In this document: positions 1 to 42,210 of the stretch, piece by piece
Layout of the letters: every line of letters starts with the position of its first letter
Position numbering within the stretch: the first letter of the stretch is position 1
Origin: a virus
DNA: 42,210 nt
Virus record (IMG/VR): IMGVR_UViG_3300022542_000836
Coordinates: 1-42,210 of that record
Strand: one strand, 5' to 3'
Position numbers and translations under genes: made by a program
Notes under the pieces: generated by a model
What the model was told of the DNA's origin: nothing
What the model saw: the letters and a program-made list of their open reading frames with translations, nothing else
Database searches by the model: none

Positions 1-141
1 TCATAAAGTAACAAGGTCTCCTCAGCATTAACAATCTCCTTCCTTAGTTGTAATTCCACACCATCCATATCACCCAGTATCTCGTCTATTTGCTTCCTTT
101 CTACCTGTATGGTATGATTATCCACAGCATGCCAAAGGTAA
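1..141. repeat. Terminal direct repeat, left copy (circular overlap)
   Basis: Bases 1-141 are identical to bases 42070-42210. The gene crossing the join (ERCC4 nuclease) stays in one frame when the copies are merged. An overlap of exactly 141 fits the largest k-mer of common short-read assemblers, so I read it as an assembly signature of a circular or circularly permuted genome, not as a biological terminal repeat. The unique length is then 42,069 bp. Confidence 0.95.
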
Positions 142-239
142 TCGGCAAAACCTCTAGCGTTAAGTGCTATCCTGCTAACAGTTAAACATTGACGGAGTAA
201 ATCCTCTATTTGTTGCGGTTCAAAGACATCAATTAGCAC
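1..239 (-). CDS. ERCC4-domain (XPF/MUS81-type) nuclease, N-terminal part across the join
   Basis: This is the 5' part of a 240-residue protein that begins at 239 and continues, after merging the terminal overlap, from 42069 down to 41586. The N-terminal region reads LIDVFEPQQIEDLL, then GFADYLW, then VERKQIDEIL, matching the ERCC4 nuclease order (an acidic residue before REP, G-D, then the ERK...D metal-binding signature at about residues 47-52). Such enzymes (XPF, MUS81, Hef) cut branched or flapped DNA, so a role in resolving replication or recombination intermediates is inferred. I chose the GTG at 237-239: there is an in-frame stop upstream and no in-frame ATG before the conserved block. 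No strong ribosome site precedes it. It follows a 37-residue gene in the leftward recombination operon. Confidence 0.75.
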   Translation of the reverse strand, partial: MLIDVFEPQQIEDLLRQCLTVSRIALNARGFADYLWHAVDNHTIQVERKQIDEILGDMDGVELQLRKEIVNAEETLLLY

Positions 240-272
240 CCTAACACCATAAATCCATAATTTTGTGCCTCT

Positions 273-386
273 CTAGAATGGACAATCCTGAACTTCCTCA
301 TCTTCAATCTCTTGCTCACAATCTAGGCAAGTTGGGACTATATATACAGTCTCATCATTAAACAAATCTTCACTAAATTCAGACAT
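273..386 (-). CDS. 37-residue acidic Cys-containing small protein
   Basis: A short open frame of 37 residues. The product is very acidic and contains C-x2-C (TCLDC) and a third Cys near the C-terminus (DCPF), so it may bind a metal. A GGAGG-like site lies about 15-20 nt before the ATG at 384-386, within a leader repeated before the neighbouring gene. It lies in the leftward recombination operon just before the ERCC4 nuclease gene. Function unknown; reality is supported by the ribosome site and tight packing rather than by recognised homology. Confidence 0.5.
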   Translation of the reverse strand: MSEFSEDLFNDETVYIVPTCLDCEQEIEDEEVQDCPF

Positions 387-398
387 AACTACCTATTC

Positions 399-527
399 TC
401 CTCCTTTCCTGTAGCCCTAACAACCGAAAGCAATTAACATAACTATAAATGCTAAAAAAATACCTAAGAGCATTCCTGCCAGAAATCCTTTAATAGTTTC
501 CATAATTCCTCCTTTCCTGTAGCCCTA
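399..527. repeat. Pair of 21-nt direct repeats carrying ribosome-binding sites
   Basis: Bases 399-419 and 507-527 are identical. On the minus strand each copy reads GGGCTACAGGAAAGGAGGA or nearly so, ending in a strong Shine-Dalgarno sequence just before a small gene (273-386 and 417-503). The GGGCTAC part of the 507-527 copy is also complementary to GTAGCCC at 592-586 (minus strand), so it may take part in the RNA structure upstream. Confidence 0.7.
417..503 (-). CDS. 28-residue single-pass membrane peptide
   Basis: A 28-residue frame starting at the ATG 501-503, preceded by AAGGAGGA at good spacing. After METIKG the product is one hydrophobic segment (residues 6-27) ending in Gly-Cys, so it should be a small inner-membrane peptide. 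It lies immediately downstream of the gene-free, probably structured RNA region and upstream of the 37-residue acidic gene. Function unknown; membrane miniproteins of this kind are common in phage early operons. Confidence 0.5.
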   Translation of the reverse strand: METIKGFLAGMLLGIFLAFIVMLIAFGC

Positions 528-956
528 GTGAGGCTGGTCAATTTCACCAAGTTAGCTACTCTCAGTGTTTCTCCCAAACCCCACAGGGCTACCCTGAACC
601 TAATTCTTGCTGTCTACCTTCCACAAAGTCTAAGCTATCAACACAAGGGCTGAACCTCTAGCCTAATAACTCTGGTTAGATTTTCCCTTCACTGCCTTAC
701 CTAGAAGGCTAGTTAGACAATACAAGTTTCGTGCTCAGGCTTCCAAGCTAGTGAGCAGTTACCTCGGTACAAGCCAATAAGCTCAATCTTACCCGACCTT
801 TTGGTCTAAGCTTGGTAGCTTGCTGGAGCTAGGGATTTGGTTCGTCACCCTAGATGAGTCTAATTTATTGAGTTAGCCACTAAACACACTAGGCATTCTC
901 ATTCCTCAAGCTGTGTAACTTTGCGTCTACACCTATTCCGCCACTCCAGCAAGCTA
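519..956 (-). ncRNA. Gene-free 440-nt region, candidate structured noncoding RNA
   Basis: No convincing frame exists between the membrane peptide and the Sak4-like gene, although the rest of the genome is packed tightly. On the minus strand several helices can be drawn. A perfect 13-bp pairing of 944-956 with 816-828 closes a domain. CTAGGG/CCCTAG (829-834 with 848-853) stacks on it. Others are GACC-4nt-GGTC (795-806), TGCTCA/TGAGCA (732-737 with 752-757), CTAGCC/GGCTAG (658-663 with 707-712) and GGGCTAC/GTAGCCC (519-525 with 586-592). Near its 5' end the minus strand reads GGCGGAATAGGTGTAGACGC (942-923), very like the D-arm of bacterial tRNA-Leu. No proper anticodon or T-arm follows, so I do not call a tRNA. 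Large ornate phage RNAs such as GOLLD and ROOL are possible relatives; I cannot assign a family. Confidence 0.45.
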
Positions 957-961
957 TGTTG

Positions 962-1756
962 TTAATCTCCTCTTATCATCCTTATAGCATTGGTTATTTT
1001 ATCATAGGTTGGGTCATTAAATTCCATGCCAAGCAACCCTGGTTCTCCAGCCAACTCCACCTTACAATGAAATGAGTTATTGTAATAGGTATGGACTATT
1101 ATATCAGCAGCATCACCTAACCAAGTCCAACCATGCCTTATCCTTTTACCTGTTTTACCATCGCTTATACCACCATCTTTCAGAAGGATTGGTCCATATT
1201 CATCTGTGGCATGGTGAGTCAATACCAAATGTTTCTCCCTTAACTGAGCTTGATAAACCACTCCTCTCATCCTGGTATTTGGTTCACGATATTCTGGAGG
1301 TTGTAATTGCACCCTAAGAGATTTACCATCACTACCCATACCGTCAGCTTTTAGCGGTAACTGCAATTCCTGTTTTTCCTGTAAATAGCCTTGACAGGTT
1401 ATCTCCCATAGCAAGGTAGCAGTATCTACCACTATGGTAGCTATATTGCTATCATCCAAATGTTGGATATACCTAGCCAACCATTGATAAAATAGTTCCT
1501 TCATCCCCACTATAATCTTACTAGGTCTTATAGTCATCTCTTGAAGGTTAATACTTCCGATTTGGAATGGTATGGGGAATTTTTCCCAGATAATAAGACC
1601 TGACTCTAGGTCATCCTTTATTTTAATCTCAGGTAGGTTCTTATTAGCCCTGCTGAAACCACCAATATCAAATTCCATTATGACCAAAGGTTTAGGAAGT
1701 GAGCAAGCCAATGAGGTCTTACCTGATTTATCCTCACCCCAGATACCAAATATCAT
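962..1756 (-). CDS. Sak4-like RecA-fold ATPase (phage recombinase family)
   Basis: 264 residues with a P-loop at the N-terminus, GEDKSGKTS (residues 7-15), a Walker B strand IATIVVDTA with D111, and LVLTHHATDEYG near residue 180, the sensor region of the phage nucleotide-binding AAA_24/Sak4 group. Sak4 proteins are short RecA/RadA relatives proposed to promote single-strand annealing together with a phage single-strand binding protein. The context supports this: a Cas4-like nuclease and a possible single-strand binding protein lie upstream in the same operon. Its ATG abuts the stop of the 79-residue gene, so translation is probably coupled. The structured RNA region begins 5 nt after its stop. 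Confidence 0.8.
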   Translation of the reverse strand: MIFGIWGEDKSGKTSLACSLPKPLVIMEFDIGGFSRANKNLPEIKIKDDLESGLIIWEKFPIPFQIGSINLQEMTIRPSKIIVGMKELFYQWLARYIQHLDDSNIATIVVDTATLLWEITCQGYLQEKQELQLPLKADGMGSDGKSLRVQLQPPEYREPNTRMRGVVYQAQLREKHLVLTHHATDEYGPILLKDGGISDGKTGKRIRHGWTWLGDAADIIVHTYYNNSFHCKVELAGEPGLLGMEFNDPTYDKITNAIRMIRGD

Positions 1757-1996
1757 TTAGTGCCTCTTTCCCATGATATATACACCACCAATATCACCTT
1801 CTTCAATATCTGGGTCAGTCCAGCTTGGTTCCACTAACTCCCATTCACCGAAGTATTCAGGACTGTTATGGTCGGATAGCAACCTGACTTCACTAACCTC
1901 TGTTGCTTCAGTAACACCACCTTCATAACCGCTAGTAACAACCATCAAATCACCATCAAACCCCTGGAGTTTTCCAATCAATTCTTTAACTTTCAA
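1757..1996 (-). CDS. Small conserved phage protein (79 residues)
   Basis: Starts MKVKELIGKLQGFDGDLMVV and ends in a hydrophobic strand (GGVYIMGKRH). This pattern of an N-terminal KELxxxLxxFxxDxxV helix-strand followed by a Gly-rich acidic middle is a recurrent small-protein type in phages and prophages, usually without known function. A shorter protein with a similar start occurs at 6148-6285. It overlaps the Cas4-like gene by 4 nt (ATGA) and abuts the Sak4-like gene, so it is part of the recombination operon. Confidence 0.75.
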   Translation of the reverse strand: MKVKELIGKLQGFDGDLMVVTSGYEGGVTEATEVSEVRLLSDHNSPEYFGEWELVEPSWTDPDIEEGDIGGVYIMGKRH

Positions 1997-2883
1997 CGGC
2001 TTCCCTCCTGCTGGTATAGTATTCCTTTAGGACACCATTCAGCTACCTCACAATACCCTTTGCACCTAGCTCCATCCCAACATTCTCTACTATCACAAGG
2101 TTCGTCCCAATGATTTTGTTCCAATGCCTTTAGCAAACAAATGGTTTTGAAGGCAAAATAATCTTCAACATGGTAGTTGGGTAATAGTCTTATAGGTATT
2201 AGGTATATGTTCCTCTCCACACCTCTGGACAGAGCTACAACCAAGCTGCCATCCCTAACGGTAATCTGGAGTTGCATCTTGGTTACCCCCAGACCTTTCT
2301 CCTCCAACTTTAGCCTATAGGAATTTAGCTGTAGCTCCGCTTCCCAGAGGTCAACGGCATTAGGGTCTGTTCTGAACCAGTTAACCATTTTAACAGTTCC
2401 AGCTTTACCCCACTTACCTGAGGTTTTATATACCTCCCCTGACGGGTCTGGATGTTTGCCTCCTTCAACAATACCTAGAGCTTTGGCTACCTTGAAGCTA
2501 CCCCAAGTTTTGTAATCGGTTAGAGTCCAGCCATTCTCACTTGGTTCAAGTAGGTCAAAGATGTCCCTCTCCTCATCAGTCAATCCAACCTCTGCTGGCA
2601 GTCCAAGCTCCTTTGCTACTTCCTCTAGTTTTTTGTGGTGCCTGGTTCCAAGCAAAGCAAAAGCTCTGTCCTGTGGGTCAACCACATAATCCTTAGTTAT
2701 CTTGAGGAATTCCAACATTGTCCCATTGAGTAGCTGGGTGGTGCTGGGTGTCCCTGACCATTTCCTTTCCCTAGCTATTAGCTGGAGAGTAGGAAGGGTT
2801 AAGCAGCGGTGGGAACACCCAGCCAAACACTCCTCAACTGGGATTGTTTTGCCGTCAGGACATTTGAACAAAGCTAAAGGCAC
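1993..2883 (-). CDS. Cas4-like PD-(D/E)XK nuclease with cysteine cluster
   Basis: 296 residues. The RecB/Cas4 nuclease signature is visible: GTRHHK (His 82-83), LTDYKTWGS with D123 and K125, and QLNSY (Q185, Y189) for the QxxxY motif. Cysteines cluster at both ends (C8, C19, C23, C27; then C263, C268, C274, C278, C284), as expected for a Cas4/AddB-like iron-sulphur or zinc site. In phages these enzymes act as exonucleases in recombination. No CRISPR array or other cas gene is present, so it belongs with the Sak4-like ATPase two genes downstream. It overlaps the next gene by 4 nt. Confidence 0.8.
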   Translation of the reverse strand: MPLALFKCPDGKTIPVEECLAGCSHRCLTLPTLQLIARERKWSGTPSTTQLLNGTMLEFLKITKDYVVDPQDRAFALLGTRHHKKLEEVAKELGLPAEVGLTDEERDIFDLLEPSENGWTLTDYKTWGSFKVAKALGIVEGGKHPDPSGEVYKTSGKWGKAGTVKMVNWFRTDPNAVDLWEAELQLNSYRLKLEEKGLGVTKMQLQITVRDGSLVVALSRGVERNIYLIPIRLLPNYHVEDYFAFKTICLLKALEQNHWDEPCDSRECWDGARCKGYCEVAEWCPKGILYQQEGSR

Positions 2884-2892
2884 CTTAACCTC

Positions 2893-3561
2893 CTAAAATG
2901 GTGGTGGCACTAGATGATAGATACCATTCTCGTCCTTGGAGATGAATCCCTTTTCTTCCATAGAAGGTATGAAAGTATTGCTAAGGATGCTGGTAACCAA
3001 TTCCCCATCAGCTTTTACTGTTGAGTCTTGGAATACAATCTGATTCCAGTCAGCTATGTTCTTACCATCCAGCAACTCCAATGCTCTGGTGGTGGCATCA
3101 GCCTTGGTTGTGGTGCCACCAACGCTGGTTTCTGCTTCTCCCTCTATAGCAATAAGCTCCCAACAATCTCTTGGGGTCTCCTCACCTTTAGCAGCATCCC
3201 ACATCATGTGTCCACCAGTCATTTTCATGTGGAGTTCTTTACCTTCAATGCAAGTCCATACCTCATTTGCTGGTATTAGTTTATCCTCCGAGGCTGCGAA
3301 TACACCCCAAAAGCTCTGCTCCCTGTTGGAGTGCATTATGGAGATTTGAGCTATGGGGAAGGGATATGGCTCCACCGTCTCTATGACTTCCACATCCACA
3401 AAGTTGAAGATTATCTCCGTCCTTGGTGGTGTAAACCTATCCACCAGGTTGGCTGTAATTTTCTCCAATGTCCCTTTGAACTCCCTTAACGGTGTTCTTT
3501 GGAAACCTTTATCCAATCCTCTAATCTTGACTAATGCTAATAACTCCTCTGGTGTTGGCAT
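2893..3561 (-). CDS. Putative single-stranded DNA-binding protein
   Basis: 222 residues. I do not recognise a definite motif. The middle (about residues 45-140) is a run of beta strands rich in aromatics (TEIIFNFVDVEVIE, PIAQISIMHSN, EQSFWGVFAASEDK, EVWTCIEGKELHMKM), compatible with an OB fold. Its place ahead of a Cas4-like nuclease and a Sak4-like recombinase is where phage single-strand binding proteins usually sit. The C-terminal 60 residues look like a small winged-helix or helical domain (ELVTSILSNTFIPSMEEKGFISKDENGIYHL). Second gene of the operon, starting 3 nt before the stop of the ribbon-helix-helix gene. Confidence 0.4.
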   Translation of the reverse strand: MPTPEELLALVKIRGLDKGFQRTPLREFKGTLEKITANLVDRFTPPRTEIIFNFVDVEVIETVEPYPFPIAQISIMHSNREQSFWGVFAASEDKLIPANEVWTCIEGKELHMKMTGGHMMWDAAKGEETPRDCWELIAIEGEAETSVGGTTTKADATTRALELLDGKNIADWNQIVFQDSTVKADGELVTSILSNTFIPSMEEKGFISKDENGIYHLVPPPF

Positions 3562-3732
3562 TCATTCCTCCTTCTTATTTAATACCTCTTTATCCAGTTT
3601 CTCCAGTATAGCTTCATTCATCCATTGATATACATATTTACCCTCCATAGCTGCTCTTGATTTTATCTCCCGCCAAAGCTGGGGTGGCAGGTTAGCAATA
3701 GTTCTGTAATTCTGTTTTGTTTGTTTTCCCAA
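3562..3732 (-). CDS. Ribbon-helix-helix (Arc/CopG-like) regulator, 56 residues
   Basis: First gene of the recombination operon. The frame reads a basic N-terminus (GKQTKQNYRT), a strand (IANLPP), then QLWREIKSRAAMEGKYVYQW and MNEAILEKLDKEV. Short strand, helix, G-K-Y turn, helix is the classic RHH pattern. There is no ATG in frame; the best start is TTG at 3730-3732. A good -10 box (TAAAAT) ends only 9 nt before that TTG, so the message would be leaderless or nearly so. Five copies of the TTGACATAA-type motif lie just upstream. RHH proteins bind tandem short boxes, so autoregulation, and control of the other loci with this motif, is a reasonable inference. Confidence 0.65.
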   Translation of the reverse strand: MGKQTKQNYRTIANLPPQLWREIKSRAAMEGKYVYQWMNEAILEKLDKEVLNKKEE

Positions 3733-3741
3733 CTTATAAAC

Positions 3742-3771
3742 ATTTTATCACCTATCGGCTGGCTTTGTCAA
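3742..3771 (-). promoter_or_regulatory. Sigma-70-type promoter of the recombination operon
   Basis: Minus strand: -35 TTGACA at 3771-3766, 18-bp spacer, -10 TAAAAT at 3747-3742. Expected transcription start is within about two bases of the TTG start codon of the RHH gene. The motif array 3763-3830 overlaps the -35 and extends upstream. Confidence 0.7.
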
Positions 3772-3830
3772 GTCTTGGTGTTATGTCAAGTAACTTTATG
3801 TAAAGTTGTTATGTCAAATCATTATGTCAA
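3763..3830 (-). repeat. Operator-like array, five copies of TTGACATAA-type motif
   Basis: On the plus strand TTATGTCAA or a close variant starts at 3763 (CTTTGTCAA), 3781, 3796 (TTATGTAAA), 3809 and 3822, spacings 18, 15, 13 and 13. All copies have the same orientation, reading TTGACATAA in the direction of leftward transcription. The downstream-most copy contains the -35 box of the RHH promoter. The same motif occurs at 11.4-11.5, 12.3, 14.3 and 28.0 kb. Confidence 0.75.
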
Positions 3831-3880
3831 CCTATAGAATATTATAATTAACATTAGTCCTATAGTATAAGATAGTATAG

Positions 3881-4126
3881 TTATTCCTTATCTGGGATAA
3901 ATACATATGTACCTGATACCTGAGGATATTCTTGAAAGGTTTGGTAGGCTTCTATATGTTCACCTTGCTCTTTCAATACCTCTCTTTCATCTTTCCTGCC
4001 CTTCCCGCAAGCAGGTTGATACATAGCATCAGCACCAGCTTCAAAGTCATAACTGCTATAATAGGTTGCATCAGGGTCTTTATAATCATTAACAATTTCC
4101 TTCCAATTCTCAGGTCTCCAGTTCAT
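3881..4126 (-). CDS. Small phage protein with YDFEAGADA motif (81 residues)
   Basis: Last gene of the 11.4-to-3.9 kb leftward operon. The central YDFEAGADAMYQ matches the Y-E-A-G-A-D-A helix seen in many small phage proteins of unknown role, and the C-terminus is a strand rich in aromatics (GTYVFIPDKE). It overlaps the upstream gene by 17 nt and has a GGAGG site before its ATG. The regulatory region of the RHH operon begins about 50 nt after its stop. Confidence 0.7.
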   Translation of the reverse strand: MNWRPENWKEIVNDYKDPDATYYSSYDFEAGADAMYQPACGKGRKDEREVLKEQGEHIEAYQTFQEYPQVSGTYVFIPDKE

Positions 4127-4499
4127 CTTTAACCTCCAAAGTCTTATAGATTACCCAGAATAGAGCAAGGGCTAAATCCTCTCCTAATTCTATGTGTGTT
4201 AGGGAATATCGGTCTCCCCAACTCCATTCAACCGAGTCTACTTTCTCCAAAACTACTCTATAATTGGTGTCTCTAGTATAAGGGTAGCAAATCTGCAGTT
4301 CCCAACCACTAGGAACCCTTGGCACAGCATACTTGAACAGGTTGTTGAGGTCTATGGGTGGTAGTGTAGAGTGTATTGAGCCACCACGATAAATCCAATA
4401 AGGATTGGTTGCTGGAATACTGACACTAGGATTACCAGTTTCATAGTAAAACCCGCACTGTTCCCAAAACCACTGTATCTGCTCTTTAGTCGGTTCCAT
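4110..4499 (-). CDS. Conserved phage hypothetical protein (129 residues)
   Basis: N-terminus MEPTKEQIQWFWEQCGFYYE followed later by PPIDLNNLFKYAVP, then a strand-rich centre and ELGEDLALALFWVIYKTLE. This is the architecture of a widespread phage protein group in which a short helical start and a D-L-N-N-L-F-K-Y-A-V segment precede a final A-L-A-x-A-I/L-W helix. Function unknown. A strong AGGAGG lies 6-8 nt before the ATG; overlaps its upstream neighbour. Confidence 0.75.
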   Translation of the reverse strand: MEPTKEQIQWFWEQCGFYYETGNPSVSIPATNPYWIYRGGSIHSTLPPIDLNNLFKYAVPRVPSGWELQICYPYTRDTNYRVVLEKVDSVEWSWGDRYSLTHIELGEDLALALFWVIYKTLEVKDELET

Positions 4500-4653
4500 T
4501 TTTAACCTCCTCTATTCCGTGCCAACCACTACCATTGCACTTATGACATTTACCCTGACAAGTGCTAATCATAGGTGGCATCCTGTAATGATACACAATG
4601 GCAACTTCTCCTTCACCCTTACATATCGGACATTGTTTTAATCTAAACTTCAT
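4486..4653 (-). CDS. DnaJ-type zinc-finger miniprotein (55 residues)
   Basis: Contains CPICKGEGEV and, after about 20 residues, CQGKCHKCNGSGWHG. The C-x2-C-x-G-x-G repeats are the signature of the DnaJ cysteine-rich zinc domain, here without any J domain, so it is a free zinc-binding miniprotein. Its ATG overlaps the upstream stop (TAATG) and its own end overlaps the next gene by 14 nt, supporting translation. Such proteins are frequent in phage early regions; target unknown. Confidence 0.7.
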   Translation of the reverse strand: MKFRLKQCPICKGEGEVAIVYHYRMPPMISTCQGKCHKCNGSGWHGIEEVKNGTD

Positions 4654-4982
4654 TACTCACCTCCATAATGCTTAATATCTGCTTCCCTTTGGGCTTGGAC
4701 AAGCCAATTTACATTCTCTAAAACAGTTAAATATGGTGCACCAGTAATGTTTTTGGTTCGTTCCTTCCTAACTACCTCACTTAGAAATGGCGGTTTATCT
4801 TTGGGTAGCTCATCAGGAATGAGGGCTAGGATTTGGTCTATCTCTGGTGGTAAGCCCTTTCTGGTATAGCCATCAGGATAAACAAACCACCCTAGTAAAT
4901 CTGACTTATATCCCAGAATAGTTAATATCTCCTCCCTCAACTCAGGTCTATCTTTGGGTGGTTTGCATGCTTCTTTATCCAT
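4653..4982 (-). CDS. Hypothetical protein (109 residues)
   Basis: Begins MDKEACKPPKDRPELREEIL; contains a small hydrophobic patch around LGWFVYPDGYTRKGLPPEIDQIL and a helical C-terminus (ENVNWLVQAQREADIKHYG). No recognised domain. Lies directly downstream of the RepA-like ATPase gene with 3 nt between them and is stop-start coupled to the zinc-finger miniprotein. Possibly an accessory of the helicase, by position only. Confidence 0.65.
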   Translation of the reverse strand: MDKEACKPPKDRPELREEILTILGYKSDLLGWFVYPDGYTRKGLPPEIDQILALIPDELPKDKPPFLSEVVRKERTKNITGAPYLTVLENVNWLVQAQREADIKHYGGE

Positions 4983-4985
4983 TGG

Positions 4986-5735
4986 TTAACCTCCTTTCCT
5001 AGTAAATACCAAATTACTTCTATCTATATGGATGGTGATAGGTTTCAACTCCTGTTCGGCATGTCTAACCTTTTCAAAACTGAGGATGACATCACCATCC
5101 TGTGCTCCTAAAGTTGTGCGGATGCTGGTATCACACCAATCTATAAAGATGGAAGTGCCAAACATATCCTCGGCTCCATAGTCCATAGCCACACCATCGC
5201 TAATAATATGCTTTCGGTCATGGTGAACCATTATCAGCGACAGTTTGTATTTGTCTATGAGGTTGTCCATCCTATCCATAAATTGACGCATATCATATTC
5301 ATCGGTTATCCTACCTGATACTAGTTTGTAAAGAGGGTCTATCATCAGGATTTGGGCTTGGGTTCTGGATAGCTCCTTCTCCAATTCAGCATAGCCAAAG
5401 CCTCTATCCAACTTGACATAATGTTCGGAAGCAAAGTAGATGTCTTTGGAGGTGGTATCATTACCTTTGACATATTTTAAGACTCTGGTGCGGAATTGTG
5501 CTTGTGGCACCTCTATTTGTAGGATATAGACTGGTGAAGGAACGGTCTTAAAGCCAAACCAGTCCTTGCCTGTGGCTATGGTGAAGGCTGTATGGATTAT
5601 CAGCATACTCTTCCAGGTTTCATACTTACCAAAGAGTATGAGTTTGGTTTGTGGCAGTAACAAGCCTTTGTCCATAACATAGGTTTGGAATGGTGGTTTC
5701 CACCTAGTTAGTTCATCCAAGTCCAATGCCCTCAA
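4986..5735 (-). CDS. RepA-like hexameric helicase / AAA_25 ATPase
   Basis: 249 residues. Residues 34-43 read LFGKYETWKS, a P-loop in which the usual Gly before Lys is Trp (G-x4-W-K-S). Walker B follows in ILMIDPLYKL (D133), then LIMVHHDRK as the sensor His region. This order is that of the RepA/RegA-like RecA-fold ATPases used as replicative helicases or loaders. It is the only helicase candidate in the genome and no primase is recognisable, so it probably serves replication with DNA polymerase A. Overlaps the upstream gene by 4 nt. The Trp variant occurs in relatives as I recall them, but should be checked. Confidence 0.7.
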   Translation of the reverse strand: MRALDLDELTRWKPPFQTYVMDKGLLLPQTKLILFGKYETWKSMLIIHTAFTIATGKDWFGFKTVPSPVYILQIEVPQAQFRTRVLKYVKGNDTTSKDIYFASEHYVKLDRGFGYAELEKELSRTQAQILMIDPLYKLVSGRITDEYDMRQFMDRMDNLIDKYKLSLIMVHHDRKHIISDGVAMDYGAEDMFGTSIFIDWCDTSIRTTLGAQDGDVILSFEKVRHAEQELKPITIHIDRSNLVFTRKGG

Positions 5736-6136
5736 AGAACCAAACCTTTAGTTTTCTGTTGTAGTTCCCTTACCAGTCCTCTAGGAATACCGTCATCTAG
5801 TTTCCTGGTTTGATGCTCCCTACCGTTTAATACCACACTACCATTAGCTTCCAGCTTACTGCATAATTTATGGTGGGTTCTAATTGCGGACTCAGGTTTC
5901 CTATAGCCCTGACAGTGGAGTATGTTGCCAAACTTCTCACCTTGCTTATCACATTCCCATACCATAGTCTCGTTTGGGTAAGGTGGAGTCCACCAAGCAT
6001 CACGCCGTTCTGTTGCCACACTTACTAACCTTCTTGCTGGTAGGTTAACGGTGGAGATAAAGAAGTACCTATCATTGCTCTTGACAATGGAACAAGCTAG
6101 GTGTCCTCTTATTGGTCTTTCCAACTGTTTTATCAT
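5732..6136 (-). CDS. Hypothetical protein upstream of the helicase (134 residues)
   Basis: No recognised domain. The N-terminal half has short strands (GHLACSIVKSNDRYFFISTVNL), the middle is Trp-rich (DAWWTPPYPNETMVWECD) with scattered Cys and His, and the C-terminus is basic (NGREHQTRKLDDGIPRGLVREL). Strong AGAGGAGG ribosome site. Overlap with the helicase gene suggests a replication role by association only. Confidence 0.6.
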   Translation of the reverse strand: MIKQLERPIRGHLACSIVKSNDRYFFISTVNLPARRLVSVATERRDAWWTPPYPNETMVWECDKQGEKFGNILHCQGYRKPESAIRTHHKLCSKLEANGSVVLNGREHQTRKLDDGIPRGLVRELQQKTKGLVL

Positions 6137-6147
6137 TTTGTCCTCCT

Positions 6148-6285
6148 CTATGTGGATATAGTTCCTAAAATATGTCCTACCCTACCCTCGTTATTTTCAT
6201 ATATGACAAGTAGGAAGTCCTCAGCAAAGATTAAGGAGTCTGGTGGATACTTCTTTAATTCATCTAGGAGTTCCTGGATGGTCAT
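6148..6285 (-). CDS. Small conserved phage protein (45 residues)
   Basis: MTIQELLDELKKYPPDSLIF, then LLVIYENNEG and a hydrophobic end. This is a shorter version of the 79-residue protein at 1757-1996 (xELxxxLxxxxxDxxV start), so the two are probably distant paralogs. Its ATG overlaps the upstream stop (ATGA). Function unknown. Confidence 0.6.
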   Translation of the reverse strand: MTIQELLDELKKYPPDSLIFAEDFLLVIYENNEGRVGHILGTIST

Positions 6286-6491
6286 TGCTCATCCTCCTCT
6301 ACCAATGTTGCTCCCTCGTTTGTTATAAAACTAGATTTCTCCTCTACCACAGCAGGATATGTCCTCTCCAGATATGCTTGGAACTTTTCTTGCTCCTCGG
6401 TGAGAGGGATACCAAGTTCTTTACATACAGCATACAGGGTGAATTGGTGTCCTTGGGTTGCAGCTACAAAAGCCTGTCCTGATTTACTCAT
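6282..6491 (-). CDS. Hypothetical protein (69 residues)
   Basis: Helical, acidic towards the C-terminus; starts MSKSGQAFVAATQGHQFTLY and continues AVCKELGIPLTEEQEKFQAY. No recognised motif. Overlaps the upstream HTH/zinc gene by 8 nt and the next gene by 4 nt, so it is embedded in the operon. Confidence 0.6.
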   Translation of the reverse strand: MSKSGQAFVAATQGHQFTLYAVCKELGIPLTEEQEKFQAYLERTYPAVVEEKSSFITNEGATLVEEDEQ

Positions 6492-6891
6492 TTATCAGTT
6501 CCTCCTTCTTCAAATCTACTAAATCCCATAGCTCCATACCAACCAACAACACACAGATACCTATTTCACAGGCTGGTCGGTGATAAGGACAATTATCACA
6601 ATCAGGGAGGTTGGTAGCACTATACCTCAGCTTTAGCCGTTTAATCCATTTGCTAATGGTGCTGGTGTCAACCTCATTACCTAGTTTCTTAGCCACCACG
6701 GCTAATGAACCAGATAGTAGTACCTCTTCCATAGAAACATTATACTTTAGCTCCAGATATTGCATCATAGAGGTTTTTGTTTGTTTGGTCGGTATCACAC
6801 CAGGCTTTAGCTTGTGGTGCTTTCTCCTAGCTGGTTGGACACTGACCAAGCCTCGGTCTTTGAGGATTTTATCCCTTATTGCTTTTACCAT
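6484..6891 (-). CDS. Helix-turn-helix protein with C-terminal Cys/His cluster
   Basis: 135 residues. A basic start (KHHKLKPGVIPTKQTKTS) is followed by SLAVVAKKLGNEVD and TSTISKWIKRLKLRYS (about residues 62-92), a helix-turn-helix with the recognition helix in TISKWIKRL. It then has CDNCPYHRPACEIGIC, a likely zinc or iron-sulphur site. A DNA-binding regulator is likely; whether it acts on phage or host promoters is not visible. Central in the leftward operon. Confidence 0.6.
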   Translation of the reverse strand: MVKAIRDKILKDRGLVSVQPARRKHHKLKPGVIPTKQTKTSMMQYLELKYNVSMEEVLLSGSLAVVAKKLGNEVDTSTISKWIKRLKLRYSATNLPDCDNCPYHRPACEIGICVLLVGMELWDLVDLKKEELINE

Positions 6892-6930
6892 CCTATTACT
6901 TCATCTCCAAGTCCCGTGCTTCTCAGCAAT

Positions 6931-7356
6931 CTACTCCTGCCCATCGTATTCCTCTATCTCCCATTCAACATCATCAGGGATTTCTATTATTTTGAGGTTA
7001 GCAAACCTACTATCGGCTTTCTTCCCCAATTCCTCCACTACCTGTATTAAAAGCAGGTCAGTCCTAGATATATCTCTTGCGGAGAAGTATAAGGCATTGG
7101 ACCTTTCAAACTTACCAGGTTCATTCGGTCTTAGTTTATCCTCTTCCACTATTTGGTTGTATTCTTCCTCTGGCACGGTTGTATAATGCACACATAGAAT
7201 ACCTGAATTGTCCAAGGTTGCTTTCTCCTTATAGGCTTCCTTGGTAATGTTGTCTAACCAAGGATAGAGTTTGATACCTTTAAGCTCTGCATACCTCATA
7301 ACACCAACATAGCTTAAACCAAAACCACCATATTTGCTGTTTATTACGACCTTCAT
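6931..7356 (-). CDS. Conserved phage protein, MKVVINSxYGGFGLS family
   Basis: 141 residues. The start MKVVINSKYGGFGLSYVGVM and the end KIIEIPDDVEWEIEEYDGQE are those of a very common phage and prophage protein of unknown function. Between them lie DISRTDLLLIQVVEELGKKA and SRFANLKIIEI, also typical. Family members sit in early regions next to other small genes, as here. The strong ribosome site GGAGG lies inside the end of the upstream 33-residue membrane peptide gene. Confidence 0.85.
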   Translation of the reverse strand: MKVVINSKYGGFGLSYVGVMRYAELKGIKLYPWLDNITKEAYKEKATLDNSGILCVHYTTVPEEEYNQIVEEDKLRPNEPGKFERSNALYFSARDISRTDLLLIQVVEELGKKADSRFANLKIIEIPDDVEWEIEEYDGQE

Positions 7357-7360
7357 TTGT

Positions 7361-7462
7361 TTAACCTCCTTCCCAATACCTAAAGAAAAAGTGGTATAGT
7401 AGGTAGAGTGTTACCCAGAAACCAATGAACATTAACCACCATCTGATGTGGAGTCCTTGCAT
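7361..7462 (-). CDS. 33-residue single-pass membrane peptide
   Basis: MQGLHIRWWLMFIGFWVTLY then LLYHFFFRYWEGG: one aromatic-rich membrane segment flanked by basic residues, so the N-terminus or both flanks should face the cytoplasm. Its ATG overlaps the upstream stop (TAATG) and its end contains the ribosome site of the next gene. Function unknown. Confidence 0.5.
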   Translation of the reverse strand: MQGLHIRWWLMFIGFWVTLYLLYHFFFRYWEGG

Positions 7463-7674
7463 TACTGACCCTGCTTGCTGAGCAGGATTTCTAGGTGATA
7501 GCGGTCATTGAGTTCATCCTCTATTACTCGCTTTATCCTTAGGCAAAAGTTTTTGTCCTTGCAGTTATCATCCTCACAATCTAGTAGGACAAATTGATTA
7601 TCTAAGGAGTCTGGGGGAGTGTGGGTTATATGTTTCATACAGCAGGTGGTTGAGTCCTTTAATTGATTGAACAT
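7462..7674 (-). CDS. Hypothetical Cys-containing protein (70 residues)
   Basis: Contains TTCCMKH, then DCEDDNCKDKNFCLRI, five to six cysteines in all, so metal binding is possible. The C-terminal half is helical (RVIEDELNDRYHLEILLSKQ). No recognised family. Directly follows the 143-residue gene with no gap. Confidence 0.55.
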   Translation of the reverse strand: MFNQLKDSTTCCMKHITHTPPDSLDNQFVLLDCEDDNCKDKNFCLRIKRVIEDELNDRYHLEILLSKQGQ

Positions 7675-8106
7675 TTATTTACCTCCTATTACCTTTCCAT
7701 TATAGTTGATACACATACCTTCGGTGAACTTGGTATCACCTTTGTGATAGCTGCCATAATACCATTGGTAGCCAACTTGGCAGATTTTCATCCATTTCAA
7801 CCTCTTCTTAATCCAGTCTGGCTCCCTATCATCTATATGGATATTTGTATTAACATTAGCTAATTCCAATGCTAGGTTGAGCCTAGCTTTGGTTGTGGTG
7901 GTATACCAACCAGCAGAGAATAACTTTAGGTGGTCAGGATAAAACCTAGCTACTAGGTTGCCGTGGAGTCTCATATCTATAAATTCCTCCTTAGTCCATC
8001 CTTCCTCCACGGAAGCAATATCCAATAGTCTTAACTCTAGGTAAGTGTTGTTAGCAATCTTCCTATGACCTCTATACAACCTGTCTTTTACATCCTGATA
8101 ACTCAT
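7675..8106 (-). CDS. Conserved phage protein, RKIANNTYLELR family (143 residues)
   Basis: Contains HRKIANNTYLELR, then MRLHGNLVARFYPDHLKLFS and AGWYTTTTKARLNLAL. These three blocks in this order (I-A-N-N-T-Y; R-L-H-x-x-x-V-x-x-x-x-P-D; G-W-x-T-x-T-T-x-x-R-x-N) mark a family common in phages of several bacterial phyla, with no established function that I know. The end, TKFTEGMCINYNGKVIGGK, is the usual beta-hairpin. Part of the early operon. Confidence 0.8.
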   Translation of the reverse strand: MSYQDVKDRLYRGHRKIANNTYLELRLLDIASVEEGWTKEEFIDMRLHGNLVARFYPDHLKLFSAGWYTTTTKARLNLALELANVNTNIHIDDREPDWIKKRLKWMKICQVGYQWYYGSYHKGDTKFTEGMCINYNGKVIGGK

Positions 8107-8117
8107 AGCTTACCTCC

Positions 8118-8477
8118 TTAGACATTTATCACCTTACCAATACAGATTTTCCTAGCTACCACACAGCGGTATTCCTTATACCTATCTCTCTGCATACCCG
8201 TAGCAACCACATCGTCAAACTTGACCTTCCTGATTTCCAAGCAAGTTCCAGTACCTTTCCAACTAATTGCTCCTCTCAAAGATAGGAATATGTGGAAGCC
8301 TGTTCTATAACCATTACGGATGAAGTCAGCTGGGTCTTCCACCCACTTACCTACCTCATAGTAGCCGACAGTGCTATACCCATACTCAGGGCATATTCTA
8401 TTACTAACAATCCTAACAACCTTGTAACCACTCTTCCTATTTGTCTTTGGCTCAGGGTCAACCTTAGCTAAACACAT
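8118..8477 (-). CDS. Conserved phage hypothetical protein (119 residues)
   Basis: Contains SGYKVVRIV, YYEVGKWVEDP, GYRTGFHIFLSLRGAISW, then KVKFDDVVATGMQ and YRCVVARKICIGKV. The G-F-H-I-F and V-V-A-R-x-I-x-I elements recur in a widespread beta-rich phage protein of unknown function. Overlaps its upstream neighbour by 10 nt. Confidence 0.75.
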   Translation of the reverse strand: MCLAKVDPEPKTNRKSGYKVVRIVSNRICPEYGYSTVGYYEVGKWVEDPADFIRNGYRTGFHIFLSLRGAISWKGTGTCLEIRKVKFDDVVATGMQRDRYKEYRCVVARKICIGKVINV

Positions 8478-8806
8478 TTAGAACCTCCCCCCATAAGCTC
8501 ATCCAAGTCCACTGTCCCATAGGTAGCTTTAAGCTCATTAAGTTGAGCTTCCAATTCGTGTGGGTTTTTGGCTAGGAAGTAACCTAGTCGCAGTACCGCA
8601 CTAGCAAAGTCTGATACCAGCTTCTCGGGTAAAAGCATAATCATTGGGTGGCGTTGGGCAAACCGAGCGCAGCACAGAGCAAGGTATTCAGCAAAAACTG
8701 GTGTTTGCTCACTAACCTCATTATTTATGGTGTCTAGCATATTATATAACCTATTGGCTATATCCTTGGTGGCTTCCTCGCTCCTAATATCTAATGGATT
8801 TGTCAA
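8468..8806 (-). CDS. Hypothetical helical protein (112 residues)
   Basis: Predicted all-helical: RLYNMLDTINNEVSE, FAEYLALCCARFAQRH, VSDFASAVLRLGYFLAKN, ELEAQLNELKATYG. No recognised motif. Starts 1 nt before the end of the small zinc-binding gene and overlaps the next gene. Function unknown. Confidence 0.6.
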   Translation of the reverse strand: MTNPLDIRSEEATKDIANRLYNMLDTINNEVSEQTPVFAEYLALCCARFAQRHPMIMLLPEKLVSDFASAVLRLGYFLAKNPHELEAQLNELKATYGTVDLDELMGGGSKCV

Positions 8807-8950
8807 CTACTTCCTCCTTAATTGTAATAACCTACATTTGCTGGTATCTTGGTGGACATAGCTATCACCTACTTTGACCAGCGTGCCACCAGCTACACCA
8901 CACTTGCCACAAGCTATGGGAGTCGCTTGGTTCAACCTTTTAGCTTTCAT
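8807..8950 (-). CDS. Small zinc-ribbon-like protein (47 residues)
   Basis: TPIACGKCGVAGGTLVKVGD followed by YVHQDTSKC: C-x2-C, then H and C, a compact zinc site. Very basic C-terminus (RLLQLRRK). Overlaps the upstream gene by 4 nt. Unknown function; one of several zinc miniproteins in this operon. Confidence 0.6.
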   Translation of the reverse strand: MKAKRLNQATPIACGKCGVAGGTLVKVGDSYVHQDTSKCRLLQLRRK

Positions 8951-9135
8951 TTGTATCTCCTCCTTATGTCAGCATAGACATCATCAGTTTTGAGGGGTGG
9001 AAGCAACTCCATTGCAGGACTATCTTCACTGATAATATGGCTCTTCCAAAAGTCAACCTCCTTGCTAAGGAATTCAAAGACTTCCTGTGGACTGTCTGCT
9101 TCCACAATCAAGTTGCAATAAACCCTATACCTCAT
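8947..9135 (-). CDS. Hypothetical protein (62 residues)
   Basis: The start is the ATG at 9133-9135, 6-8 nt after a perfect AAGGAGGTGAT site; the frame is open further upstream but only through that ribosome site. The product MRYRVYCNLIVEADSPQEVF looks like a small alpha/beta protein in which a strand is followed by a (S/T)PxE(V/A)xEF helix, a pattern seen in many small phage proteins. Function unknown. Confidence 0.6.
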   Translation of the reverse strand: MRYRVYCNLIVEADSPQEVFEFLSKEVDFWKSHIISEDSPAMELLPPLKTDDVYADIRRRYK

Positions 9136-9152
9136 TGGTATCACCTCCTTCC

Positions 9153-9407
9153 TCAAAGTATCGGGATGATTAAATCATCAAACTTTACCGTCCTTGTTTC
9201 CGTCCAATGTTGCCCACCTCTGGTATCAGCACCCTCCCAGTTTTGGGATATATCAAACCTCAATATTTCTGCTTCCATATCAAGTCCTGTGATTTCCATA
9301 TCCCATAGTCCCATTGTCTTTGATACACCATCTTTGACATAGGCTTTCATCTTCCTACCGACTGGAAAGGTTTCAGCAATATTTATTGGCTCCCTTTTGT
9401 GGTTCAT
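9153..9407 (-). CDS. Hypothetical protein (84 residues)
   Basis: Strand-rich: MKAYVKDGVSKTMGLWDMEI, EILRFDISQNWEGADT, TRTVKFDDLIIPIL. The final V-K-F-D-D-L/V block is also found in the 119-residue protein at 8118-8477, where such a sequence tends to be a bridging strand. GGAGGTGATTAACTA precedes the ATG. Unknown function. Confidence 0.6.
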   Translation of the reverse strand: MNHKREPINIAETFPVGRKMKAYVKDGVSKTMGLWDMEITGLDMEAEILRFDISQNWEGADTRGGQHWTETRTVKFDDLIIPIL

Positions 9408-9410
9408 TAG

Positions 9411-9671
9411 TTAATCACCTCCTTCCTCCATATATTCCAGTAATTCCTCTGGTATCCTTAGGTCTGCTTCATAAGCTAGGACATCATAGTAAAGTTCGGT
9501 TTCCTCCTGTTCAAACTCCAGGTCGCAATTCCAGCAATACCATTGAGAACCTTGTTCAAATATAGTCGTGCTTTTACCACAGCAGGGACAAGGTAAGCTA
9601 TAACCTGGGTTGTGGTAGGTTCCGTTAGCAAAGCCCTGTCTTATCTCTTGTCTGGTTTGCTCATCTATCAA
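9411..9671 (-). CDS. Zinc-ribbon protein (86 residues)
   Basis: YSLPCPCCGKSTTIFEQG then QWYCWNCDLEFEQEE: two CxxC-type knuckles about 17 residues apart make a classic zinc ribbon, followed by an acidic helical tail (LRIPEELLEYMEEGGD). May be a DNA- or protein-binding adaptor; target not visible. Its ATG overlaps the stop of the 54-residue gene. Confidence 0.7.
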   Translation of the reverse strand: MIDEQTRQEIRQGFANGTYHNPGYSLPCPCCGKSTTIFEQGSQWYCWNCDLEFEQEETELYYDVLAYEADLRIPEELLEYMEEGGD

Positions 9672-9832
9672 TTCTTACCACCCTGAACTTCCATATGCAC
9701 CAACAGCCATATTACCCACCAATCCACATCAGTCTCCTTGGATGCACCATAGTATTCCCAAATAGTATGTTCAGCTTCGGGCAATACCATACACCTATTG
9801 AGCATAGCTTGGTTCATCCTTATCACCAGCAT
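9668..9832 (-). CDS. Hypothetical small protein (54 residues)
   Basis: MLVIRMNQAMLNRCMVLPEA continues to a Trp-rich helix (DWWVIWLLVHMEVQ). A GGAGGTGTGAT site is well placed before the ATG, and the stop overlaps the next start. Unknown function. Confidence 0.55.
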   Translation of the reverse strand: MLVIRMNQAMLNRCMVLPEAEHTIWEYYGASKETDVDWWVIWLLVHMEVQGGKN

Positions 9833-9833
9833 A

Positions 9834-9995
9834 TCACACCTCCATCCGTAATGCTTCCTGTAGCTTGCGGATTAGCTCCACCACATCAGGTCTATGACAA
9901 GCTATCTCCCTATCGTCATTATCCCAGATATGGTAGACAGGTTGTTTTCCCCTTAGGACTTCTATCCGACTTCCCTTTTCTACTATTACCTCCAT
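9834..9995 (-). CDS. Hypothetical small protein (53 residues)
   Basis: MEVIVEKGSRIEVLRGKQPV, a beta-hairpin, then a helix DVVELIRKLQEALRMEV. Starts with a ribosome site GGGAGGTGTGAT and ends inside the ribosome site of the next gene. Unknown function. Confidence 0.55.
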   Translation of the reverse strand: MEVIVEKGSRIEVLRGKQPVYHIWDNDDREIACHRPDVVELIRKLQEALRMEV

Positions 9996-9996
9996 A

Positions 9997-10194
9997 TCAC
10001 ACCTCCCCACTTAGCTCTTTCCTAGCATATTGTAGTAGTATCCTAGCCAACCGCTTATGACCAGCATACATATACCACTTGCTCCACCAGTTTGCTACCA
10101 TTATCAGGGAGTCCTCATCAACATTGGTAAGGTCATTCTCTGCATCGGTAACACTATTATCCATAGCTTGTCTGTCCTGTTCGGTAAATTTCAT
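9997..10194 (-). CDS. Small conserved phage protein (65 residues)
   Basis: ANWWSKWYMYAGHKRLARIL within an otherwise helical 65-residue protein. The W-W-x-K-W-Y...A-G-H-K-R-L-A-R-I-L element recurs in small phage proteins, always without a known role. Ribosome site GAGGTGATAC before the ATG. Confidence 0.65.
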   Translation of the reverse strand: MKFTEQDRQAMDNSVTDAENDLTNVDEDSLIMVANWWSKWYMYAGHKRLARILLQYARKELSGEV

Positions 10195-10198
10195 TGTA

Positions 10199-10447
10199 TC
10201 ACCTCCTCTTCAGGACTTGGAACCACCAGCCACTACCATCACCTGTCTTATAGACTTCCTTAATGCGGTAGCTTGTATTAAGTGGTTGGTGCAATCCACA
10301 TTCGGGACCAAGGTGGATTATTGAGTTACCTAGGTGTTTAACCTGGACCAGGTATTTACAACCTCCCACCCACTGCAGTTCACATTCCTTGGTAACATCA
10401 TCATACTCCAACCTCTGTCCGCAAGTAGGACAATACTCATCTTCCAT
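10199..10447 (-). CDS. Zinc-binding hypothetical protein (82 residues)
   Basis: MEDEYCPTCGQRLEYDDVTK, then VGGCKYL and LGPECGLH. The first CxxC with two later Cys could form one zinc site. The rest is beta-rich (YRIKEVYKTGDGSGWWFQVL). Function unknown; lies between the two-TM protein gene and the 65-residue gene. Confidence 0.6.
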   Translation of the reverse strand: MEDEYCPTCGQRLEYDDVTKECELQWVGGCKYLVQVKHLGNSIIHLGPECGLHQPLNTSYRIKEVYKTGDGSGWWFQVLKRR

Positions 10448-10475
10448 CCTTTATCACCTCCTTCCTTGTATTATT

Positions 10476-10685
10476 TTACCTCTCCTCACCGTACCTAACC
10501 AGATTATAGACGGCAAAAACCATTATACCAATCATTGCAACTATTTCAAAGGTCAACAACGCTGGATTCAACTCACTTATTGTGATACTTCCATAATAGG
10601 CAATCAAGGATGACCACCACAGCAAGGCAGTAGCACAACCAAGCAAAAGGGCTTGGCTTAAGACATACCTGAATCGCCTATTCAT
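10476..10685 (-). CDS. Two-helix membrane protein (69 residues)
   Basis: Basic start MNRRFRYVLSQ, first hydrophobic segment ALLLGCATALLWWSSLIAYY, short polar turn SITISELNP, second segment FEIVAMIGIMVFAVYNLV and a charged tail. Topology with both ends inside is expected. Size and topology would fit an early membrane protein or a holin, but its place in the early operon argues against lysis. Unknown function. Confidence 0.6.
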   Translation of the reverse strand: MNRRFRYVLSQALLLGCATALLWWSSLIAYYGSITISELNPALLTFEIVAMIGIMVFAVYNLVRYGEER

Positions 10686-10714
10686 ACCTGTTGTCTCCTT
10701 CTTGATTTACTCAT

Positions 10715-10754
10715 CCTAGCCTATCAGGAGGGGGAAGCAACCTGACAAGCTAGG
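10715..10754 (-). promoter_or_regulatory. Strand-specific 14-bp RNA hairpin between two early genes
   Basis: Bases 10715-10728 pair with 10741-10754 around a 12-nt loop. In the minus-strand (leftward) RNA all 14 positions pair, two as G-U; in the plus-strand RNA those two would be A-C mismatches. No T-run follows, so it is not a typical terminator. It could be a processing or stability element between the 67-residue and the two-TM genes. Confidence 0.5.
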
Positions 10755-10769
10755 TCAATAAATCACCTA

Positions 10770-10973
10770 TCATTTGACCTTGACTACAATACCATCCTTC
10801 ATAAGGACTTCAGCATACCAGGTGTGTGGTGCAGGGTAGTGCGGACCTTCCACATACTCTACACCATCCTTCTTTGGGACTCCAAGACCTGGAGCGGAAA
10901 CATAAATCTCTCTTCCCTTCGCTATTGCTTCCTTAAACTCCTTTTTGGTCTTGAAGTTTTTGCTAGCATACAT
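10770..10973 (-). CDS. Small conserved phage protein, EGPHYPxPHxWYA family
   Basis: 67 residues: KTKKEFKEAIAKGREIYVSA, PGLGVPKKDG, then EGPHYPAPHTWYAEVLMKDG. The K-x-x-E-A-x-A-x-G start and E-G-P-H-Y-P-x-P-H-x-W-Y-A block define a frequent phage protein of unknown function. Good GGAGG site before the ATG region; part of the 11.4-to-3.9 kb operon. Confidence 0.8.
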   Translation of the reverse strand: MYASKNFKTKKEFKEAIAKGREIYVSAPGLGVPKKDGVEYVEGPHYPAPHTWYAEVLMKDGIVVKVK

Positions 10974-10979
10974 CTGGAT

Positions 10980-11273
10980 TTACCTCCTTCCTACAATTAT
11001 TCTAACCTTGCTGTTCCTACCAGGCTTACCCCACTTCCTACTAATGATACCAGCGGTATGACCTGGTAGCTTCTCCCTCCTATCATCCACCAGCTTATCA
11101 AGCTCCTTGTTCCTCAGGTTGATAAAGTATCTGGTTAGCTCCAGCAATCGCCTGTTAGCTGGTAAACCCAGCAGTCGGTTGACTCCATCTCTCTCCTCTA
11201 TTTGCTCTGCTAGGTCTTTCAACCGTCTGGCTGATATAGTCCTGACTTGCTTTTCAATCTGTGTGGTATCCAT
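10980..11273 (-). CDS. Hypothetical basic protein (97 residues)
   Basis: Helical and rich in Arg and Lys: TISARRLKDLAEQIEERDGV, LELTRYFINLRNKELDKLVD, ending KPGRNSKVRIIVGRR. No recognised motif. It may bind nucleic acid by its charge, which is inference only. Second gene of its operon. Confidence 0.55.
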   Translation of the reverse strand: MDTTQIEKQVRTISARRLKDLAEQIEERDGVNRLLGLPANRRLLELTRYFINLRNKELDKLVDDRREKLPGHTAGIISRKWGKPGRNSKVRIIVGRR

Positions 11274-11284
11274 CAGCTTGCTCC

Positions 11285-11419
11285 CTATTCACAACACTCA
11301 TCCGAGCAATCATCACATAGGACATAATCAGGACTTGATGTTTGCTCACCGCACCAGGCACACTCACAGCCAGGGTTGATGGGTTCGCCATTAAATTGCT
11401 TTTCATCTTCCATTGTCAT
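11285..11419 (-). CDS. Zinc-binding miniprotein (44 residues), first gene of the operon
   Basis: CECAWCGEQTSSPDYVLCDD followed by CSDECCE: eight Cys in the last 27 residues, with a CxxC...CxxC knuckle pair like a small zinc ribbon. GGGAGG lies 5-6 nt before the ATG 11417-11419. It is the first gene after the promoter at 11449-11478 and a motif copy lies in its short leader (11431-11439). Confidence 0.65.
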   Translation of the reverse strand: MTMEDEKQFNGEPINPGCECAWCGEQTSSPDYVLCDDCSDECCE

Positions 11420-11430
11420 TTGCCTCCCTG

Positions 11431-11439
11431 TTATGTCAA
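11431..11439 (-). promoter_or_regulatory. Single TTGACATAA motif in the leader of the early operon
   Basis: A perfect copy (TTATGTCAA on the plus strand) between the -10 box and the ribosome site of the 44-residue gene. A protein bound here would lie just downstream of the transcription start, a typical repressor position. Confidence 0.6.
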
Positions 11440-11448
11440 CCTATCTCT

Positions 11449-11478
11449 ATTCTATCACCTCTCTATTGCCCCTGTCAA
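11449..11478 (-). promoter_or_regulatory. Sigma-70-type promoter of the 11.4-to-3.9 kb operon
   Basis: Minus strand: -35 TTGACA at 11478-11473, 18-bp spacer, -10 TAGAAT at 11454-11449. It reads into the zinc miniprotein gene at 11419. The four-copy motif array lies 20 nt upstream of the -35 box. Confidence 0.7.
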
Positions 11479-11497
11479 TAGCACAAATGTTCTGATA

Positions 11498-11545
11498 TTA
11501 TGTAAAGTCCTTATGTAAAGCTATTATGTCAACCCGTTATGTCAA
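11498..11545 (-). repeat. Four motif copies at exact 13-bp period (operator or iteron array)
   Basis: On the plus strand: TTATGTAAA at 11498-11506 and 11511-11519, TTATGTCAA at 11524-11532 and 11537-11545. Start-to-start spacing is 13, 13 and 13. The array lies between the leftward promoter (11449-11478) and the rightward promoter (11601-11629), in an unusually long gene-free stretch for this genome. It could be an operator for both promoters or the iterons of a replication origin. Confidence 0.75.
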
Positions 11546-11600
11546 CTAGGAACTATTTTTGCTCCCTGCCTAAAATCGCTTAAAATTGCCACAAAAACAC

Positions 11601-11629
11601 TTGACAAACTGTCCAAGAGGTGTTATTCT
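11601..11629 (+). promoter_or_regulatory. Sigma-70-type promoter of the orphan plus-strand gene
   Basis: -35 TTGACA at 11601-11606, 17-bp spacer, -10 TATTCT at 11624-11629 (two mismatches to consensus). It drives the gene at 11683, giving a leader of about 45 nt with an AGAGGTGAT ribosome site. No TTGACATAA copy overlaps it. Confidence 0.6.
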
Positions 11630-11682
11630 TATAGGTAGTGTTGAGACGACCAGCACATTAACAAAAGAATAGAGGTGATAAA

Positions 11683-12246
11683 ATGACAGTAGAGGATATC
11701 AGAAAAGCTATTGGTGAAGCTCTAGCAAGCGGGAATGACGCAGAAGTTGACCGCTTGGCGATTGAACTAGGCAAGGCTAAAGTTGAGGAACATAAAGCCG
11801 AGCTAGTTAAGGCAACCACAGAAGCAGAAGCCCTAGCAGGGGATAGAGAAGCCCTAGCCAGTGAAGTCAAGGTTACACTAGACAGCTTGCCTGACCTAAA
11901 GAGCAAGCTAGAGAAGGTCAAAGCTTATGGCATTGTCTGGAGCATTGACCACACACAGACTGACAAAGCCGGACTCAAGACTAAAGTTATCGGCGGGTGT
12001 GCCTTGCGAGTGCCAGAAGTGAAGAGAGCTAGAGCAACAGGCGGTGGTGTTGCTAGAGGCAGTGGGGAGTATGCCAAAACTACAGCCGATTATGGGTTGA
12101 CACCACAACAGGCGTTTGACAAGTTTGCTACCGAGGATGACAAGGCAAACTTAGCTAAAGCAGTAGGCGGGAGCCAGCAATGGCGGGTGAAAGAGAATGT
12201 CCGCCAGCGAGCCATTAAGGACGGACTGCTACAGCCAGTCAAGTGA
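11683..12246 (+). CDS. Orphan plus-strand protein, moron-like (187 residues)
   Basis: The only gene read rightward within the leftward half. It has its own promoter (11601-11629) and a strong terminator (12256-12287), the build of a moron. Residues 1-80 form a charged helical, probably coiled-coil region (MTVEDIRKAIGEALASGNDA onward, many Ala/Glu/Lys). The centre has a strand block YGIVWSIDHTQTDKAG and KVIGGCALRVPEVKRAR. The C-terminal domain (TPQQAFDKFATEDDKANLAK, then QQWRVKENVRQRAIKDGLLQ) looks helical and DNA-binding. Codon and base use are more GC-rich than in neighbours, and it holds the only CCGG I noticed in the genome, suggesting separate origin. Function unknown. Confidence 0.75.
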   Translation: MTVEDIRKAIGEALASGNDAEVDRLAIELGKAKVEEHKAELVKATTEAEALAGDREALASEVKVTLDSLPDLKSKLEKVKAYGIVWSIDHTQTDKAGLKTKVIGGCALRVPEVKRARATGGGVARGSGEYAKTTADYGLTPQQAFDKFATEDDKANLAKAVGGSQQWRVKENVRQRAIKDGLLQPVK

Positions 12247-12255
12247 AGCCAGAGA

Positions 12256-12287
12256 GGGGAGCTAGTCGTCAGCTCCCTTTTCTTTTT
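12256..12287 (+). terminator. Rho-independent terminator
   Basis: GGGAGCT (12257-12263), 7-nt loop, AGCTCCC (12271-12277), then TTTTCTTTTT. It ends the orphan gene and keeps its transcript from running into the oppositely read zinc-ribbon cluster. Confidence 0.85.
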
Positions 12288-12302
12288 GCCACCTGTCTGA
12301 CA

Positions 12303-12311
12303 TTATGTAAA
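12303..12311. promoter_or_regulatory. Single TTATGTAAA motif copy
   Basis: One isolated copy just after the terminator. The 113 nt between the terminator and the next gene (12288-12400) contain nothing else I can name. Confidence 0.4.
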
Positions 12312-12400
12312 GTTGCTCCCTAGATGTGAAAAGCGAGGTACGGGTGCTTACCTTTAGAGATAAATATTATTTTTCCTAGTTGTGGTCTCAGAAATTACTT

Positions 12401-12556
12401 TCACACCAAATCCCATATAGTACAACCATAAGCCATATCATAGGAAGCTGATTCTTTCCTACCACACCTACGACAGGTTCTAATAGTTCCTAGTTCTATG
12501 TTAGGGTGATTTAACAACCAATCATGCCATCCTAGGAAGCATAACAACCTATACAT
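12401..12556 (-). CDS. DUF1660-like zinc miniprotein (51 residues)
   Basis: MYRLLCFLGWHDWLLNH then TIRTCRRCGRKESASYDMAY and a final GC. The start (LLCxxxGxHxW) followed after about 15 residues by CxxCG matches the small prophage protein family DUF1660, taken to bind zinc. A near-ideal AGGAGGTG precedes the ATG at 12554-12556. Last gene of the 13.7-to-12.4 kb operon. Role unknown. Confidence 0.7.
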   Translation of the reverse strand: MYRLLCFLGWHDWLLNHPNIELGTIRTCRRCGRKESASYDMAYGCTIWDLV

Positions 12557-12620
12557 AATCACCTCCTGCGGTCTCACAAATTATTTTCTTCCTTAAACCC
12601 ACCCTACACCCTTTTACTCA

Positions 12621-12899
12621 TTAGCCGACGGAATATCCGTTGTTGGCACTACACATCACCTCCTTTACCAACTTATTTCCTTTAAGCGAAACAGGGATAG
12701 CACGCTTACCATTAAACCTCAAAGCAGCTTCATAGGTTACAGGAAGCCACTTTGCATCATAACACCATTGGCAAAGGAATATGGCTTTCCCACCTTTGCT
12801 GGTGTTAGGTAGCTCAACCAAATGGTGAGCACCTGTAGGAGATTTATCGCATCTCCAACTCCCACCTTCTATATAGTTGTCGTAAGGGTCTTTAGCCAT
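12621..12899 (-). CDS. Zinc-binding protein (92 residues)
   Basis: SWRCDKSPTGAHHLVELPNT, then FLCQWCYDAKWLPVTYEAAL: one Cys, two His and CxxC form a plausible zinc site with an insert between the knuckles. This C...HHW/L...CxxC layout recurs in small phage proteins. Overlaps the upstream gene by 31 nt in another frame. Confidence 0.65.
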   Translation of the reverse strand: MAKDPYDNYIEGGSWRCDKSPTGAHHLVELPNTSKGGKAIFLCQWCYDAKWLPVTYEAALRFNGKRAIPVSLKGNKLVKEVMCSANNGYSVG

Positions 12900-13312
12900 T
12901 TTTTAGGTATTCCACCAACCTTTGCTATTTCTTCCATTATTCCAACTATCTTTTCATCCAGCCTAGCTTCTGCCAATATTTTGTCAGGATAGGGACACTT
13001 CAGCTTTCGCTTCCTTTGTTCCAACTCAGCCTTTCTCCTTAGTAGCAAATAGCGGGTTCTGGTATCCTCCTCAGATAGCTCTAGCTTAGGTCTGCCTCTC
13101 CACCCTCTAGCTACATAGGGATTGTCCATTAGATACTCCGTAGCTTGAATCATCCAACATTCCAAATGCCAGAATAGTTTGATATTCCATCTCCTGTTAT
13201 TGCTACCTTTTCTCCACAGCCTACCAACCACCATAGCTGTAGCTTTTTCTATATCCTTCTCGCAATACCGACATTTAGCTTTTCTTTTGCACCATGTTAC
13301 CCAGATATCCAT
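12869..13312 (-). CDS. Zinc-finger protein with PARP-type-like N-terminus (147 residues)
   Basis: Residues 8-53 read CKRKAKCRYCEKDIEKATAM, then a basic stretch and KLFWHLECW. C-x2-C with later H-x2-C spaced by about 30 residues resembles a PARP-type or treble-clef zinc finger binding DNA ends. The C-terminal part is helical and basic (RRKAELEQRKRKL), with a final amphipathic helix. Function not known. Its start overlaps the upstream stop (TAATG). Confidence 0.6.
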   Translation of the reverse strand: MDIWVTWCKRKAKCRYCEKDIEKATAMVVGRLWRKGSNNRRWNIKLFWHLECWMIQATEYLMDNPYVARGWRGRPKLELSEEDTRTRYLLLRRKAELEQRKRKLKCPYPDKILAEARLDEKIVGIMEEIAKVGGIPKKWLKTLTTTI

Positions 13313-13512
13313 TAGCTGTCTCCTATTGGGATATCCTCACCATTAAGTCTCCTGTGAAGTTGTAAAGCCAGTTTTGTTATTTGGTTTATAGATTCAGGTA
13401 TATACACATCATGTCCGTAGCCATGAAATGGTTGGAACACCCCATTCAGATGGAGCTTAAACTGTCCTATAGCTTTTTCCTCATCACAAGGTTTGCATGG
13501 TTGGTTATCCAT
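13312..13512 (-). CDS. Hypothetical protein (66 residues)
   Basis: MDNQPCKPCDEEKAIGQFKL with a CxxC at the start, then a short beta region and an amphipathic helix (INQITKLALQLHRRLNG). The N-terminal CKPC could be a metal or redox site. Overlaps the upstream gene. Unknown function. Confidence 0.55.
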   Translation of the reverse strand: MDNQPCKPCDEEKAIGQFKLHLNGVFQPFHGYGHDVYIPESINQITKLALQLHRRLNGEDIPIGDS

Positions 13513-13684
13513 TTATCACTCCTTGAGAGTGGAGAAAGTTGAGGAGTTTATCAGCTTGCTGAAGGTAATCCTCTTTCACATCAAGGTCTAAAGTTTCCCA
13601 AGACCAATGCCAAAATTCACATTCTAGGCATATTTTAGCTATTCCTTCCCTTATTTCTCCCTTTACCTGTTTAGTCATTTCCAT
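13505..13684 (-). CDS. Hypothetical small protein (59 residues), first of its operon
   Basis: MEMTKQVKGEIREGIAKICL then ECEFWHWSWETLDLD and DYLQQADKLLNFLHSQG. C-x2-C (CLEC) with His might bind metal. Two start codons two residues apart; the first (13682-13684) is preceded by GGGAGGTTGATAA. It follows a perfect consensus promoter at 13705-13733. Unknown function. Confidence 0.6.
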   Translation of the reverse strand: MEMTKQVKGEIREGIAKICLECEFWHWSWETLDLDVKEDYLQQADKLLNFLHSQGVING

Positions 13685-13704
13685 TTATCAACCTCCCTAT
13701 TATC

Positions 13705-13733
13705 ATTATATCATATTCTATACTATTTGTCAA
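13705..13733 (-). promoter_or_regulatory. Perfect consensus sigma-70 promoter
   Basis: Minus strand: TTGACA at 13733-13728, 17-bp spacer, TATAAT at 13710-13705, all twelve positions consensus. It drives the 13684-to-12401 zinc cluster. It lies just downstream of the HNH gene, which is read the same way, so the two are separately transcribed. Confidence 0.85.
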
Positions 13734-13746
13734 TACTAATATAATG

Positions 13747-14220
13747 TTAATTATCATTCTCTATAGCACCTTTTAGCTTTAGGTAATTATTGATGTTACC
13801 TCCTTTTTCTACCCCACCAGCAAAGAAATGACAATTACCACAAAGCCACATACCAAGTATAGGCTTGGAATCATTCCAATGATGGTAATTTAATTTTGTG
13901 GCTATTCTACCACACAATTCACAAATGTCGTTGGGTCTTGGTCGTTTATTCACCGATACACTTTTTCCACTAACCATCAATCTGTGCTTTCGTTGGTAGT
14001 TTTTGGAGCACATCCTAAATTTATCTTTATTTCTTTCATAATACCTTTTCTGAGCTAGTTTCAGACTTAGTGTCCTTTCTCCACCAGGGTATGGTTTTTG
14101 TTTTGGTTTGTAGTTGCTAATTATCTGATGTGCCCTTTGCCTAGATACACCAAGCAAATTACCTATTTGTTGGAAGGTTAATCCTTTATTCCTTAAATCA
14201 TTTAGTCGTTTTCTATCCAT
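13747..14220 (-). CDS. HNH homing-type endonuclease with helix-turn-helix
   Basis: 157 residues from the ATG at 14218-14220. N-terminal RLNDLRNKGLTFQQIGNLLG then VSRQRAHQIISNYKP is a helix-turn-helix. The C-terminal domain carries CELCGRIATKLNYHHWNDSK and MWLCGNCHFFAGG: CxxC, the HH catalytic pair and CxxC-H, the layout of zinc-supported HNH nucleases. A longer frame extends 24 codons upstream but starts before the promoter, so it is rejected. The ATG lies 9 nt after a perfect -10 box, so the message should be leaderless. Free-standing HNH genes are common mobile passengers in phages. Confidence 0.8.
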   Translation of the reverse strand: MDRKRLNDLRNKGLTFQQIGNLLGVSRQRAHQIISNYKPKQKPYPGGERTLSLKLAQKRYYERNKDKFRMCSKNYQRKHRLMVSGKSVSVNKRPRPNDICELCGRIATKLNYHHWNDSKPILGMWLCGNCHFFAGGVEKGGNINNYLKLKGAIENDN

Positions 14221-14229
14221 TCTGTCAAT

Positions 14230-14258
14230 ATTATAGCATACATTCGCTTTGTTGTCAA
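14230..14258 (-). promoter_or_regulatory. Perfect consensus promoter of the HNH gene
   Basis: Minus strand: TTGACA at 14258-14253, 17-bp spacer, TATAAT at 14235-14230. The start codon follows the -10 by 9 nt, so transcription would start at or one to two bases before the ATG. It is divergent from the late promoter at 14286-14314. Confidence 0.85.
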
Positions 14259-14270
14259 GAGCTATATAAC

Positions 14271-14314
14271 TTGACATAAGCCAGCTTGACATAATGCCAG
14301 AAGTATGATAGAAT
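14271..14314 (+). promoter_or_regulatory. Late-region promoter with two TTGACATAA operator copies
   Basis: -35 TTGACA at 14286-14291, 17-bp spacer, -10 TAGAAT at 14309-14314, followed by the first structural gene at 14332. The motif TTGACATAA occurs at 14271-14279 and 14286-14294, 15 bp apart, both in the direction of transcription; the second copy is the -35 box itself. A bound protein would block or recruit polymerase here. Confidence 0.75.
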
Positions 14315-14331
14315 AGGTCAAGGATAGAGCA

Positions 14332-14871
14332 ATGAGTGATGCCGAGAATATTAGCCAGGTAATGATACCCTTTTGCCAGGATGATACCAAGAGGTCAAAG
14401 TATCTGGGTTTTAGGGTAGCTGGCTTTTCCGTGAGGGAAGCTATGGACTTGGCTAAATGCTCCATGAGAAGTGTTAAGCGTTGGAGGGAGCTAGACCCTG
14501 AGTTTGCCGAGTTAGACACTGTAGGTCTAGTTGAAGCAAGGAAACAGCTTAGTTCCGAATATATTAACATTGAATTCACCCGCAACTATCACCTAGTTCT
14601 ACAAAAGGATTTTGACATCCTTATCAAAGCTATCACAGGTGTGGCGTTATCTCCCCAGGAACACCAATATCTCCTGAAGCTAAGGGGTCATTATACTCCT
14701 CAACAGCTAATGCTTATCAAGCAGCTAGTAGGTGAGGTAGAATCAGGAGAACCTTTTGACTTTACCAAACTGACTTTTACCTTGCGGGAGGAAAAGAGAG
14801 AGCTGGTTATAAAGGCGGAAACTGATGGAGTGCCCACACTGCCACAAGCCGATGGTCATAGCGCATATTGA
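14332..14871 (+). CDS. Probable terminase small subunit (HTH protein)
   Basis: 179 residues. Residues 20-60 (RSKYLGFRVAGFSVREAMDL, CSMRSVKRWRELDPEFAELD) form a helix-turn-helix of the kind in terminase small subunits and related packaging proteins: A-G-x-S-x-x-E-A, then a recognition helix and D-P-E-F. The middle is helical (oligomerisation), the end charged. It opens the structural half, but TerL is 4.9 kb downstream, a wider gap than usual, so a late transcription regulator is the alternative. A TTGACATAA copy overlaps its stop codon (14868-14876). The ribosome site is weak (AAGGAT). Confidence 0.6.
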   Translation: MSDAENISQVMIPFCQDDTKRSKYLGFRVAGFSVREAMDLAKCSMRSVKRWRELDPEFAELDTVGLVEARKQLSSEYINIEFTRNYHLVLQKDFDILIKAITGVALSPQEHQYLLKLRGHYTPQQLMLIKQLVGEVESGEPFDFTKLTFTLREEKRELVIKAETDGVPTLPQADGHSAY

Positions 14872-14953
14872 CATAAAGAGGAATCAGGTGTTGTGGAAAT
14901 GCCGTGATTGTAACTATCGCTATCTGGAGGTGAAGGAGCAAAAGGATGGATAG
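14825..14953 (+). CDS. Zinc-ribbon miniprotein (42 residues)
   Basis: MECPHCHKPMVIAHIDIKRN, then VLWKCRDCNYRYLEVKEQ. CxxC...CxxC spaced by about 20 residues is a classic zinc ribbon. The frame overlaps the last 47 nt of the preceding gene and the first 8 nt of the next, as expected for translational coupling. Role unknown. Confidence 0.6.
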   Translation: MECPHCHKPMVIAHIDIKRNQVLWKCRDCNYRYLEVKEQKDG

Positions 14954-15188
14954 AACACCAGAGGAAATACTAGCTTCCGTAGAAACCCATATCATTTATA
15001 TCAACAACCACCTGCAGAGTATTGATTCCCATTTGGAACGGTTAAATAATAGTGAGGATAAGCAGAATGTAGCCATTACCAAAAATAAAACCAACATTGG
15101 TTGGGTTGTGAAGATTGGTGGTGGCGTTCTGTTTATAATAGCAACCATAGCTGCCACCGCTTTAGGACTCACCCAACTTTTACGATAA
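14946..15188 (+). CDS. XhlA-like membrane protein, holin candidate (80 residues)
   Basis: Residues 1-45 form an amphipathic, coiled-coil-prone helix (EEILASVETHIIYINNHLQS, IDSHLERLNNSEDKQ). Residues 50-77 (NIGWVVKIGGGVLFIIATIA, ATALGLTQLL) form one membrane span with a short tail. This is the layout of XhlA-type haemolysin/holin partners. In the tail-adjacent region of a phage genome, a lysis role is plausible. No endolysin is recognised nearby, so this stays a candidate. Confidence 0.55.
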   Translation: MDRTPEEILASVETHIIYINNHLQSIDSHLERLNNSEDKQNVAITKNKTNIGWVVKIGGGVLFIIATIAATALGLTQLLR

Positions 15189-15316
15189 TGCCTAGAGGAA
15201 TTAGAGCATCGCTTAGACAAAGGATAGCTGGGAGGCGAAATCTTAGGAGAGCACAAATATCCAGGATTGGACTTCGTGGACAGAGATACACCAAGAGAGT
15301 TAGAGGATATAGTTGA
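15188..15316 (+). CDS. Arg-rich basic peptide (42 residues)
   Basis: MPRGIRASLRQRIAGRRNLR, RAQISRIGLRGQRYTKRVRG: 14 Arg in 42 residues. Its ATG overlaps the upstream stop (TAATG), giving coupled translation without its own ribosome site. It could be a DNA-condensing virion peptide like the next basic gene (15412-15615). Another frame over its second half also looks coding, so one of the two may be a chance frame. Confidence 0.5.
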   Translation: MPRGIRASLRQRIAGRRNLRRAQISRIGLRGQRYTKRVRGYS

Positions 15317-15419
15317 TGAAATTTACCAGCGTTTGGATATTATAGAGAAAGAGGATGACATAATAAGGAGACTTATCAAACTCCTATATAGTAGGATAAA
15401 GGAGGTAGAGGATGGCTAG
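15276..15419 (+). CDS. Acidic helical peptide overlapping the basic peptide (47 residues)
   Basis: From a GTG at 15276 the frame reads MDRDTPRELEDIVDEIYQRL, DIIEKEDDIIRRLIKLLYSR, IKEVEDG. It is strongly amphipathic and its start resembles that of the holin candidate (MDRTPEEILASVET), suggesting a related helical module. It overlaps the basic peptide by 41 nt and ends 8 nt inside the next gene. Start uncertain: TTG six codons upstream is also possible. Confidence 0.45.
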   Translation: MDRDTPRELEDIVDEIYQRLDIIEKEDDIIRRLIKLLYSRIKEVEDG

Positions 15420-15615
15420 ACGAAAGCGGAGGTGGATAGCAGGAGCCATTAAGCGACCTGGGATTTTCCGAGCAAAGGCTAAAGCTCTAGGTGTATCTAC
15501 TGCAACCTTAGCTAGGAGATGGGCTAGGAAGCCTGGTGTTTGGGGCAGGAGAGCTAGATTAGCCATAACGCTGAGGAGATTGCCTAGACGAGGTAAAGGG
15601 CGTAGGAGAAGGTAA
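15412..15615 (+). CDS. Highly basic virion-type protein (67 residues)
   Basis: MARRKRRWIAGAIKRPGIFR, AKAKALGVSTATLARRWARK, then four RR or RRR clusters to the end. Composition resembles the DNA-binding basic core proteins of several virus groups and a middle segment (ALGVSTATLARRW) could be a short helix-turn-helix. GGAGGTAGAG precedes the ATG. Inferred role: DNA binding or compaction in the head, or packaging; not demonstrated. Confidence 0.6.
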   Translation: MARRKRRWIAGAIKRPGIFRAKAKALGVSTATLARRWARKPGVWGRRARLAITLRRLPRRGKGRRRR

Positions 15616-15618
15616 TTT

Positions 15619-15966
15619 ATGACTATAACCAATGTGGATAAAGTCGGAGACCACATCCGCATAGTTGAGGATGGTATCACCAGATTCCTAACTGTAGTTG
15701 GTGAGGATATACCTGTATCTGTTCCTGTAACTGGTAAGCGTAAGGTAGTCAATTTCTATGTGGATGAGGATACCAACAAGTTGTATGCGGTTTACCACCA
15801 TGATGGTTGGGAGATGGGTTCTCCTACAGTCTTAGAAATTGCTGGAGCAGAAGCAGGTTCCGTTTTTGATGAAATCAGATTGGTTCCTAAAGCCTCTTCA
15901 ACTGGTGCTGAGGGAACCATATTCTACGATGAGGATGATGACCATGTTTATGTTGGGACTGAATAA
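15619..15966 (+). CDS. Small fibre-like protein (115 residues)
   Basis: Beta-rich, with the C-terminus PKASSTGAEGTIFYDEDDDH and VYVGTE. The block A-x-x-x-G-x-x-G-T-x-x-Y-D-x-D-D-x-x-x-Y-V-G is a recurring short motif in phage tail fibres and head decoration proteins, and the segment NKLYAVYHHDGWE is typical of fibre shafts. First of a run of surface-structure genes. Exact place in the virion unknown. Confidence 0.6.
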   Translation: MTITNVDKVGDHIRIVEDGITRFLTVVGEDIPVSVPVTGKRKVVNFYVDEDTNKLYAVYHHDGWEMGSPTVLEIAGAEAGSVFDEIRLVPKASSTGAEGTIFYDEDDDHVYVGTE

Positions 15967-15975
15967 GGAGGTATT

Positions 15976-16134
15976 ATGCAAGTAACAGCTTGGTTAAAGG
16001 TTTCTGGGGTTACTCTCTATGTAGGTGGAGACCCTGAAAAGGGTAAGGCTCCAATACTAACGGTAACCCTGGAGAAACCCCAGATATTGATTGACCCTGA
16101 AAAGAATACTATAACTATTGTGGAGAACAAATAA
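15976..16134 (+). CDS. Hypothetical beta-rich small protein (52 residues)
   Basis: MQVTAWLKVSGVTLYVGGDP then KAPILTVTLEKPQILIDPEK and NTITIVENK: alternating strands throughout. AAGGAGGTATT precedes the ATG. Unknown, but flanked by fibre-type genes, so a virion component is likely. Confidence 0.6.
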   Translation: MQVTAWLKVSGVTLYVGGDPEKGKAPILTVTLEKPQILIDPEKNTITIVENK

Positions 16135-16146
16135 AGGAGGTGAAGT

Positions 16147-16794
16147 ATGGCGGTAACTTGGAAAAAGCTGGCTTACGAGGGCGATGTAATCACCAAAGCG
16201 TTTATGGCAGCTAAGGGAGACCTTATCACAGCTACAGCGGATGATACTCCTGCGATTTTATCTGTAGGTACTAATACCTATGTCCTTACAGCAAACTCAG
16301 CGGTAGGCAATGGCATTGAGTGGGCATCACCAGCAGCTCCAGGAGCTCATCACGATTCACATGACCCTGAGGATGGTGCAGACGCATTGGATTGTGCTGC
16401 TCCATCTGCACTATTAGAGGTACAGGGTGCTGGAGAGGGTTCTGCTCATGAGTTTGCTAGAGCCGACCATGACCATGCAATAGTCCACGATATAACTGAT
16501 AACTCTCTAGTTACGGTTGATGGTACTTCTAATGCACCAGCAGATGATGATGTAGCGGTGTTTACGGCTGATGGTCTTGAAGGTCAGACTCCAGCCGAGG
16601 TGGCTGCAACTATGGCAATGGATGACATTGGTGTACCTGATGCAGCGGTGGACTTTGACCTACAAGAAGCTACTGACCTTGTGGTTATGACCGTAGCCAA
16701 TGAAGCTGCACTACCTGGTGCTAGTGTTGCTGTTGGTCAACTTTGTTGGGCTACCTCTGAGCTAACTTTGCATATCTGCACAGTAGCAGCATAA
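16147..16794 (+). CDS. Tail fibre-type protein with MAVTWKK anchor (215 residues)
   Basis: N-terminus MAVTWKKLAYEGDVITKAFM, AAKGDLITATADDTPAIL, then Gly/Ala/Asp-rich shaft-like sequence with GAHHDSHDPEDGADALD and a beta C-terminus. The MAVTWKK start is shared with the tailspike at 16984, which suggests a common attachment element. The K-G-D-L-I-x-A-x-x-D-x-T-P block is common in phage fibre shafts. Perfect ribosome site AAAGGAGGTGA. Confidence 0.7.
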   Translation: MAVTWKKLAYEGDVITKAFMAAKGDLITATADDTPAILSVGTNTYVLTANSAVGNGIEWASPAAPGAHHDSHDPEDGADALDCAAPSALLEVQGAGEGSAHEFARADHDHAIVHDITDNSLVTVDGTSNAPADDDVAVFTADGLEGQTPAEVAATMAMDDIGVPDAAVDFDLQEATDLVVMTVANEAALPGASVAVGQLCWATSELTLHICTVAA

Positions 16795-16802
16795 GGAGTG
16801 TT

Positions 16803-16979
16803 ATGACCAAACCTAAATCTGAAGCCCAAAAGCAGAAGGATAGGATGGGTAAGTTGCACAACAAGATGGTTGTCCTTATTGGTAAATCCAACCTTGATAT
16901 GCCTGAGGTTTATGTAGTGTTGGATAACATTAAACAATCCTTGTTGAATAGGTTTAGGAGAACTACTGGACAGGAGTAA
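16803..16979 (+). CDS. Hypothetical helical protein between fibre genes (58 residues)
   Basis: MTKPKSEAQKQKDRMGKLHN, KMVVLIGKSNLDMPEVYVVL, DNIKQSLLNRFRRTTGQE. A basic N-terminal helix, then a hydrophobic helix-strand. Could be a small fibre assembly chaperone by position, but nothing more can be said. A weak AGGAG site precedes it. Confidence 0.55.
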   Translation: MTKPKSEAQKQKDRMGKLHNKMVVLIGKSNLDMPEVYVVLDNIKQSLLNRFRRTTGQE

Positions 16980-16983
16980 TTAA

Positions 16984-18453
16984 ATGGCAGTTACTTGGAA
17001 AAAGATTTTAATGGAAGGTTATAGAATCACGACGACTGAACTCCCTGCCATGACCGATGAGAAAATCTGGAAGGGCACAGGTGCTAATGTTGAGGAGATA
17101 ACAGTTCCACCCAGAACAACTACAAAGGTAATTGCACTTAGTGATGCCACAGCCGATGAAAAGGCAACCGCTGATTTTGTCTGTGATAACAATGATGATT
17201 ATGTGCAGTTTCAGGCTGCCAACGATGCTGCTGCAGCAGTTAGTCATGGGAGAGTCCATGTATCTTCTGGGATAGCTACCCTAGAAGGTGCTCTTATTCT
17301 AACTGTTCCTTTTGACGGAGAGGGGGCGAAACTTTTTGGGGGTGTGATTGGAACTCGTATTGTAGCTGCCCAGCATAAGATAACTGTAAGACGTGGAGGG
17401 AACCTCACAAATATGGCTGTATATGGGCGCAACGCAACTCCTACACCAACCATACTGATAGAAACCTTGGATGATGTTAACATCTACAATCGGATGGGAT
17501 GGTTGAAAAATCTAATAGTTGCAAATATCTCAGGCGACCAAGTTGGCATCGGTGTCAAGTTTGAAACAATATCCGCTGATGGTGAGGAGCGTCACATTGA
17601 GCTTTGCGAAATCGGTCCCCTGACTGTGGTTGGATTTGAATATGGTCTTTGGCTTTATTCAGAGGAGATAGGGACTAGCGGTGCTAACATTGCTGGGAAT
17701 ACCTTTGCTGCCGTTTTCACAGAAAATTGCAAGAATAATATTCGGATAGAATCTACTGGTGGTAGTTCTCATGCAGATGGGAACCACTTTCTCAGCGTGC
17801 ATTTAGAGGGTTATGCCGATGTTCTGCAAGGTATTGAGCTTGTCGGAGGTAGTCAGGTTCGCTTCAATACATTCCACTCAGTTATGGCTTGGGATTGGAA
17901 TAATTGCCCAACTGCTCCTACTTTTAAGATTTCCAGCGGAACCACTAATACCTTTGCTATGTTGTATGGAGGTTCTGATGTAAATGTTGAGGATAATGCT
18001 AATGACAGCTCCAATGTGGTAATTGTTAATAATGGAGTTGATGTTAAATTAGCCTCAACTATGGCAGACCATGGATATTCTGGCACAGCGAAGTATGGTA
18101 CGGCGGGCGAAAACTTGGTATTTAGAGATATAGTTTACCTCAAATCTGATGGTAAATGGTGGAAGACTGATGCCGATGCGGAGGCTACCAGCAAGGGGAT
18201 TATCCGTATGGCTCTAGCAACAATAGCTGCCGATGCTGATGGGCTTCTCTTGGTCAAGGGATTGATAAGGGATGATAGTGATTCATGGACACAAGAAGGG
18301 GTAGAGTTATTCTTGTCACCAACAGCAGGTAATTTAACAGAGACTAGACCAAGCTCATCGGGACAAATAGTCAAAGTTCTTGGTCATGCTGAAGAGCAAG
18401 GAGCTGCTTATATGGAGTTTGACCCAAGTAAAACTTATGTGGAGATTGCATAA
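16984..18453 (+). CDS. Tailspike with pectate-lyase-like beta-helix (489 residues)
   Basis: Starts MAVTWKKILMEGYRITTTEL (the shared anchor). Residues about 45-120 read ALSDATADEKATADFVCDNN, DDYVQFQAANDAAAA, GRVHVSSGIATLEGAL and FGGVIGTRI. This is the opening of pectate-lyase-superfamily beta-helices on phage spikes (A-D-x-V-x-D-G/N-x-x-D-x-x-x-x-Q-x-A-x-D-A, then G-R-V-x-x-x-x-G). Repeating short strands with N-rich turns follow to about residue 370. The C-terminal 120 residues form a separate beta domain. It probably binds or cuts a host surface polysaccharide; no catalytic residues are assigned. Confidence 0.75.
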   Translation: MAVTWKKILMEGYRITTTELPAMTDEKIWKGTGANVEEITVPPRTTTKVIALSDATADEKATADFVCDNNDDYVQFQAANDAAAAVSHGRVHVSSGIATLEGALILTVPFDGEGAKLFGGVIGTRIVAAQHKITVRRGGNLTNMAVYGRNATPTPTILIETLDDVNIYNRMGWLKNLIVANISGDQVGIGVKFETISADGEERHIELCEIGPLTVVGFEYGLWLYSEEIGTSGANIAGNTFAAVFTENCKNNIRIESTGGSSHADGNHFLSVHLEGYADVLQGIELVGGSQVRFNTFHSVMAWDWNNCPTAPTFKISSGTTNTFAMLYGGSDVNVEDNANDSSNVVIVNNGVDVKLASTMADHGYSGTAKYGTAGENLVFRDIVYLKSDGKWWKTDADAEATSKGIIRMALATIAADADGLLLVKGLIRDDSDSWTQEGVELFLSPTAGNLTETRPSSSGQIVKVLGHAEEQGAAYMEFDPSKTYVEIA

Positions 18454-18992
18454 TGGCGATAGATGTTGGTGCTCCAGCAACAGATAGGGCAAGTGACCTC
18501 GGTACTGGATATACTTGGGTTCTCAAAGACAACCCAGCTAATGCTTCTGGTATTATAAACACAGTAGAAATATGGGCGGAGACTGAAATGACAGGTTGTA
18601 AGGTAGCAACATTTTATCGCCCCGACCCAGGCGGTTTTCCTGATAATCTCACAGCTAGAGATGTAGTGACTTTAGGCAATGTTACGGCTGGTAGCAAACA
18701 GACATTTAGCAGCTTATCATTAGATGTGGAAGCTGACGATTACATTGGTCTAGTCTTTAGCACAGGTGCTATAGAAAGAGACAGTGCAGGGGGTTTAGGA
18801 GTATGGCACTTGGCAGGTGACCAAACAGCTTGTGAGAATGAAGAATTTGACCCTCGCTCTGGCAGAATAGCCAGCTTATATGGCACTGGTGTTGAACCAG
18901 GTTGGACAGGTAAAATAATGGGAGTCACCAACCCAGCCAAGATAATGGGGATTGATGTAGCTAATATAGCAAAGGTTAATGGAGTTTCATAA
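18453..18992 (+). CDS. Beta-sandwich adhesin / fibre accessory (179 residues)
   Basis: MAIDVGAPATDRASDLGTGY, TWVLKDNPANASGIINTVEI, then alternating strands with VEADDYIGLVFSTGAIERDS. The end KIMGIDVANIAKVNGVS resembles the short recurrent tail found on several phage surface proteins. Start overlaps the tailspike stop (TAATG), so the two are probably made together. Jelly-roll fold inferred from the strand pattern. Confidence 0.6.
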   Translation: MAIDVGAPATDRASDLGTGYTWVLKDNPANASGIINTVEIWAETEMTGCKVATFYRPDPGGFPDNLTARDVVTLGNVTAGSKQTFSSLSLDVEADDYIGLVFSTGAIERDSAGGLGVWHLAGDQTACENEEFDPRSGRIASLYGTGVEPGWTGKIMGVTNPAKIMGIDVANIAKVNGVS

Positions 18993-19012
18993 TAGCGATA
19001 AAGGAGGTAATT

Positions 19013-19261
19013 ATGGGCTGGAGCATAGAAATAGTTAGAGGTGAACTGGACAAGATGTTCAAAAATCTTGGTGCTAGGTATGAAATCCAACACCCAGATT
19101 CCATTTATCCTTCTGTCTATATTATCTGTGATAAGGATTTACCTCCAGGTTTGATGAAACATATAGCTTTGATGTTCCCCGAGAATGTTTATTTGGATTT
19201 TAAGAAAACCAGCTTCCCAGTAGGACAGGAGCCAGAACAGGAGCCAGGACAAAAGCAATGA
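19013..19261 (+). CDS. Hypothetical protein before TerL (82 residues)
   Basis: MGWSIEIVRGELDKMFKNLG, ARYEIQHPDSIYPSVYIICD, KDLPPGLMKHIALMFPENVY, then a Glu/Gln/Pro tail. Small alpha/beta protein; ATG overlap (ATGA) with TerL indicates coupled translation and perhaps a packaging accessory. AAAGGAGGTAATT precedes the ATG. Confidence 0.6.
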   Translation: MGWSIEIVRGELDKMFKNLGARYEIQHPDSIYPSVYIICDKDLPPGLMKHIALMFPENVYLDFKKTSFPVGQEPEQEPGQKQ

Positions 19262-20829
19262 TAAATCTTGAACAAACCTTCAGGGAACTCTTCACTGATA
19301 AGAAGAGGTTTATTGAAACCTTGTTGGTGATTGAGGATAAGCAACGCCAAAGGGTTCCATTTATCCTTAATCCCATCCAGCAGGATGTTGTAGCCACCGA
19401 AACTGGTAGAGACATTGATATAAAACCTGCTCAGGCAGGACATAGCTCCATAAAGTTGGCTGAACGCTTGGTTGATACTCTAACCGTTCCAGGAACTAAC
19501 ACCGTCCTTATTGCTTATGAGGACTTTATCACCGAACGGTTGTTGAGCAAAGTGGAATTCTTTTATAACCACCTAGCTTCCTTGGAGATACCAGGCTTTC
19601 CTGCTATCCACCATGACTCCACCTATGAAAAAACCTTCAGATTCTATGTTAATGGTAGGGTTATCAGCAAAAGCTCTATCTATATTGCATCAGCTAGGAG
19701 TTATGTAGCTGGTAGAGCAGAAACCATCCACCATCTCCTTGCTGATGAGTTTCCTTTTTGGGCTATAGGGTCTACAGAGAGGATATTTGCTCCAGCTATG
19801 GATAGAGTTCCTCCAGATGGTACAGTGGATGTATTTGGTACACCTAACGGCGAGGACAACGACTTCTGTGAAATGTATAGGTTGGCTGTGGAAGGTAATA
19901 GCGTTTTTACTCCACATTTTTATCCCTGGTGGATGTGTTTAGATTATATAATACCACTTGGAGATTTCCGTATTGCTAGGTATCTTCCAGAGACCAACAA
20001 GCCAGAGTTCAATCTTTCTCAGGATGAGGAGCAGTTAGTAGTCAATAAGGGATTAAGCTATGACCAAATAAGATGGCGTAGATGGAAGATAAAAGAGAAA
20101 GAGAGTCTTAGGAGGACTGGTGAAACTAGGATGTTATTTGCTCAGGAATTTCCTGAGGATGATGTTTCTTGCTTCCTAGCTACAGGTGATATGTTCTATG
20201 ACCCTGTTGTGGTTAATGAAAAAGCTAGAGGTTGTTATCCAACTACCAATCATAGGAATGGGCTATCAATATGGTATGAGCCAGAGGAAGGTAAAAGCTA
20301 TATTGTAGCTATAGACCCAGGACAAGCTAAGGTTACCCAAACAGCAATTACTGTTTTGATGCCACCACAACCAGGTAACGACCACTGGAAGTATTGTGCT
20401 AGGGATGCTGGCTTATACTCCCTAGAACCAACAGTTGCTAAAGCTAAGGAGGCTGCTAGGTATTATAGAAATGCTATGATAACCTGGGAAGCTAATTCTC
20501 ATGGATTAGGTATAGCACCAATTATCAAATACGGTAATATCTACTATAGAAGGGATGTAGTTAGCGGTAGGATTAGTAGTGAACCTGGTTGGTTGACTGG
20601 TCCAAGAACCAAAGACTATATGTTAGCTATGCTCCATAGAGCTTTACCTGATATGGTAGTCCACGACATAGAGTTCATCACGGAGCTTAGGAACATCCGC
20701 CAAGTAGGTGATAAAGCTCTATCCGTAGGAGCAGATGACATCCACGATTCCGTAGCTATAGGGATTGTTTGTAATAACCCCAATCCAACTATAAGAGGTT
20801 GTCTTGGTAAGAGCGGATGGAAATGGTAA
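19258..20829 (+). CDS. terL: Terminase large subunit
   Basis: 523 residues. ATPase domain: a degenerate P-loop in DIKPAQAGHSSIKLAE (residues 54-69; no classical GK[S/T]), Walker B HHLLADEFPFW (LLADE at 160-164), and the coupling segment VDVFGTPNGEDN. Nuclease domain of RNase H fold: D353 in YIVAIDPGQAKVTQT, E411 in ITWEANSHG, and D493/D494 with D497 in GADDIHDSV, matching the three acidic positions of TerL nucleases. GWLTGPRTKDYML is also typical. It powers DNA packaging through the portal. The modified P-loop is also seen in some other TerL groups. Confidence 0.9.
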   Translation: MINLEQTFRELFTDKKRFIETLLVIEDKQRQRVPFILNPIQQDVVATETGRDIDIKPAQAGHSSIKLAERLVDTLTVPGTNTVLIAYEDFITERLLSKVEFFYNHLASLEIPGFPAIHHDSTYEKTFRFYVNGRVISKSSIYIASARSYVAGRAETIHHLLADEFPFWAIGSTERIFAPAMDRVPPDGTVDVFGTPNGEDNDFCEMYRLAVEGNSVFTPHFYPWWMCLDYIIPLGDFRIARYLPETNKPEFNLSQDEEQLVVNKGLSYDQIRWRRWKIKEKESLRRTGETRMLFAQEFPEDDVSCFLATGDMFYDPVVVNEKARGCYPTTNHRNGLSIWYEPEEGKSYIVAIDPGQAKVTQTAITVLMPPQPGNDHWKYCARDAGLYSLEPTVAKAKEAARYYRNAMITWEANSHGLGIAPIIKYGNIYYRRDVVSGRISSEPGWLTGPRTKDYMLAMLHRALPDMVVHDIEFITELRNIRQVGDKALSVGADDIHDSVAIGIVCNNPNPTIRGCLGKSGWKW

Positions 20830-20840
20830 GGAGGTATTAA

Positions 20841-22505
20841 ATGCCAATAACAGTTGATAACATAATAACCAAATGTAACAGGTTAAGAAGGAATTGGACA
20901 ACCAGGCACCTCAAATTCAAGGCTTGGTATGACATCCTCACCCTCAAAGACGAGCTTGAGCAAGAGGGTATGGAGTCAGTAGTTTCCAGCGACCCTAGAG
21001 CAGGTTATAACCTAGCTCTACATCTTCTAACCTCCAGCATCATAGCTCATAGAATATCATCCGAGGAGTTAGAACCAGTCCAGATAACTGGAGCTTCCTA
21101 CCTAGAAAGCTATGTAACCAAGAGGTGGACTCAAATAGAAAAGAGTTATAGGAAGCGAGGTAGGCAATCCTGGCTGAGAGACCTTACCTCCCTTATGTTG
21201 GCAACTGGATGGTATTCTGTCCTTGTCTTGGTTAATGATGATAGCCTAATAGCTGAGGTATGGCATCCAGCAGAGGTGTTCCCTGAGTTTGGTGCTGATG
21301 GTCAAACCGAATGTGCTCATATTTATCCTATGTCCGCAGCAGCAGCTAATATGAAAGCTAGGATGATGGGCTGGACTCTTAGAAGTCCTTTTGTTTCCCC
21401 AACTACTCTTTATGACCACTGGGGATTTGATGTTGATGGAGATGTAACCAATGCTATTGTTATGGGTAGAGAGTTTGTTAAACCAGCAACCAAAGAACCT
21501 GACTTGGAGTTTATTCCAATCTTTACCTCACCAGTTGGAGGACTTCCAGACAAAGGTAGTTTAACCTCAGGTTCAAAGTGGCAGGAGCATTATGGAGAAT
21601 CTATAATAGCTACTGGTGAAGGTGTTATAACCAACTACAATAAGATGTTAACCTATGGTCAACAACTTATTCGTGATACCGCTAATCCTAGATGGTTTGA
21701 GCAATCCAGAGGTGATACCCCAATCCTAACACAAGCTGACCTATTTAAGCGAGGAGCCATCTTTAGGGGAACTCCTGAAGAGAATATTACTCCTTTGGCT
21801 ACTCCTCCAATACCAATAGAGCTAAGGTCAATGCTTTTTGACTACCAGAATATGATACAGCGTAATTTGTTTCCCTGGAGTTTATATGGTAACATCCAGC
21901 AGCAAATAACTGGTTATGCTATGTCCCAAGTAGCTTCCGCTGCCATGCAGGTGCTAACTCCCTACCATGAAGCTATCAAAGGTTTATTGTCGGATATTGA
22001 TAATTTTTGGCTTGGTCAAATGAGGAAGCATGGGTATAAACCTTATGGGTTTAAGATGCCTGAGAATATGCCAGATGACTTGGAGTTTGATGTTACCTTC
22101 AATATTGATATACCTGGTTACCTGATTCAAAGGGTTACTGTAGCCAGGATGGTAAATCCTCAATTTAGACTTTCTACCAGCACCACAATGGACAAACTCT
22201 TCCCTGAGATTAAGGACTCTTTGAGGGAACAAGCTAAAGCTAGGAGGGATGATGCTCTCAACCATCCAATAGCTATTACCATCTCCCTCATATCAGCTTA
22301 CAAAGAGGAAGCTAGATTGCTCAGGGATGCTGGAGACCCTGATACCGCTGCTCTTTATGAAAAAGCAGTAGGAGCTTTGGAAGCTCAACTATCACCTGCT
22401 GCTCCTGAAGCTGCTCCTCCAGGAGCTAGGGAGATAACACCTCCTAGAGAGGCAATGCCTAGAGAGGAAGTAACTCCTCCACCACCTATGGGAGAATTTG
22501 TATAG
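20841..22505 (+). CDS. Portal protein
   Basis: 554 residues directly after TerL. The N-terminal helical region (RLRRNWTTRHLKFKAWYDIL) is followed by VVSSDPRAGYNLALHLLTSS, a wing-like domain (LATGWYSVLVLVNDDSLIAE; EVFPEFGADGQTECAHIYPM), a stem/clip segment around IPIELRSMLFDYQNMIQRNL, and a QQITGYAMSQVASAAMQVL helix. The C-terminus is Pro/Glu-rich and disordered (APEAAPPGAREITPPREAMP). Order, size and position fit a portal ring protein, although no short catalytic motif exists to confirm it. Confidence 0.75.
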   Translation: MPITVDNIITKCNRLRRNWTTRHLKFKAWYDILTLKDELEQEGMESVVSSDPRAGYNLALHLLTSSIIAHRISSEELEPVQITGASYLESYVTKRWTQIEKSYRKRGRQSWLRDLTSLMLATGWYSVLVLVNDDSLIAEVWHPAEVFPEFGADGQTECAHIYPMSAAAANMKARMMGWTLRSPFVSPTTLYDHWGFDVDGDVTNAIVMGREFVKPATKEPDLEFIPIFTSPVGGLPDKGSLTSGSKWQEHYGESIIATGEGVITNYNKMLTYGQQLIRDTANPRWFEQSRGDTPILTQADLFKRGAIFRGTPEENITPLATPPIPIELRSMLFDYQNMIQRNLFPWSLYGNIQQQITGYAMSQVASAAMQVLTPYHEAIKGLLSDIDNFWLGQMRKHGYKPYGFKMPENMPDDLEFDVTFNIDIPGYLIQRVTVARMVNPQFRLSTSTTMDKLFPEIKDSLREQAKARRDDALNHPIAITISLISAYKEEARLLRDAGDPDTAALYEKAVGALEAQLSPAAPEAAPPGAREITPPREAMPREEVTPPPPMGEFV

Positions 22506-22514
22506 AGGTGAATT

Positions 22515-25500
22515 ATGCCTGATGGATTTCCAGAGGAATTAGCAGAACTTTCACCCCAAATGAAGGAAATTACCAGTTGGTTCCTTTCCTTTTCCCAACG
22601 CATAGCAAAGGCAAGTCCTATGCTCAGGACAAAGCTTGTTGAATGGGAAAGTAAGAGGATGAGGTATTGGTCCTCAATGGGTGAAACCCAAAGGCTCATA
22701 GAGGAATACAGTGAACATTATGAGGCGTATGCTTCAATGGGTGGGGGAGGCATTTTTATTGCAAAGCTCCTCAAGATACCATCACTCCCACCAGAAACAA
22801 GGGTTAAAGCTGCTCAAATAGCCTTTGTGGGGACTGCAGGAGAGGAACTAGGTAGGCTTAAAAACAAAATGGGTGTTGCTATAGATGACCTTGAGAAACA
22901 GGACTTTTACCACAAATTATATGGTGATGTTCCTACTGTCATATCTAGTGGACGGGCAACCTCGGTTGATGAGGTTTTATCATTGCTACCTGTTCCAAAA
23001 ACCATTACACCAGCCGAACTTAGTTCAATTAGGAATACCATAGCTGGGATGTTTGAGGCTTTTTCAGCTGAACCTCTTGAGGAGATTGCAAGGGAGGTAG
23101 AGTTACCAGAACTAATTGCTCCTGTAGGTATTGCTCCCAAACCGATTGGCATATCTGTAATAACTACTGAGGAAATCCTTAAAGCGATTACTGCTCCTAG
23201 AATTCCTCCTCAAGTCATGACTGATGAGGAGTGGTATGAATTATTAAAGATGGAAGGCTACAGCGATGCTGATTTGGAGGAAGTAGCCTACACCCAACTC
23301 CTTGCTGATGACCTAATTGCAAGCTGGATTGAGGATGCCAACCGCTTGGAGGCATTTAGGGGTGGTGTAGCTGATATGCCAGATTATACCTTTTGGAATA
23401 TAGTCAAAGAGGTGGTTGTGCAACCAGGTTTAGCTGCTATGGAATTAGCTGGTCTATATTTTGAGCATGTTTCCCAACCAATAGCTGGTTTTGTGTGGAA
23501 AACCTTTATCCCTGACATAGAGGTTGAATATCAAAGGTTAAGGAAAACAGAATCCACTTGGGAAGCTCTAGGTAATGCTTGGCAGAATTGGGAGTTCAAC
23601 TGGTTTGTCAAATATATGCTGATGGAAGGTGTGGTTGACCCATTAACTTATGTGGGTTGGGGTATAGCTGCTAGGATTACCAAACCAATCCCTTATGTTG
23701 GTAGATTTGTTGGAGCAGCTGAGAGAGGGATACAATCGCTTTTTGAGGTTCCATTTGACCTAATAAAAGCAGGTTGGATGAAGATACCAAAAACTGCTAG
23801 TTTGCGTGCTTCGGCTGCTCAAAGGCAAGCAGGTAGACTTGTTGATAAAGCTATGACCAAATATTGGGATAAACCTCTCCATAGCATCAATATGAAGGAG
23901 TTTGGAGAGGGTGCTGAGGTATTTATAAAATTTGCTCTTGACCATCCACAATCGGAGGAATGGATGGCTTTAGCTGGAAGAGAGTTGCTTAAACATGCTC
24001 CTGTAGATGAAGCCCTTATCAGAAGTTGGTCTAAGAGGTTAGGCACCACCCTTACTCCTGAGGACATAACCAGAGTAACCATAGAGAATGTTGAAAACCT
24101 CTTTGAGGACTATTTTATGAAAGGTATTATCACCCAGAAGGAAGCTGCTGGTAGACTTCTGCGTATTCTGGGTGCAGCAAATCCTGATGATGATGCTTTG
24201 AAACTAGCCCAAAGGTTGTTACAGGAGAGAGTAAATGTTATATCCCGAGGAGCTATGGTATTTGCTAGTGCTAAAAGTTCTTTCAAAGCAATGCAGGTTT
24301 TAATGAAGAGGAACTTTAAAATCCAAATGCAAATAGAGGAGAGTGCAGCTTACCTTGTTCGCAAAGAGGTTGGTGGCTATACCGTCCTGCTCCACAATGT
24401 GGATGTTAGGCTTCAAGGTATTTGGAGAAATCAAATTGATAGGATGGTAGTAAGACCTTTTGCTGAGGCTTACCTGACCTTTGGTATGTATGGTCCGATG
24501 AATGTCCTTGAGGATTATATTCGTTCCTCCCTTGGTGGCGTTCGTCCCAGAAGGATGACCACTGAAAACTTTGAGTCGTTGGCTGTAGGTTTAGCCTATG
24601 ACCCTAATATCAAAAGACCAGGTATATCAGAGATGATTGGTTATCTAGCTAGAGAGGGAGCTGAGGAGAATTGGAATAATTGGATTCTCCAACTGGCTAT
24701 GTTGGGACGGAAAGGTTGGGCGGATAAACTCTATACCTATGCGGTTAGAATTCCTGGTGCTTATGGTATGGATGTTCGTAGGAACTTTCTTAGTAGGCGG
24801 TACCTCCAGATACTTAGGGAAACAGGTGGTGATACTTATGAGGCTCTGATGAGGGTTGGACCTAAGACACCAGTATTGGCTGATAAAAGCATAGTTAGGG
24901 ATTTGGAAACTTTAGTTCACCATACTAAAAGCACAGGTAATCCAAATTCAGTTAGAAATGTCAAAGACCAATTTACAAGGAAGAAAATAGTTGGAAATGA
25001 AGTCAATACTATCCTTAAACAGCATCCTGAATTGCCTAATACTGTGAGGGATTTTGTCAGAGGTGAGTTTAAGGCTGGAACTTTATTCAGTGAAGGTGGT
25101 GTCTCCATAGACAGAACTATAAGTGAAAGCGGAACCATGCTCTTGGATGATTTTATCCGAAGTCCTGAAATAGCTACCCGACAAATGAAATCCTTAGCCG
25201 ATATCCTAGTTGAATTGGAGGTGAAGAATCCTCAGGATATGGCATGGTGTCTCAAACAGCTACAGGTAATGTCAAATGTCTATGGAGCTACTCCCAGACA
25301 GGTCATTGCTCAGGCTACCGTTAGGAGCAGAGGTTTATCCCTAGCTGAGAGAAGGGTAAGGTTTGATGCTGACTTTGACAGATTATACCTGTTCCTAGAT
25401 AGTGCTGGTGCTGATATAGACAGAGTTATTACCAAACTAAAAACCTTGATGAAGGAACCAAGAGTAGCTATATCCGATGATTATGTTACCAAAGCTGATA

Positions 25501-27983
25501 GGTTGTTTGACATCCTAACAACCAAGCGGGAATATGCTGCTGAGTTCCGAGCACAAAATATGGCTACCCGTCATGAGATATTTGCTGGAGCTACCGCAGC
25601 CGATATGAAAAGTAGGACTTTTTGGGATGACTTTTACCTCCGTATGGATAGCGAATATATAACTTTTGATAGAAGGATAGCAGACCTTGATGGTATGTTG
25701 GTTCAGGTAGCTGAAGGTATGGATATATCTGCTGGTATTAAACCTTTCCAAAGACCAGCTATTAAAGCGATGGATAGACCTTTAGCTCCTCAGGATGTGG
25801 CTAACCTTCTTGGTTGCCGAGGTGATGACATCTCTAGGTCTTTGTTGGATGTCCTTACAATCCAAAACGATAGGGAGATGTTTATCACCTATGTCCTGGC
25901 AAAAACCAGACCTGGTGATGCAGGTTTTACCAAAGAATCTGTAGGAGCGGTTTATGACCAGATAGTCTATTCCTTACAAACAGACCCTAGAACCATGTCC
26001 TGGATTACCTCCAAGCAAATGGAATTGGAAGCTGTCAGAAGGGACTTACACTATCTACATAACTCCAAGATGTTCCCTAAGGAGGAGAAGATAATTATAG
26101 ATAGGTTCTTGGATGAAACTGCCGATGCTATGGATGACCTAATGTTCACCACTAAGCCAAGTAGAAAGGGAGTACCTCCAACCAAGGCGATAAAATCCGA
26201 GTTTGCTGATTTTGATTCCCTCCGTCAATCCGCTATGGATGAAGCTCACAAATGGTATTATAAGGAATATCCTGATTACACCAACGCCAATGCTTTTGAT
26301 GCTATGATGAAAACCATTTATCCTTATTGGACTTATGAATCCCAGAGATGGTTTTGGCTTCCTCGTAGCTTTATTAGGCATCCTGGAACCTTCACCGCAT
26401 TTGAAAGGTGGCAGAATAACACCGACTATGGTTATGTCCATATACCAGGGACTTCCGTGGACATTAACCCATTTAGAGGGACTATCTATGGTACTTTAAC
26501 AACCAGACTTACCAGAAGGGATTTCCCTGAGTATTATGATGCTTTACCATTTGCTGGCAACTTTGTGGAGTTTATGGATTTCCTCTCCCGATGGGGTTTT
26601 TATCCAGGTGCTCATATTGGTATCCCTCTAGCTATGTTTGGTGGCTTAGAGCAACAGATGGGTGAGACCATACCAGCGATATGGAAAACTCCTCTAAATG
26701 CTGCTATAGGTTTATTCCCTGACAATACATTTGTGAAAGCGGTTAGTGAAACTATATTTCCAGATAGGTTCAGAGATTACCTGACTATCCTTATGGTCAA
26801 CAAGCGTGGTTATGATGGAACCCATATCTGGACTAAGATGGAGGAACACCTAGAGCTAACTGAGGAAGAACAAGCTGTTTGGACTGATGCTAGGAGTGAG
26901 GCAGCATTACATGGTATGCTTTTTGAGCAGTTTGGTTTGTTCAGACTTAGGAGTGATGAGCAATATCAGGTGTATGAGGATTCTGCCAAAGCTATAGAGG
27001 AAATGACGGGGTTTACTCCTGACCAACAAAAGTGGCTTAGGATGCATGGTTATAAGATATGGGATTTGGTAGGTGGTATGTCCCCAACTCAGCAAGCTAT
27101 TCTCCAAGAACTAGATGCCTACAGGTGGATGGGTTCTGTTAGACCCTTGCTGCCTGGCAGACAGCAGGAAATCCTGAATAGGCTGGAATTGGATTGGGAT
27201 GATGTTAGGAGATATACCGAAAACCAGCAACAGGAGAAACTCCAAATACAGCAGGATTTCCTTATGGGTATAATCGGTCCTAGAGACTACAACGATAAGC
27301 TAATTGACCTCTATGATGACCAAAGCAACTATATAGACCAAAGGATGGAGGAGAATCCTTTAATGACTTTGGAGGGTAGAACCGATTACTATAAGGAATT
27401 TAATATACCTATGCCAGTCCTACATCCTATGAGGGAACTACTCAACCTCTACTTTGATATAGAGCTAAAGGATAAGATAGATGAGGAAACTGGTGAAAAG
27501 GTAAAGGACTGGGATACCTTTTGGGCGCAAAGGGAAGCTATAGAAGGTGCCATTCCACCCCACCTAAAGCAAGAGTGGGATGACTATATTTCAAGGAATT
27601 CTACCAGGGTGGAACTAATAAGACGAAAGGTGTATAAGGAATACTTCAGGGTATATAATAAAATCTGGGAGTCTGCTTTAGAGAGATACCCAGAGGAGGA
27701 GCAAAAGCTGATTAAGGAATTCCTCTACCTTGAACGCATGGATATAGACTTTGCTCGGCAGGATGAAATCAAGGCTATGGTTAGTGTAAAGACAGGTAAT
27801 ATGCTAATATCTAGTTTTCGCTCTGATGTATCCAATGCTAGATTAGCACTTAGGTATGCTAATCCTGCCTTGGATGCCTGGTTGAGGTTCTGGGGTAGGG
27901 TTGAGAGTTTCCAAACTCCTGAAGCTGGGGTTATCTTTGTGCAGATTTGCAAGGATGTTGGTAAGAAATATACTTTATCATAA
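22515..27983 (+). CDS. Giant virion protein, probable internal/ejection protein (1822 residues)
   Basis: By far the largest gene (5.5 kb), between portal and scaffold. Residues 1-300 are helical. About residues 290-410 contain Trp-rich segments (TFWNIVKEVVVQPGLAAMEL, LGNAWQNWEFNWFVKYMLME) and hydrophobic stretches near PLTYVGWGIAARITKPIPYV. The long centre is helical with repeated R/K-E pairs. Near residue 1270 there is YPYWTYESQRWFWLPRSFIR, reminiscent of large polyvalent or ejected proteins, and later PFAGNFVEFMDFLSRWGFYP. No transglycosylase, protease or polymerase motif was found. Position and size suggest a head-internal protein injected with the DNA. A tape measure is unlikely in this position. 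Confidence 0.6.
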   Translation: MPDGFPEELAELSPQMKEITSWFLSFSQRIAKASPMLRTKLVEWESKRMRYWSSMGETQRLIEEYSEHYEAYASMGGGGIFIAKLLKIPSLPPETRVKAAQIAFVGTAGEELGRLKNKMGVAIDDLEKQDFYHKLYGDVPTVISSGRATSVDEVLSLLPVPKTITPAELSSIRNTIAGMFEAFSAEPLEEIAREVELPELIAPVGIAPKPIGISVITTEEILKAITAPRIPPQVMTDEEWYELLKMEGYSDADLEEVAYTQLLADDLIASWIEDANRLEAFRGGVADMPDYTFWNIVKEVVVQPGLAAMELAGLYFEHVSQPIAGFVWKTFIPDIEVEYQRLRKTESTWEALGNAWQNWEFNWFVKYMLMEGVVDPLTYVGWGIAARITKPIPYVGRFVGAAERGIQSLFEVPFDLIKAGWMKIPKTASLRASAAQRQAGRLVDKAMTKYWDKPLHSINMKEFGEGAEVFIKFALDHPQSEEWMALAGRELLKHAPVDEALIRSWSKRLGTTLTPEDITRVTIENVENLFEDYFMKGIITQKEAAGRLLRILGAANPDDDALKLAQRLLQERVNVISRGAMVFASAKSSFKAMQVLMKRNFKIQMQIEESAAYLVRKEVGGYTVLLHNVDVRLQGIWRNQIDRMVVRPFAEAYLTFGMYGPMNVLEDYIRSSLGGVRPRRMTTENFESLAVGLAYDPNIKRPGISEMIGYLAREGAEENWNNWILQLAMLGRKGWADKLYTYAVRIPGAYGMDVRRNFLSRRYLQILRETGGDTYEALMRVGPKTPVLADKSIVRDLETLVHHTKSTGNPNSVRNVKDQFTRKKIVGNEVNTILKQHPELPNTVRDFVRGEFKAGTLFSEGGVSIDRTISESGTMLLDDFIRSPEIATRQMKSLADILVELEVKNPQDMAWCLKQLQVMSNVYGATPRQVIAQATVRSRGLSLAERRVRFDADFDRLYLFLDSAGADIDRVITKLKTLMKEPRVAISDDYVTKADRLFDILTTKREYAAEFRAQNMATRHEIFAGATAADMKSRTFWDDFYLRMDSEYITFDRRIADLDGMLVQVAEGMDISAGIKPFQRPAIKAMDRPLAPQDVANLLGCRGDDISRSLLDVLTIQNDREMFITYVLAKTRPGDAGFTKESVGAVYDQIVYSLQTDPRTMSWITSKQMELEAVRRDLHYLHNSKMFPKEEKIIIDRFLDETADAMDDLMFTTKPSRKGVPPTKAIKSEFADFDSLRQSAMDEAHKWYYKEYPDYTNANAFDAMMKTIYPYWTYESQRWFWLPRSFIRHPGTFTAFERWQNNTDYGYVHIPGTSVDINPFRGTIYGTLTTRLTRRDFPEYYDALPFAGNFVEFMDFLSRWGFYPGAHIGIPLAMFGGLEQQMGETIPAIWKTPLNAAIGLFPDNTFVKAVSETIFPDRFRDYLTILMVNKRGYDGTHIWTKMEEHLELTEEEQAVWTDARSEAALHGMLFEQFGLFRLRSDEQYQVYEDSAKAIEEMTGFTPDQQKWLRMHGYKIWDLVGGMSPTQQAILQELDAYRWMGSVRPLLPGRQQEILNRLELDWDDVRRYTENQQQEKLQIQQDFLMGIIGPRDYNDKLIDLYDDQSNYIDQRMEENPLMTLEGRTDYYKEFNIPMPVLHPMRELLNLYFDIELKDKIDEETGEKVKDWDTFWAQREAIEGAIPPHLKQEWDDYISRNSTRVELIRRKVYKEYFRVYNKIWESALERYPEEEQKLIKEFLYLERMDIDFARQDEIKAMVSVKTGNMLISSFRSDVSNARLALRYANPALDAWLRFWGRVESFQTPEAGVIFVQICKDVGKKYTLS

Positions 27984-28017
27984 TTAACATTATCATAATA
28001 GTATAATAAAGTATATT
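27967..28017. other. 12-bp AT-rich inverted repeat over the giant gene stop
   Basis: AATATACTTTAT (27967-27978) and ATAAAGTATATT (28006-28017) are perfect complements separated by 27 nt. The left arm includes the last codons of the giant gene. Only a short T-run (TTTT) follows, so it would be a weak or attenuating terminator, reducing read-through into the capsid promoter region. Binding site for a dimeric protein is the alternative. Confidence 0.5.
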
Positions 28018-28025
28018 GGTTTTGC

Positions 28026-28067
28026 TTGACATAATACTTGACAGATTATGTAAAGTTGTGATATAAT
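28026..28067 (+). promoter_or_regulatory. Capsid-operon promoter with motif copies
   Basis: -35 TTGACA at 28038-28043, 18-bp spacer, -10 TATAAT at 28062-28067 (both perfect), then CTTAGGAGG and the scaffold ATG at 28087. TTGACATAA lies at 28026-28034 upstream of the -35, and TTATGTAAA at 28046-28054 lies inside the spacer in the opposite orientation. A second promoter for scaffold and capsid fits their need for high expression. Confidence 0.8.
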
Positions 28068-28086
28068 ATCCTTAGGAGGTTTAGAA

Positions 28087-28683
28087 ATGCCAGACAATGA
28101 TAACACTCAGACCTTTACTGCAAATGAGGATGGTTCCTATAACTTCAACATTGATGGTAAATCAGTTAGAACGGTTAAGGAATCAGATTTGTTGGCGGTA
28201 AAAGGGGGTGCTGAGAAGAAAGAGGGAGAGCTTTTATCCCAGATAGCTGAAGCTAATAGGTTGAAGGATGAATCTCATAACCTCTATCTTCAGGAGCAGA
28301 CTGCCAGAGAGCAGTTTGAGGAACAGGCAAAAGAGAGTCCTACCTTGAAAACCAAGGTAGGGGAGTTGGAGACCCAATTAAGTGCTACTTTGGAGAGTAG
28401 GAAGCAACTTGAAGAGGAGTTGCTTGGTATGAGGAGAACCCACCTAGCTGCCCAATATAAGGTAAGTGAGGAATCTCTGAAAGACAAGAGTATGGACCAA
28501 CTCAGGAATTTAGAGGATGCTCTCAAACTTGTGGGAGGCAGAAAACCTGCTAACTATGATACTGGACCTCAAGGAGTTGGAGCAGGTGCTCCTACCACTG
28601 TTTTGGAACAGTGTAAATCGGAAATAGCACTTGCTAGGGAACTTCAGAGAAAGTCCAAATCCGACCCCGATTATCAACAATGA
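28087..28683 (+). CDS. Scaffolding protein (198 residues)
   Basis: Acidic N-terminus with NEDGSYNFNIDGKSVRTV, a long coiled coil (about residues 45-120: EKKEGELLSQIAEANRLKDE, ESRKQLEEELLGMRRTHLAA) and a C-terminal helix ending KSKSDPDYQQ. Coiled coil, charge and position just before the capsid gene are those of phage scaffold proteins that shape the prohead. No protease domain is present, so it is probably not processed by itself. AGGAGGTTTAGAA precedes the ATG. Confidence 0.75.
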   Translation: MPDNDNTQTFTANEDGSYNFNIDGKSVRTVKESDLLAVKGGAEKKEGELLSQIAEANRLKDESHNLYLQEQTAREQFEEQAKESPTLKTKVGELETQLSATLESRKQLEEELLGMRRTHLAAQYKVSEESLKDKSMDQLRNLEDALKLVGGRKPANYDTGPQGVGAGAPTTVLEQCKSEIALARELQRKSKSDPDYQQ

Positions 28684-28695
28684 AGGAGGTAGACA

Positions 28696-29745
28696 ATGCC
28701 GATAGGACATTGGAATAGCCTTACCGAAGCTCAAAGGTTAACCGAGTCCCAGCTTATCCCTGGTGTCATTGAGGAGGATATTAAGAGGAATAACCTGCTT
28801 GATAGGCTTCCTGTAGCTCAGGCTAGGGGTAAGACCATTAAGTGGAATAGAGAGGTAGCCAGTCTGGAGTCCGATGTAAAGAACATAGACATTGGTGAGC
28901 AGTTATCTTGGTCAGCTAGTGTGACCTATGACCCGCAGGAAGTAGCATTGAAGAGGTGCTATGTCCAGCGGGTTCTTGATAACTTTCTCCCCGATGTTTA
29001 TGGAACCATCAACGACTATGAGGCTCAGATGCTATGGGAGATGAAGAAAGGTATTGTGAGGAAACTAGGTGATAAAATCATCTACGATGACCTCACCTAT
29101 GGTGCTGATACCACCAAGGAGTTTGATGGTCTCCATGCTCTAGCAGCGGTGCAGACTGGAACCAGCTTGGATATAGATAATGCCGAAGCTGGACTCTCCC
29201 TTGACAATCTGAGGAAGATGATAGATGCCATGAAACATGGTTGTGATATCCTCCTATTCCCCTTTGAAATTGCTCGTAGGATGGATGAGTTATACCAGGA
29301 GCGTGGTCTGTCCTATGCAGCCGACTATTCTGGAGCCACCACCATGTATAACCTAATGGGTTCCATCACTGTTGGCTGGGATGAAGCTGGCAAGCGGGTC
29401 ATGTTCTTTGATGGTATCCCCATCGTAAGGACTGACTTCTTGGTAGCTGAAAACCAGAATGTTGGTGATGGTAGCAACCTCAGAGCTAAATACACCGCTG
29501 ATGACAGACAATACTCCGTGTTCGGCATCAAATTCGGAGATGTCTTTAATGGTGAACCTGGGTTAATGCTTGGTTTCGGTAATACCCAAATGCTAGGACA
29601 GTTCTACAAGCTGGTTACCTTTGACGAGCTTGAGGACTATGATGCTGGTGGTATTAGGCTGGTTAATTATAGTGCGCTGCTCCTTGGGAGCAAACTAAGC
29701 CTAGGTCGCATCTTTGATATTGAGGATGCTGCCTGTACCGCCTAA
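28696..29745 (+). CDS. Major capsid protein (349 residues)
   Basis: N-terminal LTEAQRLTESQLIPGVIEED, IKRNNLLDRLPVAQARGKTI, KWNREVAS is the N-arm and E-loop region of an HK97-fold capsid protein of the non-cleaved type. It continues with ANxY/DYEAQMLWEMKKGIVRKL, LDNLRKMIDAMKHGCDILLF (spine helix), and a C-terminal P/A-domain with QYSVFGIKFGDVFNGEPGLM. Size 349 is normal. It follows the scaffold at a 12-nt gap with AAGGAGGTAG. Confidence 0.85.
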   Translation: MPIGHWNSLTEAQRLTESQLIPGVIEEDIKRNNLLDRLPVAQARGKTIKWNREVASLESDVKNIDIGEQLSWSASVTYDPQEVALKRCYVQRVLDNFLPDVYGTINDYEAQMLWEMKKGIVRKLGDKIIYDDLTYGADTTKEFDGLHALAAVQTGTSLDIDNAEAGLSLDNLRKMIDAMKHGCDILLFPFEIARRMDELYQERGLSYAADYSGATTMYNLMGSITVGWDEAGKRVMFFDGIPIVRTDFLVAENQNVGDGSNLRAKYTADDRQYSVFGIKFGDVFNGEPGLMLGFGNTQMLGQFYKLVTFDELEDYDAGGIRLVNYSALLLGSKLSLGRIFDIEDAACTA

Positions 29746-29770
29746 GAGTAAGTAAAGAAGGAGGGATGAT

Positions 29771-30376
29771 ATGACTGAGTTTTATTCCAAGGTTATGTCA
29801 ACGGATGGTAGCGACACTATTGAGGCTGACCATGTTGAGATAAACACCGAGAATGACCAGAAAAATGTCCGCATCAATAGCAGGGACTACACCAGAACCA
29901 GTGGCGACCAAACTGCTGTCCAAGTTAAGCCTAATATGTCGGTAACAGGAACTGGTGGCATCACTGGCATTGAGGTTTCACCTAGGTTTGCTGATGGTTG
30001 TGCTGGCTCCAAGCTAGTAGGTATCATGTCCAACCCAGACCTAAAAGGGACTACTGGTGATTTGTCTAGTGCTATGAGGTGCTATGAAGGTAAATTGGAA
30101 TCAGCTAGTGGTTCTACCAGAACCGTGGCTGAGGCTTATGTCCTCCACTGTATGCAAGCACTTCACGGGACTGTTACCACTGGTCCTTATGCAATCTGTG
30201 TAGATGCTGGTGGAGGTAATGTAGCTTGGGCTGGTTTTGCTAAGTTACCTGATGATTCTCAAATAGCAAATGATGAGGATACTGGTGCTGCCAATACCAT
30301 AACTGGTTATGTTAAGGTGATGGTTGGCTCAGCAGTTAGGTATATCTACTTATATACTCTAATACCTAGCGGATAA
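29771..30376 (+). CDS. Capsid-adjacent decoration/fibre protein, paralog A (201 residues)
   Basis: Directly after the capsid gene. Beta-rich: NVRINSRDYTRTSGDQTAVQ, GITGIEVSPRFADGCAGSKL, VGIMSNPDLKG, SSAMRCYEGKLESASGSTRT, VAEAYVLHCMQALHGTVTTG. The same series occurs almost unchanged in the C-terminal 180 residues of the gene at 34653-35444, so the two are clear paralogs. It probably sits on the virion surface as a head decoration or head fibre, by position. One motif copy (29793-29801) lies inside its coding part, possibly by chance. Confidence 0.7.
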   Translation: MTEFYSKVMSTDGSDTIEADHVEINTENDQKNVRINSRDYTRTSGDQTAVQVKPNMSVTGTGGITGIEVSPRFADGCAGSKLVGIMSNPDLKGTTGDLSSAMRCYEGKLESASGSTRTVAEAYVLHCMQALHGTVTTGPYAICVDAGGGNVAWAGFAKLPDDSQIANDEDTGAANTITGYVKVMVGSAVRYIYLYTLIPSG

Positions 30377-30385
30377 ACCTAAATC

Positions 30386-30413
30386 CATAAGGGGGAGGTA
30401 ATACTACCTTATG
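30386..30413 (+). promoter_or_regulatory. Hairpin over ribosome site and start codon of the coiled-coil gene
   Basis: CATAAGG (30386-30392) is complementary to CCTTATG (30407-30413), which contains the start codon at 30411-30413. The loop holds the ribosome site GGGGAGG. An inner pairing AGGTA/TACCT is an alternative. Either fold would limit translation initiation until opened. Confidence 0.4.
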
Positions 30414-30596
30414 AAACAACTAACGCAGAACACCCTCAAACAGGATAGATTAAAGTTTGAGACCCTGTTAGGAGAGCAGCGACAACTCCTAGCTAATGCT
30501 CAGACCACCATCCTGCGAATTGAGGGTGTTCTTACTTATATCAACCAAAACATAGAGTTTATGGAGAAACCACCAGAGGAGAAGCAAAATGGCTGA
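30411..30596 (+). CDS. Coiled-coil small protein, paralog A (61 residues)
   Basis: MKQLTQNTLKQDRLKFETLL, GEQRQLLANAQTTILRIEGV, LTYINQNIEFMEK. Continuous heptad-like helix with GVLTYINQ near its end. A similar short coiled-coil protein (35453-35674, with GVIQYLQG) follows the paralogous surface protein, so the pair looks duplicated. Role unknown, probably structural. Confidence 0.6.
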   Translation: MKQLTQNTLKQDRLKFETLLGEQRQLLANAQTTILRIEGVLTYINQNIEFMEKPPEEKQNG

Positions 30597-30801
30597 ACAA
30601 ACGATGCAAATAACCTTTGCTTGGGAAAATGGTGTAGAGTTTAAGATGGATACCAAACTCAACGATGATGACAAAATCACCGTTATCAAAGTTGAGGAGA
30701 ACGGTGATATAGCCAATTTGTGGTCTGGTATCCAATCTATCTGTGAGAAAACCGTTACCCGCCATTTGGATATAATAGGTGGAGTGATGAAAGGAGATTA
30801 G
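30589..30801 (+). CDS. Hypothetical protein (70 residues)
   Basis: MAEQTMQITFAWENGVEFKM, DTKLNDDDKITVIKVEENGD, then a helix (SGIQSICEKTVTRHLDIIG). Small alpha/beta protein; overlaps the coiled-coil gene by 8 nt. Function unknown; head-to-tail region. Confidence 0.6.
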   Translation: MAEQTMQITFAWENGVEFKMDTKLNDDDKITVIKVEENGDIANLWSGIQSICEKTVTRHLDIIGGVMKGD

Positions 30802-30803
30802 TT

Positions 30804-31019
30804 ATGAGTCCTTTACCAGTTCAGAATCTAACCACAGCAAGTTCGGATGAGGCGGTTAAGGAAGCTGTCAGCTTGTCCATAGAGCAATGTATGAGTGAGC
30901 CTACTCCAGCAGGTATGACCCAATCTGAGAGGAGAGCGCAATGTGCAGCTATAGCTTACCAGTATGCTAGGGATAGAACAGGCAAAGCTCTAAGTCCTCA
31001 TCCATTGAGAAGGAAATGA
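30804..31019 (+). CDS. Small phage structural-region protein (71 residues)
   Basis: Helical, with CMSEPTPAGMTQSERRAQCA and AIAYQYARDRTGKALS. The M-T-x-S/Q-E/Q-R-A-x-C-A-A-I-A-Y pattern recurs near capsid genes in many phages and next to capsid maturation modules. No catalytic residues visible. Stop followed by the next frame. Confidence 0.6.
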   Translation: MSPLPVQNLTTASSDEAVKEAVSLSIEQCMSEPTPAGMTQSERRAQCAAIAYQYARDRTGKALSPHPLRRK

Positions 31020-31045
31020 GCTTTTGCTCTAGGAGGTATGCAACC

Positions 31046-31357
31046 ATGATAATGAGACATATTGCTAGGGAGCAGCTAACTGTTACCAATGCGGTTAAAA
31101 CCCTAACCGTAGCTACCATAGTTTCCAATGTCATATATGCGGATATTCAGGTTCTTACTGAGGATGTTAGAGTTACCTTTGATGGTTCTACTGCTCCAGT
31201 CAAGGATACCACAGGAACTATTTGGTTTCATGGAGAAGCTACCTATCTTGGTATCTATAGACATTGGGGAGTTGAGAACCTGAAAAACCTAAAGTTTATC
31301 AGGGATGCTGGTAGTGATTCTACCTTGATAGTGGATTATTGGGGTAGACCCAGCTAG
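31046..31357 (+). CDS. Hypothetical beta-rich protein (103 residues)
   Basis: I chose the ATG at 31046 because AGGAGGT (31031-31037) stands 8 nt before it; an ATG at 31016 in frame is overlapped by the preceding gene and lacks that site. The product MIMRHIAREQLTVTNAVKTL, TVATIVSNVIYADIQVLTED, VRVTFDGSTAPVKDTTGTIW is strand-rich like small virion proteins that dress the head-tail interface; its terminus GSDSTLIVDYWGRPS is a strand pair. Function unknown. Confidence 0.6.
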   Translation: MIMRHIAREQLTVTNAVKTLTVATIVSNVIYADIQVLTEDVRVTFDGSTAPVKDTTGTIWFHGEATYLGIYRHWGVENLKNLKFIRDAGSDSTLIVDYWGRPS

Positions 31358-31360
31358 GAG

Positions 31361-31444
31361 ATGTTGGTTCTGGAGATGTTAGGTATATTGCTCATCATAA
31401 TACATATCCTTGCTATAGGGTGGGGAGTAAAGCACATAGTTTGA
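31361..31444 (+). CDS. 27-residue membrane peptide
   Basis: MLVLEMLGILLIIIHILAIG then WGVKHIV, a single membrane span with a short basic end. A GGAG site stands about 4 nt before the ATG, closer than ideal. It lies in the late region, so a small lysis-type peptide is one option; this is inference. Confidence 0.4.
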   Translation: MLVLEMLGILLIIIHILAIGWGVKHIV

Positions 31445-31452
31445 GGAATGAG

Positions 31453-31662
31453 ATGGCTGTAGAAAGGTTAATTATAGCTCAACACGCTGAAGGTATAGCT
31501 GTAGGTATAAGAGTGTCTAATGACCAGTTTGTGCCTATACTAACCTTCAAGACCTGGGATATGTTCAGGGAGTTTGCTACTTCCTTGAGGGAGTATTATG
31601 AGATGAATAACCCAATCCCAGAGGATGTTGTGAAGGCATTTGAGGAGGGAAATGAAAAATAG
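31453..31662 (+). CDS. Hypothetical protein (69 residues)
   Basis: Start chosen at ATG 31453 (MAVERLIIAQHAEGIAVGIR), with GAGGA about 8 nt upstream; a longer frame to 31420 overlaps the membrane peptide. The C-terminus is helical (WDMFREFATSLREYYEMNNP). Unknown function. Confidence 0.55.
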   Translation: MAVERLIIAQHAEGIAVGIRVSNDQFVPILTFKTWDMFREFATSLREYYEMNNPIPEDVVKAFEEGNEK

Positions 31663-31834
31663 TATTTCCCGTATTCCACACTACATAGTTGAAGGTCTAT
31701 CAGTTATTGCTATAACCATTATTACCGTTGCTTATATGACAGTTGGTTGTTATGAGACTCCTGTTATCCTAGCAGCCATAGGAGCAATAACTGGAATAGC
31801 TGCTTGGGACATCCATAAGAGGAATAAACCATGA
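31652..31834 (+). CDS. Two-helix membrane protein (60 residues)
   Basis: Start at ATG 31652 behind GAGGAGGG. Segment 1 (YIVEGLSVIAITIITVAYMT) and segment 2 (PVILAAIGAITGIAAWDI) span the membrane with a short loop VGCYET, and the tail HKRNKP is basic. Size, two spans and late position make it a second holin candidate. Overlaps both neighbours by 4 to 11 nt. Confidence 0.5.
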   Translation: MKNSISRIPHYIVEGLSVIAITIITVAYMTVGCYETPVILAAIGAITGIAAWDIHKRNKP

Positions 31835-32853
31835 GAGACATCAGTTCCACCCAGAAAGCTGCACAGGAATCAACCTCAGCAACCCCTTATATTTTTGTGA
31901 GGATTGATAGTGCCAATTACTCCTCCAACACTGGCAAGCTGTTAGGGATAGAACACCATGAGTTACAATACTCCAGTGATGCTGTTATTATCCTAAGAAA
32001 CGATGACCGCTCTTTGGATGATGTTGACCTAGTGGGTCAGGATGTTGGTGTAGGTTATGGACATGTAACCAGCGTTGGGAATGAATATGAAGATATGACT
32101 TCTAGGATGTATGTGAAATCCCAACATTTCCATTCCTTTGAAGGTAAGTGTATCTGTGTCCTACAGTGTGAGGGGGTATGGGATGTCCTAAGAGAAAAGA
32201 GAGCTATTCTCCTTGCTGACCCACCTAGCTATGATGTTGTTTATGATAGAACCAAAACCATTTATGAGTTAATTAAAATGCTACTAGCTTCCTGCGATTA
32301 TGACCTTGACCCTCTAGGAGACCAGGATGATGGTATCATCAATGATTTCAAACCTTACTTTGAGCTAAACTACTTCCCTTATGAAAATATTGCCTCCATC
32401 ATATATAGGTTGATACAGATGACCAAATGTTTCATCAGAGCAAAGTCTGTTGGAGATTTCAAAATTATCTACCCACATGAGGATGATGATGTAGATGAGA
32501 AGTATTATTCCCGCAAAGCTCATTTCTTCCATGAATATACAGAGAAGAAGAACCTTCTAATTCCTAACAAAGTGGCTGTTTATGGTAACAGAGATGAAAC
32601 TGGGATACCTTGGGAAAACCCTGTTGTTGGCACTGCTGAGGATGCCGACCAAATTGCTAAATATGATGCAGGAGAAATCCTTTGGACTTTTCCTGCTCCT
32701 ACTATCCTTACTGAAGAGGATGCTACCAACCGAGCGGCAGCCATATTAGCTAGGTTCAAAGGTGAAACTTTAGCTGGGAGGTTGGTAGTCCCGCATGATG
32801 CTAGGGTAGAGCTTTATGATAGGGTTAGGATATATGACAGTAGGGGAACATAG
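31831..32853 (+). CDS. Tail hub / knob protein, C-terminus apparently split (340 residues)
   Basis: Strand-rich N-terminus with YIFVRIDSANYSSNTGKLLG, HHELQYSSDAVIILRNDDRS, LDDVDLVGQDVGVGYGHVTS, the first hub domain. An alpha/beta centre (TIYELIKMLLASCDYDLDPL, NIASIIYRLIQMTKCFIRAK) and ATNRAAAILARFKGETLAGR with VELYDRVRIYDSRGT follow. These are the elements of phage tail hub / baseplate-type proteins binding fibre and tail tip. The product stops right after YDSRGT, where I would expect another 40-60 residues. A matching continuation occurs near the end of the next gene (see findings). Confidence 0.6.
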   Translation: MRDISSTQKAAQESTSATPYIFVRIDSANYSSNTGKLLGIEHHELQYSSDAVIILRNDDRSLDDVDLVGQDVGVGYGHVTSVGNEYEDMTSRMYVKSQHFHSFEGKCICVLQCEGVWDVLREKRAILLADPPSYDVVYDRTKTIYELIKMLLASCDYDLDPLGDQDDGIINDFKPYFELNYFPYENIASIIYRLIQMTKCFIRAKSVGDFKIIYPHEDDDVDEKYYSRKAHFFHEYTEKKNLLIPNKVAVYGNRDETGIPWENPVVGTAEDADQIAKYDAGEILWTFPAPTILTEEDATNRAAAILARFKGETLAGRLVVPHDARVELYDRVRIYDSRGT

Positions 32854-32855
32854 GT

Positions 32856-34409
32856 ATGGGAAATTCAATAATATTTGGTCATTCACCTACCACCGCTGTA
32901 AATAATTCTTATACTTGGCTTTTTGGTGGTTGGGAGTGGTCGCATTTGGTAGCTGCTGGACAACGAGTTCAAGTTATTACAACTCCAGGCTGTTTGGAGA
33001 ACCTACTCGTTTATCTACCAGATGCTCCTGGGGTTGGGGAATCCTGCCAGCTTATCCTTCAGGTAAATGGTGTTGATACAGCCTTAACAGTTACCATAGC
33101 TGGAACAGATACAATAGGTTTTAACCTAACAGATGTTGTTTCAGTTGTTGCGGGTGATACCGTTGGGCTTTTATGTTTAAGGACTGGTGGGCTTCCCTAT
33201 CCAAGTTGGGCGTTGATATTTGAGGCAACCAATGTTAAGGAGAGTTTGATACTTGGTTCAAATCTTACTGCAACTGGTGGAAGCAGATATTCACCAATTT
33301 CAACCGCAGGTAGCTATCCCGCCACTGCTGAAGCGGATGCCATACAAATTTGTCCGACTTCTGGGGTTATCAAAAACCTCTACATTAACCTTTCGTCAGA
33401 CCCAGGTAGCTCTTCTGCCAAAGGCTATACTTTTACCTTGAGGAAGAACATAGTAGATACAGCTTTAACAGTTACTCTGTTATACCAAAACCGAACTGGA
33501 AATGACACCACCCATGAAGTTTCGGTGGTTGCTGGGGATAGACTTTGCTTGGTTATGACTCCAGTAGGGGGAACAAGTTGGGCTTCCAATGTGCGTTTTG
33601 GTATGACATTCCTAGCTGATACCGACGGTGAAAATATTTTGTTTGGTGGTGATAGCACTCCTCTACATACAACGGCGACCGAATGGAACGAGCTTGTTAG
33701 TCACTATAGAGGTGGCAATTGGACAGGAAGTGAAATAGCACATGATACGGTAGCCATTGTTTGTACCTTGGAAAAGTTGTATGTTTACCTTGATAACCCA
33801 CCTGGTGCTGGCAAATCTTATACCTTTACGGTGAGGAAAAATTATGTTGATACAGATTTGACTGTTACTATAAGTGACTCGTCTACTACAGGAAGCGATA
33901 CCACCCATACCGTTTCAATTTCCGCTTGGGATATGCTTACTCTACAATGTGTACCGTCTGGAACACCTACTGGTGCGGAAGCTAAATGGGGTCTTGTTTG
34001 TTCTTCCGCTCTTGGGGTGGTTTATCCTGACCCTTCGGAAGCTACAATCAGAGTTACAGGTTTAATCCACCGCTGGTTTCCAGGAACCTACACCCTAGAA
34101 ATAACCTTAGGAGCAATAACTACTGAGTTTGGCTTACCATGGTGGTCTAAAGAACCTGCTCCACCAATACCACCAGATGAGCCTTCTCCACCTCCAACTC
34201 CTGTTGAACCTGACTACCCAACATTGGTTCCATGCCATCACGGAGATGTTATGACATATATGGGTAATACCTGGCGATGTATAGCTGGGACATGGGTTAT
34301 TGTAAGCGAAACAGGTGAACCAGGCACCACATGTGTTGAGGGAACATGGACAACCATAAATGGTAGACCTTATGTTTGTAAGAATGGTATGTGGCAATAT
34401 ATGCCTTAG
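32856..34409 (+). CDS. Triple-repeat adhesin with proline-rich stalk (517 residues)
   Basis: Three tandem domains of about 128 residues: 1-126, 127-255 and 256-387. Each repeats the pattern F/LG..., strand, L-Y-x-L-x-x-x-P-G-x-x-x-S-Y-T-F-T, V-D-T-A/D-L-T-V-T-I and V-S-V-V-A-G-D. Examples are NGVDTALTVTIAGTDTIG, NIVDTALTVTLLYQNRTG and NYVDTDLTVTISDSSTTG. This fits jelly-roll receptor-binding modules. Residues 388-433 (VVYPDPSEATIRVTGLIHRW, FPGTYTLEITLGAITTEFG) resemble a hub C-terminus. Then comes a stalk (APPIPPDEPSPPPTPVEPDY) and a Cys-containing tip (CHHGDVMTYMGNTWRCIAGT). The gene follows the hub by 2 nt in a different frame. Confidence 0.7.
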   Translation: MGNSIIFGHSPTTAVNNSYTWLFGGWEWSHLVAAGQRVQVITTPGCLENLLVYLPDAPGVGESCQLILQVNGVDTALTVTIAGTDTIGFNLTDVVSVVAGDTVGLLCLRTGGLPYPSWALIFEATNVKESLILGSNLTATGGSRYSPISTAGSYPATAEADAIQICPTSGVIKNLYINLSSDPGSSSAKGYTFTLRKNIVDTALTVTLLYQNRTGNDTTHEVSVVAGDRLCLVMTPVGGTSWASNVRFGMTFLADTDGENILFGGDSTPLHTTATEWNELVSHYRGGNWTGSEIAHDTVAIVCTLEKLYVYLDNPPGAGKSYTFTVRKNYVDTDLTVTISDSSTTGSDTTHTVSISAWDMLTLQCVPSGTPTGAEAKWGLVCSSALGVVYPDPSEATIRVTGLIHRWFPGTYTLEITLGAITTEFGLPWWSKEPAPPIPPDEPSPPPTPVEPDYPTLVPCHHGDVMTYMGNTWRCIAGTWVIVSETGEPGTTCVEGTWTTINGRPYVCKNGMWQYMP

Positions 34410-34423
34410 GAGCTTAATGGATA

Positions 34424-34639
34424 ATGAAAAAGAATCCTAGACCAGATAGTGAATGGTACACAGACCTAGACACTAGGAGCTTATTTATTGCTAGAGGAGC
34501 AATTAAACATTGGATGTTAGCTCCTGGTCATGCATTGCCAGTTGGTATATATGGCACCCACAAGTATGGCAGGTGTCGGTATGGGGCTAGAATAGGGATT
34601 TATGGTTATGACAAATATGGGTCATGTAGTTATGCTTAA
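34424..34639 (+). CDS. Small protein with Gly-Tyr repeats (71 residues)
   Basis: N-terminal part MKKNPRPDSEWYTDLDTRSL, FIARGAIKHWMLAPGHALPV, then GIYGTHKYGRCRYGARIGIY and GYDKYGSCSYA: the unit GIYGxxKYGxCxYG occurs twice. Such Tyr-Gly repeats occur at the ends of several phage fibre or knob proteins and may form a short beta-stack. No good ribosome site; probably coupled to the upstream gene. Confidence 0.55.
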   Translation: MKKNPRPDSEWYTDLDTRSLFIARGAIKHWMLAPGHALPVGIYGTHKYGRCRYGARIGIYGYDKYGSCSYA

Positions 34640-34652
34640 AAGGAGGTATCAG

Positions 34653-35444
34653 ATGTTCAATAGATTATGGAGCTTAATCAAGGAAATCCACTACGACCAA
34701 CGAGGGGGGACTGGAACTGCTGTAGCTACGGATGAAACCATCACCGCAGCTAAAATGAACCTGAAGCTGGAGGACTATGACCTGATAGACGACCAAGAAT
34801 TGCTATTTGGGACAGGAGATGATGTCAAGGCAACATTTGATGGAACCAAACTTCTTATCACCATAGCTTCCCAGCTAGACTTCATCCTGACTGGTGGACA
34901 TTGGTGTATGCAGACCTTAGAGGATACCAAGAACATCCGTCTAAACAGTAGGGATTATGTAGCAACCAGTGGGGATGTTTGTGCTGTCCAAACTAAACCT
35001 AATATATCTGTAGGTGGAACCACTGGTGTTGTTGGTATAGAGTCCATGCCTAGATTTGCCAGTGGTATAGCTGGTAGTAAGCTGGTAGGTATTATGTCCA
35101 ATCCTATCCTGAAAGGTGCTGCTGGCGGTAACCTTAGTAGTGCCATGAGGTGTTACGAAGGCAAATTGGAAAGCGACAGTGGTTCCACAAGGACTGTAGC
35201 GGAAGCCTTCGTTATCCATGCCATGCAAGCCTTACATGGAACAGTTACCGATGGACCTTGGGTTCTAGCTGTGGACGCAGCAGGTGGAAATGTTGAATGG
35301 GCAGGGTTGATGAAATTGGTTGATAATGGTGGAGCAATAGCTGACTTGGCATCTGCGGTTACCACAGTTGTAGGAGCCATTAAGGTCAAGATAGGTGCTC
35401 AGGTAGGCTATATACCAGTTTATACCAGCTATACCGCTTCATAG
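34653..35444 (+). CDS. Fibre/decoration protein, paralog B with extra N-terminal domain (263 residues)
   Basis: Start chosen at ATG 34653 after AAAGGAGGTATC. Residues 1-75: MFNRLWSLIKEIHYDQRGGT, then AATDETITAAKMNL-type helix and DDQELLFGTGDDVKATFDGT, a beta block common in fibre shafts. From about residue 90 it runs parallel to the protein at 29771-30376 (NIRLNSRDYVATSGDVCAVQ, GVVGIESMPRFASGIAGSKL, AMRCYEGKLESDSGSTRTVA). The shared domain probably forms the same trimer or tip; the extra domain could be the attachment site to the tail. Followed by a short coiled-coil gene, as the other copy is. Confidence 0.7.
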   Translation: MFNRLWSLIKEIHYDQRGGTGTAVATDETITAAKMNLKLEDYDLIDDQELLFGTGDDVKATFDGTKLLITIASQLDFILTGGHWCMQTLEDTKNIRLNSRDYVATSGDVCAVQTKPNISVGGTTGVVGIESMPRFASGIAGSKLVGIMSNPILKGAAGGNLSSAMRCYEGKLESDSGSTRTVAEAFVIHAMQALHGTVTDGPWVLAVDAAGGNVEWAGLMKLVDNGGAIADLASAVTTVVGAIKVKIGAQVGYIPVYTSYTAS

Positions 35445-35452
35445 GAGGAATC

Positions 35453-35674
35453 ATGGAGATAGATGTTCAAATGGAAATAGAGAAACAGGTGAGTGAGGTT
35501 AATCTCCTTAACAGCCAGATACAGCAAATCCAACAGCAAAGGGAAGCTGTGTTACAGGAATTGTTTAGGAGACAAGGTGTTATACAATACCTACAAGGAC
35601 TAGGGAATGGCGAAGCACCTGCTGATGACCCTGTGGTAGTAACAATTAAGGGAGGCTTTGATGAACCTGACTGA
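35453..35674 (+). CDS. Coiled-coil small protein, paralog B (73 residues)
   Basis: MEIDVQMEIEKQVSEVNLLN, SQIQQIQQQREAVLQELFRR, QGVIQYLQGLGNGEAPADDP. Long Gln-rich helix ending in GVIQYLQGL, comparable with GVLTYINQ in 30411-30596. With the upstream gene it makes the second copy of a two-gene unit. AGGAGGAATC precedes the ATG. Confidence 0.6.
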   Translation: MEIDVQMEIEKQVSEVNLLNSQIQQIQQQREAVLQELFRRQGVIQYLQGLGNGEAPADDPVVVTIKGGFDEPD

Positions 35675-37586
35675 ATATAGAACCGAGCTTAGACTTGACC
35701 TAAAGGATGCCACAACCTTATGGTCTAACGATGAACTTGATAGGTGTGTGGAGCGGGCAGTAGCAGACCTTAGTAGGTTCATACCTTTAGAAGCGGTTTA
35801 TGAATATACCATAGATTATACCGTAGAGGATGAATCATCCACCGCTCCTGCTGCTGGAACCTACAAAGCTCTAGCCTACAAACCTATTAAGCCAGAATCC
35901 GAAACAGTTACCACTGACCCTGCTGGCACTACCTACACCAGAGATACAGACTTCACGATGGACTATATCAATGGCAAATACACTATCATATCTGGAGGCT
36001 CTATCTCTGAGAATGATAGCTTGCTTTTTGACTACACGAAGTCTCGGCTAGGCATAGATATATCGGCTATCATATCCGCCCTGATAAGAGTTGTCCAGGT
36101 AGAATATCCTGTTGATAAAGTTCCTCAGCAACTTGTCTCCTTCAATATCTGGAATGAGTTTATGTATATAGGTAGCCAGAAGGTTGGTCAATCCCAAATC
36201 CAGCTTACTGATAAGGAACACATAGCTATCTATTATGATAAGGAACACACCTTCCCAACTGTTTCTGCTGATGGCTCCTACCAGGAATACCTAGACCAGG
36301 TAGTTTGTATAGGAGCAGGAGCTTATGCTCTCCTGATAAAAGCTATCCAATACGAACATCAGTCGGTAACTGACTTAGCTTCCTCCAGAACAGCTTTAGG
36401 TAACTTATCAGGAATCCATACAGCTGTAGGAACTGCTTTAGGCAACCTAGCAGCTATTCATACCCTAACCGATGCAGCTTTGGATAAAATCGCTACCTAT
36501 GTTGCGGATGCTGATACCGCCTTGGATGCTTTTATCACCAAGATTGCTGATGCTCCCACAGCTTTAGCCAAGGTTGACACCTATCTAGCAGGAGCATCAG
36601 AATCCACCAAAGCTCTCCTTGCTCAGATAGCTACCGACGCTGCTAGTCTTAGGACTGCTATGGTAACCGCTGTGGTTGCAGCTAAAGCCTATTTAGATGA
36701 GGTGGATACCACTGACCTTCAGAGTGCTGAAGCTGTTTGGATGGATGAGGTAAAGCATATCCTCACCGCAGAGGCTATGCCTAATGCTCAATACTTTCTA
36801 GGATTAGGCGATGACTCCATTGATATTACCTCCATCCTCACCGATGTGGAAGCAGCTTTGGACAAAATAGCCACTGAGGTAGCAGCAGGTAAAACCTATA
36901 TAGAAACAGGTGATGATAAGATAAACACCGTTAATATAGGTGATAATGTTCCTGAACTTTATAGGGATTATGCTAATGTTGAGGTTGGTTTAGGAGCAGC
37001 CTACAGGCAGGAAGCCAGTGAGAGGCTAAGGAAGGCTACCCTCCAGCAGCAACAAGCGGAGTTGTATAGAAGGTATGCTGAGGCTGCTATTGAGATGGCT
37101 AGGTTGTGGGAGAACAAGAGAAGGGACTTCCTCTCACAAGCTACAGCTAGGATAACCGCTGCTATGGGTTATGTAGCAGAAGCGGATTCAAGGTTGTCCA
37201 ACCTCAGAAGCTATATAGAGCAAGGTAATAGTTATGCCACCATAGCTAATGGGTTTACCGCTGAGGCGGAAGGTAGAATAGCGGTAGCTAGGAGCTACAT
37301 AGAGGAGGCTGCTCAAAGGTTGGCAATGAGCAGGGGTTATGCTGAGGAAGCCAGTGGTAGAATGGCTGAGATAGATAGATACCTAGCAGAGGTCGGTGCT
37401 AGATTATCCGAACTGGATGACTATGTAGCGGAGGCTGACCGATACATAGGTTTGGCTGGTTCTGACCGTGAATTAGCTGATAGGTTCAAAGCTGAGGGTA
37501 TTGAGCGAAGGAATGAATTTTGGAGTATTCTCCGAGACAAAAGTGAGTATAGGAAGAGGCTGGTATCTACTCCTGTTCGGCAGTAG
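35661..37586 (+). CDS. Head-tail adaptor-like domain fused to long coiled coil (641 residues)
   Basis: Start at ATG 35661 (the frame's TTG before it lies in the ribosome site AAGGGAGG). Residues 1-45: TEYRTELRLDLKDATTLWSN, DELDRCVERAVADLSRFIPL. This matches the opening of phage adaptor / head-completion proteins (R-x-x-L-R-x-x-L-x-D...W-x-D-x-E-L-x-x-x-x-x-x-A-x-x-x-L-S/R-x-x-P). A beta domain follows (about 50-190). Residues 230-640 are Ala-rich long helices with repeats such as AMGYVAEADSRLSNLRSYIE and ARSYIEEAAQRLAMSRGYAE. A connector on one end and a rod on the other is unusual; it could join head and a tail needle. Confidence 0.6.
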   Translation: MNLTEYRTELRLDLKDATTLWSNDELDRCVERAVADLSRFIPLEAVYEYTIDYTVEDESSTAPAAGTYKALAYKPIKPESETVTTDPAGTTYTRDTDFTMDYINGKYTIISGGSISENDSLLFDYTKSRLGIDISAIISALIRVVQVEYPVDKVPQQLVSFNIWNEFMYIGSQKVGQSQIQLTDKEHIAIYYDKEHTFPTVSADGSYQEYLDQVVCIGAGAYALLIKAIQYEHQSVTDLASSRTALGNLSGIHTAVGTALGNLAAIHTLTDAALDKIATYVADADTALDAFITKIADAPTALAKVDTYLAGASESTKALLAQIATDAASLRTAMVTAVVAAKAYLDEVDTTDLQSAEAVWMDEVKHILTAEAMPNAQYFLGLGDDSIDITSILTDVEAALDKIATEVAAGKTYIETGDDKINTVNIGDNVPELYRDYANVEVGLGAAYRQEASERLRKATLQQQQAELYRRYAEAAIEMARLWENKRRDFLSQATARITAAMGYVAEADSRLSNLRSYIEQGNSYATIANGFTAEAEGRIAVARSYIEEAAQRLAMSRGYAEEASGRMAEIDRYLAEVGARLSELDDYVAEADRYIGLAGSDRELADRFKAEGIERRNEFWSILRDKSEYRKRLVSTPVRQ

Positions 37587-37761
37587 TTTTGATTTCCGTC
37601 CATTCCTCATGTATGATGGTGATTATTCTTTGTGGTTTGTGATTTAATATCCCCATTAGACATCCAAAAGCTCGCTGTGCTTGTTCCTTGTGTGGGTAGC
37701 TCTCTTTTAGGTTAAACATAGCTTCCTCTAGGTAATACATCATTTGGATTTCATTCATCAT
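37567..37761 (-). CDS. Hypothetical protein convergent with the structural block (64 residues)
   Basis: Start at the ATG at 37759-37761, overlapping the polymerase stop (ATGA) with AGAGGTGG ahead. Product: MMNEIQMMYYLEEAMFNLKE, helical, then AQRAFGCLMGILN and strand-like IITIIHEEWTEIK. Its 3' end overlaps the 3' end of the convergent structural gene by 20 bp. Unknown function; last gene of the leftward operon. Confidence 0.6.
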   Translation of the reverse strand: MMNEIQMMYYLEEAMFNLKESYPHKEQAQRAFGCLMGILNHKPQRIITIIHEEWTEIKTTAEQE

Positions 37762-39380
37762 TCCCACCTCTGTAAATATTTAACGCTAATAGGGGTATGA
37801 AAAGGAGCTATGTGTTCCAAACCATTAGGCAACTCCACTTTACCATCAAAAAGTATTTCATCATGCACCTGTAGGGACATTGGTAATCCCTTACACATAA
37901 TCAAAGCTCGTTTAAGGATTTCAGCAGCACTTCCCTGAATAGGATAATTAACAGCTTTCCTCATAATACCTCCAGCATCCTCCTCCTCAATAGTAGGTAG
38001 TCTGATGTTCCTACCAAATATTGTTTTAGCATAGGGGTGTCCCAAAGCCTCTAGCTGGATGGACTGTATCCAATCACCAGCTTCCCTATATTGTGCAAAC
38101 CACATCTCCTTTAGTTGTTTGGCTCTGGAGATACTCCTAACCTTAGCTGTTTCTGCTATGGTAGCATCGGTGGCTCCATATATCATAGCAAATCCTACAT
38201 TCTTGGCTAACCTTCTTTCTATGTTCATAAAATCAGCGGTTTGTTGGTGTATATCTCCACCACTTTCAAAAATGTATTGCATTTCCTTATCCCCAGATAG
38301 GTGAGCCAATAACCTTAGCTCTATTTGGGAAAAGTCAGCATCAGTGAATACACCATTGTCAGGTATAAAGATATTCCTGGCTTCTCCTCTAGGTATATTT
38401 TGCATATTCCTGTTAGCCGAACTTACCCGCCCTGTGATAGCATCCAGGTGAAACCTCGTATAGCCTCTATCCTCCTTAGCCCAAGGTTTGATATAGGTAT
38501 TAAGCAACTTGGATTTCTCCCTATAGCTGAGGACAATCGCTGCCATAGGGTCATCCATCTTATTTAATATCTCCTCACTGGTAGCCAAATTCCTGTGACT
38601 CCTGCTGAAAGGTAACTTATTAAATACCGAATAAGCTCCTCTCTTAGCTAATATATAACCAACCTGCTGGGGTGAACCTGGATTGAATCCTTCCCCATCG
38701 CACAACCCTATATAGTAATCAACCTCTAGCTCTAGCTTTTCCTCCAGTTTTCCTCTAGCTTCCTGGTCAATAAGCAAACCTTGTTCCGACATTGTTATTA
38801 GGATAGGGATTAGCTTCATCTCCGTGTTAAAATACGGTATATCAATATCTGGTAGGAAGTGGTGATACAATGCTGAGGTTGCTAAACAGTCTTGGCAGCA
38901 TTTCCTAGCTACTGTAGGTTTGTCCAAATCCAGCATTATTTGACCATGACCTAGAAACTCCTGAACCATATGGACTTCCATATCCACCAGCTGTGCTAGG
39001 GTGGCTAGTCTAGCATCAGGTAAACAAAGTAAATGAGCCATAACGCTGGTATCCTTAATGTTAACGGTATCAATATCATACTCCCTCATACAAGCTAGGT
39101 CAAAGAGAGCATTGTGGAAGACTTTGGTAATACTAGGGTCTTGTAATAGGTGCCAAGGAACTACTGGTGATGGGTTAGGAAATAGCGGAAAGTAGAGGCT
39201 ATCCTGAGGAGTGAAGGCTACACCAACTCCAATAGCTATCCTTTCCTTTAGCGATATGGTCTCCGTATCCACACCTATTAGCTTGGGATTGGAGTTAACC
39301 AACTCCTGATATAGCTTGGAGTGAGGTTCAGTTTCTCCACAATAAAAGAAATCCCTATCTGGGTCGTGAGCAAAATACAT
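37758..39380 (-). CDS. polA: DNA polymerase A with 3'-5' exonuclease domain
   Basis: 540 residues. Exonuclease: GVDTETIS (D38, E40), VFHNALFDLACM (N90, D94), QDCLATSALY (D164; the Tyr usual four residues before is absent). Polymerase: TGRVSSANRNMQNIP, motif A DADFSQIELRLLAHLSGD (D349), motif B RRLAKNVGFAMIYG (K393, F397, Y401), motif C LQVHDEI (H506, D507, E508). No 5'-3' nuclease domain is present. F397 corresponds to F762 of E. coli Pol I, a residue linked in published surveys to virulent phages. It replicates the phage DNA, presumably with the RepA-like ATPase. Confidence 0.93.
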   Translation of the reverse strand: MYFAHDPDRDFFYCGETEPHSKLYQELVNSNPKLIGVDTETISLKERIAIGVGVAFTPQDSLYFPLFPNPSPVVPWHLLQDPSITKVFHNALFDLACMREYDIDTVNIKDTSVMAHLLCLPDARLATLAQLVDMEVHMVQEFLGHGQIMLDLDKPTVARKCCQDCLATSALYHHFLPDIDIPYFNTEMKLIPILITMSEQGLLIDQEARGKLEEKLELEVDYYIGLCDGEGFNPGSPQQVGYILAKRGAYSVFNKLPFSRSHRNLATSEEILNKMDDPMAAIVLSYREKSKLLNTYIKPWAKEDRGYTRFHLDAITGRVSSANRNMQNIPRGEARNIFIPDNGVFTDADFSQIELRLLAHLSGDKEMQYIFESGGDIHQQTADFMNIERRLAKNVGFAMIYGATDATIAETAKVRSISRAKQLKEMWFAQYREAGDWIQSIQLEALGHPYAKTIFGRNIRLPTIEEEDAGGIMRKAVNYPIQGSAAEILKRALIMCKGLPMSLQVHDEILFDGKVELPNGLEHIAPFHTPISVKYLQRWE

Positions 39381-39382
39381 TC

Positions 39383-39568
39383 CTAACTGACCTTTAACTT
39401 TTTAATCAATTCACTGGCTTGGAACCTAATTGTAACATAGGTATTAGAACCCTCTACATTGGTATAAACATCAAAGGACTCTACTTCACCTACAAACACT
39501 GTGGTTTCCTCAACTCTAATTTTGACTGAACATGCTTTTGGTAATTTCCTTTTGAGCCACTTAAACAT
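39383..39568 (-). CDS. Hypothetical small protein upstream of polA (61 residues)
   Basis: MFKWLKRKLPKACSVKIRVE, ETTVFVGEVESFDVYTNVEG, SNTYVTIRFQASELIKKLKV. Basic N-terminus then a beta-rich core. No recognised family. Stop is 2 nt before the polymerase ATG; could be an accessory of the polymerase by position only. Confidence 0.6.
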   Translation of the reverse strand: MFKWLKRKLPKACSVKIRVEETTVFVGEVESFDVYTNVEGSNTYVTIRFQASELIKKLKVS

Positions 39569-39621
39569 TATTTACTCCTCCTAAAGATAATGATGTCCTC
39601 TGATGAATGACCTTTGGTGCC

Positions 39622-40026
39622 CTACCTTTGCCATTGATTATATGCTCTAAGAACACCCATAATCTTATTCCTTAACTCATAGGTTTCATTACTGATGCCG
39701 TTATAACCATGCTTTACCATTGGAAACATTAAGGCTAAGTCAACTTGATTTCTTTTACCTATTATATAAGGTTTTATATCCTGCAATACCTGTTGCACTC
39801 CACGACCAGACAATGCTATTTGGTATGATTGTTTGCCTGATGTTGTAATTCTACCTGTTCTCACATTGGAGTTGGTTAATTTAGCTATGTATTCTATGAC
39901 TGGCTTATCCACCATACAAACATTTAATACCAGCTGATGGCTCCTGCCAATGGAGTTCGTTACTGTTATGCAAGATTCAGAGTCTATAATACCTGCTAGG
40001 TATGCCTTTTCTGTTTCTTCCATCAT
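39622..40026 (-). CDS. LAGLIDADG-type homing endonuclease (single motif)
   Basis: 134 residues. The motif AYLAGIIDSESCITV (residues 8-22) is a LAGLIDADG helix with the acidic catalytic residue, followed by the strand QLVLNVCMVDKPVIEYIAKL, TGRITTSGKQSYQIALSGRG and LQDIKPYIIGKRNQVDLAL, the expected alpha-beta-beta-alpha order. One motif means it works as a homodimer. It is free-standing, not in an intron or intein, and overlaps the methyltransferase gene by 4 nt. It may cut a related phage lacking it. Confidence 0.85.
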   Translation of the reverse strand: MMEETEKAYLAGIIDSESCITVTNSIGRSHQLVLNVCMVDKPVIEYIAKLTNSNVRTGRITTSGKQSYQIALSGRGVQQVLQDIKPYIIGKRNQVDLALMFPMVKHGYNGISNETYELRNKIMGVLRAYNQWQR

Positions 40027-40817
40027 TTTACCTTTCTGAAGGTTATTATATCCTCATCATCCACAGTTTCCATTCCCCTGCTTCTCCATAGTTTGAGAAA
40101 CCCTGTCCCGAGAGCTTCCCGCTTAAACCAACCAATGTTTTCAAAACCTATCCTAATGCAGGTCTTTATAACCCAACTAGATAAACTAACCCGCTTTTGG
40201 TTTTCTATATAATCCTTAATGATGATGGTGAGAGTTCCAGGTGGTATGATACTCTGGTAGCAAAGTTTATATATTTTCTCCATCTCCTGGTTGAACAGGA
40301 ATCTGTTGAGATTACCTAAGTTCCTTGGATGTTGTTGATATTCGTCTATGGAATCCTGGTATGTCCCAGCTAATTGTCTGGTGCTTTCCTGATGCTTCTT
40401 TGGAGTTTTTCCTATCCTTTGTTTAGCATAGGGTGGTGAGAATATAATGTGGTTGATTGGTAATGGCAATAGACTCCTACAATCCGCATTTACAATCGTT
40501 ATTACATCCTTATGAACCATTTTAGCATAGGATTCCAACATCAGTTTATAATAATGTTCCTCTATATCCACACAGAAAACAATCCTACCTATATTGGAAG
40601 CAATCATAAGTGAACCTGTTCCTGCTGTGATATCCATGATGGACTCTCCAGGTTCCGACACCCATTCAATGATGCTTTGGAGCATATAGAGGTTAGCTTT
40701 AGCTGGATGTGGCATAACTCTTTGGACGAATAGACTTTTCCTAAGGCTTTGGTCATCTGGGAATATTATCCAACCTTCATCACTTCTAGGGTAGTCTGGA
40801 GCAAATTCCTTATTCAT
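40023..40817 (-). CDS. DNA methyltransferase (N6-A / N4-C type)
   Basis: Start placed at the ATG 40815-40817 (MNKEFAPDYPRSDEGWIIFP), with AGAGGATG before it; the open frame continues 27 codons upstream inside the neighbouring gene. 264 residues. SAM motif DITAGTGSLMIAS and catalytic motif IIFSPPYAKQ (SPPY) mark an amino-methyltransferase of the beta type, with motif I before motif IV separated by about 65 residues. LSSWVIKTCIRIGFENIGWF is typical of its C-terminus. It probably protects phage DNA. Its target sequence is not visible. Confidence 0.8.
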   Translation of the reverse strand: MNKEFAPDYPRSDEGWIIFPDDQSLRKSLFVQRVMPHPAKANLYMLQSIIEWVSEPGESIMDITAGTGSLMIASNIGRIVFCVDIEEHYYKLMLESYAKMVHKDVITIVNADCRSLLPLPINHIIFSPPYAKQRIGKTPKKHQESTRQLAGTYQDSIDEYQQHPRNLGNLNRFLFNQEMEKIYKLCYQSIIPPGTLTIIIKDYIENQKRVSLSSWVIKTCIRIGFENIGWFKREALGTGFLKLWRSRGMETVDDEDIITFRKVK

Positions 40818-40968
40818 CCTCTGTTTCCTTATCTTCCAAACCATGCTTATGTCCATGCACAAAGGTATCCACATAAACCATGTGCAACCATCTTTCAATC
40901 CAAACCCAGTGCTCCTCAGCTAGTTCCCTAGCTTTTCTTTCCATCTCTAGCTTTTTCTTCTCGTTCAC
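40810..40968 (-). CDS. Small conserved phage protein, HGHKHGLED type (52 residues)
   Basis: From the GTG at 40966-40968: MNEKKKLEMERKARELAEEH, WVWIERWLHMVYVDTFVHGH, KHGLEDKETEDE. Helical with the H-G-x-K-H-G-x-E-D end found in many small phage proteins. A longer upstream frame is possible but overlaps a well supported gene. Start uncertain (an ATG at 40944 is the alternative). Overlaps the methyltransferase gene by 8 nt. Confidence 0.65.
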   Translation of the reverse strand: MNEKKKLEMERKARELAEEHWVWIERWLHMVYVDTFVHGHKHGLEDKETEDE

Positions 40969-41221
40969 CTTTAATCCACTCCTTATCCTTAATCCACTTC
41001 CTTCCACACTTAGGACATTTGAACAATACACCATTAGTTGAAGGGCTTACCCACACCAAAGGCTCCTTGCATTTCATACAATAAGGTATAAAGGCTATAT
41101 GAGACCTGTTCCATAATTGCCTTAATCCCTCAGCGATTTTGATGGAGTCGTAGCTAACCTCAATTTTCAGAGGTGGTTCGCCAACCAGACCCATTATGGT
41201 ATCAAGTCCTGGTATCTCCAT
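40928..41221 (-). CDS. Zinc-ribbon protein (97 residues)
   Basis: Residues 45-76: FIPYCMKCKEPLVWVSPSTN, GVLFKCPKCGRKWIKDKEW; two CxxC knuckles spaced about 20 residues apart, followed by a basic tail. N-terminal helical part (YDSIKIAEGLRQLWNRSHIA). AGGAGGTAGT precedes the ATG. Likely DNA- or protein-binding; role unknown. Confidence 0.65.
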   Translation of the reverse strand: MEIPGLDTIMGLVGEPPLKIEVSYDSIKIAEGLRQLWNRSHIAFIPYCMKCKEPLVWVSPSTNGVLFKCPKCGRKWIKDKEWIKGEREEKARDGKKS

Positions 41222-41420
41222 TACTACCTCCTAGCAGATTCCAAAACTTACACTCACCTGGCATTAAAGGACATTCAGGCATATCTGAACCTTCCAAGCA
41301 AACTTCACAAATTGCTTCCCTACAAATGGAGAGGATTTCAATAGCCAACTCGTTTGCCAAAGGTTTTCTATCATTTGGTTTGGTTAAAACCCTACAAACC
41401 TTTACTATTAGTTCCGACAT
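41202..41420 (-). CDS. Cys-rich small protein (72 residues)
   Basis: Start at ATG 41418-41420 preceded by AAGGAGAAGAAGG; a longer frame lies inside the neighbouring gene. MSELIVKVCRVLTKPNDRKP then CREAICEVCLEGSDMPECPL and CKFWNLLGG. Six or more Cys in the second half suggest a metal site. Unknown. Confidence 0.55.
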   Translation of the reverse strand: MSELIVKVCRVLTKPNDRKPLANELAIEILSICREAICEVCLEGSDMPECPLMPGECKFWNLLGGSNGDTRT

Positions 41421-41586
41421 CCTTCTTCTCCTTTTCATACTCCACAACCACGCCATCCACCTTAGCAATGTGTGGTATGATAATCCTATCTGGCTTCTTG
41501 CTCTTATTACTAAACATAAACCCTCTAATCTGGGCAATCAGGATACCTCTAAGCACCCGCTCCTGTAATGTTATTACCTTCTCCAC
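41392..41586 (-). CDS. Hypothetical protein after the ERCC4 gene (64 residues)
   Basis: GTG start at 41584-41586 overlapping the ERCC4 stop (TAGTG), AAGGAGGG ahead. Product MEKVITLQERVLRGILIAQI, RGFMFSNKSKKPDRIIIPHI, AKVDGVVVEYEKEKKDV: helix then beta-hairpin. No recognised family. Confidence 0.55.
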   Translation of the reverse strand: MEKVITLQERVLRGILIAQIRGFMFSNKSKKPDRIIIPHIAKVDGVVVEYEKEKKDVGTNSKGL

Positions 41587-42210
41587 TATACCCTCCTTCC
41601 TACAGCTGTAAGCAGTTTCCTAGCTCTATTGATACCAAACTGCTTCTTCCCCACCATAGTTTCTGCTAAACCTTCAAGCTCCTGACTTAACACATAATAA
41701 GCAGTTCCATACTTTTCAATTAAAGTTAGAGCTATTTCCTCACCAACTCCACCACCAGTTACACCCATTAAAGTTTCCACATGTGGATTATGTGGCTTAG
41801 GATAAACCTTCTGCTTAATGTATCTCTTGAAGGTGGTATGCTCCTCCTTCTGGGAGTTATTGTATAAAGCTACTAGGGTGGTAGCGGTAGCTACATAATC
41901 AATGGTATTTACAATCGTAATCCCAGCTTTGTCTAGTTGGGAGAACCATGCTTGCACTCCTGCATAGCTGATATTATATTTGTGTCCTGGCACCAACAGC
42001 TTACCATCCTTGCTTTTCCTAAATGACCGACAAGCTGTTTTTGTTCCTGCTATAGGTTCAAATGTTCCCTCATAAAGTAACAAGGTCTCCTCAGCATTAA
42101 CAATCTCCTTCCTTAGTTGTAATTCCACACCATCCATATCACCCAGTATCTCGTCTATTTGCTTCCTTTCTACCTGTATGGTATGATTATCCACAGCATG
42201 CCAAAGGTAA
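41586..42210 (-). CDS. ERCC4-domain nuclease, main part (continues at 239-1)
   Basis: C-terminal 208 codons of the protein whose start lies at 239 on the other side of the join. After the ERK motif (VERKQIDEIL at the window end) come NISYAGVQAWFSQLDKAGIT and IVNTIDYVATATTLVALYNN, the usual end of the nuclease fold. The helix-hairpin-helix tail follows: LMGVTGGGVGEEIALTLIEK, YGTAYYVLSQELEGLAETMV, GKKQFGINRARKLLTAVGRR. The catalytic plus HhH2 layout is that of MUS81/XPF/Hef enzymes, without a helicase domain. In the circle it is 240 residues and overlaps the next gene by one base. Confidence 0.8.
   Translation of the reverse strand, partial: YLWHAVDNHTIQVERKQIDEILGDMDGVELQLRKEIVNAEETLLLYEGTFEPIAGTKTACRSFRKSKDGKLLVPGHKYNISYAGVQAWFSQLDKAGITIVNTIDYVATATTLVALYNNSQKEEHTTFKRYIKQKVYPKPHNPHVETLMGVTGGGVGEEIALTLIEKYGTAYYVLSQELEGLAETMVGKKQFGINRARKLLTAVGRRV
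42070..42210. repeat. Terminal direct repeat, right copy (circular overlap)
   Basis: Identical to bases 1-141. Removing one copy gives the closed genome. Confidence 0.95.

Follow-up and report, generated by a model that had tools for sequence, protein, structure and literature searches.

The gene-free region and its neighbours

The stretch of DNA analysed here, referred to as the window, is the whole of a 42,210-nucleotide virus record from IMG/VR (IMGVR_UViG_3300022542_000836). It represents the entire genome of a phage, either circular or terminally redundant, with an exact direct terminal repeat of 141 bp (positions 1-141 and 42070-42210) and a G+C content of about 43%. The region of interest runs from 956 to 519 on the minus strand, the strand of its neighbour genes (Table 1). 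Upstream lies a gene for a Sak4-like single-stranded DNA annealing ATPase, whose stop codon is 5 nt ahead of the closing stem described below; downstream, a small open reading frame for a membrane protein (503-418, minus strand) begins after the region.

An earlier note, made from the sequence alone, had described this region as gene-free and extensively base paired, and both descriptions hold. The minus-strand frames are open for at most 31 codons and contain 10-15 stops each, while the longest plus-strand frame reaches 46 codons; there is no coding frame. The 452-nt minus strand folds at -154.9 kcal/mol, compared with -132.9 +/- 6.3 for shuffled sequences (z -3.5), none of 100 shuffles being as good, and the plus strand of the gene-free region folds at z -2.4. 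Both halves of the minus strand are structured when taken alone (957-815, z -3.85; 814-519, z -2.97).

A second IMG/VR contig carries an identical copy of the region, which leaves no variation to work with for the window copy. Protein searches for relatives of the window phage returned one identical contig and no other phage, and BLAST of the 440 nt against annotated phages and plasmids gave no significant match. An Rfam covariance search of the region, which the earlier note had proposed, matched no family at gathering or permissive thresholds.

Elsewhere in the window, clusters of a 9-10 bp word, TTATGTMAA(G), are found in intergenic gaps at 3780-3830, 11485-11545 and 27980-28065. The words are spaced about 10-20 nt apart, beside divergent gene blocks, and resemble phage repressor operators.

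Table 1. Features at and around the gene-free region of the window
Feature	Position	Strand	Basis
Sak4-like ssDNA annealing ATPase gene, upstream neighbour	962-1756	minus	phrog_124, E 4e-7; Pfam AAA_24, E 5e-6, slightly below gathering score
tRNA-Leu-like element with 13-bp closing stem (core 950-822)	816-956	minus	Covariance model R1, 49.1 bits, E 2.3e-11
Acceptor extension (6 bp), 5' strand TAGCTT	951-956	minus	Sequence; pairs with AAGCTA 821-816
Acceptor-like stem, 5' strand GCTGGAG	944-950	minus	Pairs with 828-822, 7/7; homologous to covarying helix of 60 members
D-arm GCGGAATAGGTGTAGACGC, stem GCG 941-939 / CGC 925-923	923-941	minus	AGTGGCGGAATAGGTGTAGACGC identical in L006 and L008
Insert replacing anticodon and variable arms, 69 nt	854-922	minus	Sequence-based prediction
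T-arm, 6-bp stem CTAGGG 853-848 / CCCTAG 834-829, 13-nt loop TGACGAACCAAAT	829-853	minus	Covariance model alignment
Acceptor-like stem, 3' strand CTCCAGC	822-828	minus	Pairs with 950-944, 7/7; homologous to covarying helix of 60 members
Acceptor extension (6 bp), 3' strand AAGCTA	816-821	minus	Sequence; pairs with TAGCTT 951-956
Structured non-coding tail, about 300 nt, predicted to form three helical domains	519-814	minus	z -2.97
21-bp repeat TAGGGCTACAGGAAAGGAGGA with Shine-Dalgarno	507-527	minus	Exact copy at 419-399, before next ORF

A tRNA-Leu-like element in the window

The half of the region nearest the Sak4-like gene is closed by the perfect 13-bp stem that had been claimed for it, in which TAGCTTGCTGGAG (956-944) pairs with CTCCAGCAAGCTA (828-816). 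Seven of these pairs form the acceptor-like stem GCTGGAG/CTCCAGC, also correctly recognised at the time, and six extend it. An acceptor extension of at least 6 bp occurs in only two of 156 members of the RNA class described below, making the 13-bp stem of the window exceptional. The likeness to a tRNA-Leu D-arm is real as well, and belongs to a member of this class rather than being a stray match. The D-loop is 2 nt longer than the class consensus, a feature shared only with two other phages, L006 and L008.

Anticodon and T-arms had been reported as missing. A canonical anticodon arm is indeed absent from the 69-nt insert, and ARAGORN finds no tRNA gene; a T-arm, however, is present, and sits directly against the 3' strand of the acceptor. 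Its loop, UG-ACGAAC-CAAAU, has 13 nt in place of the 7-nt UGCAAAU (TGCAAAT) usual in the class. A similar long loop is carried on the same stem in L254 (CTAGGG-TGACAGAAATTCAAAT-CCCTAG), which indicates that the T-loop of the window marks a variant and not a non-member.

Within the insert, a variable-arm-like stem (GTTTAGT 885-879/ATTAGAC 864-858) and a kissing interaction (TTGAG 909-905/CTCAA 872-868) are predicted on the minus strand, together with a possible stem of ACAC (916-913) and GTGT (889-886). The arrangement of a stem abutting AU with a kissing interaction is equalled by 25 of 300 shuffled sequences and is thus a prediction only; its topology is the same as that proven by covariation in the Bacillaceae subgroup A5.

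A covariance model of the class, R1, which was trained without the window, finds its best match in the window at 950-822 on the minus strand, the next best place scoring 11.7 bits, and the result is the same with filters off. Class members score 53-84 bits with this model and true phage tRNA-Leu genes (in L043 and L008) 24-36 bits, with the window at 49.1. These scores establish common descent with tRNA-Leu and place the window in the class. The RNA encoded at 950-822 is a divergent representative of this class, which is unannotated, borne by phages and descended from tRNA-Leu.

Members of the class

The 19-base D-arm word of the window is found in L006 and L008, unrelated phages with the same 23 nt (AGTGGCGGAATAGGTGTAGACGC). 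In both, these lie within tRNA arrays and are accompanied by flanking 7-bp acceptor stems and a T-arm loop of TGCAAAT; ARAGORN calls neither element. A relaxed D-arm pattern gave 12 matches, which, beyond the window, L006 and L008, are without tRNA-like context and mostly look coding, and were rejected. The search pattern combined features of L006 and L008 with a distance from D-arm to T-arm that is impossible for an ordinary tRNA-Leu. It matched at least 120 times in viral contigs and in 93 stretches of named bacterial and archaeal genomes, and an acceptor-stem filter left at least 196 different sequences, drawn from prophages, cultured phages and the phages of IMG/VR.

Members are almost all phages or prophages, mostly of Bacillota. 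Lactobacillaceae, Paenibacillus, Bacillaceae and Clostridia make up most of the hosts. Record titles from other phyla appear here and there, and some of these are probably chance matches or tRNA-Leu (L194 scores 19.7 bits and L143 9.8). A match in a Methylobacillus genome proved to be a true tRNA-Leu and was rejected, so that a few of the 93 genome matches are not members. The element is accessory and prophage-borne, being present in 12 of 101 Lactobacillaceae genomes, and a search of E. coli genomes for a Lactobacillus-type member gave no match. Cultured carriers are the phages Lb338-1, JNU_P9 and Sha1. ARAGORN detects the element in one of 185 loci.

Fold and covariation

Conserved across the class are an acceptor stem of 7 bp, the D-arm of tRNA-Leu (GTGGCGGAATAGGTAGACGC), U48 and a T-arm of 6 bp whose loop is UGCAAAU. 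When 60 diverse members are aligned, 98.3% of the 960 base-pair cells in the acceptor, D and T stems are standard pairs, compared with 72% for shuffled sequences and no more than 43% when the pairing partners are shifted. Cells changed on both sides number 266 where 71 are expected, the covariation score is 0.718 against 0.181 for shuffled sequences, and all four Watson-Crick pair types occur at five of the seven acceptor positions. Covariation in homologues had been set beforehand as the test on which a structured RNA might founder; it turns out to be very strong.

The search pattern itself demanded parts of the D-arm and T-loop. Positions outside the pattern are also near-invariant (the C of GTGGC, TAGGT and U48), and with the T-loop left free except for CRAATCC, so that TG was not required, TGCAAAT is found in 149 of 156 members. 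We take UGCAAAU to fit the UGNRA form of the T-loop motif, in which case the elbow could form without pseudouridine 55. As the acceptor stem, D-arm, A15-U48 positions and T-arm are all kept, so presumably is the tRNA elbow. CCA is encoded in only one of 156 members. As discriminator base, A (54%), T (28%) and C (12%) all occur, a mixture that makes leucylation unlikely as a conserved property.

A rapidly evolving insert of 44-72 nt stands between the D-arm and T-arm in place of an anticodon arm and a variable arm, and it is often pseudoknotted or contains a kissing loop. In 62% of members and 13% of shuffles there is a helix with its 3' strand stopping precisely at the 'AU' that precedes the T-stem; at the two offsets nearer the T-stem the figure is 14-16%. 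The helix corresponds to a long variable arm. Pairing of the 5' part of the insert with the variable-arm loop is enriched at the strictest cut (22% versus 8%). In a Bacillaceae/Paenibacillaceae subgroup of seven members, the variable-arm loop makes a kissing contact with the 17-nt loop of an anticodon-like stem. Covariation proves this loop-loop pairing, one position showing as many as five pair types. A universal anticodon-like helix was considered and is unsupported class-wide, being found only in subgroups. In the member L116 (4110-4224), the insert has GGCTATC at its 5' end and GCTATC at its 3' end, both able to pair with a central GATAGC, giving two mutually exclusive folds and a possible switch.

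Genomic context

Many copies lie between a late activator gene (ArpU/RinA) and HNH/terminase genes, phage Sha1 being a cultured example, and this location suggests lytic expression. When the closest upstream protein is taken for each of 92 members, late transcription activators (phrog_248, phrog_36) account for at least 32 of them, and 13 further rows match phrog_2198, overlapping with the activator matches. On the downstream side, HNH endonucleases and small terminase subunits are the commonest first and second neighbours, and HNH, TerS and TerL genes adjoin the element in many prophages. Other positions also exist, ahead of a scaffold-like gene in L254 and after Sak4 in the window. No one partner protein accompanies the element at every locus.

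Intrinsic terminators are found within 250 nt downstream in 38 of 165 loci, compared with 17 in the antisense direction and 14 of 169 upstream. In 38 of 185 loci there are tRNA genes no more than 1 kb away, all on the same strand, against 20 for random positions in the same loci. The L008 record (G003, 150578 bases) is a tRNA-rich large phage with at least five different copies of the element, at 109138, 127922, 131491, 132444 and 141220, and a weak one at 129354.

Further tRNA-like hairpins, missed by the Rfam tRNA model, occur a few hundred nucleotides from the element in Lactobacillaceae prophages, at 272-331 of L171 (GGGGGTTCGATTCCCCC) and as a short tRNA-like fold at 763-747 (minus) of L142. 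In Lactobacillus phage Lb338-1 (L137), the element is followed by about 700 nt without an annotated gene (3100-3830); this stretch holds an odd ARAGORN tRNA-??? at 3357-3429 and may contain another structured RNA.

The tail and the 21-bp repeat

The remainder of the window region, the tail from 814 to 519, ends at the Shine-Dalgarno sequence of the next small ORF. No relatives of it were found in any sequences searched, a 19-base word search returning the identical contig only. The tail alone could be a separate 'ornate' element. The two copies of the 21-bp repeat (399-419 and 507-527, minus strand) carry the Shine-Dalgarno sequences of two consecutive tiny ORFs. In both, the GGGCTAC half is complementary to 585-592, so that a single upstream strand could serve as partner for both ribosome binding sites.

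Proposed function and alternative explanations

The reading preferred here, held tentatively and with a little less than even confidence, is that processing of the RNA yields a tRNA mimic without an anticodon, which acts in trans on a host factor that handles or attacks tRNA. It would be transcribed together with neighbouring phage genes. From typical members, RNase P, RNase Z and CCA addition would release a stable mimic unable to decode, RNase Z and CCA addition being invoked because CCA is not encoded. The mimic might then occupy a host factor that recognises tRNA by its elbow and acceptor and not by its anticodon, such as LeuRS, EF-Tu, RNase P or the ribosome; alternatively, its target may be a tRNA-directed defence or toxin protein. 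The insert would vary to match the host or a rival.

In the window phage, the 13-bp closing stem and 300-nt structured tail suggest that the element probably persists as one domain within a longer RNA. This copy could expose a free tRNA-like 3' end only if the closing stem opened, and it would probably work by binding and not by being charged. The broader proposal is of widespread tRNA-Leu mimics of double-stranded DNA phages, in which the anticodon arm has given way to a hypervariable kissing-loop insert, which are expressed lytically so as to sequester or inhibit either a host factor that handles tRNA or a defence directed at tRNA, and one of which is fused to a large structured RNA in the window phage. 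We regard this as about evenly balanced between right and wrong.

The downstream terminators, same-strand tRNA neighbours, several copies per tRNA-rich genome and a 7-bp acceptor as in tRNA count in favour of an RNA gene. A cis role would explain the conserved site ahead of the terminase genes equally well. The element might be a processing mark cut by RNase P or RNase Z, or an antitermination or attenuation device where the late packaging operon begins, with any free RNA irrelevant. The fixed site between late activator and HNH/terminase genes and the terminators often just downstream speak for this, as does the window copy, which lies in an operon, 5 nt past a stop codon, and ends at a Shine-Dalgarno sequence. 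However, a cut would not require a conserved D-arm and T-loop with an elaborate variable insert, and the copies in L254 and the window occupy other positions. The five or more different copies in a tRNA-rich region of one 150-kb phage fit poorly there with a strictly cis or packaging role. A cis element is rather doubtful as an explanation of the class. A packaging or assembly RNA working with terminase, in a role like that of phi29 pRNA, or a DNA site (cos or att) that merely looks like RNA, is improbable: the adjoining HNH, TerS and TerL genes of many prophages would suit it, but copies also lie far from packaging genes, with several per genome in the 150-kb phage, and the RNA fold shows Watson-Crick covariation with loop-loop contacts.

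The RNA might instead serve as a decoy, or as bait for a sensor, against host defences directed at tRNA (anticodon nucleases, tRNA-modifying toxins), offering a tRNA-Leu elbow without a cleavable anticodon loop. This would account for the accessory, prophage-borne distribution (the 12 of 101 Lactobacillaceae genomes), the frozen tRNA-Leu scaffold bearing a fast-evolving insert, and the phage tRNA genes as neighbours. Nevertheless, no defence system was found linked, the scaffolds seen are only of the tRNA-Leu type, and a late-operon position is atypical of early counter-defence genes, so we judge it unlikely. Clear descent from tRNA-Leu, with tRNA-Leu genes cross-matching the model at 24-36 bits, might also be expected of a decaying pseudogene or an intron-interrupted tRNA-Leu. 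Yet the stems covary under strong constraint across 60 diverse members, the T-loop and D-arm are near-invariant, the anticodon stem-loop is missing and Rfam group I and II intron models are unmatched; such an origin is scarcely credible.

The class suggests that many phages make a tRNA mimic unable to decode. It is carried by hundreds of phages and prophages, many of them of culturable Lactobacillaceae, Paenibacillus and Bacillus hosts, and has been missed by tRNA finders, Rfam and the deposited annotations examined. A frozen tRNA elbow joined to a hypervariable insert marks an RNA that faces a conserved host machine on one side and something that evolves quickly on the other. As the element is carried by cultured phages (Lb338-1, JNU_P9 and Sha1), its expression, processing, charging and partner are directly testable.

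Comparison with known systems

The element matches no ROOL, GOLLD, tmRNA or intron family in Rfam 15 at gathering or permissive thresholds, and a group I intron in tRNA-Leu was rejected on these grounds. It is unannotated in the deposited records of the phages examined, and a full-text search of the open literature, with bioRxiv covered through its PMC copies, found no such class described. As it is also nearly always missed by ARAGORN and fails the tests for tRNA, tmRNA, ROOL and GOLLD, it is rated a new class. The earlier note had offered a new class of structured RNA as its second option, and this is probably correct: the RNA is non-coding and related to tRNA-Leu without being a tRNA. tRNA mimicry is generally well known, and other literature could describe the class.

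The other option had been an RNA of the GOLLD/ROOL kind. GOLLD and ROOL are structured RNAs of phages and prophages, found near tRNA genes and of unknown function (PMC12286853). The class is likewise structured, phage- or prophage-borne and near tRNA genes, but differs in fold and is far smaller (about 100-130 nt), and the lack of even a permissive Rfam match speaks against this assignment. The cabRNA of staphylococcal phages is a structured RNA from the terminase region; it was rejected as an identity, as it lies inside the terS-terL coding sequence and is without conserved sequence (PMC10686824).

With tmRNA (RF00023 and relatives) the class shares a tRNA-like end domain without an anticodon, pseudoknots and possible occurrence in phages, and there is one tmRNA match in L006. 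However, the element is about 110 nt long compared with about 300-400 nt, its D-stem is intact, a tag reading frame is not seen and tmRNA covariance models do not match it.

A close likeness to tRNA-Leu (RF00005) is seen in the 7-bp acceptor, the D-arm GTGGCGGAATAGGTAGACGC, A14/A15, G18 G19, U48, the T-arm and a class II-like long variable arm, and in the cross-matching of R1 to real phage tRNA-Leu genes. In contrast to tRNA-Leu, the class has no anticodon stem-loop, a 44-72 nt insert, a 6-bp T-stem and the T-loop UGCAAAU rather than UUCRANY, and it is reported neither by the Rfam tRNA model at gathering score nor by ARAGORN. The tRNA-like structures of RNA viruses also mimic tRNA with the help of pseudoknots. 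Whereas those structures are the 3' ends of RNA genomes, the members of this class are internal genes of double-stranded DNA phages, in which both the D-arm and the T-arm are conserved.

Follow-up and report, generated by a model that had tools for sequence, protein, structure and literature searches.

Gene Organization at the Hub Locus

The window, that is, the whole stretch of DNA analysed, corresponds to a 42,210-base virus record. Its predicted central tail hub is distributed over two consecutive genes, whose features are as follows.

31831–32853, + strand: N-terminal part of the hub, a 340-aa predicted central tail hub without its last β hairpin (fold assigned via the uninterrupted relative L009)
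32851–32858, + strand: junction TAG-GT-ATG, hub stop and second-gene start (2-nt gap, −1 frame)
32856–34409, + strand: second gene, p2, 517 aa, comprising an adhesin-like cassette, the hub hairpin, a proline-rich linker and a small C-terminal domain
32859–33242, + strand: cassette repeat 1, jelly-roll-like (alignment, BLASTP)
33243–33629, + strand: cassette repeat 2, jelly-roll-like, the one modelled (alignment, BLASTP, model)
33630–34010, + strand: cassette repeat 3, jelly-roll-like (alignment, BLASTP)
34017–34127, + strand: displaced hub segment, the hub's last β hairpin, p2 residues 388–424 (profile matches)
34155–34220, + strand: proline-rich linker, p2 residues 434–455 (from the sequence itself)
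34221–34406, + strand: small C-terminal domain of p2, W/C-rich, two similar units (by eye)

The C-terminal end of the 340-aa hub protein is YDRVRIYDSRGT; the hub ORF (31831–32853) terminates with VELYDRVRIYDSRGT-TAG, and a longer stretch of the same C-terminus reads ELYDRVRIYDSRGT-TAG. The start codon of p2 is the ATG at 32856, in the −1 frame relative to the hub ORF, and the sequence AGGGG occurs upstream of it, within the last hub codons.

Neither the window hub nor p2 could be assigned a usable family in Pfam, PHROGs or NCBIfam. In tblastn searches of phage records p2 had no matches, and the hub had two partial, non-significant ones (E 10). For the C-terminal domain of p2, we found a CBM_5_12 match at the sub-threshold level only (E 0.14, under the curated cut-off).

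Uninterrupted Relatives and the Hub Fold

A search with the hairpin segment retrieved L006, a locus in which one 869-aa protein holds both parts. Residues 1–206 and 195–339 of the window hub match residues 1–219 and 573–723 of this protein, which from residue 745 on reads VVGSLVHTYAPGTYTLEITLNG, matching the p2 segment. The hairpin is likewise found in the same chain, with no break, in L008, L009 and many Dehalococcoidia hubs; hence single proteins containing both parts, such as the first-pass annotation proposed to seek by aligning hub homologs, do exist. Both L006 and L008 also contain a large insert of their own at a different loop, adjoining the position of window hub residue 206 and propeller-like by eye.

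The hub fold was modelled on the uninterrupted L009 protein, rather than on the window protein, from a 47-row alignment (pLDDT 85.2, pTM 0.85). The model resembles the hubs of Mu (gp44) and T4 (gp27), VgrG, and pyocin and PVC-type hubs, with Foldseek E values down to 1e-16 and VIA Z scores of 20–25 for the best 27 matches. Accordingly, the window protein is predicted to be homologous to central tail hubs of the gp27/Mu gp44/VgrG type.

In the L009 model, the hairpin corresponds to the last two strands (382–392 and 395–403, pLDDT 93–94), and the cassette site to the loop preceding them, which includes a low-confidence stretch (373–376); the cassette thus separates two neighbouring strands of the fold. 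All the solved hubs listed from the VIA comparison align through residue 404 of the model or further, implying that the fold normally includes the hairpin and that the window hub alone is without it. The C-terminal strands of T4 gp27 form part of its second tube-like barrel. The fold that is complete in L006, L008 and L009 is therefore incomplete in the window hub polypeptide, whose last hairpin is encoded by the next gene.

L009 itself (3351–7707) contains two tandem hub copies. The second is the uninterrupted one, while the first has a propeller-like insert, an interruption by a LamG-like domain and a missing C-terminal end.

The Displaced Hairpin

Residues 388–424 of p2 have the sequence VVYPDPSEATIRVTGLIHRWFPGTYTLEITLGAITTE. 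To avoid circularity, they were scored with a profile built solely from the part of the uninterrupted hubs that follows the junction, leaving out the window and the other split hubs. Residues 394–422 of the window p2 reached 23.6 bits, against 5.0 for the best shuffled p2 control, and a profile–profile comparison of the uninterrupted-hub hairpin with p2 gave a probability of 97%. These data bear out the proposal of the first-pass annotation that the hub ends before a segment found in the following protein, in another frame. That segment had been placed at p2 residues 388–433; the hairpin is indeed there, and the displaced part can be delimited as 388–424. The same profile matched weakly or not at all in the most divergent p2 proteins (e.g., L026), which were recognised solely by a profile including split members.

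The Split Is Common to a Clade

A profile scan returned 46 loci. In about 30 distinct viral loci, from 23 metagenome data sets (as judged by contig names), the hub stops at the same motif, and two further split hubs occur in one bacterial genome. When 36 loci (near-identical contigs included) were scanned with the hairpin profile, a downstream match was found in 31. Another, L002, showed a partial match in a contig that ends inside the hairpin, and the remaining four contigs end too early. The hairpin therefore follows in every split locus with enough sequence, and hubs that naturally end at this point and lack the segment, the finding that would have spoken against a split, were not encountered among them.

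The tree of hubs needs two changes between the split and the uninterrupted state. A constraint grouping the uninterrupted hubs was not rejected (AU p 0.12), and neither, by the same test, was the possibility that the split arose once in the window's clade. The split of a hub gene associated with an adhesin cassette, as originally suggested, is thus supported, not as a one-off insertion but as a clade-wide trait of uncultured bacterial viruses with later cassette exchange; it is not a recent event in the window genome.

Five contigs (L002, L003, L033, L039 and L041) end within ~1.1 kb past the hub stop, which would be expected were assemblies to break at the borders between variable cassettes and conserved flanks.

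Cassette Diversity and Exchange

The three tandem repeats that the first-pass annotation had noticed in p2 are real (34–46% identity; BLASTP E 1e-12 to 1e-18 in single comparisons), while their likeness to jelly rolls is modest. Repeat 2 is predicted to form a β sandwich. Its best structural matches (Z ~8) were to jelly rolls of the C1q/TNF type and to receptor-binding domains of phages, among them the lactococcal phage 1358 receptor-binding protein. The repeats proved too divergent in alignment to be used for scanning, and a scan with p2 returned a single match, the identical contig L059.

Among the split loci, the cassette measures 151–485 aa from hub stop to hairpin. By BLASTP, all 435 of 435 hub pairs were related versus 111 cassette pairs, and part of the relatedness of the latter derives from a shared Fn3-like domain adjoining the hairpin. 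The window and L002 have hubs that are 91% identical and unrelated cassettes; L034 and L035 are 97% identical in both hub and tail, again with unrelated cassettes. In L026, L028, L037 and L033 (hubs 77–90% identical) the cassettes are mutually unrelated, consisting of three jelly rolls, a CBM96-like domain, a single sandwich and a GLUG domain, respectively. The first three names, like most of our cassette domain names, were assigned by eye; the GLUG domain (Pfam E 5e-25) marks the only cassette to pass a curated Pfam cut-off.

At the DNA level, both flanks align in five pairs with unrelated cassettes and the cassettes do not, homology resuming at the hairpin. This comparison relies on aligned lengths alone, as the shuffled-cassette null was uninformative owing to free end gaps. 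Conversely, the three-repeat cassette of the window recurs in L026 (35% over 388 aa, E 3e-53), despite hubs that are merely 39% identical. Cassettes have therefore been exchanged since the split, and recombination is the presumable route.

In five loci (L024, L029, L031, L051 and L053) the adhesin is a separate gene and the hairpin lies on a third one, so fusion between the two is not obligatory. The three-gene version (hub, adhesin, hairpin) spans, for example, 7011–8287 in L024, 7008–8287 in L031 and 3042–4379 in L053. In these three loci the Fn3-like domain of the adhesin looks cut before its last strand (“...YKAKAC” followed by “MTDWTYGSEVC...”), possibly a second case of strand splitting.

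A Hub Probably Assembled from Two Gene Products

A model must accommodate several observations: both parts are homologous to a single uninterrupted hub, the fission point is fixed, the hairpin is constant, the cassettes turn over, and the second gene starts next to the hub stop or overlaps it. In our judgment, the hub is quite probably formed by two coupled genes, the N-terminal part associating non-covalently with the p2 hairpin and each subunit bearing one exchangeable, host-binding cassette. The first gene would make the entire hub minus its last β hairpin, and the second would make the adhesin-like cassette (in the window, three jelly rolls) together with exactly that hairpin. By strand completion, the p2 hairpin would then restore the C-terminal β domain, so that every functional hub subunit would display one cassette from a surface loop. 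We infer the non-covalent docking and the 1:1 stoichiometry from this arrangement, whereas a role of the cassettes in binding receptors on the host surface is suggested by domain resemblance. Exchange between viruses with homologous flanks would swap the cassette and leave the hub intact; the five three-gene loci speak against a version in which the adhesin is necessarily fused to the hairpin.

Alternatively, the shortened hub could be self-sufficient, with the p2 hairpin serving as a docking tag for a tail-fibre-like protein, or folding on its own and replacing no hub strands. We regard this as rather improbable. The point at which the hub ends is conserved, as if the protein were stable in that form, and a tag would also agree with the separation of adhesin and hairpin in the five loci above; however, the hairpin lies within a single chain in the uninterrupted relatives and in the listed solved hubs, and it is kept in every split locus where there is enough sequence.

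Few parts of a phage tail are as conserved as the central hub, and one would expect a cut in it to do harm. That a cut is stable across a diverse clade, along with rapid turnover of probable host-binding domains, suggests a means of changing receptor specificity without changing the tail: under the strand-completion model, a cassette swap could re-aim the virus with no alteration of the hub. The split hub would also be a natural case for strand complementation. In practical terms, a hub end of the form D-x-R-G, followed by Y-P ... R-V-T-x-L-x-H, could serve as a sequence marker for adhesin cassettes in uncultured viruses.

Probably Two Products Rather Than One

Could the junction yield one fused protein after all, through programmed frameshifting or stop readthrough? 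We compared 31 junctions (in L039 the start falls at the end of the contig and is uncertain). In 18 of them stop and start overlap by one base (TAATG or TAGTG), and the rest lie within 9 nt. The second gene is in the −1 frame in 24 junctions, which would agree with frameshifting, but the −1 frame is a consequence of the TAATG overlap itself; moreover, the other seven are in frame 0 and the possible frame overlap spans just 0–28 nt. A slippery heptamer is absent from the window junction and from 30 of the 31 junctions overall, L048 being the exception. A start codon is present at the junction, often with a Shine-Dalgarno-like sequence for which the last hub codons double (e.g., AGAGGT). On these grounds (frames, short overlap, lack of heptamers, start codons) we rejected frameshifting and readthrough, to which we attach very little probability, and the frameshift product that the first-pass annotation suggested looking for by mass spectrometry is not expected. 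The junctions are best read as giving two separate products, by termination and restart.

Hardly any credence can be given to a sequencing or assembly error or to a decaying gene, since, notwithstanding an early stop near the contig end in L003 and apparent frameshifts in L034 and L041, the same fission point and start geometry recur both in the bacterial-genome loci and in ~30 loci drawn from 23 data sets, both halves are conserved, and the number of separate contigs rules this reading out for the clade.

A Second Fission Site and the Hosts

A related, uninterrupted hub (L014) is found in a Dehalococcoidia genome, and hub matches occur in 122 of 294 genomes of this class. One of them, G114, contains the two window-type split hubs L091 and L092. 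On the L092 contig, genes for ketol-acid reductoisomerase and other biosynthetic functions are also present, and a phage integrase gene separates them from the phage genes, indicating that L092 is an integrated prophage. With the flanks of L091 inspected in less detail, at least one of the G114 loci can be called a prophage.

In six loci from Dehalococcoidia-class genomes (L093, L094, L095, L096, L097 and L101), the hub is cut elsewhere, at profile position ~205/208 of 337. The downstream half in most of these begins with an adhesin-like N-terminus, LamG-like by eye in L101, and it is at about this site that the first hub copy of L009 is broken by its LamG-like domain. Judging from these sequences, adhesin-linked fission of the hub has probably happened more than once. 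We lean slightly toward a more general view, in which viruses of Dehalococcoidia-like hosts repeatedly cut the hub at surface loops (at least two sites), with the missing part coming from an exchangeable adhesin gene, as if plugged into a socket. Were this so, host-recognition modules would be obligatory, stoichiometric hub parts that can be swapped as one gene.

Comparison with Known Systems

In the literature searched, which left subscription journals mostly outside its coverage, we found no described counterpart of a split hub whose last strands are supplied by an adhesin gene. The closest known system is that of the evolved Dit and decorated Tal proteins of Gram-positive siphophages (PMC7291167, PMC6669499, PMC10688798), where adhesin-like domains are likewise inserted in the loops of a tail-tip protein whose scaffold is conserved while the decoration varies. 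In evolved Dits, carbohydrate-binding modules are inserted in loops of one polypeptide (PMC7291167), whereas the window hub is split over two genes, with the adhesin gene bearing the last strands of the scaffold; furthermore, the decorated scaffold is mainly Dit in those phages and the hub here.

The hub gp15 of cyanophage A-1(L), which combines lysozyme, endoglucanase and peptidase domains in one chain (PMC10966104), resembles the window hub in being a member of the same fold family with extra domains, but these are enzymatic and the gene is not split. T4 gp27, Mu gp44, VgrG and PVC-type hubs have the fold predicted for L009, yet their last hairpin is in the hub chain itself and the loop used in the window carries no cassette. 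The uninterrupted Dehalococcoidia hubs (L014 and its class relatives) are homologous, with frames of ~650 aa or more that leave room for a large domain (in L014, propeller-like by eye and near the N-terminus). Unlike the window hub, they are encoded by one gene, with the insert at another loop and the C-terminal hairpin in place.

Genes around the Hub

No tail tube or tape-measure gene was recognisable within 16984–37586. An 1822-aa ORF upstream of the capsid gene (22515–27983) had no match in any library used, and in the L092 prophage no large ORF of tape-measure size lies between the portal-like and hub genes. If the virus were short-tailed, as it may be, having a gp27-type hub would be unusual. 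The gene at 35658–37586 encodes a 642-aa protein with a weak tail-tube/Ig-like match (residues 55–129) and, after it, long coiled-coil-like repeats; L091 has a similar gene ahead of its hub.

The hub region is flanked by two paralogous genes (63% identity over 177 aa), one (29771–30376) directly after the major capsid gene and the other (34602–35444) two genes past the hub. Between p2 and this second paralog lies a 71-aa ORF (34424–34639) with GIYGxxKYGxCxYG repeats.
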